IMG/VR virus record: IMGVR_UViG_3300023281_001622
Location: 1-64,000 of that record
From: a virus
DNA: 64,000 nt
Reading direction: 5' to 3' (one strand)
Part shown: positions 1 through 64,000 of the stretch, piece by piece
Position numbering within the stretch: the first letter of the stretch is position 1
Layout: the number at the start of each line of letters is the position of its first letter
The notes under the pieces: model-generated
What the model was told of the DNA's origin: nothing
What the model saw: only the letters and a program-made list of their open reading frames with translations
The model's database searches: none
Program-made: the position numbers and the translations under genes

Positions 1-56
1 CTCCTGATCCTCCTGATCCTCCTGATCCTCCTGATCCTCCTGATCCTCCTGATCCC
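1..56 (+). repeat. 9-bp tandem repeat coding Pro-Asp-Pro
   Basis: The unit CTCCTGATC is repeated about six times and continues past the left edge. It is in frame with the Ser-rich protein and encodes a Pro-Asp-Pro array. Arrays like this can change copy number by slippage without breaking the frame. Confidence 0.9.
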
Positions 57-2576
57 CCCGTAGTATGCGATTTTTTTCAGTGCACTGGTAATCCCGATGA
101 TCCAGTTGCACCTGATGTGGCTGGTAAAGTTTTTGATTGCGAACTTTGTGATTATGTAGACATACCACAAGAACAAGAGTGCTGTACGGATCTTGATGCT
201 TTCCAAGACGCCTTACATTCAGGTTTTGAATACGACGGCAAGACCTGGGGAGTTTGTGGTAGTTCTAGTTCCTCATCGAGTAGCTCTGGATCAAGTCTCT
301 CTGGCTCTAGTAGTAGTAGTGGCTCGAGCATCAGTGGCTCGAGCATTAGTGGCTCAAGCATTAGTGGTTCGAGCAGTAGTGGCTCGAGCATTAGTGGCTC
401 AAGCATTAGTGGCTCAAGCATTAGTGGTTCGAGCAGTAGTGGCTCGAGTGGCTCTGGTGGATGTGATTGTCCTGTTTATTGTATTCAGGAGATTGACGGA
501 GCTACAGGAGAAGTGATAACGCAAGAGGAAATACAGTTCTTTTATGAGTCCAAGGAGGAAACTCTCTATGAATTCGCAGACACGCTACCAGATGGGGGTG
601 GTGTATGTAACGCGTTCTTTTTGGGCGACACTCAATTAACAATGTATATTGAGTATAATGCTAATTGTAACTTGAAACAGGATTGGATAATAAGTTACAT
701 TCCAGGTTTACTTGATCCCCTAATTGTTCCTATTAGCGGAGGTGATTTTTGGCATGATGGGAATCAATACATTTTTACTGAGGGGCCTTGTGGTTCAAGC
801 TCTTCATCTTCATCCTCATCTAGTGGGTCTAGTGGTGTAGACGAATGTATATGTGTTGTTTTGACATACAACGGCCAATCTTTTCAATACACAGATTGTT
901 CACAATTGATACCTGGAACAAATCGTAGGATTTGGACATGGGGATCAGCAACGCTAACCGAAACTGCGGGTGGTTTTGAGCTGCAGATGAACCATCAGAC
1001 TGCATTGTTCCCTACGCTTGATTCTTTTTTAGCGGCTTTATCTGGTGGTTACAATTTAGGTAACGGCACTATATCGGAATGTCCTTCGTCTTCTAGTTCA
1101 ACCAGTGGTGGTAGCTCAGGAAGTCCTGGGCCTTGTGAAGGCGAGTTTTGTGTTGAATGGGAGGATGCTAACCCATTGACTGGGACACAATATGCAACAG
1201 GAAGGCTGGAGACGGTTTTAAATGGTGTCACTTACGGCAACGATACCTTTGACGGAATATACGAATATGAGTGCGTTGGCATATTTGATGGTCCTGCTGG
1301 AATAGGTCAAGGCGATTTAATGTTACGCAGTGGGTATATCACGAAGTATTCAGGCCCACTGGGCACTACGTCATCTATACTGCTATTCCAAGGCACTGAA
1401 TGGAATTGGACATTGGATGGTGAACCAGCACCGAACGGCCCAAACAACAATGACTTTACAGGATTGTGGTTGGATGTTGGGGTAGGTTTTGATCTCGAAA
1501 TCTCTGATGGGCCATGTCCGAGCAGTAGCAGTAGTAGTAGTAGTAGTGGCAGCTCTGGTGAGGAAGAATGCAAAATTTGTCTGCTTACTTATATTGGGTT
1601 AAACAGAGAGTATTTAAAGTCGTCTGTGGAGATGTATGGTACACGCATGCCATACTCAGACGCTGCCGATATGTATCCTAACATGTTTGGTTTCGACCCA
1701 GATTATTCTATTTGTGTTTTTCCTTTTGAGGATTACACCTCCAATGTTTTTGGACACATATTTGTGCAAGGCGATTACATACGTCTGCAAACAGATCAAG
1801 CTAGACATCAAATCCCCTACCAATATGCAGGCTACGAATACGATGTTATTATTGGAGGTTGTCCTAGTGGCAGCAGTAGTTCCAGCGATTCATCGAGTGG
1901 TTTATCTAGTGATTCATCGAGTAGCTCATCCATTAGCTCCTCTAGCGATTCATCAAGTAGCTCTAGTGGCTCATCGCGTGACTCATCGAGTAGCTCAATG
2001 AGTGGTAGCTCTAGTGCAGGCTCAAGTGGTAGCTCTAGTGTTATTTCGAGTGGTAGCTCTAGTGTTAGTTCTGGTTCTAGTTCCAGCAGCATTAGCAGCA
2101 GTAGTAGCTCTAGCGGAGCATCTAGTGGAAGCCCTAGTGGAAGCTCTAGTGGAGCATCCAGCGGAGCATCCAGCGGAAGCCTTAGCGGAGGTTCTAGCGG
2201 AGGCTCAGTAGGCTCAGACTCGGGTTCATCATTGGGTTGCTGCACGCCAGATACGATAACTATAAGTTGGTCATATATAGATTTCAGCACATACCCTTCC
2301 ACAACTAGGTCTTACACGGAAACTTTAACGAGGAGTAGTTGCACATTTTATTATAGAGAAACTCCAAAGGGAGAATGCGTTTATTATCCTGGCATACCAG
2401 GTATTGAATATATCGGGGTTCAATATGATGGATCAAGTTGGAATGCATTTGGAGGGGAGAACTGTTTTGCTAGTCAAGCAGAGGCTTATGGAGGCACTGA
2501 CCCATGTGATCCAACTGGCACATATCAAGAATACTACTACGGAAACCCAACAGGGGGAACATGGACAATATCATGA
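1..2576 (+). CDS. Ser/Cys-rich modular tail fibre or adhesin protein (5' partial)
   Basis: The reading frame is open to the left edge (first codon at position 3), so the gene starts upstream; a GTG at 117 is internal. The visible part begins with Pro-Asp-Pro repeats, then has about six domains of 70-110 residues separated by long Ser/Gly linkers. Most domains open with a C-x-C or similar pair and close with G-P-C just before the poly-Ser stretch, suggesting small disulfide-bonded beads on flexible, possibly glycosylated strings. No known domain was recognised. The gene overlaps the following sulfotransferase by ATGA and heads a glycan-modification cassette, so this protein may be what the cassette modifies (inference). 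The role as tail fibre or host adhesin rests on context and repeat architecture only. Confidence 0.6.
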   Translation, partial: PDPPDPPDPPDPPDPPDPPVVCDFFQCTGNPDDPVAPDVAGKVFDCELCDYVDIPQEQECCTDLDAFQDALHSGFEYDGKTWGVCGSSSSSSSSSGSSLSGSSSSSGSSISGSSISGSSISGSSSSGSSISGSSISGSSISGSSSSGSSGSGGCDCPVYCIQEIDGATGEVITQEEIQFFYESKEETLYEFADTLPDGGGVCNAFFLGDTQLTMYIEYNANCNLKQDWIISYIPGLLDPLIVPISGGDFWHDGNQYIFTEGPCGSSSSSSSSSSGSSGVDECICVVLTYNGQSFQYTDCSQLIPGTNRRIWTWGSATLTETAGGFELQMNHQTALFPTLDSFLAALSGGYNLGNGTISECPSSSSSTSGGSSGSPGPCEGEFCVEWEDANPLTGTQYATGRLETVLNGVTYGNDTFDGIYEYECVGIFDGPAGIGQGDLMLRSGYITKYSGPLGTTSSILLFQGTEWNWTLDGEPAPNGPNNNDFTGLWLDVGVGFDLEISDGPCPSSSSSSSSSGSSGEEECKICLLTYIGLNREYLKSSVEMYGTRMPYSDAADMYPNMFGFDPDYSICVFPFEDYTSNVFGHIFVQGDYIRLQTDQARHQIPYQYAGYEYDVIIGGCPSGSSSSSDSSSGLSSDSSSSSSISSSSDSSSSSSGSSRDSSSSSMSGSSSAGSSGSSSVISSGSSSVSSGSSSSSISSSSSSSGASSGSPSGSSSGASSGASSGSLSGGSSGGSVGSDSGSSLGCCTPDTITISWSYIDFSTYPSTTRSYTETLTRSSCTFYYRETPKGECVYYPGIPGIEYIGVQYDGSSWNAFGGENCFASQAEAYGGTDPCDPTGTYQEYYYGNPTGGTWTIS
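321..440 (+). repeat. 15-bp tandem repeat coding Gly-Ser-Ser-Ile/Ser-Ser
   Basis: Eight copies of a 15-bp unit (GGCTCGAGCATTAGT and near variants) lie end to end and encode GSSIS or GSSSS. A higher-order 45-60 bp periodicity of variants is visible, suggesting recent duplication of blocks. The repeat is in frame, so length change would alter linker length only. Confidence 0.9.
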
Positions 2577-3115
2577 AGTTTTTACACATACCAAAAACAG
2601 CAGGGCAAAGTGTTGCTGAAGCTATGGGCAGCTCTGCAAGTTATCTGAGGCATAAACGTGTTAGTGAGGTGCAAAGTAATGACGACATTATGACTGTTGT
2701 TCGCAACCCATATGATCGTGCTGTAAGCTCTTATTACTACCTAAAAAACCTACAAGGTGATGCACCGATAATGCAGGATTTATTTCAATCGTTAAACGGG
2801 TTTTGGGATAAGATATACAACGCGCCTAAGAGTGGCATCGAACATAAACACATGAAACCTCAGATGTGGTTTATAGGAGATGAGGATGGCAATGTATCAT
2901 CACAAATCAAAGTTTTGTTGAGATATGAGACACTTGAGCAACAGTTCAAACAGTTAGCTTTGCAAGAAGGTTTTGCTGAATTGCCTGTCATTAACGCATC
3001 TAAGCTTAGACCAAACACACATTGGCAGAATGAGTTGAGCGAGGAATCCATTACACAGATCGGAGAGTTGTATGCAGACGACTTTGAACACCTCAACTAC
3101 GAAAGGATAAGCTAA
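2573..3115 (+). CDS. Sulfotransferase family protein
   Basis: Predicted to transfer sulfate from PAPS to a sugar or other hydroxyl. The N-terminus carries HIPKTAGQSV, the 5'-phosphosulfate-binding loop of carbohydrate sulfotransferases. About 50 residues in is VVRNPYDRAVSSYYY, matching the RNPydRavSsyy 3'-phosphate-binding motif. At 180 residues it is at the short end of the family. The ATG at 2573 was chosen because it overlaps the upstream stop as ATGA and puts the PAPS loop at residue 5; an ATG at 2561 would add four residues. It is translationally coupled to the Ser-rich protein, which suggests sulfation of phage or host surface glycans. Confidence 0.8.
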   Translation: MKFLHIPKTAGQSVAEAMGSSASYLRHKRVSEVQSNDDIMTVVRNPYDRAVSSYYYLKNLQGDAPIMQDLFQSLNGFWDKIYNAPKSGIEHKHMKPQMWFIGDEDGNVSSQIKVLLRYETLEQQFKQLALQEGFAELPVINASKLRPNTHWQNELSEESITQIGELYADDFEHLNYERIS

Positions 3116-3166
3116 TGGCAGATAGGATGTGAACGTTTCTGAGTGAAAACATGATTATTAAAACTG

Positions 3167-3175
3167 TGTTATAAT
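3167..3175 (+). promoter_or_regulatory. Extended -10 promoter (TGT-TATAAT)
   Basis: A perfect TATAAT (3170-3175) is preceded by TGT, an extended -10. No good -35 is seen. It lies 7 bp before the start codon at 3183, so the transcript would have little or no leader. The same TGTTATAAT-like core occurs before 7987, 9352, 54645 and 59542. Confidence 0.65.
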
Positions 3176-3182
3176 ACCCAGC

Positions 3183-4229
3183 ATGGAACAACACGACGAG
3201 AACAAGAACGCAAATGACTTGTTTACAGAAGATCAGATAAGTTATTTAAAACAGCATTTTAATATTGCGGATGCTGCTCCTAGCCCAGTGGGTCGCCATG
3301 CTTCTGTCCCCAGTAAATACACTGCACATACAGTCATTGATTGCGTAGATAGGGGTGAGTGTGCTACTGAACTTGAGGAGCGTGAACGGCAACTGTCAGA
3401 GAACCCTGCGTTGCATTTTGTTTCTGACGTTGTTTCTGAGGGCACTCCTCTATCAACACAAGTTGAGCACAGTAACACTGCATCACAAGATAGGGACGAG
3501 GTGGTGACATTGGAGGAAGTGGATACATCCAAGTTGTTTGATCTGCACCAGTGGTTTAAGCATACAAGTGTTGTAAGTTTGGATAAGTTCCCGAAGAGGT
3601 GGGAGATTTTTCAAGAGCGGGCTACGAAAGCAGGCTTAACTGGTTACAAGAAGTTTCATGCTATTGAGGGTGACAAAGTGCCCCCCTCTGGTTGGTTTAG
3701 AGGAGGCAATGGAGCGTGGGGATGTCTTATGAGTCATTTGCGTATTGTCCAAGACGCTTTGATGGATGATAAGCCTGGACACATTCTTGTCTTTGAAGAC
3801 GACGCTGTGTTTAGTGATGACTGGCTTGAGCGCATGCACAGGATCATGGACGAGGTGGGTGATGATTGGGACATGCTTTATCTAGGAGGCCAGCACTTAC
3901 ACATGCCTCGTGTGAAGCCATACAGGATGACTTTCAACAAGGAGGTGGTTAATGCTCGCAACATCAACAGAACGCATGCATTTGCTATAAACAAGAGGTT
4001 TTTAGGGAAGTATCAGCAACACATTATGTTTGCCCCTGATTACATCGAGGCAAAGAGCAATTTTCACATTGATCACCAGTTGGGCATTTTGCACCAACAC
4101 CAGAATTACAGTATTTTAGCTGCACAGCCTTGGATTAATGGGCAGGGAGCGGGCTTGAGTTGGACGTGTGGACGCAAGACGGGCGAGAACTGGTGGAAGA
4201 TTAAAGAGGAGCAAATTGCACAGAGATAA
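3183..4229 (+). CDS. GT25-like glycosyltransferase (LPS-type)
   Basis: Residues from about 120 onward match the glycosyltransferase family 25 pattern: VVSLDKFPKRW near the domain start, then a Trp-Gly-Cys...SHL segment and ILVFEDDAVF, whose acidic cluster binds the nucleotide-sugar metal. The first ~115 residues are acidic, unrecognised and rich in Glu/Asp/Ser; they could be an adaptor domain. The gene follows its own extended -10 promoter and its TAA overlaps the next ATG (TAATG), so it heads a run of translationally coupled sugar enzymes. GT25 enzymes are known from LPS and glycoprotein glycosylation; the acceptor here is unknown. Confidence 0.75.
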   Translation: MEQHDENKNANDLFTEDQISYLKQHFNIADAAPSPVGRHASVPSKYTAHTVIDCVDRGECATELEERERQLSENPALHFVSDVVSEGTPLSTQVEHSNTASQDRDEVVTLEEVDTSKLFDLHQWFKHTSVVSLDKFPKRWEIFQERATKAGLTGYKKFHAIEGDKVPPSGWFRGGNGAWGCLMSHLRIVQDALMDDKPGHILVFEDDAVFSDDWLERMHRIMDEVGDDWDMLYLGGQHLHMPRVKPYRMTFNKEVVNARNINRTHAFAINKRFLGKYQQHIMFAPDYIEAKSNFHIDHQLGILHQHQNYSILAAQPWINGQGAGLSWTCGRKTGENWWKIKEEQIAQR

Positions 4230-5107
4230 TGGTTGCGCCCGATAAAGTTAAGAGTGTGCGTTTCCTTACTTGGGGTAAGAATTTCAATAAGTTTTACAAA
4301 CCCATTATGGACGCTCACCGCAATATGGGGCATGAAGTGGATTTGCTTTGGTATAATAAATGGAACTTGGCTAAATTAGAGAGAGCTAACCCAGATATTG
4401 TTTATTTTTGGAACGGTGAATACAGTTTTTTGAGTCGGGCTAAGAAATGGTGTGCTGACAATAATATACCTAATTTTTGTTTGGAGCTTGCGTGGTTCCC
4501 GCAAGGCAAGAGTGTTTATTGTGATTATCATGGAACAAATGGTAGATGCTCCTTGCATTTCGACGACTTATCTTGGTTGGAGCAAGATGATTACACTCGT
4601 TTGCTTTCAAAAAGGGAGGAATACCGAGATGGGCTTAGTGAATGGTCTGGCAAATATGTTTTGGTTCCTTTGCAATTGACGCACGATACGACTATGCAGC
4701 GGTGGTCGCCTTTGAAGGCTAACGCTAAGGTCATTGAAACTGCTTTACGCATGTTTCCTGATAAGAAGGTTGTTTTTAGAAGGCACCCTAAAGACAAGAA
4801 TAAATATCATGATCTTGAGACTGAATATAATATTAAAGTGGACTGGGAGTTTGGTCATTCACGCTCATTGAAAGAAATGATTCTTGGTGCAGATTTAGTG
4901 TGGGGAATGAATAGCACTGTTTTGAGTGAGGCTGCCCTTATGGGTAAGCCTGTTATTGCAGCTGGCAAAAGTTTTCTCAATATTGGCCAGAACCGAGAGC
5001 AAGCACTGGCAGCTATGATTGCAAGGGAAATACCTATAGATACAGAAGACATAACTCCATGGACTCGCAGGGGCAGGGGCTTGGAACACCTATCTCTTAA
5101 TGCATGA
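4229..5107 (+). CDS. Capsule polysaccharide synthesis-type glycosyltransferase
   Basis: The C-terminal half carries FRRHPKDKNK and GMNSTVLSEAALMGKPVIAAG-like elements (His-Pro-x-x-Lys, then Ser-Thr/Glu-Ala...GxPV), the signature of the capsule synthesis family related to KpsC/KpsS and other GT-B enzymes that use nucleotide sugars. The N-terminus has a Rossmann-like start (VRFLTWGKNFNKF). Length (292) fits a single GT-B-like unit. The start overlaps the upstream stop and the stop overlaps the next start (ATGA), so it belongs to one operon of surface-glycan enzymes. Donor and acceptor are unknown. Confidence 0.65.
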   Translation: MVAPDKVKSVRFLTWGKNFNKFYKPIMDAHRNMGHEVDLLWYNKWNLAKLERANPDIVYFWNGEYSFLSRAKKWCADNNIPNFCLELAWFPQGKSVYCDYHGTNGRCSLHFDDLSWLEQDDYTRLLSKREEYRDGLSEWSGKYVLVPLQLTHDTTMQRWSPLKANAKVIETALRMFPDKKVVFRRHPKDKNKYHDLETEYNIKVDWEFGHSRSLKEMILGADLVWGMNSTVLSEAALMGKPVIAAGKSFLNIGQNREQALAAMIAREIPIDTEDITPWTRRGRGLEHLSLNA

Positions 5108-5733
5108 TAAATTTACATGTTTATTGGATGCAGGGCTGGGATAAGGCACCACCGCGGGCGCTAAGAAATAGGGATGCCTGGATTGATGCTGGTTTTAATG
5201 TCACCTGTTGGGATGATGAAAATGTCGGAGTAAAGTTTAAGCGTTTAATGCCTCCAGCTATGCGTGCAGACATTACTTTGGCTAGGGCTATGTGTAATCT
5301 GGGTGGTGTGGCTGTTGGCGCAGATTCTTCTCCTTTGGATGTTGAGTCATGGAAAAAGTCTATAAAAATACTACCATACTGGAGCGGTCAAATTATATGG
5401 CAGAGCAAAAAGAGCAGTATAGGGCGACCTAATCAAAGACCTTACATAGCTGGCAGTTATTTCAACAAGGGTAATCCATTCATCAAAGATGTAGTAGCTA
5501 CTCACGATATTCTTTTGAAGCGTAATTATAAGAGGACTCCAAACCCTTTTAATCTTACTGGCCCTAAACTTTGGGCTAAAATGTATGGCAAGCATTCGCG
5601 TTATGTTAATGTTATTGCTGGAGGGCATGCTTTCTTGAAGGAGCCTCGCATCGCTGGAACATCAAGTAATGCATGGCTTGACGCTGGTTTTGCTAACGAT
5701 TGGAAGGGAACAAAAAAACAAGTGTGGAAATGA
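5104..5733 (+). CDS. GT32-like glycosyltransferase, DxD motif degenerate
   Basis: Residues ~50-80 read RADITLARAMCNLGGVAVGADSSP, matching the region of GT32/Och1-like glycosyltransferases where an Asp-rich R-Y-L-x-x-x-G-G-x-Y-x-D-x-D motif coordinates metal. Here the second acidic residue is replaced (GADSS), so activity may be altered. The N-terminus HVYWMQGWDKAPPRAL is the usual x-W-x-G...P start of these enzymes. It overlaps both neighbours by ATGA and has no signal peptide or membrane segment. Recognition rests on these motifs only. Confidence 0.55.
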   Translation: MINLHVYWMQGWDKAPPRALRNRDAWIDAGFNVTCWDDENVGVKFKRLMPPAMRADITLARAMCNLGGVAVGADSSPLDVESWKKSIKILPYWSGQIIWQSKKSSIGRPNQRPYIAGSYFNKGNPFIKDVVATHDILLKRNYKRTPNPFNLTGPKLWAKMYGKHSRYVNVIAGGHAFLKEPRIAGTSSNAWLDAGFANDWKGTKKQVWK

Positions 5734-6518
5734 AATTCTTAGTCTCATGTGATAACTCTCAAATGTATGCTCCTTACTGGCCGCATTTAAAGCGACATCT
5801 GGAAAATAGATTTGGTTGGACAGCTCAATGTCTTTTTGTGGGCGACGATCATGACCCGATGCTTAAAAGGCTTCGCAATGAAGCTGGATCTGACAGCATT
5901 ACTGTATTGCCGAAACCTGAGGGGCAATTGCCAGTATTGGCTGCAGCAGCTTGGGGAAGGTATTATTTGGCGAAACTATGTCCTCCCGACGAGGTGGTTT
6001 GCACATTAGATATTGATCAATTTCCTATTTCTAAGCGCATATTTCTTTTGGCGGGTGATCCTGGACAGGATTATCAAGTGTTGGTCAATAGGGGGGAATC
6101 TTTTCGAGACCCCAATGCCGACATGCTCAAGCCTACTTGGTGTAGGGGTAGACGTTCACCACCAAGGTCAATTATTGGTGCTTACTATCACATCGCTAAG
6201 GCATCCACGTTTTGCGATGTTCATCAGTTTCATGACGATTGGGCGCAGGAGACACAACGGATGTATGATGCTTCTTCTGATTTGTTTACTATGAACAAAA
6301 ACCATAGCAATCAGACCGCTTCTTGTGTTGGCTTAGATGAGTCTTGGGGCACAGCAAATATAAGGCGCTGGATGTTTGCTGGTGGTAATGTGCAGTCGCC
6401 ATTGGGTTTTGGTTGGTTTGTTAAGAAGAGACGCAGATTGGAACGTCATTTTAGGCGAGTCAATCCTGACAGTTTTGATCTGGCTGCTTGGGTAGATAAA
6501 TTTGAACGTTTGCCATGA
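5730..6518 (+). CDS. Putative glycosyltransferase with DxD motif
   Basis: A Thr-Leu-Asp-Ile-Asp-Gln-Phe-Pro segment near residue 90 is a typical DxD nucleotide-sugar/metal site in a GT-A-like context, preceded by an Arg-Tyr-Tyr-Leu helix (AAWGRYYLAKL) as in GT8 and similar families. The ATG at 5730 was chosen because it overlaps the upstream stop (ATGA); a longer start at 5700 would overlap by 34 bp. The C-terminus is basic (VKKRRRLERHFRR). The exact family was not recognised. Its place between other sugar enzymes supports a transferase role. Confidence 0.5.
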   Translation: MKFLVSCDNSQMYAPYWPHLKRHLENRFGWTAQCLFVGDDHDPMLKRLRNEAGSDSITVLPKPEGQLPVLAAAAWGRYYLAKLCPPDEVVCTLDIDQFPISKRIFLLAGDPGQDYQVLVNRGESFRDPNADMLKPTWCRGRRSPPRSIIGAYYHIAKASTFCDVHQFHDDWAQETQRMYDASSDLFTMNKNHSNQTASCVGLDESWGTANIRRWMFAGGNVQSPLGFGWFVKKRRRLERHFRRVNPDSFDLAAWVDKFERLP

Positions 6519-7303
6519 AGTTTGTGACAACACAGTTAAGAGGTCGGCTCGGTAATCAGATGTTCCAAATTGGAGCTTTATATACTTATGCCAAGAGACA
6601 CCATTACAGGCCTGTGTTACGCAACAGCACTCATGATTACCCCGTCGTTTTTAGGCGTGTCAATTTTGATAATGATATTGCAACTTCAAACTACAAAGTC
6701 CTAGAACACAATCATTTTGGTTACTCTGAAATCCCTGTTGATGACTCGGATGAGTCTATAAACATCCATGGACATTATTGTTATTTTCAACACGAAAATT
6801 ACCTTGATAAGGATTTAACGAAGGACTTGTTTGCTATACCTGAAACACTGAGAGAATCTCTGACCAACAAATACCCTGATATTGATACCAGATGCTCTAT
6901 ACACATACGGAGGGGTGATTATGCTAGGAGGCGAAGGGGTGGTAAACGAATATGGCCTACACACGCTGTGGATTATTTGAACAAAGCCAGATCTTATGTG
7001 CATTCAAGCAACTTCTTGGTGTCTAGTGATGATATTCCTTGGTGTAAACGCCATCTTCCAAATGACATGAATATTTTATATGTGGATGAGGCACCTGAAG
7101 CATCTATGTATGCCATGTCACTGTGTGAACATCATATCATTTCTAATAGCTCTTTTAGTTGGTGGAGTGCTTACCTTAATTCGAATGAAAACAAGACTGT
7201 TATTGCTCCAAAGCAATGGTTCCTGAAAGACAATCCAGTTGTCTTAAGCCGCCAAGCCAACATTTACAGTAATATTCCATGTGAAGATTGGATTAGGATT
7301 TGA
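6515..7303 (+). CDS. GT11 alpha-1,2-fucosyltransferase-like protein
   Basis: Three GT11 family motifs are present in order: GRLGNQMFQ at the N-terminus, HIRRGDYA around residue 130 (the GDP-fucose-binding H-x-R-R-x-D motif), and SNSSFSWWSAYLN near residue 210. Length (262) is close to the usual ~290. Family members transfer fucose, or sometimes another sugar, to galactose in O-antigens and host-mimicking glycans. It is coupled by ATGA to the gene upstream and followed after 3 bp by the FkbM gene. A phage enzyme of this class could change the host O-antigen or decorate the virion. Confidence 0.85.
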   Translation: MKFVTTQLRGRLGNQMFQIGALYTYAKRHHYRPVLRNSTHDYPVVFRRVNFDNDIATSNYKVLEHNHFGYSEIPVDDSDESINIHGHYCYFQHENYLDKDLTKDLFAIPETLRESLTNKYPDIDTRCSIHIRRGDYARRRRGGKRIWPTHAVDYLNKARSYVHSSNFLVSSDDIPWCKRHLPNDMNILYVDEAPEASMYAMSLCEHHIISNSSFSWWSAYLNSNENKTVIAPKQWFLKDNPVVLSRQANIYSNIPCEDWIRI

Positions 7304-7306
7304 TTC

Positions 7307-7930
7307 ATGCTTATATCATATAAAACTATAGTTGAAACTTACGGACTCCCTAAGGGCGTTCTGCACATCGGGGCGCACATTGGTCAGGAGGCTGTGCAAT
7401 ATCACGGAATGGGTAGTGATCATGTGATCTGGGTTGAAGCTGATCCTGACACATACAACATATTAAAGCGTCGTGTCCTCAGGTATCCATATCATAAGTG
7501 TTATTCTTTCGCTGCTTATGACGAGGACGATTTAGAACTAGATCTTAATGTGACCAACAATGGTCAATCGTCTTCCCTTTTGGAGATGGGGACACACCTA
7601 CTTCACCACAAGAAAGTAAGAGTAGTTAAGAGTAAGCCAGTGATGACAAAGAAGGTGGACACATTCTTAAGTGAGGAATTGATTGATATCCGAAATTACA
7701 ATTTTCTAAATTTAGACATACAAGGGGTTGAGTTGAAAGCTCTTCATGGCATGGTGGAGAGTTTACCGTATATAGATTATATTTTTACAGAGGTTAATAA
7801 AGAGCAGATCTATAAGGGGTGTGCACAAATAGGTGAAATTGATGATTTTTTGTTATCTTTTGGTTTTCATCGGGTTGCTACTGAAATGACTAAGTGGAAT
7901 TGGGGTGACGCTCTTTACATAAAAAAATAA
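7307..7930 (+). CDS. FkbM-type SAM-dependent methyltransferase
   Basis: The N-terminal half has GVLHIGAHIGQEAVQY, the SAM-binding glycine-rich loop (usually D-x-G-A-x-x-G), then WVEADPDTYNIL, the acidic residue that binds the SAM ribose. Later it has KKVDTFLSE and FLNLDIQGVELKALHG, the L-K-I-D-x-E-G-x-E-x-x-x-L-x-G signature of FkbM methyltransferases. Members O-methylate sugars and polyketides. As the distal gene of the glycosyltransferase run it probably caps or modifies a glycan. Length (207) is normal. Confidence 0.8.
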   Translation: MLISYKTIVETYGLPKGVLHIGAHIGQEAVQYHGMGSDHVIWVEADPDTYNILKRRVLRYPYHKCYSFAAYDEDDLELDLNVTNNGQSSSLLEMGTHLLHHKKVRVVKSKPVMTKKVDTFLSEELIDIRNYNFLNLDIQGVELKALHGMVESLPYIDYIFTEVNKEQIYKGCAQIGEIDDFLLSFGFHRVATEMTKWNWGDALYIKK

Positions 7931-7968
7931 TATGTTTTTTATAGGCCACCCGTAAGCCTTAAAAAGTA

Positions 7969-7977
7969 TGTTATGAT
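7969..7977 (+). promoter_or_regulatory. Extended -10 promoter (TGT-TATGAT)
   Basis: TGT followed by TATGAT lies 9 bp before the start codon at 7987, in a 56-bp A/T-rich gap. The -35 is not recognisable. The element matches those at 3167 and 9329 and would give a nearly leaderless transcript for the second sulfotransferase gene. Confidence 0.55.
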
Positions 7978-7986
7978 ACCACCCAA

Positions 7987-8667
7987 ATGACCGCTCCTAT
8001 TGTTACTTTTGCAACACCTAGATCAGGAAGCACGCTATTGCTGCGTTTATTGAATAGATCCACAAACACACTCACTGGAGCACGTGTTAGGTATAACGGA
8101 GAGTTGGATGTCTTGAGCTCGTGGACAAACACTGTAAAGCGGCTTCTTGATGTAGATCAGAATGGTGAAATGTCGATGGATGAGCTGGCTAAAGATACTG
8201 AATTTTTGTCACACTACCACTATGAGAAAGTGGATGTTATGATTAAACATATGGCTGAATTTCACAGGCTTTGGTGTGGAGGCGTTGATAATTGGGGTTG
8301 GAAGCTGGTGAATTACGGAGTGCATGATTACTCGTCTTTCACCGAACACGTCAACACGCTGATTAATGTGTATCCTGGGGCTCAATTTATTACACTCACT
8401 CGTTCATATGATGACACTTTGACTAGCATTAAGTCAACAGACTGGTGGGATGAAAGCTTGAGCAGCGAGGATTTAGAAAGACGCTTGTTTAACCAGCACG
8501 CTAATTACAAGAAATTGCGACAAGCTTTTGGTGGGGGTCGATGCCATCAACTAACTTACACAGACATACTAGACTACGACAGGTTTAGTGCTTTTTTATT
8601 GAAGCTTGGTTGGTGTATAGCACAGGCAGATTACGACAAGGTGCTTGGCAACAAGGTGAGGTGTTGA
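7987..8667 (+). CDS. Sulfotransferase with an embedded EF-hand-like loop
   Basis: The N-terminus FATPRSGSTLLLRLL is the PAPS 5'-phosphosulfate-binding loop of sulfotransferases; ITLTRSYDDTLTSIKS near residue 140 fits the 3'-phosphate-binding Arg/Ser region. Between them, residues ~55-67 read DVDQNGEMSMDEL, a 12-residue EF-hand calcium loop with D, D, N, G, S and E in the canonical positions. The insertion is unusual for this family and may make activity or stability calcium-dependent (inference). It has its own promoter and ends the glycan cassette. Length 226. Confidence 0.75.
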   Translation: MTAPIVTFATPRSGSTLLLRLLNRSTNTLTGARVRYNGELDVLSSWTNTVKRLLDVDQNGEMSMDELAKDTEFLSHYHYEKVDVMIKHMAEFHRLWCGGVDNWGWKLVNYGVHDYSSFTEHVNTLINVYPGAQFITLTRSYDDTLTSIKSTDWWDESLSSEDLERRLFNQHANYKKLRQAFGGGRCHQLTYTDILDYDRFSAFLLKLGWCIAQADYDKVLGNKVRC

Positions 8668-8673
8668 CCTGTC

Positions 8674-9267
8674 TCACTCTTTGCTTAGCCAACACGTTGC
8701 TGGGAACTTTAGATCTTCGTTTTCATCATTAGCCACTTCCTTGGGTAGATGCACTTTAGCTTTAAGCTGACAACCACACACATTGCATCCCCTCAGTTGA
8801 TCGTCGTGCTTTGTGCTGGCTCCTTTTGTTGCTTTGAGAAGCTTGGGTATGAGGCCTGAGCAGCCCATACAGCCCTTGATAGGGACATTATTGGGGCACG
8901 TGGTGCATATCTTTGCTCTTTTATCAGCAACATCTTGTTCTACTAGCTCTCCCCCGCTCGCTATGAAGTTTTGCACTGTTTTGAGGAATCTAGCCACTTC
9001 ATTTCTTCCGATATGTTTTGCTACTGGAGCCTTGTCTTCACTTGGAGCTCCTGAATCTTCGCACATTGAGGCATAACCTGGGTTGTTACATATGTCTTCT
9101 TGCACTCTGTCAAAGAACCCATGCTGTAGATCCCCCCCGTTTTGTTTGCGTATTTTAATGATGTTTCTGATTAAGCTTTGAATATTTGAGCTGCTTATTG
9201 CTTGTGAGCCAGTTTCGTACCAGATAACAGGTTTGCTGAACTTTTTTGTTTGTTTTAGTCGTTTCAT
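8674..9267 (-). CDS. Cys-rich zinc-binding-type protein, paralogue of the 35.8-kb gene
   Basis: Unrecognised family. The C-terminal half has ICTTCPNNVPIKGCMGCS, then GCNVCGCQLKAKVHLP and a final CW, so eight or more cysteines in C-x2-C, C-x2-C and C-x2-C-x-C spacing, a probable two-metal zinc or Fe-S module. The gene at 35811-36392 shares this module almost residue for residue, plus a QNGGDLQ-like segment in the N-terminal part. This gene is alone on the minus strand between plus-strand operons and converges with the sulfotransferase (6-bp gap). Function unknown. Confidence 0.7.
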   Translation of the reverse strand: MKRLKQTKKFSKPVIWYETGSQAISSSNIQSLIRNIIKIRKQNGGDLQHGFFDRVQEDICNNPGYASMCEDSGAPSEDKAPVAKHIGRNEVARFLKTVQNFIASGGELVEQDVADKRAKICTTCPNNVPIKGCMGCSGLIPKLLKATKGASTKHDDQLRGCNVCGCQLKAKVHLPKEVANDENEDLKFPATCWLSKE

Positions 9268-9328
9268 GAGAGATATGCTATATGTATTTTAACATACATT
9301 CTACACAAACAAGCCATACAACAAAGTG

Positions 9329-9337
9329 TGTTATAAT
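9329..9337 (+). promoter_or_regulatory. Extended -10 promoter (TGT-TATAAT)
   Basis: TGT plus a perfect TATAAT lie 14 bp before the ATG at 9352, in the 84-bp divergent gap between the minus-strand Cys-rich gene and the virion operon. No clear -35. It would drive the adaptor-like, internal and giant protein genes. Confidence 0.65.
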
Positions 9338-9351
9338 AGTTGGCATAACAC

Positions 9352-9999
9352 ATGTCAGCATTCATCAAACTATCCGACGCTATTGAAGCTATCGAACACC
9401 TTATTGTATGTGACGATATTGTAGATTTATTGAATCGAGCAGGAGAGCGTTTATACCGCAAAGGTGCATCTCCTGGATGGACGAAAGAACTAAGTATTCC
9501 CAGCATTGATGCAAATGGTGAATTTGATGTGAGTTTTGTGAGTATATCACATGTCTTGGCATTCAAACAAGAATCCACTCCCTATTACATCACCCCTGTT
9601 GAAACCACTTACAGAACGGACAGGAGTGGTGGAGATCGTTTTGTCGATCTTGGTTACAAACCAAACCATTGCCACTATCGCACATACAGGCTCCCACAGG
9701 AGCTTTTAAGACAGGACGGCGACTACAGTGCTTATGAGGTGAAGGCATTGGTCAAGATGGCTTATCAGCCTGTGGTTGCTGAGACGGACACTTTCCCTTT
9801 CCAGAACTTGGATCCACTGAAGCTGATGGCTATGGCTATACAGTATGAAGACAACAGTGATCCAGAACGTGCGGCTATGTATGCCGACGCAGCTCTCGAA
9901 GAACGCGAGTCCGATTCTGTAGAGTTTCGTGGGCCACAGGTGCTCACTATAGGCATATATGATCCAGCATCAGATGCCGTCACTGAAACAATCAACTAA
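9352..9999 (+). CDS. Probable head-tail adaptor or tail-tube protein
   Basis: 215 residues. The middle is a run of short beta-like segments; residues ~155-190 (FPFQNLDPLKLMAMAIQ and a following ERAAMYADAALEERE) resemble the helical segment seen in adaptor/tail-tubular proteins of marine podoviruses, where a LKLxxxAIxxE...A-x-x-Y pattern is common. It is first in a plus-strand operon that continues into two internal-protein genes and the giant ejection protein, the order expected after the head genes. Assignment is by position and weak pattern only. Confidence 0.4.
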   Translation: MSAFIKLSDAIEAIEHLIVCDDIVDLLNRAGERLYRKGASPGWTKELSIPSIDANGEFDVSFVSISHVLAFKQESTPYYITPVETTYRTDRSGGDRFVDLGYKPNHCHYRTYRLPQELLRQDGDYSAYEVKALVKMAYQPVVAETDTFPFQNLDPLKLMAMAIQYEDNSDPERAAMYADAALEERESDSVEFRGPQVLTIGIYDPASDAVTETIN

Positions 10000-10007
10000 A
10001 CAAACCA

Positions 10008-10727
10008 ATGCCAGACGAAAAAGACAAATCTAAGAAGAAGAAGCTTACATTTAGACAAAACTTGCAGCGAATTAGCGAGAGGTCTAAGCAACAAAATGAA
10101 GACTTAAAAACGAAGGCCACAAAAGAAAGGTTCGATCGTCAACAAAGAGACATCTCCAATGGTCGTCAGGGTCTTAGCACGATGGATACACGAGATGCTA
10201 AACGTAATGCTTATGCAGATAATGCCCGTGACGCTAAAGAAGCTAATGGTGGCGAGCCTTTAGATGCTGTTCAACAGGAGTTGGTTAGACAGAAGACTGC
10301 TGTCCAGAATCAGAATCTGGATATGCGGAACTACAATGATCAGCTCACCAATAATGGTCGAGGTGAGAATGCTTTTTCACAAGGCAGAGCGGCTGCTAAT
10401 GCTCCCGATTCTGTAAAGCAGAGTGTTCGGGTTGCTAAATCTATCCGTAGAGACCTTCGTCTAGCACGACGTAACGCTATACGCATGGGGGACAGAGAAG
10501 CTGCTGCCAACCTTAGTATACAAGCTGCTGGAATGGGGCTACCTCTTACGGGAGTCCAACAGGCTGGATCTATGCACAAGCAGGCAGTTGGAAGCATGCA
10601 AAACAAGTTTGTTCAACAACTACAACAATTTAACAACCCACTAGCTGGAGGTAATGTTTTCCAAAAACCCAAGCCTTTCATGGATTTGGATCCTTTCAAA
10701 AAAAGGGGTGATGACGAAGGTCAGTAA
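10008..10727 (+). CDS. Putative internal virion protein, helical
   Basis: 239 residues, very charged, Gln/Asn/Lys/Arg-rich and almost certainly helical, with a Lys-rich N-terminus (MPDEKDKSKKKKLTFRQ) and a Pro/Lys tail. No known domain. It starts 8 bp after the adaptor-like gene and precedes another helical protein and the giant protein, the typical place for core or ejection proteins of short-tailed phages. Starts at the first ATG; no SD sequence (context AAACAAACCA). Confidence 0.4.
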   Translation: MPDEKDKSKKKKLTFRQNLQRISERSKQQNEDLKTKATKERFDRQQRDISNGRQGLSTMDTRDAKRNAYADNARDAKEANGGEPLDAVQQELVRQKTAVQNQNLDMRNYNDQLTNNGRGENAFSQGRAAANAPDSVKQSVRVAKSIRRDLRLARRNAIRMGDREAAANLSIQAAGMGLPLTGVQQAGSMHKQAVGSMQNKFVQQLQQFNNPLAGGNVFQKPKPFMDLDPFKKRGDDEGQ

Positions 10728-10777
10728 TACGCATTTTACACACTTAACAGCACACAGCTAACACATACACAAATAAT

Positions 10778-11722
10778 ATGGGATATCCAAGGAAGCTTAG
10801 ATCGCAAGCAAATGCTATGGGTAGCGATGGTCAGTTTAACTTTTCAGCTGCTGGTGGGACAAACATGCCTACTGCTATAGGCGCTATCAATGACAGCATC
10901 AGACAGAGTGCTAAAGATAATGCAATGATTCGTAAAGAGATGGAGGATGCTGAACAGCATGATTGGCGTGTTGCGAATGCTAATGACTCTTATCAAGCCA
11001 TAAACGATTTAGACCCAGAATCAGATGATTACTTGGCGCAACTAAGTGATTTAGATCCACGTGTTACTTCCCTGCCTGGCGTTGCATCCAAACTACAACT
11101 ACAAGGCCAACTTCATGCTGCATGGAAGGCTGAAGACACCAAGCGTAAGGAAAATGAAGAGACAATGTGGGAAGGGATGTTTAACGATGCTCGCAAATTC
11201 GGAACTAGGGATGACGTGGATGCGCTTAACGAGATGCGCAAAGACAAGTCTTTAGGCTACGAAGATGCACGTAAATTTTTAGGTGGTCAAGGTGGGGTGT
11301 ATGAAAATAAGGATAAATTTGAGGCAAAGGGAAGATCAGACGCTGAGTATGAGAATAGCAGGTTGAAAACTGAGGAAGAATACGCACGTGGTGTGGATAG
11401 ATTAGATAAAAAATATAAAGGCAAACTAGGAAAGCGTGATGCTTTAGAAAGAAGAATAGCTGCTGCAGAGATAGCTAAAGACACTATTGATGCAGCTGTA
11501 GAGGTCAAAAAAATAACAGCTAAGGAGGGGGAGGTAATCACGGAAGAACAAAAACAACACAGGCTTGATAAAACCTTGGAGCGTCTCCGTGAAGAGTTGG
11601 AGAACTTGGGATTAAAGGATTATGATGACGCTATGGATGCCTTGGACAAGGGACGTGATGATTTTTACGCTCCTGAAGGTAAGGCAAACAAAAAGGCATC
11701 AGTTGATGCAGTCTTTAATTAA
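10778..11722 (+). CDS. Putative internal virion protein, coiled coil
   Basis: 314 residues. Residues ~180-300 are a long Lys/Glu-rich helix with heptad-like spacing (LDKKYKGKLGKRDALERRI and onward), a probable coiled coil; the N-terminus is Gly/Asn-rich. No signal peptide or enzyme motif. The 50-bp gap before it has no terminator, so it is probably co-transcribed with its neighbours. A core or ejection role is inferred from position. Confidence 0.4.
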   Translation: MGYPRKLRSQANAMGSDGQFNFSAAGGTNMPTAIGAINDSIRQSAKDNAMIRKEMEDAEQHDWRVANANDSYQAINDLDPESDDYLAQLSDLDPRVTSLPGVASKLQLQGQLHAAWKAEDTKRKENEETMWEGMFNDARKFGTRDDVDALNEMRKDKSLGYEDARKFLGGQGGVYENKDKFEAKGRSDAEYENSRLKTEEEYARGVDRLDKKYKGKLGKRDALERRIAAAEIAKDTIDAAVEVKKITAKEGEVITEEQKQHRLDKTLERLREELENLGLKDYDDAMDALDKGRDDFYAPEGKANKKASVDAVFN

Positions 11723-11758
11723 TAGCTCGAGTAATAAACTTATTTTACAACATTACTA

Positions 11759-14700
11759 ATGTTAGAAGAAGACAATGAGCAAGATGATGACCTGGATCTA
11801 GAAGTTGAGCAACCAGACCCTTTGACCCCACTTAGGGAGAAGAAACTCACTTTTGAGGACATAGCTACACGTCCAGAGTTTCAATCGGCTGATCTAGACA
11901 CTCGCTTAGGGTATATTGACAACTTGGCTAAGCACAACAAGTCCCTGTTTGAAGGGCAGGATGCTGAGGAGGATAATCTTTATATAGATGCTCAAACACA
12001 GCTACAACAGAGGCTAGTGAGCTCTGCTGATGCAATGAAGAACGCTCCCGAGTGGAGCAAGGAGCATCACAAGATGAGCTACGATACGCTCGTAGAGTTT
12101 TACGACTCAGACAAGACTCAAGAGGACTTTGATAAGTTTGAGTATCAGCAGGCTGAAGTGAATCAAAACTTAAGAATGGGTGAGTATAGCCAATACTTAA
12201 AACCACTCAAGTCTGGTGCTGATTCCGTAGAGATGGAAGTGGGTGGTGAAGTGGCGTCTCTTACAGACTTCTCTGATGCTAAAAGCAGGGTTGAGAACGG
12301 AGAGTTTGTATACTTAGCCACAGACGATTACATATCTAATACAGAAGACGGCTACATTGATCCTGACATGCCAGCTAACATTGGTAGGGCATATGATGCT
12401 GAGAATGACGTATGGAATGAGGATGTAACACTCAATAACGTCAAGCGCATGAGTGCTGATGAGGAGGTGAAATGGGCTGAGGATATCGTCAATGCAATAT
12501 CTGGAATTGAAGACGTCGAGACTTTGCAGTCTAAGATAGTTGAGATGGGTGCTACTAGATCCCAGATCACAAAGCGTGTTGGTATGGGCTTACTGTCTCT
12601 GAATACTGGCGAATACTTACTCAACTCGCTTTATGATGATTCGGCTATGTCATCTGAATACGGCAGTGAAGATGATTTCAATGAGTTTTTATCACGTAGT
12701 CCCGAGGCGTCAGAGAAGTATAAGCAGGCAGTAACACGATACAACTCTCGCAATGGAGAGAACTCTTTTTATGTTAAGCCATTACAGTGGTTGGGCAACA
12801 CAGCTGTCGATATTTTAGGAGATGATGTGGATTCTGCTGAGTTAGCGGCCTTCGGCAATCTTCAACAGCAGTATGCACAAGACTGGGTGTCTCGCAACAA
12901 AGACAAAGCTGGGGTCACTCGTGATGACATTAAGGCGGTGTATGGTGAGGAAGGTAACATCAAGAAGGATTTAGGGGTCACTGGTTGGCAGGAGCTTAAA
13001 GAAACATGGCGCGGTGCTATACAGAACGCTTTTGGTAGCACAATTGGTATTGTTGGAGGTGCTGGGGGTGGTTTAATTGCCCGCTATGGTGATGAGACTT
13101 CTGCATTGGCTGACAAGATGCTTAGATTAAACACCCTCTCTGCCAAGGATTGGTGGTCTGGGCTTAAGCAAAACTTTAAGGGCGCTACTTTCGAAGAACA
13201 TAAAAAACACGAGAGCAAGGTTGATAAAACATTCTTTGAGTGGCAGTCACATTACGACAACAAGCCAAGACACATGAATGCTGAGCAGCAGGCTGCTTGG
13301 GAGGCAGAGACCACAGTTTTGGTGGATAGACTTGCCGAAGAGTCAATGGCGCGTGCTACGGCTTATTTTGGTGATGAAGCTGGCAATGTTGATGATTACA
13401 ATATTCTGAAGACTCCTGATCTTTTGGCAGAAGCTTCGGCTTATGCGTCTAATGCCAATCCTAAGTCTCTGGAGCGCATGCAGTCTATCTTGAGAGTGAA
13501 CCCCACCACTCGAGGATACAGGAACGAGAGAGATGACTTTGCTCTGTCATTGGGCACTGACGGAATGAATAAGTTGGCACAAGGTTACTTTGGTGGTCAC
13601 ACAGCTGGTTGGCAAGAGCTTGGCGTAGAGGTGGCTTCAATGGCAACTGGTTATGCAGGAGCTAAGATGATCTTGAAGGCACGCAAGGCTACTAGGTTTG
13701 CCACCTTGGCTCAAACAGCTCCTAAAGAGGCTGTACAGAAGATGTTGAAGCAGGATGCTTTGATGCTTACTAAGAAAGGTAAGTTCATCAAGGCAGCATC
13801 CCGTGCGAAGTATCCAGCTGCATTGATCCCCGCTTCATTGGCTGAGGGTGCAGAGGAAGGTGTTGTTGAGCTGGGCAACCCAGACATTACATGGGATAGC
13901 TTCAAGCATGCGGTGAAGCAAGGTATGATGGGAGGCGCTGGTTTGGGTGTTCCTGTCACTGCTATTGCTGCCCACCAAACCATTAAAAACGAACAAGCTA
14001 ATCGTGATTTTGTATTAGGAGAGAAGCTTGGTGAGTTGGTGGTGGAGGAACGCGATGCAATTATTGGTAAGCTCATAGAATCTGATGCGAACTTAACTGC
14101 CGAGGCTCTTTACGACGCTGAAGATGCTAGACAAGAAATCAGATCCAACACAATCAGTGTCGATGACTTGGAGTTTACACAGTCTGAGCGTGCTGCTCGA
14201 TTTGAGGATGCACGCGGCAACTATCAAGAAGCAAAGAAGGCATCGGATGCTGCTCCGCAGGATGAAGCACTAAAACAAGAAGCTGCTGCGGCTTTCACTT
14301 ATGCTGTAACGGCTAAGCAGATGTATGAGGAGTCCACTCAGGCACTGATTGATGCTGGTAAGATAGATTTACAGTCTAAAGAAGGTGCGGTGAATCCTGG
14401 AGATACAAAGTCTTCTCCGAAAGCTACACAGGCACGTTCATCAAGCTTACCCGCCACTTCTCTGCCTGTAGCAGAACAGAAAGGAACTGGCGGGAAAGGG
14501 ACAGGATCTAGCAAAAGCAATCCCACTGTTGATAATCTCTCTGATAGTGCTGAAACAAGGCTGGAAAACGAGCAAGATGAGTCTGCTTGGCAGGAGGCTA
14601 AATCAAAATACAACATCACTTTTGTGGAAGGTGGTCGCAAGCAAACTGCACAGGCTTTTATGAAGGCTGCACAGCAGATTCAAAGAGATTTGAATAGCAA

Positions 14701-17700
14701 GGATCCATCTGTTGTTGAAGCTGCTAGGAATGAAGCGCGGGTGTTGGGCGCTAAGCAAAGAGCACGCGCAAAATACGCACGTAAAACGGGAGGCGATGCA
14801 GTGGCGGGTATTATTGCTGAGGAAGCTGATAAGTTTGAAGCTCTTGCTTCTGGGTCAACGACATCCCCTGCACAAACACAGGACACAACCCCGCCTACAC
14901 CTACACCTCCACCTACAGTGACTGCTGAAGAGCGAGCTGCTGAGGATGCTCGTATTGATCAGGAGGCGGGCGAGGCAACAGCAGAGACTGATGCACCTGA
15001 AGTTCAACGTCCTGGGTCACGTTTGAAGGTGACTAAGAAGAAAGCTGTTAAGCAAGAGCCTACGACAACACCGCAGGTTGGGGAAACAAGGACTGTCTAC
15101 AAGCCTGACGGAACGCCTGTCGAGGTGAGTGTTACCGCTGTAAGCGACAGTGGAGCGTATAGGGGCGACACGCAAAGTGGAGAGAACATCTTGGCTTCAG
15201 GCGTTGATCATTTTGAACAAAACCCAACAACTGAAGACAGGGCAATTGTTTCATCTGATATAAGCACTACCAAGAAGTTTCAAGGCGTTAAGATGTCGGA
15301 GCTTTCTGATGCTGATTTAGCAACTGCTGATAATGTTCTTACTGAGAGGATTGCAAAAAGGCCTAATGGTAAACAAGCTGCTGATTTTGCTAGTAGAGCG
15401 GACTTAACAGCTATTAAGGCTGAGGTGGCACGAAGAGCTTCAGCCACTTCACAGGACACTGTTGGCATTGCTGAACCTGAGACTTCTACGCAGGAAGAAC
15501 CAGCTTTTGTGAATCTCCTACTCAATGCAGAACAAGAGCGCGAGCAGGAATCTTCTGGTGTTGCTTCTGTCAGTGCAGAACAAGAGCGCGAGCAGGAGTC
15601 TAATGATTCTTCAGAATCTGATAGTGTTGATGTTTTAGATACACAGCACAACAGTTTGTCTGATGCTGTAAAGATAGCTACGGATGTGTTGGATGCTCCA
15701 CAAAATGAAGAGCAAACGGGAGTAAGCTTTAAGGCTATGGTGCAATCTATGGCGCCAGGCTTAGACTTGTCTAATATTGATGTTCAATTCACAGATGGGG
15801 ACACCACTTTAGGGATTGTTCCTTATGCCTATGCAGACGGACGACAAGCTGATAAGTATACAATTAAGGTTTCAAGAAAGTGGAGAGAACGTTTAGCCAA
15901 GCATGTTGGTGTTGATGATTATTCTAAAGCCACTCCAGCTCAGAAGCGCTTGGTTGCTCTGTGGGTGGCACGTGCTGTTGATGAGGAAACACGACACGTA
16001 GTTCTCTTTAAAAACACAACACCAGAGCAGCGTGCAGAGATAGCTAAGGATATTCTCGCGGATAAGAAGGCCGTTGAAGTGTTGGGCTTGTATTTTAAAA
16101 GGGAAGGTTCTCTCGAGCAACAGGAGAACGAAGATGATGCAAACTTCCATAACCGCATTGTTGCTGAGTTCATAAACATCGTGCAACAACGTGCTGTATA
16201 CGGGTTGAGCAACTCGGAGTTCATGAACATGGTGGCTGGTCTTTCTGACTCGGTAAGAAAGTTTGTCAGCAGTATATTGCAGCAATTAAAAGCTTATTTG
16301 ACTGGCAGGCAGGATGTAGAATACTCCCCTGTTGTCCAAGATCACATCAATAAGTTGAACAAAGCAATTGATGTCGTCATGCGTGATAAATCGGCACAGG
16401 TGCAGAATGTTCTTCCGACAGAAGAGTTCGTGCCAGCTAAGTTTGATTATCTTCCTCAGCGTGGGGTTGAGCAAGAGCAAGATTTAGAATTAGATTACCT
16501 GCGCAGCGTTAATGATTCGCTGTTGCGTCCTGTAGCTGGGGCTGACTTGGATACGATTGATGGGGCTTTTGGTGTGAATGCACAGGGCAATTTGTTTATT
16601 AGACTTTCAGCTCAGGTGTTGAAGCAAGTTCAGGCTAGGCTTGCAGATGTGGAGGCAATGAAAGCTCTACAATTAAAAAGAGCATTTCCAAGTCTTGCAA
16701 CAGTTGTTGCTAATTTTAATAGCCGTAAGGTTTTTGTTAATGCTGTGTCTATCATTGTTGATTACACTAAAAGTGCTTCTGTAAAGGCAGATGTTATCTA
16801 CAAGAGATACACTAATGCCGTGCATAGTTATAGGAGTGCTTACGATAAGTGGCAAGCCTTGCATGAAGACAAGGTCGCTGAGGCTGCCCCATTGAAGGCA
16901 GCTTACGAAAAGTCAAAGTCCGAGGGCAAAGAAGACACGGATTTATTAGATGAATGGTTGCGGGTTGTAGATGATCCAGCTGTGGATCAGGCGCGTAGAG
17001 GCGTGGAGAGGTTGCATACTGAGTTGCTTCTAGCAGAGAATGCTATGCCCAAATCTTTTAGGCGAGCTATGTCTACAGTGATGCAGGTTGCTGGTTTGGC
17101 TAAGTCAGCCCCTTCTGTTGAATATCTAAAACAACGTGGTTTGGCACTAGGCGCTTCGGTTGAAGCACGACTGGAAAGACAGGCTTTGAGAGAGAGAGCT
17201 TTGCAGGCTGTTAAGCCTATGATTCGATTTTTTGAGAACCTAAACTTAACCCCTTTTCTGGGAAACAGCATAAGAAACCATGCTCCTACAAAAGCTCTGA
17301 TGCGTTTCAATGATGGCAACTTGGACATTGCTGAACTGGGCTTTTTGATGAGCAGGCTAGCTAGGCAAGAAGTGTTTGTCACTATCACTCCACGCATGGT
17401 GGCTGACATGATCGGAGTCAAGAATCGCATCATAAGGATGCAGAAGGAAGGTGGCAAATACGACACTAAGAATGATGTTATTTTGAAACGTATTGACGCT
17501 GTTTTAGATCACAAGATTGTAAAGTCTATGGATCAGTCTGAGATTGATCGTCACTATGCTTCTGATGTTTTTGCTAGTGACAACTTTGGAACGTCCGTGT
17601 TTTTCCTGAGAAAGGATGATACTTTGCGGAAAGATGGAAAGATATCGTATCAGCTCAGCCCTCAGCATTTGGGCGAGTTCGAGGCTGAAGCTTTTAATCA

Positions 17701-20700
17701 GAAACGTGCCGCTGATGTGAGATATACGATGGGAGCAAACTACTCTGGTCGCATACACAGAGCACACAAGTTGGGTAATATCAGCTTAACTTACAAACAA
17801 GCCGTTGAGCGAGGTGATCCAGCAGCTCCACTCACTATAGGCTTGGAGGGCACATCACGAAAGAGTGAAGGAGCTCCAGCTTTGTTGCAGGCTATTGCGG
17901 ACACTTTGTTGGTAGACGAGATGGGTGTGCCCAACGACAATAAAGCTGACGCTAATAAAGTTGCTATCCCTTTTCCTGGATACATTAAAAAAGGGGCTAA
18001 GAATCCAAACATACAACTTGAGTGGACTAAGGCTATAGGGAAGTTTTTTAGGCTTATTAGCGCACAAAACTTAACTGACGAGCAGAAATCATTACACCCA
18101 GTTTCACAATATGCTGACGCCATCCTAGAGTTGGCTATACAGCACTATAAGAACCCTTCTATTTACAACTACAACAACCTGATGTTTAGGGTTATGAACC
18201 TTTCTGACTTGGTTGTTGAGATGAAGAAACAGGTTGTCAATCAACAGCAGTCAATTGGCGAGTATCGTTTAGATTTCCGTATGTTGGAGAACATTGAGAG
18301 GCAGGTGCAGAAAGCCAATGTTTCAAACATAAACCCATTACAATTAGAGCAGTTGTTGGATACCAATACCAGTGTCGATGCGGCCACCGCAGTGATATAC
18401 AAGGAAGGTGAGAGCAGTGAGTTGTTTACAAACAAGGACGACAGTAACAAACAGACTGAATTGAATGAACAAGCTCGTGTTCATGGCTTGGATTACAAGT
18501 CTACTGAAAAAGAGGCAGCGCAGAAACGTAGCTTGATGTTGGCTGTTCTGTTTGATTTAGACATCCGCAAAGCTAAAGATTGGGCCGCTGGATTCAACTC
18601 AACACGCGCTTTGGATGCACATCTGTTCGAGAAGTTGGACGATGCTGTTGTCATGTATAACTCTACAACTACTTCCACTGAGAGAATACAGCTTGCTGAG
18701 TTGCTAGGGGCTGTAACCATGACCGAGGGGCGCAATGCTGACTTTTATACAGCTTTGCGAGGCATGTCCGAAGAACGACAGCTGCAAGCATTGAGAACGG
18801 CTCTTGAACTAGACAAAGAGCAACTTAATTCGGGTGGTTGGAGCAAGTCTTCTGTTGCTTCCTTGATCGAGCACTCACAGTCTGAACAGGCTATCGTCGG
18901 CTTGAAAGGCAAAGGTAGCTACGGCAAGGTGGTTATGACTCGTCTCCTTGATTACATACAGCGTTACAATTTGGATGAGGTTTTCATTACATCTTTCATC
19001 AACAACGGCAAGGAACACAGACGAGTGGTAGGTGGTGTGACAACACTTGAACACCTGATGGAGCAGACAGGTCGAAAGAGGGCTGTTGTTAATAATATCA
19101 TTGGGATAATGAAGGGCGTAAGGCGTGCTCGTGCTGACGTTAATCAACTTACACAGGACATTACAATACAGGAAGCCAAGATTAAAGAGCTCACTGATAA
19201 AGGTATTACTGAGAAAGAACTAGATGACGCTGCAAACTTGCAGGTCATTGGGAGTTACATAATGAACCTGCCTCCTGGAAAGGTGGATACCCCTACATTC
19301 AGGAAGTTGTTTGGTCGTGTAGGGGCTCTTGATAGCACTGAATCCACTACGCAGGAGTTTCTGGGGTCTTTGCTGTCAGAAAAATACGGTGATGTGACAG
19401 TTGTTGTTTACGATGCTAGTGGGCTCAACAAGAAAGACGTTGGTTATGAGACTAATCACTTATTATTGAACGAAGCTGGCGAGGTGAAGGCTATTTTGAT
19501 GGAAGGGGTTGATGGACACTTCTCTACTGGAGCTGAGAAGATTGTCAGTCAATTGACAGTGCATGCTTTGCAGGCTGGTCTCACTGAGGAAACAACACAC
19601 TCACTTGACAACTTGAAGCTTGCTCTTGATCAATACTTCGCAGGTGATTTTATTGAAGTTCAGACTCAAGCTGAGGTAAGGGCTTTGATGGAGATGCAGA
19701 CCAAGGTGACTACATTGGATGAGTCTATTTTTGATGACTACAAGCAGAGATCACACCATTGGCAAGTGAGGCAATTAGAGTCTATCAATGCTGACTTAGC
19801 TAAAGTTATGGGCTGGGGCAAGGCTACTGGTGATATGTATACGCACTTCAGCGAAATGTCTAATGTGGACTTTATTATGGCTACTTTGCTTAACGACAGG
19901 ATGAGGCACTACGTCGGGCATATAGCAGCAGGCAACACTACTTTTAACGCTACATCTTCTGCAATTAGTGAGGAGTCTATTGCGAACGCAAATACGTATC
20001 TGGAAGTGGGTAAATTTGATGCCTTCTCGGCTGATAACTCAGCTATTGAGCAAGACATGCTGTCTAATGTTGGCGAGGAACTAACTGATGAAGAGTCTGC
20101 TAATTTAGGTGCTGGAGCATCTGCTGATACACAGTTTGGCATTTCTCCAGGCACAACATATCTTTCTACCTACTATAAGGATGACAGCGCAGTGAGCGTG
20201 TTCCCTCAAATTGTTGGCTTTGCGTTTGATATGATTGCTGCTAGCGACGCGGTGGCTGCAACACCTTCAATAGATTACAAAGGACAAAGGGACGCACAGT
20301 CTGATTCGATTCCTTCAGCACACAGTGTAACTGACTTCTTTGATTACACGTTCAAAGAGAAGCAAATCAAAAAGTCAAAGCAAACAGCTCGTGAAAGGAT
20401 TTGGTTTGGTATAGCGGAATTTAATAAAGAAGACCGCTGGGTTTCTATAAATCATACGAATTACGCAACTCCTGACTCGGGCCTTGTGAATAGCACTGAG
20501 TTACGCATGTATCGTGACGCAAAAAGAGCTGCTTTAGAGGTGTATGATGCCTTTAAGGCTAAAATTGATGATCTCAGAAAAACTCAAGAGTCTATAGCAA
20601 AGGCGCTTGCAGATTATGATGTTAGCGACACGCCGTTTTTCATCGTTGATCCTACAGACATGATGCATGCTCACTTGAAGCGGGATTATGCAGCAGTAAC

Positions 20701-23700
20701 TGCTCGTCTAAGTAGAGCTGAGTCTTCATTAGCTGGTAGGTTACGTGACGACTACGCTGAAGGCAAAGCCATTGAAGTTGGCTTAGAACAATACGAGACA
20801 CGGGTGTTGCAGGAGCGCAGCTACAATCGCAGAGCGTTTAAGAATAACCAGCAGTCTAAAGAGATGGCTGTGCAGAGCTCACTGTATAAATCCCCTAGTG
20901 ATTTCAATTTACAATTACAGTCCACTGTCGATCGTATTTTGCAACAAAGCAACAAGCTCGTTGATGGGGACGTGAATAACCGTTATGCTGAGGAGGAAAG
21001 CGTGCCTTTGCCACAAAACGTGGTGAACATAAATGACGACGCAAGCACTTCAGGGTCTGTAGTGCCACAGGTGACTGGATCAAATACTGGTAATGCTGTT
21101 CCTTCACACAGTGCTGTTCCGTCTGTGTCTGGAGTGGAGCAATCCCCACAGGCTGAGATCGAGGCTGAGGAATACACGCAGAGGGTGAAGAAGCGTCTCT
21201 ACAATACAAATGGTAGATACAAAAAGCTTATGGATGAGTCTCCCAATCACCCACAAGCTGTTGAGGTGAATGGTCTTATTTCTACGTTGGCTGATATAGC
21301 TACCAATAAGTCATTTAGGATGGAGGTGCGCAATCAGGCTAACTCCACTTTATCCTCTTTGATAGGAGGCAAGTGGTCGCAGTTTTCTAGTAATGCCAAT
21401 TACCTCAGGAGCTTATCACAAGCGCCAGCTATTATAGATCAGGTTGTGGATGGTCTTAATTTGAAACACAAATCAATTAAAAATAATCCTATATTCCGAC
21501 ATCAACAAGCAGGGATAGCAGACTTGTTTAGTAAAACCAATCAAGCTTTCAAGAGAGGCTTTATGATGATGGGTGAGCAAGACTTCGGTGTGCATGGCAA
21601 TGCTGGACGTATGCCATACAAGGTGAAACAGACCGATCTTACAGACAGGTTCACCAAAAGCTCTAACCGAGCAGGTGCTTTGTTTATGACACAGGCTTAC
21701 GTAGGGACTTTGATAACCAACGTGTCCAAAGGTGGGGCTAAGCAACAGAGAAAACAGGTGTTTCGCAACATGTCTGCTCTTATGGAGGGTGCTATAATTA
21801 ATATAAATAATGCCAAGTTTTTAGACAGGGAAACATTACAGCTGTCGGAGTATGCGCAAGATATTATAAACAAGGCTTTGTCATGGTTTGAGGCTAATGC
21901 AAAAGCCACACCACAGCAATTGCATGATTATTTAATGTCCACGCTGAAGGGCGAAAAAGCGGAGATAGCTAAAGGTGTTATTAAAGAAGCTGTAGAGTTT
22001 TTCCAAGCTAACCAAGCAGGCACTGAAATCAGAGCGGCTTTTCATGGTAAGGAAGTTGGAGCGTATGAACGATACCTGCCATACCGAGGGTTCGATTTGA
22101 ATAAAACTGCAGATCTAGGTTTGGATGGTGTTAATGCCGAGCAGTATGTTGATGTCAGTAAGTCTTTTGAGCGTTCACGTTTTGAGTTGAATGATGCTGA
22201 ACAAACTAGAGGTTTGGACTTCAATGCTTTGCGAGCAATTTTGTCAGGAACAAATGCCCAGCTTTACCATGCTTATACACATGATGCCCTTACAAAGGCT
22301 AGGTATGACTTTGGTGGTCTCGGAGTGCATTCAGGTATCAACTCCGCTATTCGCGCACAAGCAATGGCAGACAAGACTCTTAGTAGAGAGCAACAAAACG
22401 CATTGATACAGATGAGTGCCACCATGGCACAGGAAGTGGAGCGACAGCGTTTTAACGATTCCAGCCATAACCCACACGCAGGCAAAGTGCTTAATATTGC
22501 TAATAGCGCAGGGTCTGCTGGTTATGCAATTACGCTTTCAAGTTTACAGCAGGCCTTCTTACAAACTGTCCCAGGATATCTGGCTTATGTGATTAACCAC
22601 CCTATAAAAGGGGCAAAGCTCACAAAGAACCTGATTAAAATGGCATTTTCATTCACACAGGGACAGTCTAATCGTTTGGTTGGGTCTAGTTTTGATTCTT
22701 ACTTTGATGATGTCAGTGGTTTTATTAAGCAGATTGCGCCTGAGATTTATGCTCGTGGTGTTGATGGTATTGACGAATTGAAGCACGGAGCGAGTAAGTT
22801 GAACATGAATGAGATTCATTCTTTGACTGATGCCACTCTTGCTGCGGGAACACTCCCCTTCAAAGCAATGAAGACTTTGATGGATTTAGTGTTGCACGCC
22901 ACTACAGGAGCGCCTGATGCGTTTTTAGTGAGAGCTATTTATGCTACAGAGTTTGAAGCTCGCACTGGAAGGACTATTGGTTCCGACACATTTGACAACA
23001 TTACTGCTACAGATATAGAAGCCGCTATCATGTCAGATGTAATAGCATTGGATATTATGGCTCAGTCTGATTCTGGTAAAAAAGGTGACTTTTTCCAGCC
23101 TGTTCAGCGAGCGGATAAGGCTGGGGCAGCTCTTGAAGTGTTACGCAAATCCGCGGGGGTTTACGCTAACCATCTGCTCAGTAAATCTGCTATGCTGCCA
23201 GCTGCTTTTTCCATGTTGAGATCTAAGGATATGAAGTTGCAGGGTGCACGTATTATCTCTGATTGGACATTGCAAATTGTCTTGTTTAACGCACTGAAGA
23301 TAAGGAGTATTGCTTATCTTACTGGTATTGTTTTGACAGGCAAACCTAATGATGAAGATGAATGGGATGATCTCAATGCTAAGTTGGCATCGGGTGAGGG
23401 TCTTACGACGGATGAACAGAAGAGACACGCTTCATTGAAGGTTGAATTTGATGCCTATGATCAGGCTGTGCTGGAGAAACAAAATTCTGTTTTGGAGGCG
23501 TGGCATTCGGTTCCTGGCACTGGGAACAAGTCAAAACTATGGACAGGAGATGATTTCATGTATTCGGTGGGAATAAAATCTGCTGTTGAAATGACTGGTA
23601 TGCTCACTCCAGTAATGGCGATACCAGAAATTAATGGCTTGGTGTTGGATGGAGTGAAAGGGCTTACAGCTCGGGCAACTGGTATTGACTATGCAGGTCG

Positions 23701-24724
23701 TGGTTCGAAACGAGTTACTGATGATTACACTAGATTCACTGACAAGATGGGTGCTCCTGGTAAGTTTGTCAGTAATCTGATCGTCTCAGGTTCTCATTAC
23801 GCTATGGCTCAATCCGATTATGAGATGAGTTATGATGATGTGTTATTGGGCTTGTATGCTTTTGGTGGTCTTAGGGAGTCTAGGGCGGCAGTTCAAGATC
23901 GAGTGATAGATAAAAACAATTCATACTACCATGTTAAGAAACATAGATCTGCTCCTGGATTGTTTGAGCATCGTCCACAAGCATTGCGTTTTCATAAACT
24001 GATGGATAGACCTACTGGATTGAATGATTTTTCTCTGGTTCACCATCCTGCTTCTCGTGTCGACATGAACATGTTTGAAGGCATGAAAATTGAGGAAGTT
24101 GATTTGTTGAATCGCCCATATAACGATGGTGATTCTATGCAGATGTCCACTGGGTTTTTGAAGAGCACGAATTACCGCTTAGCTATGATTGACACCTTGG
24201 AAACGAGTGGTAAATCGAAGGTTATGCTCGACAGGGTGTATGGTCAGGCACGTGCTACAGGGATAGAGCCTACGAACATTATTCCTACTGGTAAGAAACA
24301 AAGTTACATCACTCAGCACGCGCATGTCACTGCTGACAGGGTGTTTATTGTTCATGACAACAAGGTGGGCTTTGAGCGTGACAGAAAGAGCACTGAGCGA
24401 GTGGATGCTATCATGTTGGTTGAGAAGGATAACGTCTTATACGATCATGGGTTGAGCATGGCTTACAATGGCGATGCTAGTATCACCTACTACGGCATCA
24501 GCCGTTTACCGAAGCAGGTTCAGAAAGAATATAGGGAACGCTACAAGCGAGCTGATGAGGTGCAGAAGAACGGCAGTTTGGGCACGATCAATTCAGCGAG
24601 ATCGAAAAAGAACCCGAGAACACAATCACAGCAATCACAGCAATCTAAGGTTAAATCACCGAGTGTGAGGAGTGATCCACGGGGTGGTCGTGATTTGCGG
24701 CTACTAAGGCGTCTGGGTCGATAG
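11759..24724 (+). CDS. Giant virion-associated (ejection or polyvalent-type) protein, 4,321 aa
   Basis: One uninterrupted 13-kb frame. An N-terminal third with mixed helix includes a small-residue hydrophobic stretch near residue 425 (FGSTIGIVGGAGGGLIARYG) and LAEGAEEGVVELG near residue 700, a glycine-acidic element common in giant phage ejection proteins. A Thr/Pro-rich linker with low-complexity acidic repeats lies around residues 880-1320 (AEQEREQES occurs twice). Degenerate metalloprotease-like His segments follow (VDEETRHVVLF near 1410; GLTEETTHSLDNL near 2615), then long helices and a Lys/Arg-rich C-terminus. No RNA polymerase DxDxD or T-x-x-G-R motif was found. It probably enters the cell with the DNA and may form the transenvelope channel; enzymatic parts remain unproven. 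Confidence 0.6.
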   Translation: MLEEDNEQDDDLDLEVEQPDPLTPLREKKLTFEDIATRPEFQSADLDTRLGYIDNLAKHNKSLFEGQDAEEDNLYIDAQTQLQQRLVSSADAMKNAPEWSKEHHKMSYDTLVEFYDSDKTQEDFDKFEYQQAEVNQNLRMGEYSQYLKPLKSGADSVEMEVGGEVASLTDFSDAKSRVENGEFVYLATDDYISNTEDGYIDPDMPANIGRAYDAENDVWNEDVTLNNVKRMSADEEVKWAEDIVNAISGIEDVETLQSKIVEMGATRSQITKRVGMGLLSLNTGEYLLNSLYDDSAMSSEYGSEDDFNEFLSRSPEASEKYKQAVTRYNSRNGENSFYVKPLQWLGNTAVDILGDDVDSAELAAFGNLQQQYAQDWVSRNKDKAGVTRDDIKAVYGEEGNIKKDLGVTGWQELKETWRGAIQNAFGSTIGIVGGAGGGLIARYGDETSALADKMLRLNTLSAKDWWSGLKQNFKGATFEEHKKHESKVDKTFFEWQSHYDNKPRHMNAEQQAAWEAETTVLVDRLAEESMARATAYFGDEAGNVDDYNILKTPDLLAEASAYASNANPKSLERMQSILRVNPTTRGYRNERDDFALSLGTDGMNKLAQGYFGGHTAGWQELGVEVASMATGYAGAKMILKARKATRFATLAQTAPKEAVQKMLKQDALMLTKKGKFIKAASRAKYPAALIPASLAEGAEEGVVELGNPDITWDSFKHAVKQGMMGGAGLGVPVTAIAAHQTIKNEQANRDFVLGEKLGELVVEERDAIIGKLIESDANLTAEALYDAEDARQEIRSNTISVDDLEFTQSERAARFEDARGNYQEAKKASDAAPQDEALKQEAAAAFTYAVTAKQMYEESTQALIDAGKIDLQSKEGAVNPGDTKSSPKATQARSSSLPATSLPVAEQKGTGGKGTGSSKSNPTVDNLSDSAETRLENEQDESAWQEAKSKYNITFVEGGRKQTAQAFMKAAQQIQRDLNSKDPSVVEAARNEARVLGAKQRARAKYARKTGGDAVAGIIAEEADKFEALASGSTTSPAQTQDTTPPTPTPPPTVTAEERAAEDARIDQEAGEATAETDAPEVQRPGSRLKVTKKKAVKQEPTTTPQVGETRTVYKPDGTPVEVSVTAVSDSGAYRGDTQSGENILASGVDHFEQNPTTEDRAIVSSDISTTKKFQGVKMSELSDADLATADNVLTERIAKRPNGKQAADFASRADLTAIKAEVARRASATSQDTVGIAEPETSTQEEPAFVNLLLNAEQEREQESSGVASVSAEQEREQESNDSSESDSVDVLDTQHNSLSDAVKIATDVLDAPQNEEQTGVSFKAMVQSMAPGLDLSNIDVQFTDGDTTLGIVPYAYADGRQADKYTIKVSRKWRERLAKHVGVDDYSKATPAQKRLVALWVARAVDEETRHVVLFKNTTPEQRAEIAKDILADKKAVEVLGLYFKREGSLEQQENEDDANFHNRIVAEFINIVQQRAVYGLSNSEFMNMVAGLSDSVRKFVSSILQQLKAYLTGRQDVEYSPVVQDHINKLNKAIDVVMRDKSAQVQNVLPTEEFVPAKFDYLPQRGVEQEQDLELDYLRSVNDSLLRPVAGADLDTIDGAFGVNAQGNLFIRLSAQVLKQVQARLADVEAMKALQLKRAFPSLATVVANFNSRKVFVNAVSIIVDYTKSASVKADVIYKRYTNAVHSYRSAYDKWQALHEDKVAEAAPLKAAYEKSKSEGKEDTDLLDEWLRVVDDPAVDQARRGVERLHTELLLAENAMPKSFRRAMSTVMQVAGLAKSAPSVEYLKQRGLALGASVEARLERQALRERALQAVKPMIRFFENLNLTPFLGNSIRNHAPTKALMRFNDGNLDIAELGFLMSRLARQEVFVTITPRMVADMIGVKNRIIRMQKEGGKYDTKNDVILKRIDAVLDHKIVKSMDQSEIDRHYASDVFASDNFGTSVFFLRKDDTLRKDGKISYQLSPQHLGEFEAEAFNQKRAADVRYTMGANYSGRIHRAHKLGNISLTYKQAVERGDPAAPLTIGLEGTSRKSEGAPALLQAIADTLLVDEMGVPNDNKADANKVAIPFPGYIKKGAKNPNIQLEWTKAIGKFFRLISAQNLTDEQKSLHPVSQYADAILELAIQHYKNPSIYNYNNLMFRVMNLSDLVVEMKKQVVNQQQSIGEYRLDFRMLENIERQVQKANVSNINPLQLEQLLDTNTSVDAATAVIYKEGESSELFTNKDDSNKQTELNEQARVHGLDYKSTEKEAAQKRSLMLAVLFDLDIRKAKDWAAGFNSTRALDAHLFEKLDDAVVMYNSTTTSTERIQLAELLGAVTMTEGRNADFYTALRGMSEERQLQALRTALELDKEQLNSGGWSKSSVASLIEHSQSEQAIVGLKGKGSYGKVVMTRLLDYIQRYNLDEVFITSFINNGKEHRRVVGGVTTLEHLMEQTGRKRAVVNNIIGIMKGVRRARADVNQLTQDITIQEAKIKELTDKGITEKELDDAANLQVIGSYIMNLPPGKVDTPTFRKLFGRVGALDSTESTTQEFLGSLLSEKYGDVTVVVYDASGLNKKDVGYETNHLLLNEAGEVKAILMEGVDGHFSTGAEKIVSQLTVHALQAGLTEETTHSLDNLKLALDQYFAGDFIEVQTQAEVRALMEMQTKVTTLDESIFDDYKQRSHHWQVRQLESINADLAKVMGWGKATGDMYTHFSEMSNVDFIMATLLNDRMRHYVGHIAAGNTTFNATSSAISEESIANANTYLEVGKFDAFSADNSAIEQDMLSNVGEELTDEESANLGAGASADTQFGISPGTTYLSTYYKDDSAVSVFPQIVGFAFDMIAASDAVAATPSIDYKGQRDAQSDSIPSAHSVTDFFDYTFKEKQIKKSKQTARERIWFGIAEFNKEDRWVSINHTNYATPDSGLVNSTELRMYRDAKRAALEVYDAFKAKIDDLRKTQESIAKALADYDVSDTPFFIVDPTDMMHAHLKRDYAAVTARLSRAESSLAGRLRDDYAEGKAIEVGLEQYETRVLQERSYNRRAFKNNQQSKEMAVQSSLYKSPSDFNLQLQSTVDRILQQSNKLVDGDVNNRYAEEESVPLPQNVVNINDDASTSGSVVPQVTGSNTGNAVPSHSAVPSVSGVEQSPQAEIEAEEYTQRVKKRLYNTNGRYKKLMDESPNHPQAVEVNGLISTLADIATNKSFRMEVRNQANSTLSSLIGGKWSQFSSNANYLRSLSQAPAIIDQVVDGLNLKHKSIKNNPIFRHQQAGIADLFSKTNQAFKRGFMMMGEQDFGVHGNAGRMPYKVKQTDLTDRFTKSSNRAGALFMTQAYVGTLITNVSKGGAKQQRKQVFRNMSALMEGAIININNAKFLDRETLQLSEYAQDIINKALSWFEANAKATPQQLHDYLMSTLKGEKAEIAKGVIKEAVEFFQANQAGTEIRAAFHGKEVGAYERYLPYRGFDLNKTADLGLDGVNAEQYVDVSKSFERSRFELNDAEQTRGLDFNALRAILSGTNAQLYHAYTHDALTKARYDFGGLGVHSGINSAIRAQAMADKTLSREQQNALIQMSATMAQEVERQRFNDSSHNPHAGKVLNIANSAGSAGYAITLSSLQQAFLQTVPGYLAYVINHPIKGAKLTKNLIKMAFSFTQGQSNRLVGSSFDSYFDDVSGFIKQIAPEIYARGVDGIDELKHGASKLNMNEIHSLTDATLAAGTLPFKAMKTLMDLVLHATTGAPDAFLVRAIYATEFEARTGRTIGSDTFDNITATDIEAAIMSDVIALDIMAQSDSGKKGDFFQPVQRADKAGAALEVLRKSAGVYANHLLSKSAMLPAAFSMLRSKDMKLQGARIISDWTLQIVLFNALKIRSIAYLTGIVLTGKPNDEDEWDDLNAKLASGEGLTTDEQKRHASLKVEFDAYDQAVLEKQNSVLEAWHSVPGTGNKSKLWTGDDFMYSVGIKSAVEMTGMLTPVMAIPEINGLVLDGVKGLTARATGIDYAGRGSKRVTDDYTRFTDKMGAPGKFVSNLIVSGSHYAMAQSDYEMSYDDVLLGLYAFGGLRESRAAVQDRVIDKNNSYYHVKKHRSAPGLFEHRPQALRFHKLMDRPTGLNDFSLVHHPASRVDMNMFEGMKIEEVDLLNRPYNDGDSMQMSTGFLKSTNYRLAMIDTLETSGKSKVMLDRVYGQARATGIEPTNIIPTGKKQSYITQHAHVTADRVFIVHDNKVGFERDRKSTERVDAIMLVEKDNVLYDHGLSMAYNGDASITYYGISRLPKQVQKEYRERYKRADEVQKNGSLGTINSARSKKNPRTQSQQSQQSKVKSPSVRSDPRGGRDLRLLRRLGR

Positions 24725-24819
24725 GGCTATCTGGAGGGGTGCTAGCCTAGTGCCTCTGCCCTGATTACATAAACAAGCTAAAGTCTCTCAGAACGCACGT
24801 ATGGGGCTTTAAAGGCTAT

Positions 24820-24838
24820 ACCCTTGATTTACAAGGGT
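24820..24838 (+). terminator. Possible terminator after the giant-protein gene
   Basis: A 7-bp perfect stem, ACCCTTG and CAAGGGT, with a 5-nt loop lies 96 bp after the stop codon and is followed by TTTGGGG. The U-run is short, so termination may be weak. It separates the virion operon from the att/integrase region. Confidence 0.4.
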
Positions 24839-24846
24839 TTGGGGTG

Positions 24847-24867
24847 TTTGTTACAAAATTTGTTACA
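24847..24867 (+). repeat. Paired TTTGTTACA repeats, left arm-type sites
   Basis: TTTGTTACA occurs at 24847-24855 and 24859-24867 in the same orientation, 12 bp apart. A third exact copy is at 25029. Copies on both sides of the tRNA-like core are what integrase arm-binding sites look like in attP regions. Confidence 0.6.
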
Positions 24868-24920
24868 GTGCCTTTTGGTTACTTACGTAACTCCTTGCCT
24901 ATCAATGAAAAAGGGAGAAA

Positions 24921-24956
24921 TGGAGCATAGCGGATTCGAACCGCTGACTCGCCTTG
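24921..24956 (-). other. attP core: tRNA 3'-end sequence
   Basis: On the minus strand this reads as the 3' part of a tRNA: a 5-bp T-stem AGCGG/CCGCT around the loop TTCGAAT, then a 7-nt acceptor strand ATGCTCC and discriminator A. The sequence before the T-stem (GGCGAGTC) fits a variable loop. The rest of a tRNA (D-arm, 5' acceptor) is absent, so this is not a gene. Its place 95 bp before the integrase start, between arm-type repeats, marks it as the phage attachment site, where integration would rebuild a host tRNA. The T-arm and acceptor resemble tRNA-Ala, but the isotype is not secure. Confidence 0.8.
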
Positions 24957-25028
24957 ATGGCATTATATGTTGCAAAACTGTTGTATTTGGTCAAGCTTGG
25001 AATCCTAGTTTCGTATCTGGAACTACAC

Positions 25029-25047
25029 TTTGTTACATTGTGTTACA
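25029..25047 (+). repeat. Right arm-type repeats (TTTGTTACA and TGTGTTACA)
   Basis: An exact TTTGTTACA (25029-25037) and an 8/9 match TGTGTTACA (25039-25047) lie immediately before the integrase ATG. Occupancy by integrase could also repress its own promoter (inference). Confidence 0.55.
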
Positions 25048-25050
25048 CTC

Positions 25051-26073
25051 ATGGCTTCACACTACACACGAAAAGGCAGTCCCTACTACTGGATGCGTTA
25101 TATGGCTCCCGATGGAGCTTGGAAAGCGAAAAGCACAGGTATCCGTGTCAGCACAAATGGCTCCCTGCGTCGTGTTAAGAATATGGTGGATAAGCAGGAT
25201 TTGGAGGAACAACTATGCAAGGACGATGGTGTTGATGCTGCGTTTAGTAATTGGGTGGTGGCTTGGCTCGATTACCAATTCAAACCTACAACAGCTTGGC
25301 GCTATAGGAATGCTTGGACTCGTCTCAGAGAGTTCTTTGATGTTAAGGGTATAGTGCATCCACAGGAGGTGACTTACCAGATATGCCACGAGTATATGCG
25401 ATGGCGCACTGATCCAGAGATATGCAGGAAAGACTACAGGAAGCCTTGTGCTTGGAACACAGGGCTTACTGAGCTGAGAACACTAGGCACAATTGAACAG
25501 GAGGCTGTGAGGAGGGGTTACATTATGGCTAATCCTTGTTCTAGGCTCAGATTGGGGAGAAAGAATGTCACTGAGAAGAGAGAGATTACTGGGGACGAAA
25601 TTAAACTTATCGAATCCCAAATACACTCCTGCCTCCAGTGGATGCAAGACGCATGGCTTGTCGCAATCAAACAAGGGTGTCGATTAAGTGAGGTGCGAGT
25701 GAAGATGGATAATGTTAATATCAACACTGGCGTCATCACATTCGACGCAAAAGGAGGAAAACAGCATAGTGCTCCTCTACATAGAGATTTGTTGCCTTTG
25801 ATACAAAGGGCTAAAGACGAAGGTAGGGACGTTTTAGTAGACCTGCCTTATGGTAGCGTTCCTTCTAAGAAGTTTGCTGGGTTTTTTAAGAAGCTTGGTA
25901 TTGAGAATGTCACTTTTCACTCTATCAGGGTCACTGTAGTGACACGTTTAGCTCGGGCTGGGTATAGTGAGAGTCAGACAATGGAATATGTAGGTCATTG
26001 CTCGTCTATGGTGCATGCAATATACAGAAAGCTAAAGCCTGCTGATCTCAAGCATCTTGGAGATGCTCTTTGA
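25051..26073 (+). CDS. int: Tyrosine recombinase (integrase)
   Basis: Catalyses site-specific integration and excision. All catalytic residues are visible: R211 (GCRLSEV), a Lys in the beta-hairpin (K234 or K237), H290-S-I-R293, H316 (VGHCS) and the nucleophile Y325 (AIYRKL). Residues 1-45 (RKGSPYYWMRYMAPDG) fit an arm-DNA-binding domain and ~60-170 the core-binding domain. The ATG at 25051 was chosen over an in-frame ATG at 25030 because the longer version would be read through an arm repeat and lacks family-like sequence. The adjacent attP core and repeats support function. The 3' end overlaps the convergent gene by 26 bp. Length 340. Confidence 0.95.
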   Translation: MASHYTRKGSPYYWMRYMAPDGAWKAKSTGIRVSTNGSLRRVKNMVDKQDLEEQLCKDDGVDAAFSNWVVAWLDYQFKPTTAWRYRNAWTRLREFFDVKGIVHPQEVTYQICHEYMRWRTDPEICRKDYRKPCAWNTGLTELRTLGTIEQEAVRRGYIMANPCSRLRLGRKNVTEKREITGDEIKLIESQIHSCLQWMQDAWLVAIKQGCRLSEVRVKMDNVNINTGVITFDAKGGKQHSAPLHRDLLPLIQRAKDEGRDVLVDLPYGSVPSKKFAGFFKKLGIENVTFHSIRVTVVTRLARAGYSESQTMEYVGHCSSMVHAIYRKLKPADLKHLGDAL

Positions 26074-26323
26074 TCTGTTGTTGTCCATTGTTGAGTTTTT
26101 TCCTTAAATGCTCAATGTAAGCTTGTGAGGCTCCAGCTTGCTTTGCTAATTCACACACTTCTGCAATGTTTGCTGTGTATGTAAGATTGCCTATAAGTAT
26201 TTCGTTTGAAAGCTCAACTAGTAAGTTGAATGCTGATTGTTTGTCGTGTGATATATTACACATAAGTATCTTGTTACATAGTTCACTTAGTAAAAGGAAT
26301 GATGTTTGATCATAGTTTTTCAT
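26048..26323 (-). CDS. Hypothetical early protein, helical
   Basis: 91 residues, helical, with Cys/Leu-rich first half and a helix-turn-helix-like segment (AEVCELAKQAGASQAYIEHLR) around residues 52-72. It could bind DNA, for example as an integrase-linked regulator, but this is weak. The start overlaps the stop of the tiny gene upstream (ATGA), and the 3' end overlaps the convergent integrase gene by 26 bp, so transcription of the two could interfere. Confidence 0.5.
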   Translation of the reverse strand: MKNYDQTSFLLLSELCNKILMCNISHDKQSAFNLLVELSNEILIGNLTYTANIAEVCELAKQAGASQAYIEHLRKKLNNGQQQIKEHLQDA

Positions 26324-26436
26324 CTTTCTTGAACAGGATGCCAGGCGAATAGTTTTTCAGCGTGGTTGAATCCTAGTTTGTATGCTCCGAGGCATGCTAC
26401 TGCTGTGAATATTATTGATAGTAATAGTGTTTTCAT
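26320..26436 (-). CDS. Tiny single-span membrane protein (38 aa)
   Basis: Starts MKTLLLSIIFTAVACLGAYK, one hydrophobic helix with a Cys that could be a lipobox-like site, then a short charged tail ending VQER. Both ends overlap neighbours by ATGA, strong evidence for translation despite its size. Function unknown; one of four tiny membrane proteins in the early region. Confidence 0.6.
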   Translation of the reverse strand: MKTLLLSIIFTAVACLGAYKLGFNHAEKLFAWHPVQER

Positions 26437-26603
26437 GGTTGTTTTTCTTGATAGCGGTTAAAGGTAAATGCAGATACATCTCCGTTTATTACACAAGATT
26501 CTAAGTAAGTAAGTAGGTCGTCATAGATTAGTTCTTCTCTTTCTCCGTAGAACTCTTCACGAAATGTTACTTCGTATAGTTTGGTTGTTGTTTCTGTTTT
26601 CAT
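26433..26603 (-). CDS. Hypothetical acidic protein (56 aa)
   Basis: Begins MKTETTTKLYEVTFREEFYG; acidic and mixed alpha/beta. It overlaps the tiny membrane-protein gene by ATGA. Start context is AAAAAACAACC-ATG, the same as several early genes. No family recognised. Confidence 0.55.
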   Translation of the reverse strand: MKTETTTKLYEVTFREEFYGEREELIYDDLLTYLESCVINGDVSAFTFNRYQEKQP

Positions 26604-26668
26604 GGTTGTTTTTTTTAAGATTTGTTAGTGAGATCAATCCACTGTTTTTGTGTTTTTGTCGTAATTTT

Positions 26669-26869
26669 TCATGTATTTAGGATGGCTTCTTTTAGCATAG
26701 GGTCGAACTGATCTTCGGCATCAGCATAGTAGGGCTTGCCATTGAACAGCCAAGCAACTGTCTTGCCTTGCTCATTGGGGTCGGTTGTGGTGTATGCATC
26801 GAAGTGTTGCACACCATTGTCATCTATGTAGTCTGATAATACTTCACGGAATCTGGATTCTGCTTTCAT
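26669..26869 (-). CDS. Hypothetical small early protein (66 aa)
   Basis: Mixed alpha/beta, acidic, with FDAYTTTDPNEQGKTVAWLF in the middle. Start overlaps the upstream stop by ATGA. Not recognised. The 65-bp gap after it is A/T-rich with no clear structure. Confidence 0.5.
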   Translation of the reverse strand: MKAESRFREVLSDYIDDNGVQHFDAYTTTDPNEQGKTVAWLFNGKPYYADAEDQFDPMLKEAILNT

Positions 26870-27048
26870 GGCCTTGGCAAGGTGGGAATTAGTTCGTATT
26901 TACCTACGTTATAGCAGTCATTGCAGTATACTGATGTTACCTCGAATTCTAACTCTTGCTTTTTTTTATTCCATTGAGCATAGACATCGTAATCTAAGTC
27001 TGTTGATTTGCAGGATGGGCAACATGGGGTCATCTTTTCTTTTGTCAT
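26866..27048 (-). CDS. Small zinc-ribbon protein (60 aa)
   Basis: Two cysteine pairs, C-C-P-S-C near residue 9 and Y-C-N-D-C near residue 42, separated by beta-rich sequence, form a typical zinc ribbon. Such phage proteins often bind nucleic acid or host proteins; the target is unknown. It overlaps the downstream gene by ATGA. Confidence 0.6.
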   Translation of the reverse strand: MTKEKMTPCCPSCKSTDLDYDVYAQWNKKKQELEFEVTSVYCNDCYNVGKYELIPTLPRP

Positions 27049-27074
27049 GGTTTGGTTTGGTTTGTTTGTTTTGG

Positions 27075-27500
27075 CTATTCGTTATTGAACAGCACACTAC
27101 AACCTTGGAGGGTTACACCGTTGTTCTCCAAAGGAATTTCTTCGACGGTGGTGTATTCGGAGTCCAAGGTGTGAGAATACTCTAAGTAATCATCCTCAAA
27201 GTCTTCTGCCGCCTTAATGATTTCTTTGCGTGTTGCATTGTCTGGAACCTCTACCTCTCTGTGACTAATGTGAACTTCTCTCACTGCTACATTGTATTTT
27301 TTCATTGGTTTGGTTGTTTTTATTGTGTGAGTGATTACTCCTTCGAGGTTGTAGGTGTCGGTCAGCACATCAAGTAAAGCGAACGACCATTCGTCGGGAG
27401 CTGATAGGTATGCGTTTTGCATAGCTTGGGCGTTGTAGCCGAGGTCAATCATGCGTTTTGCCACAGTGTTGAGGTCAATAGTCAATAGGTGTTTGGGCAT
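27075..27500 (-). CDS. Hypothetical early protein (141 aa), two-part
   Basis: Residues 1-65 are helical; from M66 (MKKYNVAVREVHISHREVEV) there is a distinct acidic alpha/beta domain of a type seen in small phage proteins, so an internal start at that Met or a fusion is possible. The N-terminal part is well formed and lies 2 bp from the upstream gene, so the longer version is preferred. Function unknown. Confidence 0.5.
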   Translation of the reverse strand: MPKHLLTIDLNTVAKRMIDLGYNAQAMQNAYLSAPDEWSFALLDVLTDTYNLEGVITHTIKTTKPMKKYNVAVREVHISHREVEVPDNATRKEIIKAAEDFEDDYLEYSHTLDSEYTTVEEIPLENNGVTLQGCSVLFNNE

Positions 27501-27501
27501 A

Positions 27502-27714
27502 TTAGTATTGGTTTGTGGTTTGTCTTTGAATTTGCTTTGCGGTTAGCTTGTTTTTCATAGGGTCATCATGAAATTGTGCATGATTGGATTGCTCTACGCA
27601 TATCAAGGAGATGGCTGGGTCACCTAGTGCATTACTTACGGCATCTGTGATTGTGGTAAGTTTGCGCTTGAGGCGCGTGTCTTGCTGGTTAGCGATGTCT
27701 AGTATTAGTCTCAT
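27502..27714 (-). CDS. Hypothetical early protein (70 aa)
   Basis: Starts MRLILDIANQQDTRLKRKLT; a basic amphipathic N-terminus followed by a mixed region. It lies 2 bp from the next gene. Not recognised. Confidence 0.45.
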   Translation of the reverse strand: MRLILDIANQQDTRLKRKLTTITDAVSNALGDPAISLICVEQSNHAQFHDDPMKNKLTAKQIQRQTTNQY

Positions 27715-27745
27715 GCCTTATTTGATTTGATTTTGTTTTTTATAG

Positions 27746-27976
27746 CTATCGGCATTCTGTGGTGGCTATTTCTATACATAGAGACGCCATGTATATGTTT
27801 TCGTTATTGACCAACTCGACATACCTTGTTTCTGCATCAGCTTTGGGGTTGTTGCCTTCATCAGAGGGAAAAATTTCGTAGTGATCTGTTCCTTTGTCTT
27901 TAGTCATGTAACTAACTACGTAGGTGTATTTCTTTTTTACGAAGTCTCTGTTTTTTGTTTCTTCCAATAAGATCAT
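27746..27976 (-). CDS. Hypothetical early protein (76 aa)
   Basis: Alpha/beta, with YTYVVSYMTKDKGTDHYEIF and a helical end. Its start overlaps the upstream stop (ATGA). Not recognised. Confidence 0.5.
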   Translation of the reverse strand: MILLEETKNRDFVKKKYTYVVSYMTKDKGTDHYEIFPSDEGNNPKADAETRYVELVNNENIYMASLCIEIATTECR

Positions 27977-28179
27977 ATCAGTGTGTTTATTGTGAGTTCG
28001 TACATCAGATCGTTTTTTGTTCCTAACTCATCGAGTTGTTCTTCTGTGGCTATTTCACCATCCACTAGGGCATAGTCTAGAAATGCATCACAAAAGTCTG
28101 GATAGTCTGATGGGTCGATTCCATCTATAACTGCGTCGCTTATTACGACGTCTTTGCCTTGTAGGTTGGTAATCATCAT
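27973..28179 (-). CDS. Hypothetical acidic early protein (68 aa)
   Basis: Very acidic (DAVIDGIDPSDYPDFCDAFL and onward), with few basic residues. Small acidic proteins of this kind in phage early regions are sometimes DNA mimics or host inhibitors, but no family is recognised. It is the first gene after the structured RNA region; its leader contains an AGCTC/GAGCT hairpin. Confidence 0.5.
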   Translation of the reverse strand: MMITNLQGKDVVISDAVIDGIDPSDYPDFCDAFLDYALVDGEIATEEQLDELGTKNDLMYELTINTLI

Positions 28180-28199
28180 AGTGATTTTGGGTTTGGTTT

Positions 28200-28490
28200 T
28201 TTAGCTCTTGTTGAGCTCAAAGATAAATTACTACGGGTGATAGGCCGTTTGTCCTTCGTTACAGGACTCGTACTATTTCAGATGTATCTTGTGGGAATAG
28301 TGGCCTAGATTTGCCACCCACAATTAAGAGATAGTTCCTATTCTAGGCACGCCTTCTCTTAATACATCACTCACCTTCCTGCCTCTTTTACAACAGAGGA
28401 CGCCTCGTAGTGACTCTTCTAGGGGTGGGCGTAGTTTCCCTCCATGCCAATGAATAGTTTAGTTGCCTAAACAGCTTCACGCCCCCTCAG
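28200..28490 (-). ncRNA. Putative structured RNA of unknown class (about 290 nt)
   Basis: No gene fits in this gap, yet it is packed with stems. On the minus strand: GTTTAG-GCAA-CTAAAC, a 6-bp stem with a GNRA loop (28457-28472), nested inside GGGCGT/ACGCCC (28427-28432 with 28479-28484); CCTCT/AGAGG (28382-28399); TTAAGAGA/TCTCTTAA (28324-28331 with 28355-28362) enclosing AGGC/GCCT; GTGGG/CCCAC enclosing TGGC/GCCA (28291-28321); and GTCCT/AGGAC (28251-28267). The GNRA loop is formed only by the minus-strand RNA, the direction of the flanking genes. It does not match RNase P, tmRNA or 6S core motifs by eye. It could be a riboregulator, a long leader or a decoy RNA. Confidence 0.6.
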
Positions 28491-28496
28491 AAATTG

Positions 28497-28775
28497 TTAT
28501 TTGTCAGATGGCTTTTTTGTCTTCCAAGATAGCTTACCTAGGCATCTGACGAATAGGTAGTAACTTGTTGCTATCACTTCCCAGTATAGGGAATGTTTGG
28601 ATTGTCGTATCATGTGCATGAGAAACCTGGTGTCTGCTTCTGCTCTGTCATACTTGTCTGTTTCGTAGTCAAGATCGTGTATTTTGCAGCTGGCGTTGAA
28701 CTTAACACTAAGTATTTTTCTGATTAACTTAGGTGTCCACCAAGCGCCACAGTGATAGGTTTCTTTGCTTTTCAT
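28497..28775 (-). CDS. Phospholipase A2-like protein
   Basis: Residues ~30-55 read CKIHDLDYETDKYDRAEADTRF, matching the His-Asp catalytic dyad and following Ala-Asp-x-x-Phe of PLA2 domains (parvovirus VP1 has H-D-x-x-Y ... A-D-x-x-F-I). The HD plus a later Asp are what the reaction needs; the usual Gly-rich Ca loop Y-x-G-P-G is not clear, only HCGAWWTPK. A hydrophobic helix follows (LYWEVIATSYYLFVRCLG), so it may be membrane-bound. An early phage PLA2-like protein could act on host membrane or in lysis. Not verified. Confidence 0.55.
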   Translation of the reverse strand: MKSKETYHCGAWWTPKLIRKILSVKFNASCKIHDLDYETDKYDRAEADTRFLMHMIRQSKHSLYWEVIATSYYLFVRCLGKLSWKTKKPSDK

Positions 28776-29062
28776 GAGGTCACTGAGGTTGGTTGGTGTT
28801 TGGTCGCATGCACATCCCAGCTTAGAGCTTCAATAATTTCCCACCCTTCCTTAACACTCATCTCATGCATTGTCTTTTGCAGGTGGTCACCCCAGTCGCA
28901 GGGTGTAATGTCGAACATAGCGAGGTCATCCATGTGCCAGATGATTGGGTCACATGCTATAACATCAGCGGGGTATCCACTTCCTGGGGTCACCACTCCA
29001 AGCCCATGTTTCTTCATAATTGCTTGGCAATCTTTGACTGCTTGTATTTGCTTTTGTTTCAT
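28772..29062 (-). CDS. Hypothetical early protein (96 aa)
   Basis: Contains a Gly/Pro turn (GLGVVTPGSGYPADVIACD) followed by PIIWHMDDLAMFDITPCDWG. Not recognised. It overlaps the PLA2-like gene by ATGA and starts 8 bp after the methyltransferase gene. Confidence 0.5.
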   Translation of the reverse strand: MKQKQIQAVKDCQAIMKKHGLGVVTPGSGYPADVIACDPIIWHMDDLAMFDITPCDWGDHLQKTMHEMSVKEGWEIIEALSWDVHATKHQPTSVTS

Positions 29063-29069
29063 GAGTTTA

Positions 29070-30104
29070 TTATGAATATTGATTTGCCATTGCGTTTGCT
29101 ATGCCTTGGTATGTAAGACTTCTTTTTTTCCATCTATCGGCTGATGGAGCCAATTTGTTTTGTCCTGTTTTTGTTTGGTTTTGCCAATACCACTTACCTG
29201 CTTTGTTTTGATGGCCATGTTCTTCGATGTTTAGAACATGTGTTGGCTCTAGTAAGGGTAGATTTTTAAGCCATAGACACGTGCGTTTGCTTTCTGGGTG
29301 TCCATGTTCCCATGGTTGTATAGATTGGTTTGCAGGTCTGATTTTTGTTCCTATGCATCCTACTGGGTTTTCGATAAGGATTTGCTCGGCTTTTGCATTC
29401 ATAATGCTTTCAACAAAGCTTAATGCTTGTTCTGTTTTTAGCTGACGCTTACCTGATGGATCGTGTTTTGGTAGGTTTCTCCACAATGCTGCTGATGTGA
29501 GGTATGTGCATGGAGGGAATGCAAGTATCATGTCCCATTCTTGTTTTAGCAGTAGGGATACGTCACCTAAGGCATGAGGGTTTTTATGACTGCCTTCGCT
29601 TGGCAACAGATCACAGGATATTGCGTCATGACCTTTTGCTATAAAGGCATCTCGAACGCGTCCTGAATACTCACAGGCTACTAATATGCGCTTATTGCTT
29701 TTAGCTACTGAGATATTTGGCAGTAACGGAGCAACTGCACTTGTGACAATGACTGCCCCTTTGAGGAACTGTTTGAATGTTTTGTCAGCTAGGATTTGCC
29801 AGTTGTTACCTTTAGTCATCACAATTTTATCTTTTTGGATGTCAAACTCTACATAATCATTAACGGAGGCTTTGAGTGTCTCTGTGATTTTATCAGTATT
29901 TGTGTCGATGATCGGTCGGTGTGGCGTGCCAGATATCTTTCTACTGCCTTCTGGGTTTTTAGTGATTACGATGCTTTCATTGAGCCATTTGATGTCGAAT
30001 CTATCACCAGCTTTCCAATCCTGGCTGCTTAATGCTACGCCTTCTATCCACAACCTTGCTTTGCCTCTATTGGATCCTATTTTTCTGTTTACTGTTGTTT
30101 TCAT
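29070..30104 (-). CDS. DNA cytosine methyltransferase-like protein with an N-terminal beta domain
   Basis: Residues ~140-344 resemble C5-cytosine methyltransferases: ILVACEYSGRVRDAFIAKGH (SAM loop with the family's E-x-S-G), HDAISCDLLPSEG (acidic SAM contact), and MILAFPPCTYLTSAA, the catalytic Pro-Cys motif IV. ILIENPVG fits the Glu-Asn-Pro motif VI. The target-recognition region is short, as in small phage versions. The first ~130 residues have two repeats of an AbrB-like beta segment (GDRFDIKWLNESIVITKN and VNDYVEFDIQKDKIVMTKG), an unusual fusion. It probably protects phage DNA from restriction. C5 or base specificity is not proven. Confidence 0.7.
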   Translation of the reverse strand: MKTTVNRKIGSNRGKARLWIEGVALSSQDWKAGDRFDIKWLNESIVITKNPEGSRKISGTPHRPIIDTNTDKITETLKASVNDYVEFDIQKDKIVMTKGNNWQILADKTFKQFLKGAVIVTSAVAPLLPNISVAKSNKRILVACEYSGRVRDAFIAKGHDAISCDLLPSEGSHKNPHALGDVSLLLKQEWDMILAFPPCTYLTSAALWRNLPKHDPSGKRQLKTEQALSFVESIMNAKAEQILIENPVGCIGTKIRPANQSIQPWEHGHPESKRTCLWLKNLPLLEPTHVLNIEEHGHQNKAGKWYWQNQTKTGQNKLAPSADRWKKRSLTYQGIANAMANQYS

Positions 30105-30224
30105 TTATTCATCCATTTCTTCTAGTGCTTCTATAGCTATTAACACTAACCATATGATGGCACTCATCACCCAAAAGGTGGCGAGTATGAATCCTGCATG
30201 CATGCATAGTTCTAGTGTATTCAT
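30105..30224 (-). CDS. Tiny membrane protein (39 aa)
   Basis: MNTLELCMHAGFILATFWVM followed by SAIIWLVLIAIEALEEMDE: one long hydrophobic helix and an acidic tail. It fits exactly between the 30230 stop and the methyltransferase start at 30104. Could be holin-like or regulatory; unproven. Confidence 0.55.
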   Translation of the reverse strand: MNTLELCMHAGFILATFWVMSAIIWLVLIAIEALEEMDE

Positions 30225-30229
30225 GTTAT

Positions 30230-30508
30230 TTAATCGTATATGAATACAGGTTGTAGATTGATGTTTTGGTTGCTTGTCCACTCTTCAGATTCGATTTCTA
30301 ACGAGAATTTAGGGAAGTAGGAGTCCACTATTCCGTCATCATACATTTTGGTTAATTGTGGAAATTCTTCGATGTAGTGTTCGCTAAGCATGCTGGTTAG
30401 CCTTGTTTTGAATTGATTTTTTTCAGTAAGGTCAATTTTCAGCATTACACCGATCACTTCTTCGTTATGTGCTTCAGTGACTAGATAGTTGAATTTCATT
30501 TTTCTCAT
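30230..30508 (-). CDS. Hypothetical early protein (92 aa)
   Basis: Alpha/beta. A second Met at 30499 (MKFNYLVTEAHNEEVIG) is an equally good start and reduces overlap with the HTH gene. Not recognised. Confidence 0.45.
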   Translation of the reverse strand: MRKMKFNYLVTEAHNEEVIGVMLKIDLTEKNQFKTRLTSMLSEHYIEEFPQLTKMYDDGIVDSYFPKFSLEIESEEWTSNQNINLQPVFIYD

Positions 30509-30683
30509 GTTTGTGGTATTTTGGGTTGCTTTTCCTCCATTCTAAAACTTCAGATATAGTTGATCGACCATCAGGCATGGGGAATCCTGATCGTTTCATT
30601 TTCAGTATAAATCTGTAATGCACACCCATAGCTACTGCGAGCTGCGTGGCATTGAGCAGGGTGATGTCTTTATCAATCTTCAT
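30474..30683 (-). CDS. Small helix-turn-helix protein, excisionase/Cox-like fold
   Basis: LLNATQLAVAMGVHYRFILK followed by a MKRSGFPMPDGR wing is the winged-helix pattern of excisionases and prophage Alp/Cox-type regulators. About 70 residues, the usual size. The ATG at 30683 gives 69 residues; an ATG at 30698 would add five. It could be the directionality factor for the integrase or a regulator of the early operon. Its place 4 kb from int and on the opposite strand is compatible with both. Confidence 0.55.
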   Translation of the reverse strand: MKIDKDITLLNATQLAVAMGVHYRFILKMKRSGFPMPDGRSTISEVLEWRKSNPKYHKHEKNEIQLSSH

Positions 30684-30933
30684 ATTCAGACCATTCATAT
30701 CCTTCTGGTGGTAGTATTTCGTCTAGGTTTGTGCTGTGTGCGATGACGAAGGGTGTGATTTCTTTAATGCTTACATCTCCAAATTCTGTTTCTGCGCCCA
30801 TGACTAGAGCTTCCACAATATCTTCATTGAATTTGTTTGTTGTGATGTAGTATTCCCAAAAATTGGCAGTGATGTAGTGCTCTACAAACTCTACTTTTTC
30901 TTTGGTTTTTCTATGTATTGCTGTTTTGTTCAT
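30673..30933 (-). CDS. Hypothetical early protein (86 aa)
   Basis: Acidic, alpha/beta, with KVEFVEHYITANFWEYYITT and an acidic C-terminus. Overlaps the HTH gene by 11 bp. Not recognised. Confidence 0.5.
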   Translation of the reverse strand: MNKTAIHRKTKEKVEFVEHYITANFWEYYITTNKFNEDIVEALVMGAETEFGDVSIKEITPFVIAHSTNLDEILPPEGYEWSEYED

Positions 30934-30935
30934 AT

Positions 30936-31169
30936 TTAGGTTTTGTAGCTGATAATGCCTTGTTCAAACCACTTGGTGTTCCATAGCTCTAGTATTAGCT
31001 TTGGATCGTAATCAGGAACTGCGGTGGCTTTGCACTCGCACTTGATCATTGTTGCACCAGGCTCATACCAAATCTTTGGTTTGTGGTGACAGAACATGCA
31101 CATTTCGATGTGCTTGTTGGGAATTAGGGAGAAGTTGTTGTCAGCTTTTTTTCTGACGTTATACTTCAT
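30936..31169 (-). CDS. Lar-like zinc protein (restriction alleviation family)
   Basis: CMFCHHKPKIWYEPGATMIK then C-E-C, and LILELWNTKW at the end, follow the Lar family pattern C-x2-C-x5-P...C-x-C...A-x-x-x-W-N. Lar of the Rac prophage alleviates restriction by modulating host EcoK. The start at 31169 (MKYNVRKKADNNF) was chosen over 31307 because the longer version would overlap the next gene by 149 bp in another frame. With the methyltransferase it suggests anti-restriction capacity. Function here is by family only. Confidence 0.55.
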   Translation of the reverse strand: MKYNVRKKADNNFSLIPNKHIEMCMFCHHKPKIWYEPGATMIKCECKATAVPDYDPKLILELWNTKWFEQGIISYKT

Positions 31170-31350
31170 TGGGCTCTGAAATGTCTGCCCAGACATGTTT
31201 CCAGCTATTGCCGTCAATGATGCCCTCGATGTAGGCATTGGCTTCTGGACGTGTTGAAAAGACGATACTGTCTGTTTGTTCTGGAGATATTTTACCTGTT
31301 GTTTCAAACACGAGAGCGTCGTCGTCGTATGCTAAGTTTACTACTATCAT
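31159..31350 (-). CDS. Hypothetical early protein (63 aa)
   Basis: Starts MIVVNLAYDDDALVFETTGK; acidic alpha/beta, like an RNA-binding or ferredoxin-like mini-fold, not recognised. Overlaps its upstream neighbour by ATGA and the Lar-like gene by 11 bp. Confidence 0.5.
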   Translation of the reverse strand: MIVVNLAYDDDALVFETTGKISPEQTDSIVFSTRPEANAYIEGIIDGNSWKHVWADISEPNEV

Positions 31351-31553
31351 GGTCTGTATTCGTATTCGCGTTGAAGGTTTCTGTATTCTTGAGGGTCGGT
31401 GTGTAGAATTTTGTCCAACTCACTGAATAGGGAAAGTGCTGGGCCGCTTTTGATGCTGTTAATTCTGCTTACTAATTGGCGCACTCTTCCTGATGTGATC
31501 AGGTATTTATGACTGACATATTTAATGTCATTTTCGTTTAGGATATATCTCAT
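31347..31553 (-). CDS. Hypothetical early protein (68 aa)
   Basis: Helical, basic/acidic mixed, with YVSHKYLITSGRVRQLVSRI in the middle, loosely HTH-like. Overlaps both neighbours by ATGA. Not recognised. Confidence 0.5.
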   Translation of the reverse strand: MRYILNENDIKYVSHKYLITSGRVRQLVSRINSIKSGPALSLFSELDKILHTDPQEYRNLQREYEYRP

Positions 31554-31822
31554 GATTTATTTATGATGTATTTTGACCACCATATGTCTGCTGCTTTAAT
31601 GGCATTGCTTGTTTCCTTATCTGGGTTATTTGGCATAGCGGCTATCAATGCTGACATGATGATTGCTGCTTCTTTTATACATTCACTAGCTTCATCAGGC
31701 GTAAGTCGTTTTCCGCTTGCTAGCTTGATTTGTTTCCATAGTGGACAGTCTTGTCTTTTACTTACTGTGCTACGATCTTCAGATCCTTTGCCACCATCCC
31801 ATTGTGCATATCTTTGAGTCAT
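31550..31822 (-). CDS. Hypothetical early protein (90 aa)
   Basis: Starts MTQRYAQWDGGKGSEDRSTV. The ATG at 31822 overlaps the upstream stop (ATGA); a longer frame to 31969 lies entirely on the upstream gene and is rejected. The C-terminal half is a helix (ASECIKEAAIIMSALIAAMP). Not recognised. Confidence 0.5.
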   Translation of the reverse strand: MTQRYAQWDGGKGSEDRSTVSKRQDCPLWKQIKLASGKRLTPDEASECIKEAAIIMSALIAAMPNNPDKETSNAIKAADIWWSKYIINKS

Positions 31823-32133
31823 GTTGTTTGTATTGTAAATGTCACGGGTAGTTCTCCGCTTTTGATTAAGTTTTTGATTTTTCTTTTTTGGATTTGCAGG
31901 GCTGTTGGCAGATCTTTGCTGACTCCTGCATAGATTGACTTGCCTTTGTAAGGGACATTGACAGTCCATCTGCTCTTCTCAAACTGCCAGTAGATGCCTG
32001 TGTGTCCGCTTTTGGCACGTTTGCTGGTCTTGGTTGGCTGTATGGCTCTGAGAGCTGATGTGGCTCGTTGTAGGGCTTCCCACTCTCTAGGAGAGTAGTT
32101 TAGCTTCTTAGCTGTTTTCATGTTGTTTTCCAT
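31819..32133 (-). CDS. AP2-like DNA-binding domain protein
   Basis: SGHTGIYWQFEKSRWTVNVP and the following YKGKSIYAGVSKDLPTALQI match the AP2/ERF beta-sheet fold (G-x-x-G-V-x-W ... W-x-A-x-I ... G-K-x-x-x-L-G-x-F ... A). In phages AP2 domains usually accompany HNH homing nucleases, but no nuclease domain is attached here. It may be a relic or a stand-alone DNA-binding protein. The start may be 32133 or the Met at 32121. Confidence 0.55.
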   Translation of the reverse strand: MENNMKTAKKLNYSPREWEALQRATSALRAIQPTKTSKRAKSGHTGIYWQFEKSRWTVNVPYKGKSIYAGVSKDLPTALQIQKRKIKNLIKSGELPVTFTIQTT

Positions 32134-32419
32134 AAGTGCTTTCTATTTCTTTTTGAAGGTTGGCTAATGCTCGCCACGCCACTTTAGTGCTGTGTAACAC
32201 TCCGTCATCGTCAACTGTCCCTGCATCCATCATATGTCTGGATAGGGCGTCTAGTTCATCACCTGACTTGCTTCTGTCCCAATGTAGTTCTGTGCCTGGA
32301 TTATGTTGCTCGTTACCAATAAATGAGCATGCTGCTACAGCTTTTATGGCATCAGGGAAGTATTGTAATACTCCTGTATAGATAGGTGTTTGTTTTCTGC
32401 GTGTTGTCTTGTCCATCAA
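32108..32419 (-). CDS. dATP/dGTP diphosphohydrolase-type (MazG-like) domain protein
   Basis: The pattern P-x-A-x-x-x-V-A-x-x-S...H-W-D-R...D-A-L-x-R-H...D-D-D-G-V-x-H-x-x-x-x-A-W-x-A-L-A-N-L is that of a family of phage proteins annotated as dATP/dGTP diphosphohydrolase N-terminal/DUF5664, an all-alpha NTP-pyrophosphatase fold. The acidic and His residues (D-A-L-x-R-H and D-D-D-G-V-x-H) would bind metal. It may adjust nucleotide pools. Called from pattern only. Confidence 0.5.
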   Translation of the reverse strand: MMDKTTRRKQTPIYTGVLQYFPDAIKAVAACSFIGNEQHNPGTELHWDRSKSGDELDALSRHMMDAGTVDDDGVLHSTKVAWRALANLQKEIESTYGKQHENS

Positions 32420-32509
32420 ATGGGGTGGTTAATATTGGTGAGTATGAGTTAAGCTGTTTGTTAGTCTTTTTATCTTGCGATTATGTTTTTCTGTTTTAAG
32501 AGTTGAAGT

Positions 32510-32821
32510 ATGGCTTCAAAACGAAAACAAAACAAAAGAGGTAAGCGTTACACAGAGAAGGAACGATGTGATGCAATTGAGATGGTCAGAGAATATAACA
32601 AAGACAACATTCGAGGTGGTTTGACATATGCATCTAAGCAGTTGTCTATCAGTCAGGTAACACTTAGAGGTTGGTTGAACTCAACAGATATTGAGACTGG
32701 TTGTGGAGAAGCGGCGGCTTTTCGACGTTTGGCTAAGTTGGCTGACGAGGTGGACGCTTTGAAGCGACAGTTGTCTGCTAAAGAAAAAGAATACCATGAT
32801 TACAAAGCATCATTGTTTTAA
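32510..32821 (+). CDS. Helix-turn-helix protein (transposase-subunit or regulator type)
   Basis: KRYTEKERCDAIEMVREYNK...GGLTYASKQLSISQVTLRGW is an HTH pattern like IS3-family OrfA or phage regulators; a leucine-zipper-like coiled coil follows (KLADEVDALKRQLSAKEKEY). It is alone on the plus strand inside the minus-strand early region, with its own 90-bp divergent promoter gap. No partner transposase gene or inverted repeats are present, so a regulator is more likely than a mobile element. Its 3' end overlaps the convergent gene by 4 bp. Confidence 0.55.
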   Translation: MASKRKQNKRGKRYTEKERCDAIEMVREYNKDNIRGGLTYASKQLSISQVTLRGWLNSTDIETGCGEAAAFRRLAKLADEVDALKRQLSAKEKEYHDYKASLF

Positions 32822-33084
32822 ATGTTCAGAATCTTTTGCATGTTGTTAAGATGATCGTCTTCATCGTCTAGGTCGCTGATTTTGTTGTTGAGTAGTGTTT
32901 CTACTATCAGGCCAAACATGTTGATTTCACGATCGCATTGATTTCCTGCTATTTTGTATTTTTTTCTTAGCGTCATCCAACCAGTGACTGAAAGAACAAT
33001 CACATTGTGACTATTCCTAATGGTGGAGTCTCCTTCTCTGTATCTGAACGGAGGTTTGTTTAGGGGATTGTAACTGTTTTTCAT
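32818..33084 (-). CDS. Hypothetical early protein (88 aa)
   Basis: Starts MKNSYNPLNKPPFRYREGDS, ends in an acidic helix (KISDLDDEDDHLNNMQ). Converges with the HTH gene. Not recognised. Confidence 0.5.
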   Translation of the reverse strand: MKNSYNPLNKPPFRYREGDSTIRNSHNVIVLSVTGWMTLRKKYKIAGNQCDREINMFGLIVETLLNNKISDLDDEDDHLNNMQKILNI

Positions 33085-33094
33085 GGTTGGATAG

Positions 33095-33135
33095 TCTCTA
33101 CCCTCACGAGAAGCATGTAACCGTAAGGGTAGAGA
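33095..33135 (-). promoter_or_regulatory. Intergenic hairpin (10-bp stem)
   Basis: TCTCTACCCT and AGGGTAGAGA form a perfect 10-bp stem around a 21-nt loop, between the OB-fold gene (stop 33143) and the next gene (start 33084). No U-run follows. It may be an attenuator, an RNase processing site, or protect the OB-fold transcript 3' end. Confidence 0.55.
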
Positions 33136-33142
33136 ATTAGTG

Positions 33143-33499
33143 TTATCCGAATGGATTACTTGATGCTACAGCTGCTTGTGGCGCTGCTTGTGCTTGGGGT
33201 GGAGCTACAGAATTGGCACTCAATTCTTGCACAATTGCATTCACGAAGGTTTTACGTTGATCACCCCACCTTTTACTTTCCAGCTTACAGGTGGCTGTGA
33301 CTCGTGATCCTGGTGCAATACCAAGTTGCTCAGGGAGATCCATTCTCTCATATTGCAATTCTAGATCCCATTCGCTTGGGCGTTTGCCAGCAACTGTCAC
33401 TTCGATAATCCGTTTGGAAAATTTTGGTGAGATTTGCTGTTTTTCGCCAATGCGTTCAACTGTTCCTACGATCGTAGCTTCTACGTTTTCGTTATTCAT
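33143..33499 (-). CDS. ssb: OB-fold single-stranded DNA-binding-type protein (DUF3127-like)
   Basis: 118 residues. Residues 8-95 fit an OB fold of the DUF3127 type: ATIVGTVERIGEKQQISPKF, then RIIEVTVAG, WDLELQYERMD, LGIAPGSRVTATCKLESKRW and FVNAIVQELS. The tail is Ala/Pro/Gln-rich and ends SSNPFG, similar to the flexible acidic D-D-x-P-F tip of SSBs but without acidic residues. It probably coats ssDNA in replication. The adjoining nuclease and primase-helicase genes support this. Confidence 0.7.
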   Translation of the reverse strand: MNNENVEATIVGTVERIGEKQQISPKFSKRIIEVTVAGKRPSEWDLELQYERMDLPEQLGIAPGSRVTATCKLESKRWGDQRKTFVNAIVQELSANSVAPPQAQAAPQAAVASSNPFG

Positions 33500-33553
33500 G
33501 TTTTTCTTTTATTATGTTTAGGCTTCTTGCCTGTGTAAGCACCTTAGACGTGC

Positions 33554-33775
33554 TTAAAATTCTGTTGGGGCATACTCTAGCATCAATGCTTTGCCGTCTT
33601 CTTTGACGACGTAAACTGCGTCGAGGTGATCCCATGAGTTGTTTTTTTTGTTTTGCTGACTTGAACACGGAGTGTTGATTGTGCCTCCTGGCTCTAAGTC
33701 ATCTGTTGTTGCTTTAATGGAAGCTCCGCAAAACGGGCCTCCTACTAATTCGATATAATCTTTTTTTTTATCCAT
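33554..33775 (-). CDS. Hypothetical protein (73 aa)
   Basis: Starts MDKKKDYIELVGGPFCGASIK, a common small phage family with a conserved G-G-P-x-x-G near the N-terminus; a KEDGKALMLEYAPTEF end. The ATG at 33775 was chosen; the longer frame would run far into the nuclease gene. Function unknown. Confidence 0.55.
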   Translation of the reverse strand: MDKKKDYIELVGGPFCGASIKATTDDLEPGGTINTPCSSQQNKKNNSWDHLDAVYVVKEDGKALMLEYAPTEF

Positions 33776-34625
33776 TGGGTTTATTGACAAACACAGCGTG
33801 ACTGTTGTGTTGTGGGCATACGTGTGAAAATTCGCACCAGCTTTCGCATCGGATGCACCCACCACGTCTGAAGTCGATTTCTTCTCCTTGCTTTAGCTCT
33901 TTGAGCGCTTCTTCACTAGATTTGCATAGCTTGCGTGCTCGTTTGTTTTTGGGTTTTTTGAGTGCCCATGTGTCTGGTCTTTTCCAGCGTTCTTCGTCTG
34001 TGCATGGTGTGTTGATGCCTTTTTTAGCTCTGACGTGTAATGTCAGTCGTTCGACGATGAATTTCTCTATTACTTCTAGATTGAATGGAGCTTGGTTGAC
34101 TAGGAGCTGAATGTTTGGAGTTTGAGGGTATGATTTTTGAGTTTCTGCAATAGAAGGATTCCAATCTCTAAACCAGTATTCGACATATGCTTGATCTACG
34201 TTCACACCATTCATGATTGCCAACCATGCGTTGACATAGGCTTGATTTACGTGATCTGGTTTAGGCTTGTTTTCTTTGGGTCTGCCGTTGGTTAGTATGA
34301 ACTTGTAGTCGTTCAATACGTTGTCGTGGATGAAGTCAGGCTTGCCTCCGAGCTTGTATTTCTCCCCATCAATAATAAATTCGTGATAGAATCTTTTCTC
34401 AATAATTGCTTCTTTGGGGGCTAGAGTTTCCAGATAAGCATGCAAAGCTGTGCCTAGTAGGGACATATACCCTTTGTATATGGGCATTGCTTTACTGTCG
34501 TGAATTTGATTGAGATAAGTAAGTTGTGGTGGCTTAAGTATCTCTGTGACACTGAAGTCTGCGCCTTCTTTACTGTAGTTGTCAGTGCTAAGAGCAGTGA
34601 TGAGTAGGTTGGATGGTAGTGGCAT
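33768..34625 (-). CDS. PD-(D/E)xK exonuclease, RecB/Cas4-like with Cys cluster
   Basis: The nuclease core is visible: LGTALHAYLE (His), YKLGGKPDFIHDN (G-x-P-D), VLNDYKF (D-x-K) and a helical DHVNQAYVNAW (Q-x-x-x-Y motif), the RecB-family signature. Near the C-terminus CIRCESWCEFSHVCPQH has four Cys, as in the Fe-S cluster of Cas4/AddB-type enzymes. 285 residues. Likely a DNA exonuclease in recombination or DNA processing. It lies between an OB-fold protein and an HNH nuclease. The start is at 34625, where upstream sequence ends the preceding gene. Confidence 0.75.
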   Translation of the reverse strand: MPLPSNLLITALSTDNYSKEGADFSVTEILKPPQLTYLNQIHDSKAMPIYKGYMSLLGTALHAYLETLAPKEAIIEKRFYHEFIIDGEKYKLGGKPDFIHDNVLNDYKFILTNGRPKENKPKPDHVNQAYVNAWLAIMNGVNVDQAYVEYWFRDWNPSIAETQKSYPQTPNIQLLVNQAPFNLEVIEKFIVERLTLHVRAKKGINTPCTDEERWKRPDTWALKKPKNKRARKLCKSSEEALKELKQGEEIDFRRGGCIRCESWCEFSHVCPQHNSHAVFVNKPNG

Positions 34626-34626
34626 A

Positions 34627-34827
34627 TTAGTTTATGCAGATTGCATTAGGGTTTTTTGAACTTGCGTTGAATTCACCATCTTTTTTTTCACCAACGATTG
34701 GTGTGTAGATAACATTATTGAAGTCATTGCCTTCATCATCAGTTGCAAAGATGACATCCATGTCGTCTAATTCTCCATCTGATGATGCTAGGTTGTTCAA
34801 TGCGTTGAGGTATTGATGAAATTTCAT
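34627..34827 (-). CDS. Hypothetical acidic protein (66 aa)
   Basis: Asp-rich centre (SDGELDDMDVIFATDDEGND). Could be a DNA mimic, but no family recognised. Overlaps the HNH gene by ATGA. Confidence 0.5.
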   Translation of the reverse strand: MKFHQYLNALNNLASSDGELDDMDVIFATDDEGNDFNNVIYTPIVGEKKDGEFNASSKNPNAICIN

Positions 34828-35366
34828 TGTTGTGATTTTAAGAGGTGTTTTAGAATGGTTTCTTTTCTGGTCTTTGTGTTTTTAGATGTTTCTAGGTTCC
34901 ATATGTTTTGTTTCCGCATGTAGCCCACTTGTGTTTTGGCAGGTTGTTTCATGATGCGTATGGTTTCTTTGTGTGCTTTGGCTTCATCGAAGCTCACTCC
35001 TAGTTTTTCTGCATAAGTGTGAGTTTTGTGACAAGGTTTACACAACAGTCTGTATCCACCTGCTGGGTGGAGCATTCTTTCCATGAACAAACCGACGTCT
35101 TCCCAGTCTTTCAAACTCCCAGCAGGTATGATGTGATCGACTTCGATCTTGCTTTGGGCGTAGTCTTTATTGCAAAACTCACAGGTTATTACTTTTTTGG
35201 CTCTGCTACCTCTGGGAGCTGGCTTAGCTGCTTGCCGTTTGATGTAGTTTTTAATGGGATTACGTGACCATAATCCACGACGGATTTGACCACGCACCCA
35301 ACTGAAGTAAGCTGCTTTTGTTTTCCAGATGCTACCTTCGTGTTCCCACGGCTCAACGTTGCTCAT
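34824..35366 (-). CDS. HNH endonuclease
   Basis: The HNH fold is complete: CEFCNKDYAQ (first zinc Cys pair), KIEVDHIIPAG (catalytic Asp-His), then YRLLCKPCHKTHTYAE (second Cys pair and catalytic His). About 180 residues with a basic N-terminus (QIRRGLWSRNPIKNYIKRQA). Such phage HNH proteins act as homing endonucleases or, near terminases, in packaging; this one is in the early replication region 18 kb from the terminase, so homing or DNA processing is more likely. Confidence 0.8.
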   Translation of the reverse strand: MSNVEPWEHEGSIWKTKAAYFSWVRGQIRRGLWSRNPIKNYIKRQAAKPAPRGSRAKKVITCEFCNKDYAQSKIEVDHIIPAGSLKDWEDVGLFMERMLHPAGGYRLLCKPCHKTHTYAEKLGVSFDEAKAHKETIRIMKQPAKTQVGYMRKQNIWNLETSKNTKTRKETILKHLLKSQQ

Positions 35367-35605
35367 GAGTTTGTTAATGCTGCCGCTTCTTCATGACTAA
35401 TCATGCCTTTTCGCCAGATTTCTAATCCCCAACGTGTATTTACGATTGCGAAATCTACATTGTGCATGTCTTTGATGACACGTTGTAGTAACGTCACTTC
35501 TTGTTCTTTGTAGGGAAGTGTAAGTTTTTCGTAGCCGTAGTTTTTCGCGGCTGTTTCTTCAATGGCTACACTACTATATGTTTCGTAACGTTTCTTGTTG
35601 CTCAC
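35363..35605 (-). CDS. Hypothetical early protein (80 aa)
   Basis: Starts at GTG 35605, coupled to the upstream tiny gene by GTGA. Alpha/beta, ends in AAALTNS. Not recognised. Confidence 0.5.
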   Translation of the reverse strand: MSNKKRYETYSSVAIEETAAKNYGYEKLTLPYKEQEVTLLQRVIKDMHNVDFAIVNTRWGLEIWRKGMISHEEAAALTNS

Positions 35606-35766
35606 AGTAATTTAGTTCGTGCTTGAAGGTTCAGTGTATTGCTATGACGTTTGGCGATTTCTTTTCTTCGCATTCTGTTCTGATATATCAGTGTGATATT
35701 GGTAATCAGTATCAAAAAACAAAGAGCAGATCCGACGAACATTAGGGTATGTAAGGATGGTAGCAT
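35602..35766 (-). CDS. Small membrane protein (54 aa)
   Basis: Reads MLPSLHTLMFVGSALCFLIL then ITNITLIYQNRMRRKEIAKR: a long hydrophobic helix followed by a basic tail, the positive-inside pattern for a single-span protein. It is coupled to the next gene by a GTGA overlap and begins next to the divergent promoter region. Confidence 0.6.
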   Translation of the reverse strand: MLPSLHTLMFVGSALCFLILITNITLIYQNRMRRKEIAKRHSNTLNLQARTKLL

Positions 35767-35779
35767 GTTTGTAGTATAG

Positions 35780-35808
35780 TTGACTTATGTTATCTATTAA
35801 GATATATC
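35780..35808 (+). promoter_or_regulatory. Sigma70-like promoter for the plus-strand Cys-rich gene
   Basis: TTGACT (35780-35785), a 17-bp spacer and TATATC (35803-35808) lie just before ATGs at 35811 and 35817, so the transcript would be nearly leaderless. The 44-bp divergent gap also serves the minus-strand operon, where a TATACT box on the opposite strand (35773-35778) may be its -10. Confidence 0.55.
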
Positions 35809-35810
35809 TA

Positions 35811-36392
35811 ATGTATATGTGTGGTAGATATAATACAAACAAAAACTTCCCTCGCCCATACACGTGGAATGAACAGGGAGAGTCACTTACAGTAAAAACT
35901 CTTGGTGAGTTATTAAGATTTGTTTCTGCTGTCAGAATACAGCGTGGAGGTGATTTACAGCCTGGATGGCAAGATCGCATTTGTAATCAGATATGTGAAG
36001 ATCCCATCATGAAATTCAACTGTTCTCAAACAGGTGGACATGATGTCAGGGAGATACAAGCATCTGATGTAAAACGCTTTTTCACTACAGTTGCCAAATG
36101 GGCATCTGATGGTGGCACTATGGTGGATTCTGGGGAAGCAGAACGAAGGGCTAGTATATGTGCTGCCTGTCCACAGAACGTGCCTATACGGGGGTGTATG
36201 GGCTGTTCTACTATACTACCAAAACTGTTGAAGGTTATTGGTGGTGCGACTACTAGCAAAGACGCACTCTTAAAGGGCTGTAAAATTTGTGGTTGTGAAC
36301 TTAAAGCTAAGGTTCACTTGCCATCTGACGTGATGGTGGATGGAGAATCTAATTTTCCAGAGCATTGCTGGATTAGGACGGAACAGGAGTAA
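35811..36392 (+). CDS. Cys-rich zinc-binding-type protein, paralogue of the 8.7-kb gene
   Basis: Shares with the 8674-9267 protein the module ICAACPQNVPIRGCMGCS, a PKLLKVIGGA segment, GCKICGCELKAKVHLP and a final C-W, plus GGDLQPGWQDRICNQICEDP in the N-terminal half. At least nine conserved Cys suggest two metal sites. Start at 35811 chosen from the promoter position; 35787 and 35817 are alternatives. It is alone on the plus strand and converges on the primase-helicase (6-bp gap), so both paralogues sit as single genes against the local direction, like independently expressed morons. Function unknown. Confidence 0.75.
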   Translation: MYMCGRYNTNKNFPRPYTWNEQGESLTVKTLGELLRFVSAVRIQRGGDLQPGWQDRICNQICEDPIMKFNCSQTGGHDVREIQASDVKRFFTTVAKWASDGGTMVDSGEAERRASICAACPQNVPIRGCMGCSTILPKLLKVIGGATTSKDALLKGCKICGCELKAKVHLPSDVMVDGESNFPEHCWIRTEQE

Positions 36393-36398
36393 TTATTC

Positions 36399-38228
36399 TC
36401 AAGAAAGATCAGCAAAAGGTTCAGGTGCTAATGGCTTGATGGTGAATCGTTGTGAGTTTTTATCAAACCACAGATTTTCCATAGGGTATTCTCCTGTTGC
36501 ACGTTGTTTGCGACAGTAGATTTTGCCATCTGGTATGCTACGATCGAAATTACGAATGTCTAGAGCGTCACGTCCATCTTTAGTCATTTCAGCTATGTCT
36601 TCGTGTTTTTTGGCATTGCGCCACACTGTGACAATGTTTTCTGGTATGTCACCCCACTCACTTGCACCGCGAATGTCTGCCACTGTTTGAGGACTAGCTG
36701 AGTCTTCTCTGTTGCCGCTTTTACGTGGGTGAGCGATGACGAACAGGTGTATGGGGTAGTCTTTGGTGAACTTACGGAACAAGTGTGCAATATTGGCTTG
36801 TTCAGCGTTATTGTCACGATTGCTATCTAGGGACATCACGTTATCCACTACAAACCTATTGATGCCTTTGCGTTTGTGAGCGTATGTGAATGTTTCGATT
36901 AGCTTTATGGGGTCTGTGCGGTCTACTGAGTTGTAGATTGTGATGAATGGAGCTAATGCATTGAATGCTTTGTTATATTCATCTCGATCATGAGCGATGT
37001 TTTTGTTGGCACTGAATTGTTTGAGCATACTTGCTAATGTCATTGTGCTCATTTGTTCGAAGCTGGCAATGGTGGTTTGTATTTGCCTGGATGCATCGAA
37101 TGCTATTTGATTTGAAATAAACTGGCTTTTACCTTGGCCTGTGAGACCAAATATAAGTGTCATTTCATGCGGGCGAATACGCAAGTCGAAGTTGGGCACG
37201 AAGTATTCATCACCTGTGTTTTCGAATCCGTTAAGTAGTAGCTCATAGGTTGATTCTACTAAGCTTGTAGCTTGTATTAGCTCGCCTGATTCTGGTGTTG
37301 CTGCTGTTTCGAAGGCTTTGATTAAAGATTCATTTTCGCCTTTGTCGTTTTGTAATACATCACTTGCATCTTTTTTGTTAAGGTTGATGATCTTACATTT
37401 GTGAATGCCTAGACGCTTGATGACTTCATTGCCCGCTGTTTGACCTTCGTCATCCATGTCAAATGACAGGTATATGGTGTGAAATTGTTGTAGGTATTCC
37501 CAGTCTTCATTTATCCATTGATGGTTTTTGGCTCCAGAGGGGATGCTCACTGCTGGTAAACCAGCTTCATAGTATGACATAGCATCCCAGCGTCCTTCTG
37601 TAATAATCAGGGAGCCTTTGGTTTCGTTTGGTGACACTGTCTTTTTGCCAAATAGATTATGTCTGCAATTTTTAGATGACCAAATTTTCTTTTCTCTTGT
37701 GTCACTGTATTCAGCTTTGGTGATGTTATCATTGGCATCCATGCTAAGAAAGCATGTGACGTTTGGATCGCGTTTTAGGGATTTGACTTCATAGGCTGAT
37801 AATGTGTCTTTGGTGATGTAACGTTTTTCGATAGCGTATTTAATCACTTCTTTACTAAGTCTAGCGTAAGACTCGTCATCTGCTAGCCTACGTGGCTTTT
37901 GTAGGTTTTGTGGCTCATACTTGCGTTTGGTGCAACTCGTGTAATTGCATCCAAGCCATTCTATTGCACCACCGTAGTCTAGGTTTTTGACACTTTCTAT
38001 AAGGCTAATCAGGTCGCCTTTTTCGCCAGTAGCGTGGTCATAGTATGCTCCGAATTTGCTTGGATCTAATGATATAGACATGCTGCTACCTTTTTCACCA
38101 TCAACACTACCTAGCCTAGCTTCGGCTCCTTTGTATTTAGCTTCTGGGTAGATGTCTGATATGATGGCTTTGATGTTTTGTGAGCATGATTGTTTAACTT
38201 CACTAGCGTCGTAATATTCTTTGAGCAT
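36399..38228 (-). CDS. DNA primase-helicase (Twinkle/T7 gp4-like)
   Basis: 609 residues. Residues 35-95 form a primase N-terminal domain (GAYYDHATGEKGDLISLI), but the zinc-binding Cys set of bacterial primases is missing. A TOPRIM centre follows: E211 in LIITEGRWDAM, then D257 and D259 in LSFDMDDEG. The C-terminal RecA-type helicase has Walker A GLTGQGKS (361-368), Walker B RFVVDN (D462) and LFVIAHPRK. This is the T7 gp4/Twinkle layout. It would unwind the fork and may prime. No phage DNA polymerase was recognised in this window, so a host polymerase may join it. Confidence 0.85.
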   Translation of the reverse strand: MLKEYYDASEVKQSCSQNIKAIISDIYPEAKYKGAEARLGSVDGEKGSSMSISLDPSKFGAYYDHATGEKGDLISLIESVKNLDYGGAIEWLGCNYTSCTKRKYEPQNLQKPRRLADDESYARLSKEVIKYAIEKRYITKDTLSAYEVKSLKRDPNVTCFLSMDANDNITKAEYSDTREKKIWSSKNCRHNLFGKKTVSPNETKGSLIITEGRWDAMSYYEAGLPAVSIPSGAKNHQWINEDWEYLQQFHTIYLSFDMDDEGQTAGNEVIKRLGIHKCKIINLNKKDASDVLQNDKGENESLIKAFETAATPESGELIQATSLVESTYELLLNGFENTGDEYFVPNFDLRIRPHEMTLIFGLTGQGKSQFISNQIAFDASRQIQTTIASFEQMSTMTLASMLKQFSANKNIAHDRDEYNKAFNALAPFITIYNSVDRTDPIKLIETFTYAHKRKGINRFVVDNVMSLDSNRDNNAEQANIAHLFRKFTKDYPIHLFVIAHPRKSGNREDSASPQTVADIRGASEWGDIPENIVTVWRNAKKHEDIAEMTKDGRDALDIRNFDRSIPDGKIYCRKQRATGEYPMENLWFDKNSQRFTIKPLAPEPFADLS

Positions 38229-38323
38229 GATTGTTTATTGGAGCGTGGACAGGCTTCTATTTATCCCTGTCAGGTGAATTATGTAACTACGTGTAACAAG
38301 ACGCGATGTATTACCTCTCAGAG

Positions 38324-39040
38324 TTATTTTACGTTTTTGTAAACTTCCAGATTAGGTTCTATCTGAAGGACGATTTTTTGTTTGCTTATTAAATCGTCTG
38401 TAAGGGCGTTCTCTTTTACTTTTGTTACTATTTCGTTGAAAGACACGCATATGTATAGCGGCTCTTTCTCTTTCTTGGCGTCTTCGATGGCATTAAGCAC
38501 ATCCATTGCGTCGAGATCTTCAAGCAGATCCACTTCGTCTTTTTTGACGAGGGATGTTAGTGCTCTTGTCTCTTTCACTGTGAGTTTGTGCTCTAGAGCT
38601 TTTTGGAGAATCAAAGATTTTTGTTCATCACTTAAACCTTTGGCGTAATGAACTTCTTTGTGGTGAGTGAAGGATAATCCCTCTACTCGCCTGTCTCCCC
38701 ACCCTAGAAACACAGACTCACTTGTCATCAGCGTGTGATAAGATTTGTCAGTAGCTTCGATTACAAATGATGGGTCGTAGTTATCACCGAAATGATCACG
38801 ACACACCAAGACGATGTTACCTAGCAACCAACATGATTGATCTTCAATATAGTTGGCTGCGTCTTTTAGGTTTACGATTAGATTAGTGACACTATAGCAT
38901 TCTTCTAGTGTGGGTGGATTATGTTGATCAATTACCCATTTTTCATCGTCGTATACGAAGTTTGATGCCAGCTCTACTGCCACTGTGTCGATAGCAGTGG
39001 AGCTGTTTAGTGCTGTGATTGGGTTTATAGCGTTACTCAT
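38324..39040 (-). CDS. ParB/KorB-related DNA-binding-type protein
   Basis: Residues ~60-170 carry a pattern common to ParB-related mobile-element proteins: SCWLLGNIVLVCRDHFGDNY, a SFVIEATDKSYHTLMTSES helix pair, then LSFTHHKEVHYAKGLSDEQK and LTVKETRALTSLVKK, where LTVKETRAL is ParB-like. No N-terminal ParB nuclease motif (GxRR) is seen. It is coupled to the upstream gene (TAATG) and lies three genes downstream of the ThiF/JAMM genes; ParB-related genes accompany ThiF in PRTRC cassettes, which supports reading this as part of that cassette. Confidence 0.55.
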   Translation of the reverse strand: MSNAINPITALNSSTAIDTVAVELASNFVYDDEKWVIDQHNPPTLEECYSVTNLIVNLKDAANYIEDQSCWLLGNIVLVCRDHFGDNYDPSFVIEATDKSYHTLMTSESVFLGWGDRRVEGLSFTHHKEVHYAKGLSDEQKSLILQKALEHKLTVKETRALTSLVKKDEVDLLEDLDAMDVLNAIEDAKKEKEPLYICVSFNEIVTKVKENALTDDLISKQKIVLQIEPNLEVYKNVK

Positions 39041-39588
39041 TATGGGAGCAGTTTTTCACCAAACCAGGCTTTAGGGACAAATTCTAAGAAGCCAATTGCT
39101 GCTTGGTGTGCCTGTTCTGGTGTTACGCCTTCTACCTGTTTCATTTTATTTAGGGTGTCTACGTAGTATTTGCCATAGTAGCTTTGTAGTTGGTCTACGC
39201 TGTATGGTGGGGACGGTGGTTCAATTGCTTGAACTGTATGTTGTGTTGTTACTGTATTTTCCATGGTTTCTTTTTTTGGTTGGATGATTGCAAATTTGTC
39301 ACATTGAATGCTGAAGTCTTTTTTGTATATATTGACTGATACGCCTTTGAGTCCGTCAGGTGTTATTGCTGATTGGACACTGTAGGGGGTGTTATCTTTG
39401 AGATTGTTTGTTTGGCTCTCGTGAAATATTCGCAATGTTGAATTTGTGAATCCACTTGTGCAATTTATGTTGTATATACTTACGAAGTTTTCTTTGAGCG
39501 GGTATGTTCCTTTTTTGTTGATTACGTTTACGTTTACTGAAGGGATTGATGATTTGTTTGGTAGGGTGAGTGCTTCGGCTAGATTCAT
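39040..39588 (-). CDS. Hypothetical protein (182 aa) in the Ubl cassette
   Basis: N-terminal beta-rich part (GTYPLKENFVSIYNINCTSG and onward), a Pro-rich linker (AIEPPSPPYSV), then a helical end (DTLNKMKQVEGVTPEQAHQA). Its start lies inside the preceding gene and overlaps it by 197 bp; an alternative start at 39264 gives only the helical 74 residues. The N-terminal sequence looks like real protein, so the long version is preferred. Not recognised. Confidence 0.5.
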   Translation of the reverse strand: MNLAEALTLPNKSSIPSVNVNVINKKGTYPLKENFVSIYNINCTSGFTNSTLRIFHESQTNNLKDNTPYSVQSAITPDGLKGVSVNIYKKDFSIQCDKFAIIQPKKETMENTVTTQHTVQAIEPPSPPYSVDQLQSYYGKYYVDTLNKMKQVEGVTPEQAHQAAIGFLEFVPKAWFGEKLLP

Positions 39589-39802
39589 GTTTGTTGTGAT
39601 TATTGATAATCGTTAAGATATCTATTGCTAATACTTCTATATATTCTTTTACTAATGATTCATCTTGTTTTTCGAAGAATTCACATTTGTATTTCATGAT
39701 GAAGTTGTTGAGTTTTTCATCACTCCATTTATAGTGATCGTCAGGAAGAATACGGCACAAGTAGTGTCCACTTGCTCTGATCAGGGCTTGATTATAAGTC
39801 AT
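39392..39802 (-). CDS. Hypothetical protein overlapping the next gene (136 aa)
   Basis: Starts at 39802, coupled to the JAMM gene stop (ATGA). Residues 1-70 are well-formed and helical (KLNNFIMKYKCEFFEKQDES). The remainder (KRKRNQQKRNIPAQRKLRKY and onward) is very basic and lies over the start of the next gene in another frame, so it looks like a shadow continuation. Either the C-terminal part is truly translated as a second frame, or a frameshift or error obscures a stop near 39590. Confidence 0.4.
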   Translation of the reverse strand: MTYNQALIRASGHYLCRILPDDHYKWSDEKLNNFIMKYKCEFFEKQDESLVKEYIEVLAIDILTIINNHNKHESSRSTHPTKQIINPFSKRKRNQQKRNIPAQRKLRKYIQHKLHKWIHKFNIANISREPNKQSQR

Positions 39803-41013
39803 AAGGATGTGTTTTTTGTTGCGTTTAGCAGGTATAACTCGTTTATGAGGTATTTGTTATCAACAGCATTTACGTCTTTCACTTCATGAACTATACTTAA
39901 TAGATCATCCATTATATCTATGTAGCTTAGTGTTGTATTGCTAGGTTGATACACTTCATTTTCAGAGTAGTATTTGTCAGTTTGTGAGATAGCGACGCTG
40001 ATTATATCAGATATGTCATTATATGTGTAATATTGATCGTAACTTACTGTGTCATTGGCAATTAATACATCATAAATATCAATATATCTGCACTCTTCAT
40101 AAAGAAATTGGCAAATAAAGAAGATGTCTTCGGCTTTATAGTTGTCTGTGAACGGGTTAGCCCAGTCAATATTAGTGAGGTCTAGTTCTTTATCTTCAGT
40201 AACCGTATCCTCGATGGTATCCGTATTGATCATAGGTGAGGCTATTTTCCCCTGGGATGGTGTTTTTTTTTCATATCCGTATGCTAAGTTTTTATGCTGG
40301 TTCCATTTTGGGTAGACTTTCTTTTTGGTGCATCTGTCTAACCATTCCTCAGGGAAACTGCTGTTTTTAGTAGTAGTGTTTTGCATCAGGATTGTCATCG
40401 GTGACGCGATGCAGAAATCAGGCACTTCATCTGGGATGTTTAATTCTTGCATGATCAGTTCTGCGTCAACTAATACAAACTCTTGGTGTGCTGGGCTAAC
40501 TTTCACTCCGTTTTCGAACTTTGCATTTTCGAACACGTTGAATCTACAGTGTAGTGAACGTTGTGCTTTGTTGCAGTCGCCAATAGTTAGGTGCCATCCG
40601 TTTTTTGAACGTTCATCATCAGCATCATCACCACTTTGTGAAGCGGCTGCTTTGTTATGACTGTGGATGGTGCAGTGAGTTTTCTTGAGTGCCTCAGTGA
40701 CACCAAGTAATTCTACTAATGCGATGTTATCTTCTGATTGCTGATCAAACTTTACGTGTAGTGGGCCATCTGCTTCTTGATGCCAGATAATTGGAACCCA
40801 CTCTCCGTCTAGTATGGTGAGACTGCACACACCTTCTACATCATTTTTAACACTCATGTGTGTTAGCCATGAAGATATCTGGCGATACAAATCGTAATGT
40901 AATCCTGGAAGATGGTTTTGTAGGTGCGTGGCTTTTAGTTTGCGTATAATTTCTTCTTCGTATGTTACTGACGCGCAGTCATATACGATATCAACGGTGT
41001 TTGTCTTCTTCAT
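39799..41013 (-). CDS. JAMM/JAB metallopeptidase (PRTRC A-like) with long C-terminal extension
   Basis: The JAMM signature is complete: E60 (DVEGVCSL) and H117-S-H119-x7-S127-x2-D130 (HSHNKAAASQSGDD), the zinc-binding motif of deubiquitinase-like peptidases. The acidic DDADDE following it and GWHLTIGD match PRTRC system protein A. The ~200-residue C-terminus is acidic and unrecognised. The ATG at 41013 (MKKTNTVDIV) gives 404 residues; a start at 41082 would overlap the upstream gene by 92 bp. Likely removes or matures the Ubl encoded at 43290-43520. Next to the E1 and E2-like genes, this forms a ubiquitin-like cassette. Confidence 0.75.
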   Translation of the reverse strand: MKKTNTVDIVYDCASVTYEEEIIRKLKATHLQNHLPGLHYDLYRQISSWLTHMSVKNDVEGVCSLTILDGEWVPIIWHQEADGPLHVKFDQQSEDNIALVELLGVTEALKKTHCTIHSHNKAAASQSGDDADDERSKNGWHLTIGDCNKAQRSLHCRFNVFENAKFENGVKVSPAHQEFVLVDAELIMQELNIPDEVPDFCIASPMTILMQNTTTKNSSFPEEWLDRCTKKKVYPKWNQHKNLAYGYEKKTPSQGKIASPMINTDTIEDTVTEDKELDLTNIDWANPFTDNYKAEDIFFICQFLYEECRYIDIYDVLIANDTVSYDQYYTYNDISDIISVAISQTDKYYSENEVYQPSNTTLSYIDIMDDLLSIVHEVKDVNAVDNKYLINELYLLNATKNTSL

Positions 41014-41755
41014 CTTGTGTTTCTTTGGCTTTTGCAATTTCTTCTCTGTATAGTTTTGATTGGTATTCTTCGCCCTTACCACTTTTATAGTGTTCAGCTG
41101 CGGTGAATATGATAAGTCGACAGATGTCTTTGAATGTCATGTCGTCGTTTGGCACTCTGGCGGTGAAGAAGTCTTCTGTGTTTTCTCTGATTGTGTAATC
41201 AACACCTGCTACACCTAGAGGATCTCTTCGTATTGTGCGGATACAATCGTCTTGCTGTATTGCTGACATGGTTCTGTTGTATGGTTTCATCTTATTTTCA
41301 GATACATGTAAGCATGAACCGATTGCAATTTCCTGTGCTGGTAGGTCTAGGATTTCTGCCACTATGTTGGCATCACTTCTACTTTCACTTTTAACTTCAC
41401 TCCAGCTGAGGTCTGATTTGATGATGCTACTTGAATTCACATATCTCGTATCAGTGTTGTAGTAGAGGATGTTTAAAGATCCTGAGACACTATATTCATG
41501 TGCAAATATTGTGATTAGTGATTCAAGGAAGTCAGCGTGGAACCAATCATCGAAAGCGTCCTGTGTTTCCATATCTGTCCATTCACCATATGATAAATGT
41601 TTGGAGAAATCTTCTTCAATTGTATTACACACTTGATCCAATAGGTTGCGACGTGAAGGTCTGCCCGTATCTGCTGCCAGAATGAATTTGTGCCAGTGCA
41701 AATATCGCACGGAGCAATTATCGCGTATGTGTTTTATAAATTCTTCAGTTTTCAT
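40991..41755 (-). CDS. Unrecognised protein between ThiF and JAMM genes (254 aa)
   Basis: Alpha/beta with YLHWHKFILAADTGRPSRRN near the N-terminus and a Lys/Glu-rich C-terminus (KLYREEIAKAKETQDEEDKH). PRTRC cassettes carry further proteins here (E and F), which could be its relatives, but I cannot align it by eye. It overlaps the JAMM gene by 23 bp and starts 4 bp after the ThiF gene, so it is clearly part of the same transcription unit. Confidence 0.5.
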   Translation of the reverse strand: MKTEEFIKHIRDNCSVRYLHWHKFILAADTGRPSRRNLLDQVCNTIEEDFSKHLSYGEWTDMETQDAFDDWFHADFLESLITIFAHEYSVSGSLNILYYNTDTRYVNSSSIIKSDLSWSEVKSESRSDANIVAEILDLPAQEIAIGSCLHVSENKMKPYNRTMSAIQQDDCIRTIRRDPLGVAGVDYTIRENTEDFFTARVPNDDMTFKDICRLIIFTAAEHYKSGKGEEYQSKLYREEIAKAKETQDEEDKHR

Positions 41756-41759
41756 AATG

Positions 41760-42407
41760 TTATGGTGTAATGTCTTTGATTTGTTTCCAGATTGGCCATG
41801 GTGTGCTGACTATTTCTGCAAGGTAGTTGCTTGGGTTGTTGCAAGTGCGTAGTGATTCCCAAATGTGTAGTCCGTGAGATGCTGCACAATAGTTGGCGGC
41901 TGGCATCTGGACGTTTTCCTCGATGATTTCCACACCTGCACATGTCTCCTGGCGTCCTTCAGGTAGCTCGTTGAGTTTCCATCGAATGTATGGGTCTTTA
42001 TTGGTGTATGCATATTCAGGAAGATATAGCCACGCCATAGGTTCCCACTCTTCGTTGCCACATATGATAAGCGGAACATCATGCTTGTTGGCTAGGTTGG
42101 CTGCTTGTTGTCGTGCGTCATTGTTATCTACACAGCAGAAGATAAGATCTGTATCTAAGTCTTCGTTACCACGAACCATTTTAGGGACAGCTGTTACGGT
42201 TTTGTTGCCTCCGTTGAATATGTTAGCGAGTGTAGTGGCTTTGTTGTCGCCAATGCTATCTGCACTGTAGATTTGACGTGTAATGTTTTTTTCTTCGTAG
42301 TCGTCACCATCGTAGATGGTTACGTCCACTACAGGGACAATAGCAGGTAATACCATGGATCCTGTTCCACCTGCTCCGATGAGTGTTACTTTATTGATGT
42401 TGATCAT
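41760..42407 (-). CDS. ThiF/E1-like adenylyltransferase (PRTRC ThiF-like)
   Basis: Activates ubiquitin-like proteins by adenylating their C-terminus. Motifs seen: the ATP loop G11-A-G-G-T-G16 (IGAGGTGSMV), an acidic Mg site at D33/D35 (YDGDDYEEKNITRQ, with R44-Q45), K56 (GDNKA) and D94 in CCVDNNDAR. C156 in GRQETCAGVE is the likely catalytic Cys. Downstream WESLRTCNNPSNYLAE and PIW resemble the PRTRC ThiF C-terminus. 215 residues, the short single-domain form. Its neighbours are a Ubl, an E2-like and a JAMM gene. Confidence 0.8.
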   Translation of the reverse strand: MININKVTLIGAGGTGSMVLPAIVPVVDVTIYDGDDYEEKNITRQIYSADSIGDNKATTLANIFNGGNKTVTAVPKMVRGNEDLDTDLIFCCVDNNDARQQAANLANKHDVPLIICGNEEWEPMAWLYLPEYAYTNKDPYIRWKLNELPEGRQETCAGVEIIEENVQMPAANYCAASHGLHIWESLRTCNNPSNYLAEIVSTPWPIWKQIKDITP

Positions 42408-42591
42408 AATTGCTGATGCCTGGGGCTAATGTGTTTAATGTGTTTGCCAATGCTTTGCGTTGATCGATGTGATTGGTGAACATCTTGATGAGTTGTTTAG
42501 ATTTCACGGTATTAAGACTAGAATTGGCAATGAGTTCGATGATTGTGTTGAGCTCAATTTTTGTGTTATGATGTGTATTTAATCTGCTCAT
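42391..42591 (-). CDS. Hypothetical small protein between E2-like and E1 genes (66 aa)
   Basis: Helical, rich in Asn/Thr/Leu (IELIANSSLNTVKSKQLIKM). Overlaps its upstream neighbour by 26 bp and the ThiF gene by 17 bp. Could be an adaptor for the cassette; not recognised. Confidence 0.5.
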   Translation of the reverse strand: MSRLNTHHNTKIELNTIIELIANSSLNTVKSKQLIKMFTNHIDQRKALANTLNTLAPGISNYDQHQ

Positions 42592-43225
42592 GATTTAGTT
42601 TGTTTCTTTCATACTTCTGGATGCACACTACGCCGTTTTTATTTGCGTATAGATTAGCTGCACATTGTCGTTGGTCTTGCATATCATTCTCGTGATTAGT
42701 TAGCAGGTGGTTGTTACCTGGTGCTGATTCATATGTTGCAATGATGTTTTGTGGCGGGGTGGCAATAGGGAAGGTTTGCTCAAAGCACATCCTGCCGTCG
42801 TCGAATACGTTGGTTGTGAGTGCCGCTCTATCGGTGTCATTTGAGAAGATATACATGTGGTTGTGTGCTGAGGAATTATCACCTGTGTGGATGATCATGG
42901 TTACATCTTCGATACCAATTGATTGTTGTTCCACCTCTGTGTTTGTTTCGTTGTAGTCAGGGTCTACAAGGTGAATAGTGTCACTTGAGCCTTTATAGAT
43001 GACGGGCATTTTTGAATATAGAAGGTCACACTTTATGACGTGTGTGATGTATTTGCCGTTAGCGAATATTTTATGCCAAAAATGTCTGTTGTCGTAGGTG
43101 AATGGCATGAAGTCTTGCATCACGCATGTGCCGTGAAGCACTTCTTGTGGGAGTGTTGATTTATACTGCACCTCATATAGTTTGGTGATGCCGTTTTCCA
43201 CTCGTGTTAGGTATGTTGGTTCCAT
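42566..43225 (-). CDS. E2-like protein (PRTRC B-like)
   Basis: 219 residues, beta-rich. Residues ~105-160 match the PRTRC protein B region: MIIHTGDNSSAHNHMYIFSN, a TDRAALTTNVFDDGRMCFEQ segment and TFPIATPP. The pattern N-V-x-x-D-G-x-x-C-x-x is the part predicted to be an E2 fold with catalytic Cys (C147 here). If so it accepts the activated Ubl from the ThiF protein. The 5' gap (43226-43289) contains an 11-bp hairpin, so its expression relative to the Ubl may be tuned. Called from these similarities only. Confidence 0.6.
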   Translation of the reverse strand: MEPTYLTRVENGITKLYEVQYKSTLPQEVLHGTCVMQDFMPFTYDNRHFWHKIFANGKYITHVIKCDLLYSKMPVIYKGSSDTIHLVDPDYNETNTEVEQQSIGIEDVTMIIHTGDNSSAHNHMYIFSNDTDRAALTTNVFDDGRMCFEQTFPIATPPQNIIATYESAPGNNHLLTNHENDMQDQRQCAANLYANKNGVVCIQKYERNKLNHEQIKYTS

Positions 43226-43246
43226 AATATTTTAGATATAAGATAG

Positions 43247-43283
43247 AGAGATGCCCCAATGCTTGCTACAAAGGGGCATCTCT
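43247..43283 (-). promoter_or_regulatory. Hairpin between Ubl and E2-like genes (11-bp stem)
   Basis: AGAGATGCCCC and GGGGCATCTCT form a perfect 11-bp stem with a 15-nt loop. No U-run follows on the minus strand, so it is more likely a processing or mRNA-stability element that would leave the upstream Ubl in excess of the enzymes. Confidence 0.6.
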
Positions 43284-43289
43284 AGTGTG

Positions 43290-43520
43290 TTAGGACTTAG
43301 ATGAAGCTGTGTTCATATATCCAACTTTGATGTCAGGTGTGATGGGTGTATCACAGCTTGCAGCTACTCCATTAACTGTTGGTGTGCCTGTTGCACTAAA
43401 GTTGTAATCCTCACGGAATTCAGTAGTGATAAGCTCACCAATGTTGGATGCTGTTGTCTCGTGTAGAACTGGTGTTGATACACCATTATCTACCAAGATG
43501 AATTTGCTTGTTCCAGGCAT
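43290..43520 (-). CDS. Ubiquitin-like beta-grasp protein (76 aa)
   Basis: SKFILVDNGVSTPVLHETTA starts a beta strand pair, followed by a helix (SNIGELITTEFREDYN), a strand with PTVNGVAASCDTPITPDIKV and a final strand. The x-V-N-G-x-x-A turn is typical of beta-grasp Ubl and MoaD-like proteins. It ends TASSKS, not Gly-Gly. The start at 43520 overlaps the upstream stop (TAATG); a longer frame would start at 43544. It heads the E2, E1 and JAMM genes. Identity is by fold pattern and context; the fold needs confirmation. Confidence 0.55.
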   Translation of the reverse strand: MPGTSKFILVDNGVSTPVLHETTASNIGELITTEFREDYNFSATGTPTVNGVAASCDTPITPDIKVGYMNTASSKS

Positions 43521-43813
43521 TAGACGTTTGGTTTGTTGTAGCAAAGAGCGTAGGTGTTGCTGGCAGCTTCTAGTTCAGCTGTTTTTGCATCTACGTTTTT
43601 TGCGTGGTTAATAATGTTCTGGAAGCTAGGCTTCTCAGAGTTTTTGAGTGCGATGATGTATGCATCACGCTCGTTTTCAGCAACTGAGACAGCGTGACGG
43701 CATTCCATCACGACTTGTCTCGCTTGTAGCTCTAAGGACTCAACTTTAAGCTGAGTGTTAGTGGCCTTATTTTCATCCTGATCATCAGACCAGTATTCTT
43801 CTATCGTTTTCAT
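43520..43813 (-). CDS. Coiled-coil protein heading the Ubl cassette (97 aa)
   Basis: Almost entirely helical with heptad-like spacing (QLKVESLELQARQVVMECRH; AKNVDAKTAELEAASNTYAL), acidic. It directly precedes the Ubl gene (TAATG). It could be a Ubl target, adaptor or unrelated; not recognised. Confidence 0.55.
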   Translation of the reverse strand: MKTIEEYWSDDQDENKATNTQLKVESLELQARQVVMECRHAVSVAENERDAYIIALKNSEKPSFQNIINHAKNVDAKTAELEAASNTYALCYNKPNV

Positions 43814-44140
43814 ATGCTATATGGTATTAGGGAGAGGGTAAGCTCAGTCGGATTTCTACCGACAATTGTGCAAGTTTATCTACTTACAGTGACTTTCGTT
43901 GACCGTGATCTTGACGATCTAGATCCACTAGCTACTCATCATGTGCATGAGCATTGAGTGGCATGCGTAGAACGTTCGTGTCGTTGGTGCTAGAAATGTG
44001 ACTGAATTTCGATAATCCGTAAGTCAACTTACACATATACGGATTCCTTCATTACAGTGATGTAATGTTGTCGTGCATATCATTCACTAGATGATGTGCT
44101 TTTTGGATATGAGCTTGGGAAATGATTACCAGTTTCTGGA
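43814..44140 (-). promoter_or_regulatory. Structured leader of the Ubl cassette
   Basis: No gene in this 327-bp gap. It holds a TCGGTA-N5-CCGA hairpin (43848-43862) shared with two other leaders; a large inverted repeat AATCCGTA...TACGGATT with TAAG/CTTA inside (around 44010-44035); an ATTACA-gtga-TGTAAT stem near 44054-44069; and GATTACCAGTT twice (44124-44134 and 44139-44149) around the stop codon of the upstream gene, operator-like. No clear -10/-35 was found on the minus strand. Confidence 0.5.
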
Positions 44141-44458
44141 TTACCAGTTACTGCGTTCCTCTTTGAGGTTTTCACGCTTTACTGTGTAGACGTTTAGGTA
44201 ACTCAGTTCATCTGCAAGTTCTTCAGCGTTGAACTTGTCACGTGACGCTTGCTTTTTGATGGCGAATTGTGCCAACACTACACGATCTGCAATTGCTTGC
44301 ATGTTGGCTGGCATGTAGTCAGTGAGGACGAGTTTGTCTCTCACTGCTTCTTGGGCATCATCGTATCCAATTTGGATATCGGCATCTGCAAACTCAGGAA
44401 CTGCGATGGACAATGCTTCTGCTACTTTTTTATCTGTTGCGAATATTACTTTACTCAT
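44141..44458 (-). CDS. Hypothetical helical protein (105 aa)
   Basis: Mostly helical, acidic (MSKVIFATDKKVAEALSIAV and onward), ends KEERSNW. It is preceded by a 5' leader with three hairpins and followed by the structured leader of the Ubl cassette. Not recognised. Confidence 0.55.
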   Translation of the reverse strand: MSKVIFATDKKVAEALSIAVPEFADADIQIGYDDAQEAVRDKLVLTDYMPANMQAIADRVVLAQFAIKKQASRDKFNAEELADELSYLNVYTVKRENLKEERSNW

Positions 44459-44493
44459 AATTTTTTTATATTTAGTTTTTTACCGACCTTCCA

Positions 44494-44565
44494 CTGTCAC
44501 CAGACAGCGGAAAATACACCAAACAACAGGCAGGCGACTTGTCGCCTCGTTCGCCAACGGCGAAC
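44494..44565 (-). promoter_or_regulatory. Three tandem hairpins in the leader of the 105-aa gene
   Basis: CTGTC-ACCA-GACAG (44494-44507), GGCGAC-TT-GTCGCC (44533-44546) and GTTCGCC-AAC-GGCGAAC (44549-44565) follow one another in the 5' untranslated region. TTTTTT and A/T-rich DNA continue to the start codon. This looks like an attenuator or a ligand/protein-binding leader. The rest of the 44459-44700 gap is A/T-rich with a TATA tract (44632-44656) that may hold the promoter; no convincing -35 with correct spacing was seen. Confidence 0.5.
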
Positions 44566-44708
44566 AGGAACAGAACAGACAGCGAGAGAAGACAAGAGAA
44601 CGAAAGACAGCAAACAAAGAGATAACCATATAATATATGTATTATATATATATACGTGATTTGCTTTTGATGACGTGTCAAACCAAAAGACCGAAAAAAC
44701 CAGCGTGC

Positions 44709-44748
44709 AAAAAAAAGCCCGCTCGAGCGTGGTGCTCAAACGGGCTTT
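44709..44748 (-). terminator. Rho-independent terminator after the 518-aa gene
   Basis: AAAGCCCG-TTTGAGC and GCTCGAG-CGGGCTTT on the minus strand form a 15-bp stem (some G-U) with a 5-nt loop, followed by eight Ts. It sits 13 bp past the stop codon at 44761 and separates the distal genes from the 518-aa gene. Confidence 0.9.
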
Positions 44749-44760
44749 GTGTGTGTGTGT

Positions 44761-46317
44761 TTAGTGAGGCAGAAACGCCTTAAGTCCTAGATGCCTAATG
44801 GCTTTGTTCTTGTCTTCTTTTGTAGTGAACGCGTTGATTTCTATGGTGTCACCTGGAGTTCTTACAAGGGCAATTTTGCCGTATACAAGCTTTTTGCGAT
44901 ACAAGTTGTCTAAGGCAATCTTACCAAAATGCAGCATTAGTTTGTCGATTTGCTTGAGGAACTTTTTGTCTTCTTTTTTCTTTGACTTGAATGGGTCAAT
45001 CAAGCCTTCGACAATGAGGATGTCCATAGCTTCACGAAGCCACATGCCACGCTTAGCAATCTTGTTACCATGCTTGTCATACTGGTGGTAGATGTCGCCC
45101 CAGAGCACGATGGCGTCTGCTGGTTGCATGTCACCATCCCAGAGTGCCTGAGCAATTTCAGGTATCATAGGACATTCTGGGCACTCAGGGTCAGTGGCGA
45201 GGTCTACAAGGTCATCACGTCCCATGTCACGCACTAGCTTGACGTAGGAGTCGATGCCCATTTGCAAGTCAGCAAGCTCGGTGTTGCGTGCATTACCAGC
45301 TCGTTTTGAGTTGAATGCCTCAGACAGTGAATCATTGGTGATGTTGTCTGGATTGTTGACACGACCTTTGATAATGAGATCTTCGAGCTCATACATTGTT
45401 AATGGTGGGGTGTCATCTTTATCAATGATGCCATTGTCGTTTTCTGTATGCACGATGTTACCTGTATATTTGTCATACTGGTAGTTTGTGGATGAGTTGG
45501 CTGTGCTATGTAGCGAGAATAGATACATAGGGAACTCAAGGGTGTTTGCTTGATGGACGCAATCTGTCATGACAAAGCTCATGCTCAGTGTTAGCTCACG
45601 TTCTTTCAGGGCTTGTTTGAGGGCTTGTTTGCGTAGGAGTGCGTCTTGTTGTCTGTCCCCTGTCATTTCTGGCAAGGCGTCACAGGCTTTGAGTATCTTG
45701 GTGATAATGCTGAAGCGTGTGGCTTGAGGATCGTCCCAGTATGCGCGACTGGTCTTTCTAATGGGTCTTTTGGCTTTCTTGTCGTAAACATACATCAGTT
45801 TGCGTGTGTCGTATTTAACACCGATCTGTGGCATGTGTGCTACAACGTAGAACTCTTCGTGTTCTGTTGCCCAGTTGTCTGCGTTACTTGCTATCCAGGC
45901 GTCACGTCTGCGCTTGTTCTCAGCGATTTCACGCGCTTCGATGCTGGCAGCTAGTATTGGCCCTACTTGTTCTTCTTCAATATTTGTTGACTGTTCGTCA
46001 ATCCACTTGTTTGCCATCTCGCTTAATGCTCGCTCGAACTCAAAAGGAGTGAATCCTATCATTTGATCAGCCACACGTTGAGCTGATTGCTGTAAAGAGA
46101 GTTGAACCTTGTCCCTGTTATTTCTCTTGTATAGGGATAGTTCGTCACGGCTTAGTGATGGTAGGTTGCCTTGATTGATGAGCTGGTATTGATTGATGAA
46201 CTTTTCTTGCTTTCTTGCTTTTTTCTTTTTGTTTTTGATACGTTGTTGTTTATCGAGGATATCTGTATATGATAATTCGATGCCATTTGCTGTTTGTATT
46301 GTTGTTGTTGTGTTCAT
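44761..46317 (-). CDS. Large early protein, unrecognised (518 aa)
   Basis: Basic, Lys/Gln-rich N-terminus (KQQRIKNKKKKARKQEKFIN), then helical segments. Middle region has FVMTDCVHQANTLEFPMYLF and an acidic DKDDTPPLTMYELEDLI; C-terminus has FGKIALDNLYRKKLVYGKIA. No NTPase, nuclease or polymerase motif found. It is the first gene of the minus-strand region, behind a 400-bp control region, so it may be a replication or immediate-early protein. Has its own terminator. Confidence 0.6.
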   Translation of the reverse strand: MNTTTTIQTANGIELSYTDILDKQQRIKNKKKKARKQEKFINQYQLINQGNLPSLSRDELSLYKRNNRDKVQLSLQQSAQRVADQMIGFTPFEFERALSEMANKWIDEQSTNIEEEQVGPILAASIEAREIAENKRRRDAWIASNADNWATEHEEFYVVAHMPQIGVKYDTRKLMYVYDKKAKRPIRKTSRAYWDDPQATRFSIITKILKACDALPEMTGDRQQDALLRKQALKQALKERELTLSMSFVMTDCVHQANTLEFPMYLFSLHSTANSSTNYQYDKYTGNIVHTENDNGIIDKDDTPPLTMYELEDLIIKGRVNNPDNITNDSLSEAFNSKRAGNARNTELADLQMGIDSYVKLVRDMGRDDLVDLATDPECPECPMIPEIAQALWDGDMQPADAIVLWGDIYHQYDKHGNKIAKRGMWLREAMDILIVEGLIDPFKSKKKEDKKFLKQIDKLMLHFGKIALDNLYRKKLVYGKIALVRTPGDTIEINAFTTKEDKNKAIRHLGLKAFLPH

Positions 46318-46706
46318 AAATATGTGTTTTGTTTTGTAATAGTTGCACGATTGATAGCAATCTCTGTTAGTTTTTTGTTGTTAGGTGAATAAAAATGAGC
46401 TTTGTCTGCACCCTTTGTAAGTTCTTAATGGTTAGAAGGATATTTGTTTTGTGACATATTTTTTAGGGGGTTCATCACGTAAGGATTTGTTAATAGTTTG
46501 ACTTTGCATACTTTTCATGATACTTATGCAGATATGCATTAGTAAGTGGACAGGTCGACTTACTTAGACGTTCACGTGACGTCACTGATTGAAATATATA
46601 TACTCAATTCAGTGTCACCATACGGGTGATCTTGCAGGTGAACGTGGTTGATACGTGTCTACCTATTGCCTATTGTTTGTAGGACATTTCTGTATTTTGC
46701 GTAGTT

Positions 46707-46729
46707 TAGTTGCAACTAACGTATTAGTT
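46707..46729. promoter_or_regulatory. Operator-like inverted repeats
   Basis: TAGTTGCAACTA (46707-46718) is a perfect 12-bp palindrome. It overlaps AACTAA-CGTA-TTAGTT (46714-46729). Both share the half-site AACTA, so two dimer sites could be bound side by side. They are 70-90 bp upstream of the plus-strand promoter at 46797. Confidence 0.5.
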
Positions 46730-46796
46730 GTCACGAATGTATATTCGCCATGAAGGCGGGGCTATTCTCGGCTTATACCGTGATGAACTAAAAACG

Positions 46797-46805
46797 TGCT
46801 ATAAT
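46797..46805 (+). promoter_or_regulatory. Extended -10 promoter (TGC-TATAAT)
   Basis: TGC plus TATAAT lies 7 bp before the ATG at 46812, the same very short distance as at 3183. This places the promoter inside the longer reading frame (start 46728) and decides the start of the gene. Confidence 0.65.
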
Positions 46806-46811
46806 ATAGCT

Positions 46812-47339
46812 ATGTCTAGTTTGTCTGATCGAAGGAAGAGTGATCCTAGAAAGTTACCTATTCCCTGGGCTGAGGTGGAAGCTTTGTATTGTGCTGGGCA
46901 CAGTGGAGCTGATATTGCAGAGGAATATGCTGATACAGGACTCACTGTGGGCAATTTAAGGAGACGAGCATCATCTGAATGCTGGCCTACTCCTCATAAT
47001 CTTCGTAAGAGAGCTAATGAGCTCATTAAGCAAGCTGAGAAGGGTGAGTTGTCTAATAGAGCTAATGATCCAGTGGAGGCGTTAGCACAGCGTGTAGCCA
47101 CACAGCAACTAGATCATCAAAATCAGGTGTTGGACATCACGGGTCAAGCCCTCACTGACTTGAAAGAGAGTGGTAGAAAGATCATAAGATCAGCACATGA
47201 CTTCGAGCTGATTGATCGGGTTGCTAGAAGAACAATGGACTTGGATAAGGAGGATGAGACAAAGAACTTAGCTATTAACATAAATTCATTTGCTCACCCC
47301 CCTACACCTGTCGAGGGCTCTGTTGTGGATATTGATTAA
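46812..47339 (+). CDS. HTH protein, candidate terminase small subunit or regulator
   Basis: 175 residues. The N-terminus KLPIPWAEVEALYCAGHSGA followed by DIAEEY, a turn and LRRRASSECWPTP is the HTH pattern of phage terminase small subunits (W-x-x-x-E-x-x-Y-x-x-G-x-S-x-x-x-I-A...R-R-x-x-x-E-x-W). The rest is helical. The start is fixed by the extended -10 at 46797. Position 6 kb from the terminase large subunit and alone in the control region is unusual for TerS, so a transcriptional regulator is a real alternative. Confidence 0.5.
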   Translation: MSSLSDRRKSDPRKLPIPWAEVEALYCAGHSGADIAEEYADTGLTVGNLRRRASSECWPTPHNLRKRANELIKQAEKGELSNRANDPVEALAQRVATQQLDHQNQVLDITGQALTDLKESGRKIIRSAHDFELIDRVARRTMDLDKEDETKNLAININSFAHPPTPVEGSVVDID

Positions 47340-47341
47340 GC

Positions 47342-47692
47342 CTACCAGTTGGCGTTGTAGATCACTTCTTTGCCTGCACGTAGTGCGTCATAGGCGTGTC
47401 CTAAGAACTCTATGTCCAACTCTCGATTGAATTCACATTCTCTAGTGTCACTGCCATAAAAGAATCCTTTTGTTTCAGGTAGTGTTTTGTCGTGAATAGC
47501 ATCTTCCAACTTTAGTAAGTCTTCTAATGTTATAGACATATCCATGCAGTTCATGCTGCCTTCCGAGTTTTTGTCTTGCCACAGCATTTCCATCCATCCT
47601 TGCAGGGCGTTGTGTTTGCGCCACTGTTGGATGAGTTTTTCTTCTGCGTCACTGTCTTTGTCTCTTGTATATGCGTATTGGTCTAATCCCAT
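47342..47692 (-). CDS. Conserved phage protein of unknown function (116 aa)
   Basis: Starts MGLDQYAYTRDKDSDAEEK and has QWRKHNALQGWMEMLW, LPETKGFFYG and a C-terminal AGKEVIYNANW. These match a small family seen in many phages (M-G-L-D-x-Y-A ... W-R-K-H-x-x-L-x-G-W-M ... P-x-T-x-G-F-F). The function is unknown. It converges on the HTH gene with a 2-bp gap. Confidence 0.7.
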   Translation of the reverse strand: MGLDQYAYTRDKDSDAEEKLIQQWRKHNALQGWMEMLWQDKNSEGSMNCMDMSITLEDLLKLEDAIHDKTLPETKGFFYGSDTRECEFNRELDIEFLGHAYDALRAGKEVIYNANW

Positions 47693-47824
47693 GGTATTCT
47701 TGGTTGTTGTTTGTTGTTGGTTGGTTGAAAGATATGTAAAGAGATTTGTGTCTCTATTTTGTAAATCGACAGCATAGGGACAGTGACAGCATCGGAGATG
47801 CCCTGCTCCCTGCGTTTCATCATT

Positions 47825-48030
47825 TGAGTGCGGTTTGTGAGTGCGGTTCGTGAGTGCTTCGTGCTGCCGAAGACGAGCTTGCGAGTTGCAGGCTGTAAAG
47901 CCAGAGGGCGTAAGCCCGACAGCTGTTGAGGCGAAGCCTCCTGGGTGCGGCTCGTGAACCCGTCTGTCTGCCTAAGACGAGCTCGCGAGTTGCAGGCTAT
48001 AGAGCGAACGGGCGCAAGCCCGTCAGCTGC
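47825..48030. ncRNA. GC-rich tandem structured RNA element of unknown class
   Basis: A GC-rich islet in A/T-rich DNA with no open gene. Two units, about 104 bp apart, share a 31-bp segment (47870-47900 and 47974-48004, 28 of 31 identical), each followed by a GNRA-capped hairpin: GGGC-GTAA-GCCC (47906-47917) and ACGGGC-GCAA-GCCCGT (48008-48023), then CAGCTG. GGCT-GTAA-AGCC (47891-47902) and GAGGC-GAA-GCCTC (47928-47940) are further stems. The GNRA loops form on the plus strand, opposite to the flanking genes, so the plus strand is the likely RNA; strand is not certain. Confidence 0.5.
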
Positions 48031-48044
48031 TGCGAATGGAGAGA

Positions 48045-48077
48045 AAGCAAACCCCAGCCGAAGGCCGGGGCTTGCTT
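48045..48077 (-). terminator. Terminator-like hairpin after the 135-aa gene
   Basis: AAGCAAGCCCCGGCC-TTC-GGCTGGGGTTTGCTT on the minus strand is a 15-bp stem in which two positions are G-U; on the plus strand these would be A-C mismatches, so the minus strand is the functional one. Only a short T-run follows. It lies 14 bp past the stop at 48091. Confidence 0.7.
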
Positions 48078-48090
48078 GAACGAATGAGAC

Positions 48091-48498
48091 TTAGAAAGGT
48101 GCTGACTCAGAACGTGTCACGTAAGCTTTAATACGTGTTTTCATCACCTTAATGGTGCATGTGTAGTGGACATATCCATTACCCTCTCGTGAGTAGTCAC
48201 GAAATTTGAATCCGTGACAGAGGATATCGTCATACACTTTTGAATATGTTTGAGGGTTGCCAGACTCTCTCTTAAGGCTACCGTCCTTATTTTTAGCTGC
48301 GTGACAAAGCTTGTAGCCATCTCTGGCGAGATTAACCTCAGCGTCGGTGAGAATGTGACCGTCCTTGGGAATTGGACGCGATGTGATCTCGTTGAGGAAA
48401 TCCGCGATGCGTTGAACGGGTTGCTTATACTTAAAAGGCTGAAGGACTTCAGGCTTAGGAGACACCTCGACGTTATTTGTAACATTTACATTAGACAT
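48091..48498 (-). CDS. Hypothetical early protein (135 aa)
   Basis: Starts MSNVNVTNNVEVSPKPEVLQ. The ATG at 48498 (context CTAATATTATG) was chosen; a longer frame to 48606 runs through the structured leader. The C-terminal half is beta-rich (GFKFRDYSREGNGYVHYTCT). The gene is preceded by the shared hairpin leader. Not recognised. Confidence 0.6.
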   Translation of the reverse strand: MSNVNVTNNVEVSPKPEVLQPFKYKQPVQRIADFLNEITSRPIPKDGHILTDAEVNLARDGYKLCHAAKNKDGSLKRESGNPQTYSKVYDDILCHGFKFRDYSREGNGYVHYTCTIKVMKTRIKAYVTRSESAPF

Positions 48499-48572
48499 AA
48501 TATTAGTTTGGTTTGCAGGAGACACAAGTCGTCGTTCCAATAGTGAAACAGCCAAATTAGCGGCGTAGTCGA

Positions 48573-48629
48573 TCGGAAGAATACCGAAAGACAACCGACA
48601 GCGCATCGCCCTACGCAGTAGAAAGGGCG
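48573..48629 (-). promoter_or_regulatory. Conserved two-hairpin leader, copy A
   Basis: Minus strand: hairpin 1 CGCCC...GGGCG with an inner TAC/GTA stem (48607-48629), then hairpin 2 TCGGTA-TTCTT-CCGA (48573-48587). Copy B (49915-49972) has the same two hairpins with different bases in hairpin 1 (TTCCCC...GGGGAA; inner TTAC/GTAA), so the base changes keep pairing. Both are followed by an AATATTATG start. The order and spacing suggest a cis-acting RNA element. Confidence 0.6.
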
Positions 48630-48639
48630 GTAAAAGATT

Positions 48640-48880
48640 AAAAACTCACACCCTTACACTCAGTGCCGCTGATCACTCAGTGCCACTGACACACACCGCC
48701 AAAACGAAAGTCGGGGAGAAAAAAAGAAACGCACACGATATACGACACACAACTTCAGGAGCAAACTACCTTTTATCCGTAGGAGAGAACAACACACACC
48801 TTGAGATGATATCATTGCCTTTAGATGCCACACAGCAGAGAGAGAGAGAGCCTACGCAATAGGAACCAAGATGAAGAATA
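48640..48880. other. Noncoding gap with no clear feature
   Basis: Between the leader hairpins of the 135-aa gene and the tandem repeats. AGTGCC(G/A)CTGA occurs twice near 48661-48690. A possible promoter for the minus-strand gene could lie here but no good -10/-35 was seen. Otherwise nothing recognised. Confidence 0.3.
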
Positions 48881-48887
48881 CAAACTC

Positions 48888-49053
48888 AATCAGTGTCACC
48901 TATCAGTGTCACCTATCGGTGTCTATAAGCATGTCAGTGCCATCTATTGGTGTCTTTATGCATTGCCTACGCACTAGCCAGTGTCTACATGCATGTCAGT
49001 GTCACCATACATTGTCGTCATGCATTGCCGTCATGCATTGCCGTCATGCATTG
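48888..49053. repeat. Short tandem and dispersed repeats (CAGTGTCACC; CGTCATGCATTG)
   Basis: CAGTGTCACC appears at 48891-48900, 48904-48913 and 48997-49006, with degenerate copies between. CGTCATGCATTG appears three times in a row with 13-bp period (49016-49027, 49029-49040, 49042-49053). No gene covers them. Repeats like this in a control region could be protein-binding sites in an origin or a decoy array. Confidence 0.75.
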
Positions 49054-49294
49054 TGTGTCCTCCCCCCCTCTTTGGTCACCTTTATTTGTTGTCTATATTA
49101 GTTGGACATACATATGTATTTAATGTAATGCTAATAAGAGTAATGTGAGCCGTTTAAGCATATCTACAGTGTTTGTGTAGCCGACAGTGCCTACGACGTC
49201 TTAGAACGTCCGTATGAGCCGCTAAAGGCATAACAGCAGTTTAGACACCTGCTTAGGTGTGATTTATCTCCCTCTATGTGGGATACATGTGTGG

Positions 49295-49384
49295 TTAGTA
49301 AGCCACCAGCATAAGGATATAGCAGGCGACCAACATGAGGGTGAATACGACGCCCTCTATGAGGGTGATTATTAGCGATTTCAT
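49295..49384 (-). CDS. Tiny membrane protein (29 aa)
   Basis: MKSLIITLIEGVVFTLMLVA followed by CYILMLVAY: entirely hydrophobic. Start overlaps the upstream stop as ATGA, which argues for real translation. May be a small regulator or toxin-like membrane peptide; unproven. The DNA from 49102 to 49294 has hairpins ACACCT-gctt-AGGTGT and GACGT/ACGTC but no other gene. Confidence 0.5.
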   Translation of the reverse strand: MKSLIITLIEGVVFTLMLVACYILMLVAY

Positions 49385-49587
49385 GATGATGTTAATAGGT
49401 TGTTGATAAGGGTATTGGTGAGGTCGACAGCCATATCTAGGTTGCTTATCTCATTGAGCACTTCCTCCTGTTCTTCGAGGCACTCAGCAGACTCACCATG
49501 TTGGATCATGCAGTAGTGTTGCTTGAGTTCTGCGTATGACTCTTCGTATTTACAGAGTTCTTCTTGTAGGTATTCGAGGTTGTTCAT
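49381..49587 (-). CDS. Hypothetical coiled-coil protein (68 aa)
   Basis: Starts MNNLEYLQEELCKYEESYAE; long acidic helices with heptad spacing. Ends overlapping the tiny membrane-protein start. Not recognised. Confidence 0.55.
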   Translation of the reverse strand: MNNLEYLQEELCKYEESYAELKQHYCMIQHGESAECLEEQEEVLNEISNLDMAVDLTNTLINNLLTSS

Positions 49588-49591
49588 GGTG

Positions 49592-49879
49592 CTAGTTGGG
49601 TAAGTGCCATTCCTGGGTTGAGACTAGAACGACAGCCTTGTCTGCTGTCTTCTCGAAGGAGAATACGTAGAAGCCACTGTTTGAACCCCATACTTGGAAG
49701 AAGCCTTTATGCTTAACCCCCTCTTTACGGAGGGCTTTACGTAGCGACTTGGCGTATTTACGTGGTTGCGGGCGATGTGCTACAGCACGTTCGTTGAAGT
49801 CGGTGGACTCGGACAGAAACATGAGGTATCCATCTATTAAGAGTTGTTCTTCTGATGTGGGTTGTTCTTCTGGTTGCAT
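49592..49879 (-). CDS. Hypothetical early protein (95 aa)
   Basis: Starts MQPEEQPTSEEQLLIDGYLM. The ATG at 49879 (context CCAATATTATG) was chosen over the frame to 50068, which runs through the leader hairpins. The C-terminus is beta-rich (KGFFQVWGSNSGFYVFSFEK). Preceded by leader copy B. Not recognised. Confidence 0.55.
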   Translation of the reverse strand: MQPEEQPTSEEQLLIDGYLMFLSESTDFNERAVAHRPQPRKYAKSLRKALRKEGVKHKGFFQVWGSNSGFYVFSFEKTADKAVVLVSTQEWHLPN

Positions 49880-49914
49880 AATATTGGTTTGTTTGTTGAG
49901 GCACGTGGACGTCA

Positions 49915-49972
49915 TCGGCAGATTACCGAAAGACAAACACCCAGTTCCCCTTACGTAGTAAGCAAAGGGGAA
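49915..49972 (-). promoter_or_regulatory. Conserved two-hairpin leader, copy B
   Basis: Minus strand: TTCCCC...GGGGAA (49945-49972) with an inner TTAC/GTAA stem, then TCGGTA-ATCTG-CCGA (49915-49929) preceded by TTGTCTT. The same order as in copy A, with compensating base changes in the first stem. See the separate finding. Confidence 0.6.
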
Positions 49973-49979
49973 AAGAGAC

Positions 49980-50190
49980 ACAGTCTTCTGAACACGGAGG
50001 ATGTGTGTCTGCACGCTAGCTGTGTGCGGCTCGTGAGTGAGTCGTGTGAACACGTCTCGTGAGTGCATCTCGTGAGTGCGTCATGTCTAGGCTTGGCATG
50101 AGCTTCGCTCATGACATCGAGACGACGAGGAACGAGGCGGCGAGCTGTATTGGAGGGGCTACGGGTGGGGGGTGATGGGGCCACCCGTGT
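49980..50190. repeat. GC-rich repeat segment with CTCGTGAGTG copies
   Basis: CTCGTGAGTG occurs three times (50030-50039, 50056-50065, 50069-50078), and close relatives occur near 47830-47860 and 47949. The hairpin CATGAGC-TTC-GCTCATG (about 50097-50113) lies just after. A GC-rich stretch follows to 50190. No gene fits. Probably related to the 47.9-kb element. Confidence 0.5.
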
Positions 50191-50256
50191 GAGCGGAGAA
50201 GAAAGACTGAAAGGACCCCTCAGCAAAAAATATATAAAATCGGCATTTTAGTCGTA

Positions 50257-50316
50257 ACTAAAGTTACGTCACTAAAGATCGCTGACTAAAGTTACTCCTA
50301 AAGATCGCTCCTAAAG
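50257..50316. repeat. Iteron-like CTAAAG repeats
   Basis: CTAAAG begins at 50258, 50272, 50286, 50298 and 50311, spaced 12-14 bp. Copies alternate between ACTAAAGTTAC and CTAAAGATCGCT types. Direct repeats at about one helical turn or slightly more are typical of replication-initiator or repressor arrays. The array lies in the divergent gap before the late promoter at 50382. Confidence 0.75.
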
Positions 50317-50381
50317 GGACAGGGTGATAGCGGGGTGTGCTAACGTGGGTGGTGGGGGGTGCAGACGAGCATGTGGGCTGG

Positions 50382-50410
50382 TGGACATATCATTAAGATA
50401 TGTGTATAAA
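50382..50410 (+). promoter_or_regulatory. Sigma70-like promoter of the late operon
   Basis: TGGACA (50382-50387), a 17-bp spacer and TATAAA (50405-50410). The start codon is at 50418, only 8 bp away, as at other promoters here. It follows the CTAAAG repeats, so it may be regulated by whatever binds them. Confidence 0.65.
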
Positions 50411-50417
50411 GATATAC

Positions 50418-50594
50418 ATGGCAGACGAAACGCAGTGTAGGGACAGCTCAGCACAGGAAGGTGCGAGAGTGTGCCCTGTATGTAATAGGGAGTGGCGAGA
50501 GATGGGGGTGGGCGAAGGGGATCACCCTGAATGGGACGTTGATAACAACAGGATGGCCCAGTGGGATGAATTTTTAACAGACGAAGAAAAGTAG
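50418..50594 (+). CDS. Small Cys-pair protein (58 aa)
   Basis: Starts MADETQCRDSSAQEG and has VCPVCNREW, a single C-x2-C pair. The ATG at 50418 lies directly after the promoter; an ATG at 50400 overlaps the -10 and was rejected. Function unknown. Confidence 0.55.
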   Translation: MADETQCRDSSAQEGARVCPVCNREWREMGVGEGDHPEWDVDNNRMAQWDEFLTDEEK

Positions 50595-50599
50595 AATCA

Positions 50600-50860
50600 A
50601 TGAATATACACGAAAGTAACTTGGAGCGTTTAGGCGCAATATTGTATGGCAACTTTATGTTGCACGTTTCTGGAGATAATGGGTTTAAGCCGTATTCCGA
50701 GCTAGACGATTTGGATCAAGAGGGGTGGAAATCGGTGGCTAGGACGGCGATTGTTATTACGACACAACAACTGGATGACCATTTGAAAACGGGATTGCAG
50801 GAGTTTGAAGTGATGGAGAACGGGGTGGTGGTGAAAAAGCAGTTATTGGATTTAGGATAA
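50600..50860 (+). CDS. Hypothetical protein (86 aa)
   Basis: Helical N-terminus (HESNLERLGAILYGNFMLHV), then YSELDDLDQEGWKSVARTAI. The LDQEGWKxVARxAI motif resembles a small conserved phage segment; the 51.2-kb protein has EGWRVVARTLAQL, so the two are probably related. Function unknown. Confidence 0.55.
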   Translation: MNIHESNLERLGAILYGNFMLHVSGDNGFKPYSELDDLDQEGWKSVARTAIVITTQQLDDHLKTGLQEFEVMENGVVVKKQLLDLG

Positions 50861-51156
50861 TGAACATCAAGGTGTTGGACACGTATTCTGGGGAGAAGGT
50901 GTGGTCGAGCGAGATCGACGCTGATGACATCTGCTTTGGTGGGTGGAGTTGTGATTGTATGAGAGCCACTTTGTTTAATCCACGTAGGACATGTGGCTGT
51001 GCAGACGGAGGTGATTGTCGTGGGCATGAGAGGTGGATTGTTGTTGATCGTTTTTGTGTGAACGAGACGGACGATAGTGAGCTGCCCACTATGCATGAGT
51101 GCAACCACAATTACCCAGAGGAGCTGTTGGTGGTGAATGGAGTGGAGCTAGATTAG
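50860..51156 (+). CDS. Cys-rich hypothetical protein (98 aa)
   Basis: Contains CFGGWSCDCMRATLFNPRRT, CGCADGGDCRGHE and a later HECNHN: about eight Cys plus His, possibly two zinc sites. Overlaps the upstream stop (TAATG). Not recognised. Confidence 0.55.
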   Translation: MNIKVLDTYSGEKVWSSEIDADDICFGGWSCDCMRATLFNPRRTCGCADGGDCRGHERWIVVDRFCVNETDDSELPTMHECNHNYPEELLVVNGVELD

Positions 51157-51169
51157 TAGGCAATAACTT

Positions 51170-51478
51170 ATGTATTTATACGACTCTTTAATGGCTGATA
51201 GAATGTATGATACGGTGGCTCGAGCTTTTATTGCGGGAGCGCCAGACGAGGAACAAGCTGACAAGGCACGTGCTGTCTTCCAGGCTTCTGACGAGGGGTG
51301 GAGGGTGGTGGCACGGACACTGGCTCAGTTGTCCCCTTCCCTACTGAGGGTGAGTGATTTGTCACGTATTACGACTGCTATACATAGAACGATCCCCCAG
51401 TTTTATTACGAGCTGCAAGTGCCAGCGCCACGATTGGAGAAGGTGGAGAAGATTGCACCATACGCTACAGATTTATAG
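51170..51478 (+). CDS. Hypothetical protein (102 aa)
   Basis: Helical; DEGWRVVARTLAQLSPSLLR matches a segment in the 50.6-kb protein (DQEGWKSVARTAIVI), so they may be duplicates. Function unknown. Confidence 0.55.
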   Translation: MYLYDSLMADRMYDTVARAFIAGAPDEEQADKARAVFQASDEGWRVVARTLAQLSPSLLRVSDLSRITTAIHRTIPQFYYELQVPAPRLEKVEKIAPYATDL

Positions 51479-51482
51479 GTAT

Positions 51483-51740
51483 ATGACACATAATGTATTG
51501 AGAGATTTAATTTTAGAGGGGGCTCCTAGTAAGTTGGATGCGGATGAGGCCATGTTGTCTATGCATCACAGCTCTTACACTTCTTATTCTTTTCGGATTA
51601 TCAACATGATGAAGCAGAGGAATCTTACGCCTGCACAGGAGGAAGACCTTGTTGTTACGTTCTCGATTAATTTTTACACGGCAGATCTACAAAGGTGGAG
51701 ACGCACAGGGACATTTAACAAACAAAACCATGAAGAATAA
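51483..51740 (+). CDS. Hypothetical protein (85 aa)
   Basis: Starts MTHNVLRDLILEGAPSKLDA; helical. The ATG at 51483 is 4 bp past the preceding stop; the longer frame from 51354 lies on the previous gene. Not recognised. Confidence 0.5.
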   Translation: MTHNVLRDLILEGAPSKLDADEAMLSMHHSSYTSYSFRIINMMKQRNLTPAQEEDLVVTFSINFYTADLQRWRRTGTFNKQNHEE

Positions 51741-52596
51741 CTGGAAAATAAGTAAGATGAATGACGTTTCCTTGATGGAAATCGACGTGTGTGACAAGCC
51801 TGTTGAGGCTGGATGGGAACAATGGATATTGCTTACCAGTGATTGGCACTGGGATAATGATCATTGTGATTTAAAGAAGCTGACAGAAGATTTTGATTTA
51901 GCACGGGAGCGGGATGCTGCGGTGTTTGCCTTTGGAGATTTGTTCTGCTTGATGCAGGGGCGTTATGATCCACGTAGAGCGAGGAGTGGGATGCGTCCAT
52001 CACTAGATTGTGATAATTACTTAGATGCTGTGGTGGCACAGGCAGATGAGTTTTTTCATCCGTATGCAAAGAACCTGGCGTTAGCCACACGAGGCAATCA
52101 CGAGATTAGCAATATGCGTAATAACGAGACTGACGTTATTGAACGTTTTTGTGAGCGTATGCGTTGGTCTGAGTCACCAGTGATTACTGGGGGCATTGGA
52201 GGATGGGTGTTTTTGAGATGCACGATGAATGGCAAGCGACAAACACTGAAGCTGGCTTATCACCATGGAGCTGGTGGAGGAGGCCCAGCTACGAAGGGTA
52301 CGCCTAAGCACGGCAAGAGAGCGATGTATCTGCCACAGGCTGATATCTTCGTGAGTGGGCACATTCATGAGCGTTGGAGTATTACTAACGTGCAGGAGCA
52401 AGTGAGCAGGTATGGCACGAGGTCGCTGAAAGATCAGACGCACATATGTTTGCCGACATACAAGCAAGAGTATGATCCATCTGGGTATGATTTCCACAAC
52501 CTCAATGAGCGCCCGCCTAAGCCATTGGGAGGCTGTTGGTTGCGTTTACACATGAACAAAGATGGTGTGTTACAATATGATCATATTTTTACATAA
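51730..52596 (+). CDS. Metallophosphoesterase
   Basis: The metallophosphatase motifs are all seen: LLTSDWHWD (D-x-H), FAFGDLF (G-D), ATRGNHE (G-N-H-E), a YHHG segment and VSGHIHERW (G-H-x-H). These bind two metals in calcineurin-like phosphoesterases and DNA/RNA phosphodiesterases. 288 residues from the ATG at 51730. It lies three genes into the late operon just before the terminase genes. Substrate unknown; could be DNA repair, RNA or cyclic nucleotide. Confidence 0.8.
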   Translation: MKNNWKISKMNDVSLMEIDVCDKPVEAGWEQWILLTSDWHWDNDHCDLKKLTEDFDLARERDAAVFAFGDLFCLMQGRYDPRRARSGMRPSLDCDNYLDAVVAQADEFFHPYAKNLALATRGNHEISNMRNNETDVIERFCERMRWSESPVITGGIGGWVFLRCTMNGKRQTLKLAYHHGAGGGGPATKGTPKHGKRAMYLPQADIFVSGHIHERWSITNVQEQVSRYGTRSLKDQTHICLPTYKQEYDPSGYDFHNLNERPPKPLGGCWLRLHMNKDGVLQYDHIFT

Positions 52597-52599
52597 GAG

Positions 52600-52806
52600 A
52601 TGACCAAGGATACAATGATAATTAGTGAGTGGGCGAGGATGTGGAGTGTTCCTGTATGGAAGGCACATGTTCGTCTCACACAACTGTGGAAGGATGGTAT
52701 AGTGGAGAAGCAAATTATGTATATCAAACAAAAGCCTTATGAAGCGTATGCTTTGATTTGCAATAACTCGAACGAGCGCAAGCACCTTGCTTTTTCTAAT
52801 TCCTAA
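52600..52806 (+). CDS. Small winged-helix protein, candidate terminase small subunit
   Basis: SEWARMWSVPVWKAHVRLTQ and LWKDGIVEKQIMYIKQ give a short winged-helix pattern (68 residues). It directly precedes the terminase large subunit (2-bp gap), the classical TerS position, but it is shorter than usual. Either this or the 46.8-kb HTH protein could be TerS. Confidence 0.45.
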   Translation: MTKDTMIISEWARMWSVPVWKAHVRLTQLWKDGIVEKQIMYIKQKPYEAYALICNNSNERKHLAFSNS

Positions 52807-52808
52807 GC

Positions 52809-54593
52809 ATGTCGAACATCTCCACTTCACGCACATCCACTGAGTTTGAACGCTATGGACTGAGGTGGGATACGCAATGGCATAACGATTTATACATCGA
52901 GCTGTATTGCTACCTGCACCATCCATCACCCGAAGGCGAAGGTGGTAGGTTGAAGCAGCTCGAGCATTACTGGAATGCTGTGGATATACTGTGGAACAAC
53001 AACCCACGTAGTCCACGTAAGGTGGTGAGGAACGATTGGACGAACGACATGACTACGGGCATGATCTACAATCGTTATTGTGCTTTAGCAGGGTCTGGTA
53101 GTAGCGGGAAGAGCGACAGCATGGCTGTCTATGGCATTGTTAATTACATGGCTTCGCCACTGAACACGAAGGTGTTGCTTACGTCTACGACACTGACAGC
53201 GGCAAAGCTCCGTGTATGGAAGAGTGTTAGTGAGCTATGGTTGAAGGAGTTTCCAGGCAAGATGGTGCAATCAAACTGTCTGATTAAGGGCTACAATAAG
53301 GTGGGCATCCTGTCTGAGGAGACGGGTTTGAAGCTGATTCCCGCAGCTGGAAGTAGTTCTACTGAGATTGATCAGGGCTTTATTGGAATTAAGCAGGACA
53401 GGGTGATCGCACTACTTGATGAGTTGAGTGAAATACCTATGGGTGTTCTCAATGCTTGCTACTCCAACTTGGAGACAAACCCCCATTTTGAGCTTAAGGC
53501 TGCATCCAACCCTAATTTATACACGGATCCTTTTGGTGTGTTTTCAGAGCCAGCAGATGGCTGGAACAGCATTACTGAGGATGATTACAAATGGAAAACA
53601 TCACGTGGTGTGTGTTACCGCTTTGATGCGGAGAAGAGTCCAAACATTAAGGCGGGCAGAGTGATCTACCCGTGGTTGCCTTCACAAACTTCGATAGACA
53701 TGGCAAAGAATGATTATGGTGAGAACAGTCGTTTCTTCTACCGAATGTTTAAGGCTTTTTGGTTTGCAGGGGCAAGTGATGAGACAATCTACACTGAGGG
53801 TGAGTTGATTACTAATAAAGCGAACAAGAAGATAGATATTAGCGAGTATGCAGGTGAAGCTAAACGTGATGTGATAGTGGCTGGAGGAGATCCCGCTTAT
53901 ACGCAGGGTGGGGACAGGTTTCCTGTGGTTTATGGACAAGTGGTGCAGCTTAAAGGGAAGTCTGTCTTGGAGGTGTTGGGTTACGAGATACTAAAAGATG
54001 ACTTGTCTAAGGATCAGGCGGGTCGGAGTTATAACAGTGTGCGGTTGATGCAGGAGCTAGCAGTGAAACATAGTATATCTCCAGAGAACTTTGGATACGA
54101 CATGACTGGAGCTGGTATACCTTTTCGTGACATTGTTGTAAGTCAGTGGTCTAGCCTACCTATGGGTGTTAATTTTGGTGGTGCTCCCTCTAAGCTACAA
54201 ATCAGTCCTGTAGATAAGCGTTTAGGCGCAGATGTTTATGCTAACAGGGTGAGTGAGATATGGGTGAGGATGAAAGGCTTGGTGAGGGAGGGCAGAATCA
54301 GAGGTTTACCCCCAGAGATCATCAAGGAGATTTGTGAGAGGCGTTGGCATAAGAACATGCTTACTAGCAGTAAGAAGCTACGCATTGAAAGCAAGGTGGA
54401 CATGAAGCATCGAGGTTTGAAAAGTCCAGATTTAGCTGATGCTTTTTTTGTTTTGTGTGAAGTGGCAATACGTAACGGGTTGATGGGACAGATGGAGACT
54501 ATCGAAGTGGATCGACGAGCATCTAGCAGTTGGGAAGAAGCTGCTGCCTACCATGACATTGTTGGTTTAAGTGACACATCATTAGACTACTAG
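52809..54593 (+). CDS. terL: Terminase large subunit
   Basis: The DNA-packaging motor. Walker A GSGSSGKS (residues 95-102), Walker B VIALLDELSE (D204-E205), and an RNase H-like nuclease domain with VAGGDPAY (D361), FGYDMTGAG and a final DLADAFF acidic residue. 594 residues, the normal length. It cuts concatemers and pumps DNA through the portal. The first late structural gene; followed by its own promoter region for the portal genes. Confidence 0.92.
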   Translation: MSNISTSRTSTEFERYGLRWDTQWHNDLYIELYCYLHHPSPEGEGGRLKQLEHYWNAVDILWNNNPRSPRKVVRNDWTNDMTTGMIYNRYCALAGSGSSGKSDSMAVYGIVNYMASPLNTKVLLTSTTLTAAKLRVWKSVSELWLKEFPGKMVQSNCLIKGYNKVGILSEETGLKLIPAAGSSSTEIDQGFIGIKQDRVIALLDELSEIPMGVLNACYSNLETNPHFELKAASNPNLYTDPFGVFSEPADGWNSITEDDYKWKTSRGVCYRFDAEKSPNIKAGRVIYPWLPSQTSIDMAKNDYGENSRFFYRMFKAFWFAGASDETIYTEGELITNKANKKIDISEYAGEAKRDVIVAGGDPAYTQGGDRFPVVYGQVVQLKGKSVLEVLGYEILKDDLSKDQAGRSYNSVRLMQELAVKHSISPENFGYDMTGAGIPFRDIVVSQWSSLPMGVNFGGAPSKLQISPVDKRLGADVYANRVSEIWVRMKGLVREGRIRGLPPEIIKEICERRWHKNMLTSSKKLRIESKVDMKHRGLKSPDLADAFFVLCEVAIRNGLMGQMETIEVDRRASSSWEEAAAYHDIVGLSDTSLDY

Positions 54594-54606
54594 CAAACCG
54601 ACATCA

Positions 54607-54635
54607 TTGACATATCTTAATTAATATGTTATACA
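54607..54635 (+). promoter_or_regulatory. Sigma70-like promoter with extended -10
   Basis: TTGACA (54607-54612), a 17-bp spacer ending in TGT, and TATACA (54630-54635). The ATG at 54645 is 9 bp away. Consensus -35 and the same TGTTATA core as elsewhere. Confidence 0.8.
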
Positions 54636-54644
54636 CATAATCGC

Positions 54645-55430
54645 ATGAACATACTTGTAACTATCACAAAGCCTTTTGATGGCTATCGCCAGCAGCTGTT
54701 AAGCACAATGCAAGAGTCTAAATATACGGACGATCATTTGTATGTTGTTTGCTCATCTTACGAAGCTGAATACAACACGTCTACTTTAGAGGCTTTTGGT
54801 GATCTGTTTGATAGCATCACTATGTGTCCATTTAGTATTGCTCCTTACGAGCAGGACAAGTGTTCTGTTGAGGATTACACGAACGAGCTGGTAGGCTACA
54901 ATTTGTGGAAGCTGAACATTGAGGGCGAGACACTTTACGTCCCACTTGGCTATGTCCCGACAACAAAGACATGGAATAAGGATGTTAGGGGGGCATTCAG
55001 GGAGAGTGGCAAGCAGTTTATGGGCGCAGTGACTGGTGACGATGATGAATGTTACATAAACGGCTATTTTGTAGCTGATGCAGAGTTTTTCACGAGCAAT
55101 CCGTGCATTAGAGGGTATCGCAAAGGCTTATACTTCATGTATAAAGCACGTAATTACACCAACAGGAGCTTGGAAGTGAGTGATTCTGGCTTGTTTAAAG
55201 CAATCGACACTCTTTCCCCTGTTGAAGCTGTCACACCACCTATTGTTGAGCAGGAGGTGGTGGTTGACCCTCCCTCCCCTGTCCTGGATACGCCCGCACC
55301 TAAGGCTAAGAAAGCAGCCAAGAAAAGGAAGAAGGCGAAGAAGAAGATTTCAAAAACAGCACTCAAGAAGGCCGAACGAGATCTGAAGAAAACAAAAGAC
55401 CAACAACAAGCTGACAAAACCCCTGATTAA
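54645..55430 (+). CDS. Protein with a histone H1-like Lys-rich tail (261 aa)
   Basis: Residues 1-180 (MNILVTITKPFDGYRQQLLS and onward) look like a folded alpha/beta domain, resembling a small glycosyltransferase-like start, but no DxD or GT motif is clear. After a Pro-rich linker (VDPPSPVLDTPAPK) the last ~45 residues are Lys/Ala-rich (KKAAKKRKKAKKKISKTALK), like histone H1 tails or DNA-condensing virion proteins. Its place between TerL and portal suggests a packaged or packaging-associated protein. Confidence 0.55.
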   Translation: MNILVTITKPFDGYRQQLLSTMQESKYTDDHLYVVCSSYEAEYNTSTLEAFGDLFDSITMCPFSIAPYEQDKCSVEDYTNELVGYNLWKLNIEGETLYVPLGYVPTTKTWNKDVRGAFRESGKQFMGAVTGDDDECYINGYFVADAEFFTSNPCIRGYRKGLYFMYKARNYTNRSLEVSDSGLFKAIDTLSPVEAVTPPIVEQEVVVDPPSPVLDTPAPKAKKAAKKRKKAKKKISKTALKKAERDLKKTKDQQQADKTPD

Positions 55431-55433
55431 TCA

Positions 55434-57758
55434 ATGTCCCATATTATGCAAGATGATACAGAAAAGGCTCTTAAAACTTACGAGAGTTCTAACGAGGGGG
55501 ACACCCCCACCGCACCAAAGGAGCGTCTTAAGAATGCTATGGTGTTGAGATCTATTCATCACCACCTTGTAGATCAGGACGAAGCGAGTGAGCGCAACAG
55601 GGCTAAGGTGCAGAACTTGAAGGACTTCAAACCCCCTCTTGATGAGGGTATTTTGCGTAAGCGAGGGCAAGGAAGTCGTTTCAACATCAACTTTGGTGAA
55701 ACTTCATCTATTATCAATGAAGCGCAAAGCCAATACATAGATAGCTTTATATCTCCAGAGCACCTGATTGAGATTAAACTTGGTCGCAACTTGTATGAGC
55801 CATCTGACGGAGATCGCTGGCAACGCATCATGTCTGATGAGTTTACCAAAATGATTCGAGCATGGGATGGTGGTTTATTTGAGTATTTAACACTTATTGA
55901 TCAGTTTGTGACGCATGGCATCGGCATTGGTTACTTCGAGGACAGCACAACGTGGCAATGGAAAGGCAGCGGTTTGCGTGAGTTTAAGTTTCCTAGACGC
56001 ACACAAGCCACTCCAGACTCGGTTGAGATGTGTACGTGCGAAGCTTTCCTTACACCTACTGAGTTGAGCGAGAAGATTGCTGATGAAGAAGCGGCAACAG
56101 CATTGGGTTGGGATGTTAAGGCTGTTAAGCACGCTTTGCAGTCGGCTAATGATGAACTATACGACAGCGACAGTCCTGAGGAGGTGCAGGAGCAACAGAA
56201 AGCGAACGACATGGAAGAAGACGGACACAATAATGTGTTTAGTCCAATCAGAGTGGTTCACGCCTGGGTGAAGGAGCACGACGGCACTGTCAGCACATAC
56301 ATCTGCACTAAAAACCCTACAATGCATGAAGGGCAGACAAATAAAGACATATCAAAGCGCTACCTGTTCAAGCGACAAGGTGAGTATAGAGATTTGAGCG
56401 AGGCATTGCACATTTTTCCCTTCTACACTGGCAATAAAGGCAACATCTACACGATACGTGGACTGGGGTATATGATGTATCCGCAAGGCATGGCTTCAAA
56501 CCTGATGCAGTGTGCTTTGTTGGACAGTGCCAAGGATAGCTTATCTATAAAATACATCTCACCTAGCGAGAAGGCTATTACACGTATTCCTATTATTCAT
56601 GCAGGGCCAGCTACCCTGATTCCTCCACACTTACAGATCGCGGAGAACCAGAAGGCTCCAAACCTACAACAATCAGCAATGCCAGCATTGGATTTGCTTA
56701 GTGGGCAGATGAATAAGAAGAGCGTTAGTAGCACTATGTCTAGCGTATTTAACGACGCACCTGATAGACGTAGTAAGTTTGAACTTACTGCTGCTTTGGA
56801 GCATTTCAACAGCTTGAACAGTAGTGCTATGTTGCTCTTTTCTAGACCTTGGCGCTCTCTCTTAACACAGTCAGTGCAGCGTGCCTTTGATCCAATACAG
56901 AATGTTCTCACTGAGTCGGGCAAGCTTGCAAAGCGTATGCAGAACGCATGCATGCAACGTGGAGTGCCGCCTGAAGTGATGCGCACAATCGACGTTCACG
57001 AGACAAAGACAGGGTTGCCATCGGGGCCTGGTGGCAAGGCAGCTCGTGCTGCACAATACGAAGCTGCTGCCTCTTTGTATACAGCGATGGATGACTCTGG
57101 TCGCCAATTCTTTAATAGAGATCGTATGATTGATATCATGGGGCCTGAGAAAGCCAATAGGTATATTAACACAGAGGAAGTGCCACGAGAGCTTGTAGAT
57201 CACTCGATTGCACGCCTTGAGAATAACGATTTGATGGAGGGTAGTGAGATTGACCCAAGTAACTCAGAGAATTACTCAGTGCATCTACGTATACACATTG
57301 CTGCATTGATGCAGGGTATACAGCAAGTGGAGGAAGGTGCGGTTGACTTGGTTGAGATGACTAAGCAGCTGTATGAATTGTTTATTCACACTACGAAGAC
57401 ATTTGAAATTGCGGTTGTTCCTGAGGCACAGCTTGAGGAGATGAATATCTACAAACAACAACTTCAGCAGATTGGCGAGTATATCAATAATGGTATGCGA
57501 GAGCTACAGAAGATGGAGCGTGAAGGCGAAGGTCAAGAGCAACAGGGTGAAGCTAATGGGGATGAAGTGAAGTCACAGCTTGAGCAACAGAAGAAGCAGT
57601 TGGAGATGCAGATGAAAGCTGAGTCTCATATGCAGAAGATACAGCAAGCAGGTGAAACACACGCACAGAAGCTAGCTTTAGAGCGTCAGAAGGCTTTGCA
57701 AGACTTGGCTATTAATGATGCCAAAGGGGCTCAGGTGGTGCGACAGAAGAATCAATGA
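55434..57758 (+). CDS. Portal (head-tail connector) protein
   Basis: 774 residues. The order terminase - portal - scaffold - capsid, size and fold-like pattern (FINEHL-type helices; EKAITRIPIIHAGPATLIPP; and a ring-forming C-terminus) support the portal. The last ~150 residues are a Gln/Glu/Lys-rich coiled coil (QQQGEANGDEVKSQLEQQKK and onward), as in long podovirus portals with a barrel. It overlaps the next gene by 4 bp. Confidence 0.8.
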   Translation: MSHIMQDDTEKALKTYESSNEGDTPTAPKERLKNAMVLRSIHHHLVDQDEASERNRAKVQNLKDFKPPLDEGILRKRGQGSRFNINFGETSSIINEAQSQYIDSFISPEHLIEIKLGRNLYEPSDGDRWQRIMSDEFTKMIRAWDGGLFEYLTLIDQFVTHGIGIGYFEDSTTWQWKGSGLREFKFPRRTQATPDSVEMCTCEAFLTPTELSEKIADEEAATALGWDVKAVKHALQSANDELYDSDSPEEVQEQQKANDMEEDGHNNVFSPIRVVHAWVKEHDGTVSTYICTKNPTMHEGQTNKDISKRYLFKRQGEYRDLSEALHIFPFYTGNKGNIYTIRGLGYMMYPQGMASNLMQCALLDSAKDSLSIKYISPSEKAITRIPIIHAGPATLIPPHLQIAENQKAPNLQQSAMPALDLLSGQMNKKSVSSTMSSVFNDAPDRRSKFELTAALEHFNSLNSSAMLLFSRPWRSLLTQSVQRAFDPIQNVLTESGKLAKRMQNACMQRGVPPEVMRTIDVHETKTGLPSGPGGKAARAAQYEAAASLYTAMDDSGRQFFNRDRMIDIMGPEKANRYINTEEVPRELVDHSIARLENNDLMEGSEIDPSNSENYSVHLRIHIAALMQGIQQVEEGAVDLVEMTKQLYELFIHTTKTFEIAVVPEAQLEEMNIYKQQLQQIGEYINNGMRELQKMEREGEGQEQQGEANGDEVKSQLEQQKKQLEMQMKAESHMQKIQQAGETHAQKLALERQKALQDLAINDAKGAQVVRQKNQ

Positions 57759-58039
57759 TAACTAGAGAACAACTAGCGAGCAACCAAGATGGATTCAAAT
57801 CGGTGGTGGAGAGTGGAGCTTTTAGCTCACTGGAAGCCTGGTTTGAACAACATTCACTACAGGGCAACCCCACTGCGGCTTCCATACAGGATTTAGGCGA
57901 AGTGTATATACGCGAGAGTGGTATAAAATCTGTGTTTAGATCCTTTAGGGAGTTTGCACAGGGTGCTTCTGGAGACAAGCCTGCCGATTCTTTTGAAGAA
58001 GAGGCACTCGAAGATGACACTGAAACAATGCTTAACTAA
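57755..58039 (+). CDS. Hypothetical protein between portal and scaffold (94 aa)
   Basis: Acidic, helical, with SGAFSSLEAWFEQHSLQG and a C-terminal EEALEDDTETMLN. Its ATG overlaps the portal stop (ATGA). Could be a minor head or chaperone protein; not recognised. Confidence 0.55.
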   Translation: MITREQLASNQDGFKSVVESGAFSSLEAWFEQHSLQGNPTAASIQDLGEVYIRESGIKSVFRSFREFAQGASGDKPADSFEEEALEDDTETMLN

Positions 58040-58045
58040 AAAACT

Positions 58046-59272
58046 ATGGACAACGACGACATAACTAACGACCAGACCGAAGAGCCAGCAGGCTTGCTAG
58101 AACGCTTTGACGAGCTGTTTGAAGAAGGAGGTGTGCCCAAGAACGGCACAGCTGAAGTTTTATCTGGAGACGACATGTCTATGGATGAGCCCACTAAAGA
58201 AAAACCCGTACAGGAAAGCGTACAGGAAGACGCTGAGGAAGCCACATCGAATGATGAGCAGGAAGATGCAGAGGATGACGCTACTACTGAATCTGATGAG
58301 TCTGCCAGCACTGATGTTGACGAGGCTGAAGAAACAGGTGATGTTTTTGATAAGGAAACTCAGGACAAGATTACTGATATGGAGAACGATCCACATCCAG
58401 GCATCAAGTTTGCTGAATTACGTCAACAGCTTAAGGAGAAAGAGCAAGAGTTGGCTACAATTAAGAGTGAAGGAGTGAATACTGACGAGATGCAGCAGTT
58501 TAAGTTGAAAGCTGAGAAGTCAGACCAACTTGAGTCACGATTAAAGGACTTAGAGTCTCGATTAAGTGTAGTTGATTTTGAAAGCACTCCAGAGTTTGCG
58601 CGACAGGTGCTCGAGCCATTTGAAGAGGTGGCTGTTCTTAGCGAAACAATAGAGAAGGCTAATAGCTTGGATAAAGATGCTATTCTCAACGCTGTAGTGA
58701 ACACTGACGAGGCTGGGCAGAGTGCTGCTATTGAGCGTATTGTTGAAGAACACAACTTGAGCCGAAGAGATGAGACTAGAGTGTATAAAATGGCTGATAA
58801 GGTGTTGCACATCAACGCCAAGCGAGACAACCTAGAGCGACAGGCTACAGAACGTCTGGCAGAGCTTAAGCAGATGGAGGTGACTCAAGAGGCACAAACT
58901 ATGGAGCAACAACGCTCACGGTTACGTGAATCAGTGAAGTCCACTTTCGAGCGTTATGAGGGCAGGCTTCCTGGGTTTGTTACAGATGACGGCAAGCCTA
59001 ATGAAGCATGGACTAAGATGCAATCTGAAGCACTAGACGTTGATCTCAGTGACTACGATGATCAGGCGCATGCTATTTTTGCCGCCAATGCTTTACCTAG
59101 TGTGCTCGAGCAAGTGAGTAGTTTGTCGAAGGAACTGAAAGAGAAGAACTTGCTTCTTTCACGAATGACAAATGCTAAGCCTAAGGTGAGCACACCATCT
59201 TCTCCAACACAGAAGAGTGACTCAAATGATTCTGACACCTTTATGGACAGGCTAGCTAAGTTTGAATTCTAG
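58046..59272 (+). CDS. Scaffolding protein
   Basis: 408 residues; an acidic N-terminus (Asp/Glu/Ser/Thr) and long helices with KIQ/Glu/Lys heptads (FAELRQQLKEKEQELATIKS). It directly precedes the capsid gene, the classical scaffold position and composition. It would fill the procapsid and be released or cleaved. The terminator right after it ends the operon. Confidence 0.75.
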   Translation: MDNDDITNDQTEEPAGLLERFDELFEEGGVPKNGTAEVLSGDDMSMDEPTKEKPVQESVQEDAEEATSNDEQEDAEDDATTESDESASTDVDEAEETGDVFDKETQDKITDMENDPHPGIKFAELRQQLKEKEQELATIKSEGVNTDEMQQFKLKAEKSDQLESRLKDLESRLSVVDFESTPEFARQVLEPFEEVAVLSETIEKANSLDKDAILNAVVNTDEAGQSAAIERIVEEHNLSRRDETRVYKMADKVLHINAKRDNLERQATERLAELKQMEVTQEAQTMEQQRSRLRESVKSTFERYEGRLPGFVTDDGKPNEAWTKMQSEALDVDLSDYDDQAHAIFAANALPSVLEQVSSLSKELKEKNLLLSRMTNAKPKVSTPSSPTQKSDSNDSDTFMDRLAKFEF

Positions 59273-59293
59273 GATTTGATTAGTGTTGATATA

Positions 59294-59338
59294 AAAGGCG
59301 TGCGTAGGTTTCTATTGTTTTCTGCGTGCGCCTTTTTT
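59294..59338 (+). terminator. Rho-independent terminator before the capsid gene
   Basis: AAAGGCGTGCGTAG (59294-59307) pairs with CTGCGTGCGCCTTT (59322-59335), a 14-bp stem with a few G-U pairs, followed by a T-run. It isolates the scaffold operon from the capsid gene, which has its own promoter. Confidence 0.9.
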
Positions 59339-59355
59339 GCTGGTTTTCACCAAAC

Positions 59356-59384
59356 TTGACAAAACCTAAAACATATGTTATAAG
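59356..59384 (+). promoter_or_regulatory. Consensus sigma70 promoter for the capsid gene
   Basis: TTGACA (59356-59361), exactly 17 bp, TATAAG (59379-59384) with a TGT extended -10. The 157-nt 5' leader holds an AACGCT/AGCGTT hairpin (59424-59444) and a GCGC-cttaga-GCGC hairpin, unlike the other promoters here, which are nearly leaderless. Confidence 0.85.
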
Positions 59385-59541
59385 ATAGGCGAACTTCTTT
59401 GCAATAGTTCTCAATCTTTCTGCAACGCTTTGCTCAGTAGCGTTATTTCTGCTCTAAAACGTATTACTTCATGTTGATGCATATCATTTGTATCAGCGAA
59501 CTAACGCGCCTTAGAGCGCACAAATATAACATTACAATAAA

Positions 59542-60750
59542 ATGGCAAACCTACTAGCTAACTTCATGCAAGAAGAAGCAAGCCGTCTCGCTGGAGACAT
59601 TGATCGCAAGATCACCAAGTTTTCACCTTACCTTTCACAGGTTCCGAAGAAAGCTTGGCCTGACCGCATGGGTCACACAATTACCAACGTCGTTTGGGAT
59701 CGTTCCTTCCCCGCATCTGAGAATGCATGGCAGGATATCGTTACTGCTGATGGAAACAACAACGTATGTCTGCCACCAGCAGACCTTGTTGAGTTCACAC
59801 AGACCACATATAACACAAGCCTTGCTACCAAGCATGTCAAGAGTCCTCAGTTCTGTATTGATGACTTGAAGGTTAAGTGGAAAGCTGTCGAGCAGATGGG
59901 TAACATCACTCGTATTCTTGGCGACGTCGTTAAGAAGTATGAGAGTGAGCGTGCACGTCTGAACTACCAAGCTCGTTGCGACCAAAAAGTTGTCGCTGAT
60001 GCATCTCTTACATCTACTGATCAATCCTCACTTATTACATCAGCTACTGATGGAGGTATTGTTGGTGATGCTAAGTTTGCTGACAGTGACGCAGTGAGTA
60101 TCGCAACACACGGCATCCTTGATTACTTCCACAGCTACCTCGATCGTGAGGGCGCTGGTGAGCACGCTGCTGCTCAAGACGGAGGTGGTTACATCTACAA
60201 GCTGATTACATCTGCTGAGCACTCACAGTGGTTACGCAAGTCTGACTCTTCTGTAAGAACTGACTTCCGTGAGTCTTCTTCTGCTGATGTTCTTCTCAAG
60301 GGATTGGGTATTACCCACACCTACAACGGATATGCACACATCATTGACCCAGTGCCACGTCGCTTTAAGCGTAACGCTGCTCTGGTTGAGAACAATGGTT
60401 GGGAAGAAGTTCCCGCATATGTTGACGCAGGTAATGGAAGCTGGATTCAAAACCCAGAGTATCGCACAGCTCCTTACGAGGATCTCGTGATTTACATCTC
60501 TTCTGTGATGGACTGCATGGTTCCCGTTCCAGAAAGCTCCATTGGGGACGCTAAGTTTAAGTCACAGAACTATCGTGGTGACTTCCGCTTCTTGAACATC
60601 CTTCACGAAGACGACAACCCACTTGGTAACCTTGGCCGTTTCTACGGACGACTTACCAACGGATTTAAGACCCGCCATCCTGAGTATGGCATCACAATCC
60701 GTCATCAGCGTGCTCCACTTGAGTTGGATCTCGTTGACGTTACCGCCTAA
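59542..60750 (+). CDS. Major capsid protein
   Basis: 402 residues. Position directly after the scaffold gene, a strong dedicated promoter and terminators on both sides mark the most expressed head gene. The N-terminus is a helical arm (MANLLANFMQEEASRLAGDI), and a KPDG-like GWEEVPAYVDAGNGS region fits the P-domain loop of HK97-type capsids. Codon use is noticeably more C-ended (e.g. AAC, TTC, CTC) than in neighbours, as expected for high expression. No family motif recognised directly; assigned by position and size. Confidence 0.8.
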   Translation: MANLLANFMQEEASRLAGDIDRKITKFSPYLSQVPKKAWPDRMGHTITNVVWDRSFPASENAWQDIVTADGNNNVCLPPADLVEFTQTTYNTSLATKHVKSPQFCIDDLKVKWKAVEQMGNITRILGDVVKKYESERARLNYQARCDQKVVADASLTSTDQSSLITSATDGGIVGDAKFADSDAVSIATHGILDYFHSYLDREGAGEHAAAQDGGGYIYKLITSAEHSQWLRKSDSSVRTDFRESSSADVLLKGLGITHTYNGYAHIIDPVPRRFKRNAALVENNGWEEVPAYVDAGNGSWIQNPEYRTAPYEDLVIYISSVMDCMVPVPESSIGDAKFKSQNYRGDFRFLNILHEDDNPLGNLGRFYGRLTNGFKTRHPEYGITIRHQRAPLELDLVDVTA

Positions 60751-60758
60751 CCTAAACC

Positions 60759-60789
60759 GCCAACCTGTCAGAACGCCTGGCAGGTTGGC
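60759..60789 (+). terminator. Terminator-like hairpin after the capsid gene
   Basis: GCCAACCTGTCAG and CTGGCAGGTTGGC form a 13-bp stem (one G-U) with a 5-nt loop; a short T-run (ATATCTTTT) follows. It would end or reduce transcription beyond the capsid gene. Confidence 0.85.
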
Positions 60790-60860
60790 ATATCTTTTCC
60801 CGCGTTGTTCATGGGCGCTCCTCGTCTTTGTTTATCAGGGGCGGGGAGCAATTATACATA

Positions 60861-61661
60861 ATGAAAAATTTTACACTTACAGAGAGCAGTCCAGTTTACA
60901 CGTTGTATCAAAACCAACGTTTTTTATCAGTTACAGTTAGCGGTTCTGCGTTTGGAGATAGACAGCTGTTAATCGAAGAGAGAGATAATACCGGCACATG
61001 GAGTTTAGCACATGGAGCTCCTATTATAGCTTCTGATCACGATGGCTTTACAATAGCATCAAAGGTGGTTGGACAGCGTTTACGATTTAAGGCCATTGGC
61101 ACAGGGTCATGCAATATTGTTATTACAACTAATGAAACAACTGCGATAACAAATCAATTCATTTCAACAGGAGGTGGTGGCTCTGCCATTGAAGCAGAGC
61201 AACAGGAAGCAAGGGATTATTTAGAAGGAGAATTGTTTTACTTTGGAGGTTTGCTTTGGAGAGTGTCAGCTGATGCTCCAGAGGGGGAAACACCTACGAC
61301 TAATCCAGAAAAGTTCGAACTGATTGGTGGTGAAAACATAGAACCACAAACAGCAACTCTTACTGCTGGTGTTATTGCTTATGATGTAAGTAGTGGATCT
61401 AATGCTACGTTGCTTTTAGACGCTGACGCCACAGCGCTCACTTTAACTAATGCATCAACAGGCGACAGTGGTCTCATCGAGATTACACAAGACGCAACTG
61501 GCGGCCATGTAGTAAATCTTACTGCTGGTGAATTAGTTTTAGCGGGCGATCTTGCTGATTTAGCCGCCATTACACCAACAACAGGAGTGGCCACTTTGGG
61601 GTGGTATAAACATGATAACGGAGCAAACGATGTTTATTTATATGTTAGCTCAGCAACTTAA
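60861..61661 (+). CDS. Head- or tail-associated beta-rich protein (266 aa)
   Basis: A C-terminal half of repeated Thr/Ala/Val/Gly strands (NATLLLDADATALTLTNAST; HVVNLTAGELVLAGDLADLA), as in tail fibre or head-decoration beta domains. The N-terminal half is also beta-rich. A first start at 60828 would run through the terminator, so the ATG at 60861 is preferred. Could be a decoration or fibre protein; not recognised. Confidence 0.5.
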   Translation: MKNFTLTESSPVYTLYQNQRFLSVTVSGSAFGDRQLLIEERDNTGTWSLAHGAPIIASDHDGFTIASKVVGQRLRFKAIGTGSCNIVITTNETTAITNQFISTGGGGSAIEAEQQEARDYLEGELFYFGGLLWRVSADAPEGETPTTNPEKFELIGGENIEPQTATLTAGVIAYDVSSGSNATLLLDADATALTLTNASTGDSGLIEITQDATGGHVVNLTAGELVLAGDLADLAAITPTTGVATLGWYKHDNGANDVYLYVSSAT

Positions 61662-61673
61662 TTACAACTCAAC

Positions 61674-62171
61674 ATGAAATATAGATTAATACTTACAGAA
61701 GAACTGAAGCTAGCCTTTAAACCAGTTGGAGGCTTGCCCTTGTCTATCACTCGTGACACTCCCCCGCCAGTAACACCTAGCGGTTATGCTTATGTTGAAG
61801 ATGAGGCACAACCTACTGATGAACTAGGTGTAGGTATGATGTGGTCTAGATTGCTGACAGACACAAGATACGGGTGGGTTCAAGTTGAAACAGTAGATGC
61901 CGAAGCGGAATGGTTGGAGCTTCCCGCATGGCGTATACGTGCAGTTGCTAAACTCACTCCCTTTGGTGATGGCACTCTCATGGATGGTGTCGATGCTGCT
62001 ATTGCTGGGATTACAGACCCTCAAGAGAAGGCTATTGCTGAGGAGGTGTTTTACCACGGCAATACACTGAGACGTGATTCAACACTGCTTGTTACAATGG
62101 CTGCTGGCTTGGGCGTATCGGACGAAGACTTGGACACCTTGTTTGAGACAGCATTTGCTATTGAAGTGTGA
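61674..62171 (+). CDS. Tail-associated protein (tail fibre assembly or chaperone type)
   Basis: 165 residues: a beta-rich first half (TDTRYGWVQVETVDAEAEWL), then WLELPAWRIRAVAKLTPFGD, matching a common small prophage tail domain with E-x-P-A-W-x-x-R-A-V; the C-terminus is helical (VTMAAGLGVSDEDLDTLFET), also seen in that family. Probably tail assembly. Overlaps the next gene by 4 bp (GTGA). Confidence 0.55.
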   Translation: MKYRLILTEELKLAFKPVGGLPLSITRDTPPPVTPSGYAYVEDEAQPTDELGVGMMWSRLLTDTRYGWVQVETVDAEAEWLELPAWRIRAVAKLTPFGDGTLMDGVDAAIAGITDPQEKAIAEEVFYHGNTLRRDSTLLVTMAAGLGVSDEDLDTLFETAFAIEV

Positions 62172-63325
62172 GCTTAAAATTTCCAATATCATTACTGGGT
62201 AAAAGAGGTGGTGAAGCATCTCTTTGCCAGTATAATGGGTCTTGTGACATACCTGACCCAGCTACAACTTATATCTTCAATGCTTCGTGTGGGGTTATAA
62301 AGTCATCTGCTGCGACAGGCTTACCGCAGAACTGGGCGAATGGCGGTTATATTGGGACGAATGTAGTATACACTATTCATATAGGCACAAACCTAACTAC
62401 ATGGGGTAATAGTTTATTTAGAGCAAACCCTCAGATAGAAGAGGTTTATGTGCCTCCAACGTCCACTGCTTGTGGCATCTATGCTTTTTACGATTGTTCA
62501 TCACTACACACTGTAACTTTTGGTGGTAGTTATCATGCTTTTGGTGCTTATAGCTTTAGATACTGTAACAATTTAACAACAGCAAACTTTTGCAGTCCGT
62601 CTCCTGTTGGCGGTATAACTGGTGGTAGTTATGGAACATTTGCTGATTGTCCAAACTTAACTGAAATACATGTTCCAGAAAACGGATGGGCTGGTATTAC
62701 TACGAAGTATGATAGAACTATTGTGCGTGACTTGCCTCCTGCTGAGATACTACCAGAAAACACATACGCATTCGATGCTAGTGATAATGTTTACAAGATG
62801 GTAACTGGAAACATCCCTAATAATTTTGCCCGTTACGTCAACCCTGTAAGCTCAATTCAAATAGGAACTAATGCTGCATATATAGGGAGTGCAGCATTTA
62901 GGGGTCATGATTGTTCTGAGATAAATATACCTTCCAACATTACAGGCATTGGTAATGATGCTTTTTTCCAAGGTTCACAAACAAATGTAGCTCTCAACTT
63001 TAGCGAGGGTTTACAGACGATTGGAGGTAGTGCGTTTCAAACCACACGATACGCAGGAGACATTTTCCTGCCTACTTCTCTAACCAGTGTAGCTAACGTA
63101 GCTTTCTCTAAAATCAACGGAGACAGCACAGTGAGGGATTACTACATAAACTCACCAGCAAGCATATTCACTGGCGCACAGGTTTTCAATTACCACAAAG
63201 TGACAGATACAATTTACGTCCATGCTGATTACCTGTCGCAATATGATGCAACATGGAAGACAGCACAAGCACCAGCGGGTATTACTATTGCTGAGTGGAC
63301 ATCATACCCAGATCCAATGCCATGA
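62168..63325 (+). CDS. Fibre protein with BspA-like leucine-rich repeats
   Basis: The GTG start at 62168 (GTGA overlap) gives the N-terminus VSLKFPISLLGKRGG, nearly identical to the next gene's MSLKFPISLTGKRGG. Residues ~40-370 are about a dozen LRR_5/BspA repeats (IGSAAFRGHDCSEINIPSNI; LQTIGGSAFQTTRYAGDIFL). Such repeats bind glycans or proteins. Probably a fibre or receptor-binding protein anchored by the N-terminal tag. Confidence 0.75.
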   Translation: MSLKFPISLLGKRGGEASLCQYNGSCDIPDPATTYIFNASCGVIKSSAATGLPQNWANGGYIGTNVVYTIHIGTNLTTWGNSLFRANPQIEEVYVPPTSTACGIYAFYDCSSLHTVTFGGSYHAFGAYSFRYCNNLTTANFCSPSPVGGITGGSYGTFADCPNLTEIHVPENGWAGITTKYDRTIVRDLPPAEILPENTYAFDASDNVYKMVTGNIPNNFARYVNPVSSIQIGTNAAYIGSAAFRGHDCSEINIPSNITGIGNDAFFQGSQTNVALNFSEGLQTIGGSAFQTTRYAGDIFLPTSLTSVANVAFSKINGDSTVRDYYINSPASIFTGAQVFNYHKVTDTIYVHADYLSQYDATWKTAQAPAGITIAEWTSYPDPMP

Positions 63326-64000
63326 GTTTAAAGTTTCCAATATCATTAACAGGTAAAAGAGGTGGTGATATACCAGACAGTATTACTTTGATGCCTGTGT
63401 ATTATGCTGATCTTGATGATGCTACTGGCACTACACAAATCGGTCCGACAAACCTAGCTCCAGTTACATCTAGTGGAACAGGCACCGTAACAGCCAATCC
63501 TACTGGTGCGCCAGATGGACAGGGTTCTTCAGTAGTTAGCGCAACCGCAGGATTCACCCGTGGTGGTTATGCTAGTACATTAAACATGGCTAATATTAAT
63601 GCATACTCTGTTAGCTGTTGGTTCAAAGCTGATCAAGTTTTAGGTTCTGGAGCTACAAAAGGACAGCGAGTAGCATATTGGGGTAAGATAAATGAGGAAA
63701 ACTTTCAGTTTCTAGCTGGCAACTCTACTGGTGACATATTGTCTTATAGCCCTAGAAAAACCAACCCAGACATTACAGCTGGATCTTTACAAGCAGGAGA
63801 ATGGTATCACGTTGTAGCAACATGGGACTATACTGAATATAAATTTTATGTGAATGGTGTTTTGATAGACACAAAACCAACAACCATTAATAGCCTATGG
63901 TTGGGTAGTGGAGCTTTATGGATTGGTCGTGACGTTTATAATGACTCTAGATATAATTTCGCGGGAGAGGTGGCGATGTTTGGGTTGTGGAGAGAGGTTA
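63322..64000 (+). CDS. Fibre protein with LamG/concanavalin-like domain (3' partial)
   Basis: Starts at ATG 63322, overlapping the previous stop (ATGA), with MSLKFPISLTGKRGG as N-terminal tag, then a jelly-roll domain: SVSCWFKAD, GEWYHVVATWDY, KFYVNGVLID and LWIGRDVYNDSRYN are the LamG/ConA-like lectin signature. The gene continues past the right edge. Such domains bind sugars; a receptor-binding role is likely. Confidence 0.75.
   Translation, partial: MSLKFPISLTGKRGGDIPDSITLMPVYYADLDDATGTTQIGPTNLAPVTSSGTGTVTANPTGAPDGQGSSVVSATAGFTRGGYASTLNMANINAYSVSCWFKADQVLGSGATKGQRVAYWGKINEENFQFLAGNSTGDILSYSPRKTNPDITAGSLQAGEWYHVVATWDYTEYKFYVNGVLIDTKPTTINSLWLGSGALWIGRDVYNDSRYNFAGEVAMFGLWREV

Follow-up and report, generated by a model that had tools for sequence, protein, structure and literature searches.

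The window analyzed here, the first 64,000 nucleotides of a 73,156-bp virus record (IMGVR_UViG_3300023281_001622), carries amid the small minus-strand genes of its early region a 317-nt gap (28180-28496) that separates two minus-strand open reading frames (ORFs; Table 1). An earlier note on this DNA had described a gap of about 300 bp without a matching gene, and this description holds: the gap contains no ORF that reaches 40 aa, and ARAGORN reported zero tRNA or tmRNA genes in it. On the minus strand, neither a promoter nor a terminator was recognized inside the gap, which lies deep in an operon whose minus-strand genes start at about 46 kb. The region is rich in HNH genes, and none of the neighbors scored convincingly as part of a defense system. 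The ORF directly upstream bears in its 3' end a perfect 8-bp inverted repeat (GTCAGATG/CATCTGAC, 28504-28551), and its product, of unknown function, includes a CKIHDLDY stretch that by eye resembles the active-site motif of small phospholipases A2. Gene starts in the window almost never show a Shine-Dalgarno sequence and often follow an A-rich leader, which suggests a host that uses such starts, for instance a member of the Bacteroidota.

Table 1. Features of the gap and its flanks in window coordinates, with their counterparts in the related phage G039
Feature	Start	End	Strand	Description
Upstream neighbor	28497	28775	-	92 aa, phrog_6098, stop at 28497; absent as neighbor in G039
Whole structured RNA	28230	28492	-	About 263 nt; no ORF; folds better than shuffles; G039 homologue with compensatory changes
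5' domain	28417	28492	-	Outer helix closes inner hairpin GUUUAG-GCAA-CUAAAC (28472-28457, GNRA loop)
Outer helix of 3' domain	28406	28411	-	ACUACG, pairs with 28230-28235 CGUAGU; G039 UCUACC/GGUAGA, 2 compensatory pairs
Side hairpin	28382	28399	-	CCUCU-N8-AGAGG; G039 counterpart UUUC...GAAA in the same place, aligned by eye
Middle helix	28371	28375	-	GGUGA, pairs with 28236-28240 UCACC; G039 GGUAA/UUACC, 1 compensatory pair
P1 of three-way junction	28362	28368	-	GAUGUAU, pairs with 28281-28287 AUACAUC; G039 GAUACAU/AUGUAUC, 2 compensatory pairs
P2 hairpin	28325	28361	-	UAAGAGA/UCUCUUA; bears kissing strand GCCUAGA (28348-28342)
P3 hairpin	28289	28323	-	UUGUGGG/CCCACAA with UGGC/GCCA on top; bears kissing strand UCUAGGC (28309-28303)
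Loop-loop (kissing) helix	28303	28348	-	7 bp, GCCUAGA/UCUAGGC; G039 GCUCAGA/UCUGAGC, 2 compensatory pairs
Downstream neighbor	27973	28179	-	68 aa, start at 28179; absent as neighbor in G039

Folded as RNA, the gap is more stable than shuffled controls on the plus strand (-95.1 kcal/mol, z -3.3, 0 of 100 shuffles as good) and on the minus strand (-89.4 kcal/mol, z -2.2, 2 of 100), a comparison that the earlier note had singled out as able to refute its proposal of a structured RNA. Where that note counted at least six stems, at least nine of 4-8 bp are predicted with a pair probability above 0.75, and the GNRA hairpin that it saw nested inside a second helix is indeed present on the minus strand; the note named no strand and missed the loop-loop helix described below. 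Energy alone is weak evidence, since a sliding scan gave several coding segments of the same operon z scores equal to or below that of the gap. By far the strongest folding signal of the early region (z down to -6.8) falls in the coding region of a 238-aa protein (38324-39040). What settles the matter, folding energy being insufficient by itself, is a related phage in which a homologue of the RNA carries compensatory changes.

The window phage is an orphan among sequenced phages, as neither its 594-aa terminase-like protein nor its 774-aa portal-like protein, both named from size, gene order and sequence appearance and not by a profile library, has a match in 50,697 phage records. Searches with the 92-aa neighbor, or with the terminase alone, returned no relatives; an exonuclease-like gene led to 80 distant loci, and one record (G001) shared the portal-like protein at 36% identity. 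An alignment of these two portal proteins, used as a query, gave 21 loci, among them IMGVR_UViG_3300021957_000115 (hereafter G039), whose terminase and portal proteins are 52% and 47% identical to those of the window phage. A homologue of the RNA lies at 21400-21760 of G039, and the genes before and after it are unrelated to those that flank the RNA in the window. The two copies share 77% identity over 165 nt (E 7e-28) to 169 nt; permissive scoring extends the match to 209 nt at 74%. In a comparison of the whole records, this stretch has the highest nucleotide identity between the two phages (terminase 63%, portal 60%). G038, a near-identical sister of G039, stops short of the RNA region, judging by overlap.

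Two further features of these genomes were recorded in the course of the comparison. Two window genes in opposite orientation and nearly 30 kb apart (35787-36392 and 8674-9267) both match one G039 gene (39% and 35%), which gives them the look of paralogues or of a mobile gene. Positions 11759-24724 of the window are taken up by one ORF of 4321 aa, and an ORF of 15,258 bases in G001 is about 28% identical to it over 465 aa only.

The window and G039 copies differ by indels of 1, 2 and 4 nt that abolish any common reading frame, which, together with the lack of an ORF in the gap, indicates that the RNA is not protein-coding. It is likely read on the minus strand with the early operon. Both copies are co-directional with their surrounding genes, and the minus-strand reading is favored by a G-C to G-U change in helix P3b, by a U-G pair in the 5'-domain hairpin of G039 and by the energy of the G039 copy (-97.6 kcal/mol against -87.9 on the other strand). 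The window copy alone folds slightly better on the plus strand, a reading that we set aside given this G-C to G-U change and the better fold of G039.

Read in this direction, the RNA starts with a hairpin domain, after which comes a nested three-way-junction domain (28230-28411). In the 5' domain, G039 has a 9-bp helix (CUCAGGGUU/AACCCUGAG) that sits in the same place and likewise closes a small hairpin; the layouts are similar, and the sequences are too divergent for a confident alignment or a proof by covariation. The common structure of the 3' domain was derived from an alignment of the two copies (A5). Its 41 proposed pairs include seven double compensatory changes, the one G-C to G-U change and no breaks between window and G039. 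The weakest of the seven are the two in the outer helix, which was aligned by hand. When substitutions were shuffled among columns with the same base, 3 of 200,000 permutations reached seven double changes, and none combined seven with zero breaks. Within A5 itself, all 31 pairs are kept in both copies, five of them with both sides changed, against zero when the pairing partners are slid by 1-3 columns. A stem predicted in the window copy (AUAG/CUAU) is lost in G039 and lies outside the consensus. P3 is part of a 24-nt block, UUCUUAAUUGUGGGUGGCAAAUCU, that is nearly or wholly identical between the two phages, and further highly conserved blocks lie outside the helices (UGGCAAAUCU, GAAGGCGUGC and GGCCUAU.ACCC). 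Pairing in the loop-loop helix is in competition with the uppermost pairs of the P2 and P3 stems, so that the base pairs there may not all form simultaneously. With two arms of a three-way junction joined by this 7-bp helix, the RNA should adopt a compact folded shape.

The element matches no known family. Rfam 15, which covers RNase P, tmRNA, 6S, group I and II introns, ribozymes and riboswitches, as well as GOLLD and ROOL as far as they are included, gave zero matches on the window at curated gathering cut-offs; at E values up to 10, the window and G039 copies returned weak unrelated matches far below cut-off. The absence of RNase P, tmRNA, 6S and group I core motifs, reported earlier by eye, is thus borne out, and no common Rfam element accounts for the fold. 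An open-literature search of narrow range turned up no description of this RNA.

The family comprises two sequences, as the searches yielded no third member. A covariance model (R1) that scores the window copy at 176 bits and the G039 copy at 181 bits found nothing but G039 in 42 virus records; in relatives, searched over 680 kb with the default filters and over about 170 kb unfiltered, its scores stayed at chance level. Where portal identity was 29-36%, no relative gave a match above chance, filtered or unfiltered. A 15-nt core pattern had 52 matches in viral contigs and a gapped pattern of the 3' block had 24; in each case G039 alone was real, and the core pattern was absent from bacterial genome contigs. 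A hand-written descriptor of the three-way junction proved too loose for use. Comparison of both copies with known phages and plasmids by blastn gave nothing real, a 20-nt match of the G039 copy to a Sinorhizobium phage (E 4) being attributed to chance. With two members, each claim about a base pair depends on one comparison. Near relatives of the window may have been left out of the searched records, so that further members may exist.

As potential second copies, two more gaps were examined and rejected, as neither has sequence similarity to the RNA. The first, in the window (43814-44140), spans about 327 nt between ORFs of 97 aa and 105 aa and carries no gene on the operon strand; it has no Rfam match, and its predicted fold (z -2.7 on the minus strand, -0.5 on the plus strand) could be that of another structured RNA. 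The second, in G039 (20715-21088, or 2715-3088 of locus L115), is a 374-nt gap without a same-strand gene just upstream of the gene that precedes the RNA. It folds with a z of -3.3, ends in a strong terminator-like hairpin and has no convincing Rfam match.

We conclude with little room for doubt that the gap encodes a conserved, non-coding, structured phage RNA, as the earlier note had proposed, and its limits can now be placed at about 28230-28492 on the minus strand. What this RNA does is a matter for more cautious wording. From sequence comparison, we tentatively favor, at somewhat less than even chances, a phage RNA that is processed from the early transcript and acts in trans. The RNA would be cut out of this transcript, or would survive from it, and the folded molecule would target an RNA or protein of the host or the phage, in counter-defense or host take-over, rather than on one gene. 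An activity of its own is favored by the conservation of the RNA while its gene context turns over. The unrelated neighbors, together with the lack in the two phages of a conserved hairpin before the start codon or of a terminator 3' of the RNA, likewise argue for an RNA that acts by itself. Against a trans-acting molecule stand the lack of a recognized promoter or terminator of its own and a leader-like spacing, the RNA being followed by the next start codon after about 50 nt in the window and 44 nt in G039. It is also conceivable, if rather short of probable, that the RNA represents an undescribed class with an activity of its own, be it catalysis, ligand binding or the inhibition of a host defense or machine, that would be selected while the surrounding genes turn over.

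The strongest rival is a cis-acting leader of the downstream part of the early operon. Irrespective of which genes lie behind it, such a leader would govern their transcription (by put-like anti-termination), stability or translation. The RNA has the same orientation as the downstream genes and is separated from them by a similar short A-rich spacer in both phages; the missing terminator also fits a leader. The downstream proteins are unrelated between window and G039, which speaks against a leader, and yet would be tolerable for one whose target is the polymerase or mRNA decay. An expression platform is lacking, as no hairpin 3' of the element is shared by the two phages and an AGCUC/GAGCU stem after the window RNA has neither a U run nor a G039 counterpart. 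The location of the window RNA, away from the head of the operon, does not favor a leader either. A gene-independent cis element, active in anti-termination or mRNA protection, fits nearly as well as a trans-acting RNA, and a cis-acting role of some kind is a possibility to be taken seriously, if not an expected one.

A self-cleaving or otherwise catalytic RNA of a new class that would process the early transcript is unlikely. Its size, nested helices, loop-loop contact and conserved non-helical blocks resemble a catalytic core, but these blocks would equally suit the binding of a ligand or protein, and neither copy matches a known ribozyme family in Rfam. The resemblance to ribozymes suggested in the earlier note is thereby neither backed nor refuted. 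Still less likely is an intron-like or homing RNA-coding element that would move between related phages. Sequence similarity does end near the edges of the RNA, amid unrelated flanks in an HNH-rich region, and its position relative to the HNH gene differs between the two phages; the element however encodes no reverse transcriptase or endonuclease, and a group I or II intron was rejected because the RNA sits between complete ORFs with their own stop and start, interrupts no gene and matches no Rfam core. A chance fold of the gap with no RNA function would agree with z scores that are unexceptional for this operon, but is highly improbable, since a phage whose proteins are about 50% identical has a 77% identical homologue that shows seven compensatory changes. 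It is already refuted unless this homologue was recently transferred and the double changes stem from misalignment.

Several known RNAs offer points of comparison. GOLLD and ROOL are large structured RNAs often found in phages and prophages, and are longer than the roughly 263 nt of the window RNA. Like them, it is a structured non-coding phage RNA with multiple stems, loop-loop contacts and no tie to a single gene; unlike them, it has no Rfam match, and its helices and conserved blocks are different. The put sites, the anti-terminators of phage HK022, are short two-stem elements near the operon start. The window RNA shares with them a structured nature, a place in a phage early transcript and a putative independence from the genes that follow; compared with this general description of put, it differs by its length, its three-way junction and its location deep in the operon. 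The phi29 pRNA is also a phage RNA that combines loop-loop pairing with a junction, whereas here the loop-loop helix forms within one molecule, the location is the early region and no Rfam match is found. Purine-type riboswitches likewise have a three-way junction with two arms in loop contact, but the window RNA matches none in Rfam, its junction strands are almost absent, and it has no expression platform and unrelated downstream genes.

To our knowledge, large structured non-coding RNAs of phages are few and mostly unexplained. For the RNA described here, compensatory changes support a consensus fold that includes a tertiary loop-loop helix, and the DNA that encodes this RNA is more conserved than the terminase and portal genes of the same phages. 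It thus gives probing of structure, deletion and pull-down experiments a defined target, and provides the seed of a new RNA family.

Follow-up and report, generated by a model that had tools for sequence, protein, structure and literature searches.

A phage gene cassette with E1 and JAMM proteins that probably represents a divergent branch of the PRTRC/type 6d ubiquitin-like conjugation systems

In bacteria, ubiquitin-like conjugation has chiefly been known as an anti-phage weapon, as in the CBASS and Bil systems, and the PRTRC systems of plasmids include a ParB component as part of their definition. The Bil and CBASS defences rely on E1/E2/JAMM chemistry (PMC10097602, PMC11153139; for Bil, PMC11354881), and operon type 6d, which was named by Iyer, Burroughs and Aravind in 2006 (PMC1779556), is the core of plasmid PRTRC. 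Type 6d requires an E1 and a JAB peptidase together with an E2-like and a ubiquitin-like protein (Ubl) in one operon. In the cited sections of the 2006 paper it is described in bacteria, and phages are mentioned only for the TAPI/TAPK genes of tails (PMC1779556).

The window analyzed here is a 64-kb stretch of viral DNA out of the 73,156-bp IMG/VR virus record IMGVR_UViG_3300023281_001622. A first-pass annotation made from the letters alone had proposed that it carries a phage version of a PRTRC cassette, with all genes in one minus-strand unit next to a primase-helicase. This proposal was mostly borne out. All of the listed open reading frames are present, and they form one compact, operon-like minus-strand unit whose genes overlap or are separated by very short gaps, its core occupying 39.8–43.5 kb of the window (Table 1). 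The unit is co-directional with the primase-helicase, which does adjoin it, and with nuclease genes, and it sits in the replication module. Our data indicate that this is a phage-encoded set resembling the ubiquitin system by which our own cells tag proteins, in which the E1 and the JAMM peptidase are secure members of their families with complete active sites. The two remaining core parts are less firm, the E2 being probable and the Ubl plausible, and the ParB component was not found. Taken as a whole, the cassette probably belongs to the class-6d/PRTRC systems of ubiquitin-like conjugation, as a divergent branch specific to phages.

Table 1. Features of the cassette and its surroundings, in positions of the window.
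Feature	Position	Strand	Remarks
Helical/coiled protein, 97 aa	43520..43813	-	PRTRC-E position; no detectable similarity to PRTRC-E
Putative ThiS-type Ubl, 76 aa (84 aa from upstream TTG)	43290..43520	-	C-terminus ...NTASSKS
Strong RNA hairpin, Ubl-E2 intergenic gap	43247..43283	-	-24.8 kcal/mol, z -5.8
Probable E2-like protein, 219 aa, PRTRC-B/Prok-E2_D type	42566..43225	-	N139, active-site candidate C147
Small helical protein, 66 aa	42391..42591	-	Overlaps E2 and E1 genes
E1/ThiF, 215 aa	41760..42407	-	Adenylation residues; Cys156 as thioester candidate; CxxC zinc pair absent
254-aa protein	40991..41755	-	Candidate PRTRC-F counterpart
JAMM/JAB metallopeptidase, 427 aa from GTG (404 aa from ATG at 41013)	39799..41082	-	Long additional C-terminal region
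136-aa ORF	39392..39802	-	197-nt overlap with next ORF; reality uncertain
182-aa protein	39040..39588	-	No function assigned
LmbU-like HTH regulator, 238 aa	38324..39040	-	NF038070 1.4e-8, below family cut-off
DNA primase-helicase	36399..38228	-	Next gene downstream, same strand; phrog_239 2.6e-78

The E1 protein matched Pfam ThiF (3e-15) and PRTRC_ThiF (TIGR03736; 7.5e-14, under the curated cut-off of 144.75 bits), and an enriched PRTRC_ThiF profile gave 8.5e-34; PRTRC_ThiF is its closest family. A residue-by-residue check located every residue that had been read from the sequence, namely the GxGGxG motif (G11, G13, G14, G16), D33 and D35, R44-Q45, K56, D94 and C156, the last of which aligns with the invariant PRTRC cysteine, and the family scores were above chance. 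The CxxC zinc-binding pair of the MoeB/ThiF sulfur-carrier enzymes was searched for in the E1 and not found. In the PDB, the PRTRC E1 profile ranked the E1s of NEDD8, SUMO and ubiquitin over ThiF and MoeB.

The JAMM peptidase has a complete metal site (E83, H140-S-H142, S150, D153), in agreement with the pattern E...HxH-x7-S-x2-D noted earlier. It scored above chance as well, at 2.6e-8 and then 4.6e-12 against enriched PRTRC-A profiles, aligned to PRTRC-A with hhalign at 2.3e-11 across 148 columns, and reached only 0.051 against the unenriched TIGR03735. It is of the long PRTRC-A type, unlike the JAMM-like type of about 180 aa. A Pfam NlpC match was sought in the cassette and none was found. 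In the lambdoid tail TAPI/TAPK genes, by contrast, a Ubl and a JAB-NlpC protein are encoded inside the tail cluster, whereas the cassette in the window lies in a replication module and includes an E1.

The 219-aa protein is probably an E2 of the Prok-E2_D/PRTRC-B type, as judged from its sequence. Its motif N139-V-F-D-D-G-R-M-C147 includes an Asn and a Cys that are invariant across 28 aligned proteins, and hhalign gave an E-value of 7.8e-4, with 0 of 200 shuffles scoring as high. In hmmsearch, the PRTRC-B-type profile placed it at the top of the 335 window ORFs, at an E-value (0.76 against 6,203 ORFs) that is not significant, and the homology is visible over only about 20 residues. No curated model, including Pfam Prok-E2_D (PF14460), matched the protein. 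AF2 with 27 viral and bacterial relatives gave a pLDDT of 55 and predicted a beta-meander at residues 71-128 (pLDDT about 70-80), followed by the N139/C147 loop and helices. A fold search of the PDB with this model found no E2, and the model was therefore not counted as proof; apart from this, the model yielded just a borderline viral protein (E 0.012). The E2-like protein proposed at first stands in its N-V-x-D-D-G-x-x-C pattern and its hhalign score, but was not confirmed by a curated model or a fold.

The weakest link of the cassette is the 76-aa protein, a plausible Ubl of the ThiS type. When it was compared by hhalign with a clade-specific Ubl profile, the E-value was 0.013 (1/200 shuffles as high) and the C-terminus was in register, with an invariant C-terminal Lys and the last Gly changed to Ser (S-S-K-S in the window versus G-x-K-G in the relatives). 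No library or hmmsearch match was obtained, and no profile detected the protein at an E-value below 10. The PRTRC-C profile gave no match, shuffles scoring equally high. The clade Ubl profile found no ThiS or ubiquitin match in the PDB; one member of the window's E1 clade passes Pfam ThiS. For the beta-grasp character suggested for this protein, AF2 of the protein alone was uninformative (pLDDT 47) and gave no fold support. The 182-aa protein, which scored E 0.055 against PRTRC-C, was considered as the Ubl instead and dropped, as 2/150 shuffles scored as high.

The stop codon of the 97-aa gene overlaps the start of the Ubl gene (TAATG). The 66-aa protein may correspond, as a lead only, to the small helical protein encoded in other phage cassettes (phmmer 0.033 to that of L022). 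The 254-aa protein, which matched the PRTRC-F profile at 0.031 at first and at 2.7 after enrichment, is a possible but unproven counterpart of the fast-evolving alpha-helical PRTRC-F. The 238-aa protein had been taken for ParB-like, a claim that fails: it has no ParB domain, its hhalign E-value to PRTRC ParB is 0.24, and its best match is to LmbU-family regulators. ParB_N is absent from the whole 73-kb record.

In comparison with plasmid PRTRC (NCBIfam TIGR03735, TIGR03736; e.g., Pelobacter pPRO1 and Paraburkholderia PPGU19_p3), the window shares the PRTRC_ThiF-type E1, the PRTRC-A-type JAMM, the probable PRTRC-B-type E2, a small Ubl-like gene, additional helical genes and a compact operon. 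It differs in that ParB and detectable PRTRC-E or -F are missing, in that its putative Ubl is of the ThiS type and ends in SKS, whereas the PRTRC-C type ends in K-G, in its gene order (Ubl-E2-E1-254aa-JAMM versus E-C-F-B-A-ThiF), and in that every curated score is below the cut-offs. With type 6d, as presented in the cited sections (PMC1779556; Pfam Prok-E2_D PF14460), it has in common the E1, an E2-like protein with a conserved Cys, a small Ub-like protein, helical proteins and a JAB protein with an additional N-terminal region; the conserved C-terminal Gly of the type 6d Ubl is not present in the window, which moreover is from a phage.

Dozens of other phage sequences, some of them from cultured phages, were found to have the same gene set, mostly unrecognised, and many IMG/VR contigs have complete cassettes with homologous E1, E2, JAMM and Ubl. 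The window is therefore a very divergent PRTRC relative, as had been suspected, but it is not alone. Burkholderia phage BgVeeders33, Salmonella phage Arash and Vibrio phages D69/D148/D181 carry E1, E2-like and JAMM genes that are annotated as hypothetical or "structural", and Arash and D69 have Ubl genes with a GTKG end. Unlike those of the window, the cassettes of the cultured phages match the profiles strongly (E2 6.6e-19 to 6.2e-23, JAMM 3e-51), BgVeeders33 clusters with plasmid PRTRC, and the Ubl precursor of D69 consists of three units. In the E1 trees, the window fell inside a clade made up entirely of viruses and distinct from plasmid PRTRC, where it grouped (98/95 and 97/99) with L015, L041 and others; the members carry Ubl, E2, JAMM and E1, and the clade is the same set that had been chosen beforehand by its ThiS-type Ubl gene. 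The trees, a check recommended at the outset, separate the window from plasmid PRTRC, but the E1 of the window forms a long branch, and its placement with plasmid PRTRC was not rejected by the AU test (p 0.129). The records of L015, L048 and L053 contain terminases. Single-protein scans of IMG/VR found nothing close to the E1 or the primase of the window, GenBank phages and the PDB contained no close relatives of its terminase, and no genes common to the window and its nearest relatives were detected outside the core.

A separate viral group (L037, L039, L040, L042, L050 and others) has an E1 and a JAMM-like protein of about 180 aa, with no E2 detected. This group, together with the short or weak matches of the window Ubl and E2, would fit a reading in which the E1 and JAMM alone form a two-gene system that acts on a host ThiS/MoaD-like protein, with the 76-aa and 219-aa proteins as unrelated neighbours. 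We consider this unlikely. The JAMM of the window belongs to the long type, the E1 falls among those of viruses equipped with E2 and Ubl genes, and the N-x7-C motif and the order of Ubl then E2 are the same in L041, L038 and L015. The isolated ThiF and JAMM that would be left by a 76-aa protein that is not beta-grasp and a 219-aa protein that is not E2-like are not what was found, though neither fold is proven.

CBASS Cap2/Cap3, Bil and Bub have their E1/E2/JAMM and Ubl logic in common with the window, but Cap2 is an E2-E1 fusion and the Bil Ubl is double-domain (PMC11354881). The Ser C-terminus of the putative Ubl could belong to a set of decoys or inhibitors that goes back to a host Cap2/Cap3- or Bil-like defence, in which an active JAMM and a conjugation-dead Ubl would reverse or misdirect host tagging. 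Such an origin seems highly unlikely, since the E1 matched the defence-system E1-E2 models of PADLOC only weakly and locally (6.5e-9 over residues 2-68), its active site is complete with a catalytic-type Cys retained, and its nearest family is PRTRC_ThiF. Also highly unlikely is a sulfur-carrier pathway in which the E1 thiocarboxylates a ThiS-like protein for biosynthesis or tRNA modification and the JAMM processes it, for although the clade Ubl is ThiS-type and JAMM-E1-ThiS operons tied to sulfur metabolism are recorded in the cited sections (PMC1779556), no rhodanese, cysteine synthase, sulfur or linked cofactor genes were seen near the cassette, the clade has E2-like proteins, the E1 does not have the CxxC pair, and the Ubl has a Ser end in place of Gly-Gly.

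As a divergent phage branch of the class-6d/PRTRC systems, the cassette would probably be expressed early and would probably conjugate its Ubl reversibly to proteins during infection. The E1 would bind ATP and adenylate the C-terminus of the 76-aa Ubl, which would then be held as a thioester on Cys156 of the E1. From there it would move onto Cys147 of the E2-like protein, to be attached in the end to a phage or host protein through an amino group, and the JAMM peptidase would take it off again. Here we infer the identity of the E2 and Ubl, the chemistry of conjugation, its reversibility, the early expression and any target. Proteins of phage DNA replication, host take-over or defence are one conceivable target class, suggested with low confidence.

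It may be, as a tentative proposal, that tailed phages bear a lineage of complete Ubl conjugation systems that serve infection and in some cases have several paralogues of the E2, Ubl precursors in tandem or an AAA+ ATPase beside them, and that the Ser-ended modifier seen here implies an altered activation or linkage chemistry. If this is true, the presence of complete cassettes in phage genomes would imply that viruses themselves tag proteins, a process of which no description was found in the literature searched (the Bub structural papers Gong 2025 and Ye 2026, which possibly treat class 6d, lay outside that search). The cassette also opens a route to PRTRC, the same literature having yielded no function for that system. 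A metagenomic orphan is now linked to the cultured phages Arash, D69/D148/D181 and BgVeeders33, in which the function of such cassettes is testable.

Among twenty NCBIfam E1 models, the 215-aa E1/ThiF protein of the cassette was best matched by PRTRC_ThiF (7.5e-14), from the ParB-related, ThiF-related cassette of plasmids, and an enriched E1 profile matched it at 8.5e-34. Aligned with eight PRTRC-type E1s, the protein shares with all of them the glycine loop, D33, D35, N41, R44, K56, D94, R99 and the candidate Cys156, which bears out the ThiF/E1 assignment of the first-pass annotation; no CxxC zinc pair was found in the sequence. When solved structures were ranked by the PRTRC E1 profile, the NEDD8, SUMO and ubiquitin E1s came ahead of ThiF and MoeB. 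The 427-aa JAMM peptidase was matched weakly by the curated PRTRC-A model (0.051), while adding phage and plasmid members to the profiles gave 2.6e-8 and later 4.6e-12, the match spanning 148 columns. Its proposed metal site was found in full (E83, H140, H142, S150 and D153). Judged by sequence, the predicted adenylation and deconjugation sites of the cassette are both complete.

The E2-like claim stands in part. Of the 335 ORFs in the window, the one for the 219-aa protein scored best with the E2 profile (E 0.76 in a search of 6,203 ORFs), and N139 and C147 were the only fixed residues beyond the near-invariant ones across 28 aligned family members. Comparison by hhalign gave E 7.8e-4, with none of 200 shuffles as high, over a matched stretch of just 19 residues. 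Against this, a Pfam search of the protein and a PDB search with its AF2 model returned no match, and the top BFVD match was an unnamed 241-aa protein (E 0.012). The model, made from the viral alignment and of low confidence, places a beta-meander before the N/C loop and then helices, which is the order expected of an E2. With the operon context taken into account, the protein is likely to be E2-like.

The 76-aa protein, read earlier as beta-grasp-like, is a less secure case. Library searches gave no match and AF2 of the protein alone was uninformative, but hhalign matched residues 34-75 to positions 39-80 of an 81-position profile (E 0.013; 1 of 200 shuffles as high), and alignment to the ubiquitin-like proteins (Ubls) of its relatives showed that V-N-G, two subsequent strands (by position) and an invariant Lys are kept. 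Phage relatives carry a small gene ending in K-G that adjoins E2 or E1, and one such product passes Pfam ThiS. In contrast, the window protein ends in Ser. This main oddity may be tolerated (the Pelobacter PRTRC-C, a Ubl, ends in Ala), may be removed by processing, or may mean that the protein has lost its function. On balance we lean towards a beta-grasp modifier. The proposed ParB-like component was rejected, as the 238-aa protein showed neither a ParB domain nor PRTRC-ParB similarity, and its sole informative match was to LmbU regulators.

Two profile-guided IMG/VR scans yielded 59 loci with E1 relatives, in which three pairs were one contig repeated. E1, E2, JAMM and Ubl occurred together in 17 of the 56 distinct loci; most others had two or three of the four, or a lone E1. 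A terminase match was obtained in 11 of 20 tested records, three of them (L015, L048 and L053) from the window's own clade. In the E1 tree the window grouped with contigs L015 and L041 within a solely viral clade (98/95; 97/99 after pruning of long rows), which is the set selected earlier by ThiS-type Ubl. The window forms a long branch, and its grouping with plasmid PRTRC was not rejected by an AU test (p 0.129).

Other arrangements were seen among these contigs. In L053 and L044, of a group of large phages each also with three E2-like genes, an AAA+ ATPase gene lies immediately downstream of the Ubl gene. The viral contig L060 holds two E1 genes, one adjoined by a Ub-Mut7C/ThiS-like gene. 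A separate viral group (L037, L039, L040, L042, L050, L064-L068) has E1 and a nearby JAMM-like protein of about 180 aa, with no E2 detected; L037 also has proteins resembling TFB, a clamp loader and an ATP-dependent DNA ligase, which suggests an archaeal virus.

Cultured phages also carry such genes. The Mu-like Burkholderia phage BgVeeders33 has a PRTRC cassette, annotated nearly all as hypothetical. In Salmonella phage Arash, the Ubl gene was missed, and gp251c, as annotated, reads the same DNA in a different frame. Arash E1 and E2 carry the label 'structural protein' on the strength of particle mass spectrometry; Gp246-Gp249 and Gp251 were among the proteins detected in purified particles, for which the authors allow carry-over (PMC10585845), and numbering there may be shifted by one relative to GenBank. 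Vibrio phage D69 (OZ195729) encodes, beside E2, JAMM and E1, a protein of three tandem PRTRC-C-like units, each ending G-T-K-G and the last with a short tail, a poly-ubiquitin-like precursor.

Features of the window and of related records
Feature	Record	Coordinates	Strand	Detail
E1, 215 aa	window	41760-42407	-	Pfam ThiF 3e-15
Hairpin, Ubl-E2 intergenic	window	43247-43283	-	-24.8 kcal/mol, z -5.8; no U tract
Cassette genes and primase	window	36399-44458	-
Overlapping ORFs, 136 and 182 aa	window	39040-39802	-	197-nt overlap
Cys-rich paralogue	window	8674-9267	-	C-x2-C-P-x-N-V-P-I-x-G-C-M-G-C
Cys-rich paralogue	window	35787-36392	+	same motif
ORF, 4,321 aa	window	11759-24724	+
Ser/Gly-rich repeat gene	window	117-2576
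Ser/Gly-rich repeat gene	L002 (same virus record)	11379-13049
Integrase	window			phrog_1, 9.8e-32
Primase-helicase	window		-	phrog_239, 2.6e-78
Exonuclease	window			phrog_2139, 6.3e-29
DNA methyltransferase	window			phrog_757, 2.2e-57
E1, JAMM, E2	Arash (OQ632216, L080)			gp246c, gp247c, gp248c
Ubl, 66 aa	Arash (L080)	about 107-305		unannotated; end RRTGTKG; overlaps gp251c
Three-unit Ubl, 263 aa	D69 (L081)	4382-5173
AAA+ ATPase	L053	9148-10752		PF00004 + lid
AAA+ ATPase	L044	8621-10249		PF00004 + lid
Ub-Mut7C/ThiS-like, 96 aa	L060	8578-8868		end EGGGK

The IMG/VR virus record is 73,156 bp, of which the window covers 1-64000. The virus is very isolated, because neither Pfam nor PHROG has a family that matches the proteins taken to be its terminase, portal and capsid, and tblastn of the presumed terminase against 50,697 phage records gave zero matches. 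The cassette genes and primase all lack a Shine-Dalgarno-like sequence upstream, and their A/T-rich leaders resemble those of hosts with weak Shine-Dalgarno use. For the overlapping ORFs, probably one start or one ORF is wrong, or else there is a frameshift. The Cys-rich paralogues lie on opposite strands. Very long Ser/Gly-rich repeat genes stand at both record ends, and the assembly may be broken inside a repeat of this kind. The 4,321-aa ORF may encode a giant phage protein, either injected or structural.

In the accessible literature, with subscription papers and preprints partly covered, phage ubiquitin-like parts are described for tail assembly only. The chemistry and gene set of the cassette are already known in kind, whereas the window's clade differs from known systems in Ubl type, gene order and hosts, and in having no ParB. 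For this operon type, what is known of the family (Iyer, Burroughs and Aravind 2006, PMC1779556) predicts an E1 thioester, relay by E2, conjugation to lysine and removal by the JAB peptidase. A strong hairpin separates the Ubl gene from the E2 gene and could raise modifier output above that of the enzymes. Downstream on the same strand lies the primase-helicase, and because primase-helicase and nuclease genes neighbour the cassette, as similarly in L015 (Prim-Pol), early expression of the cassette is suggested.
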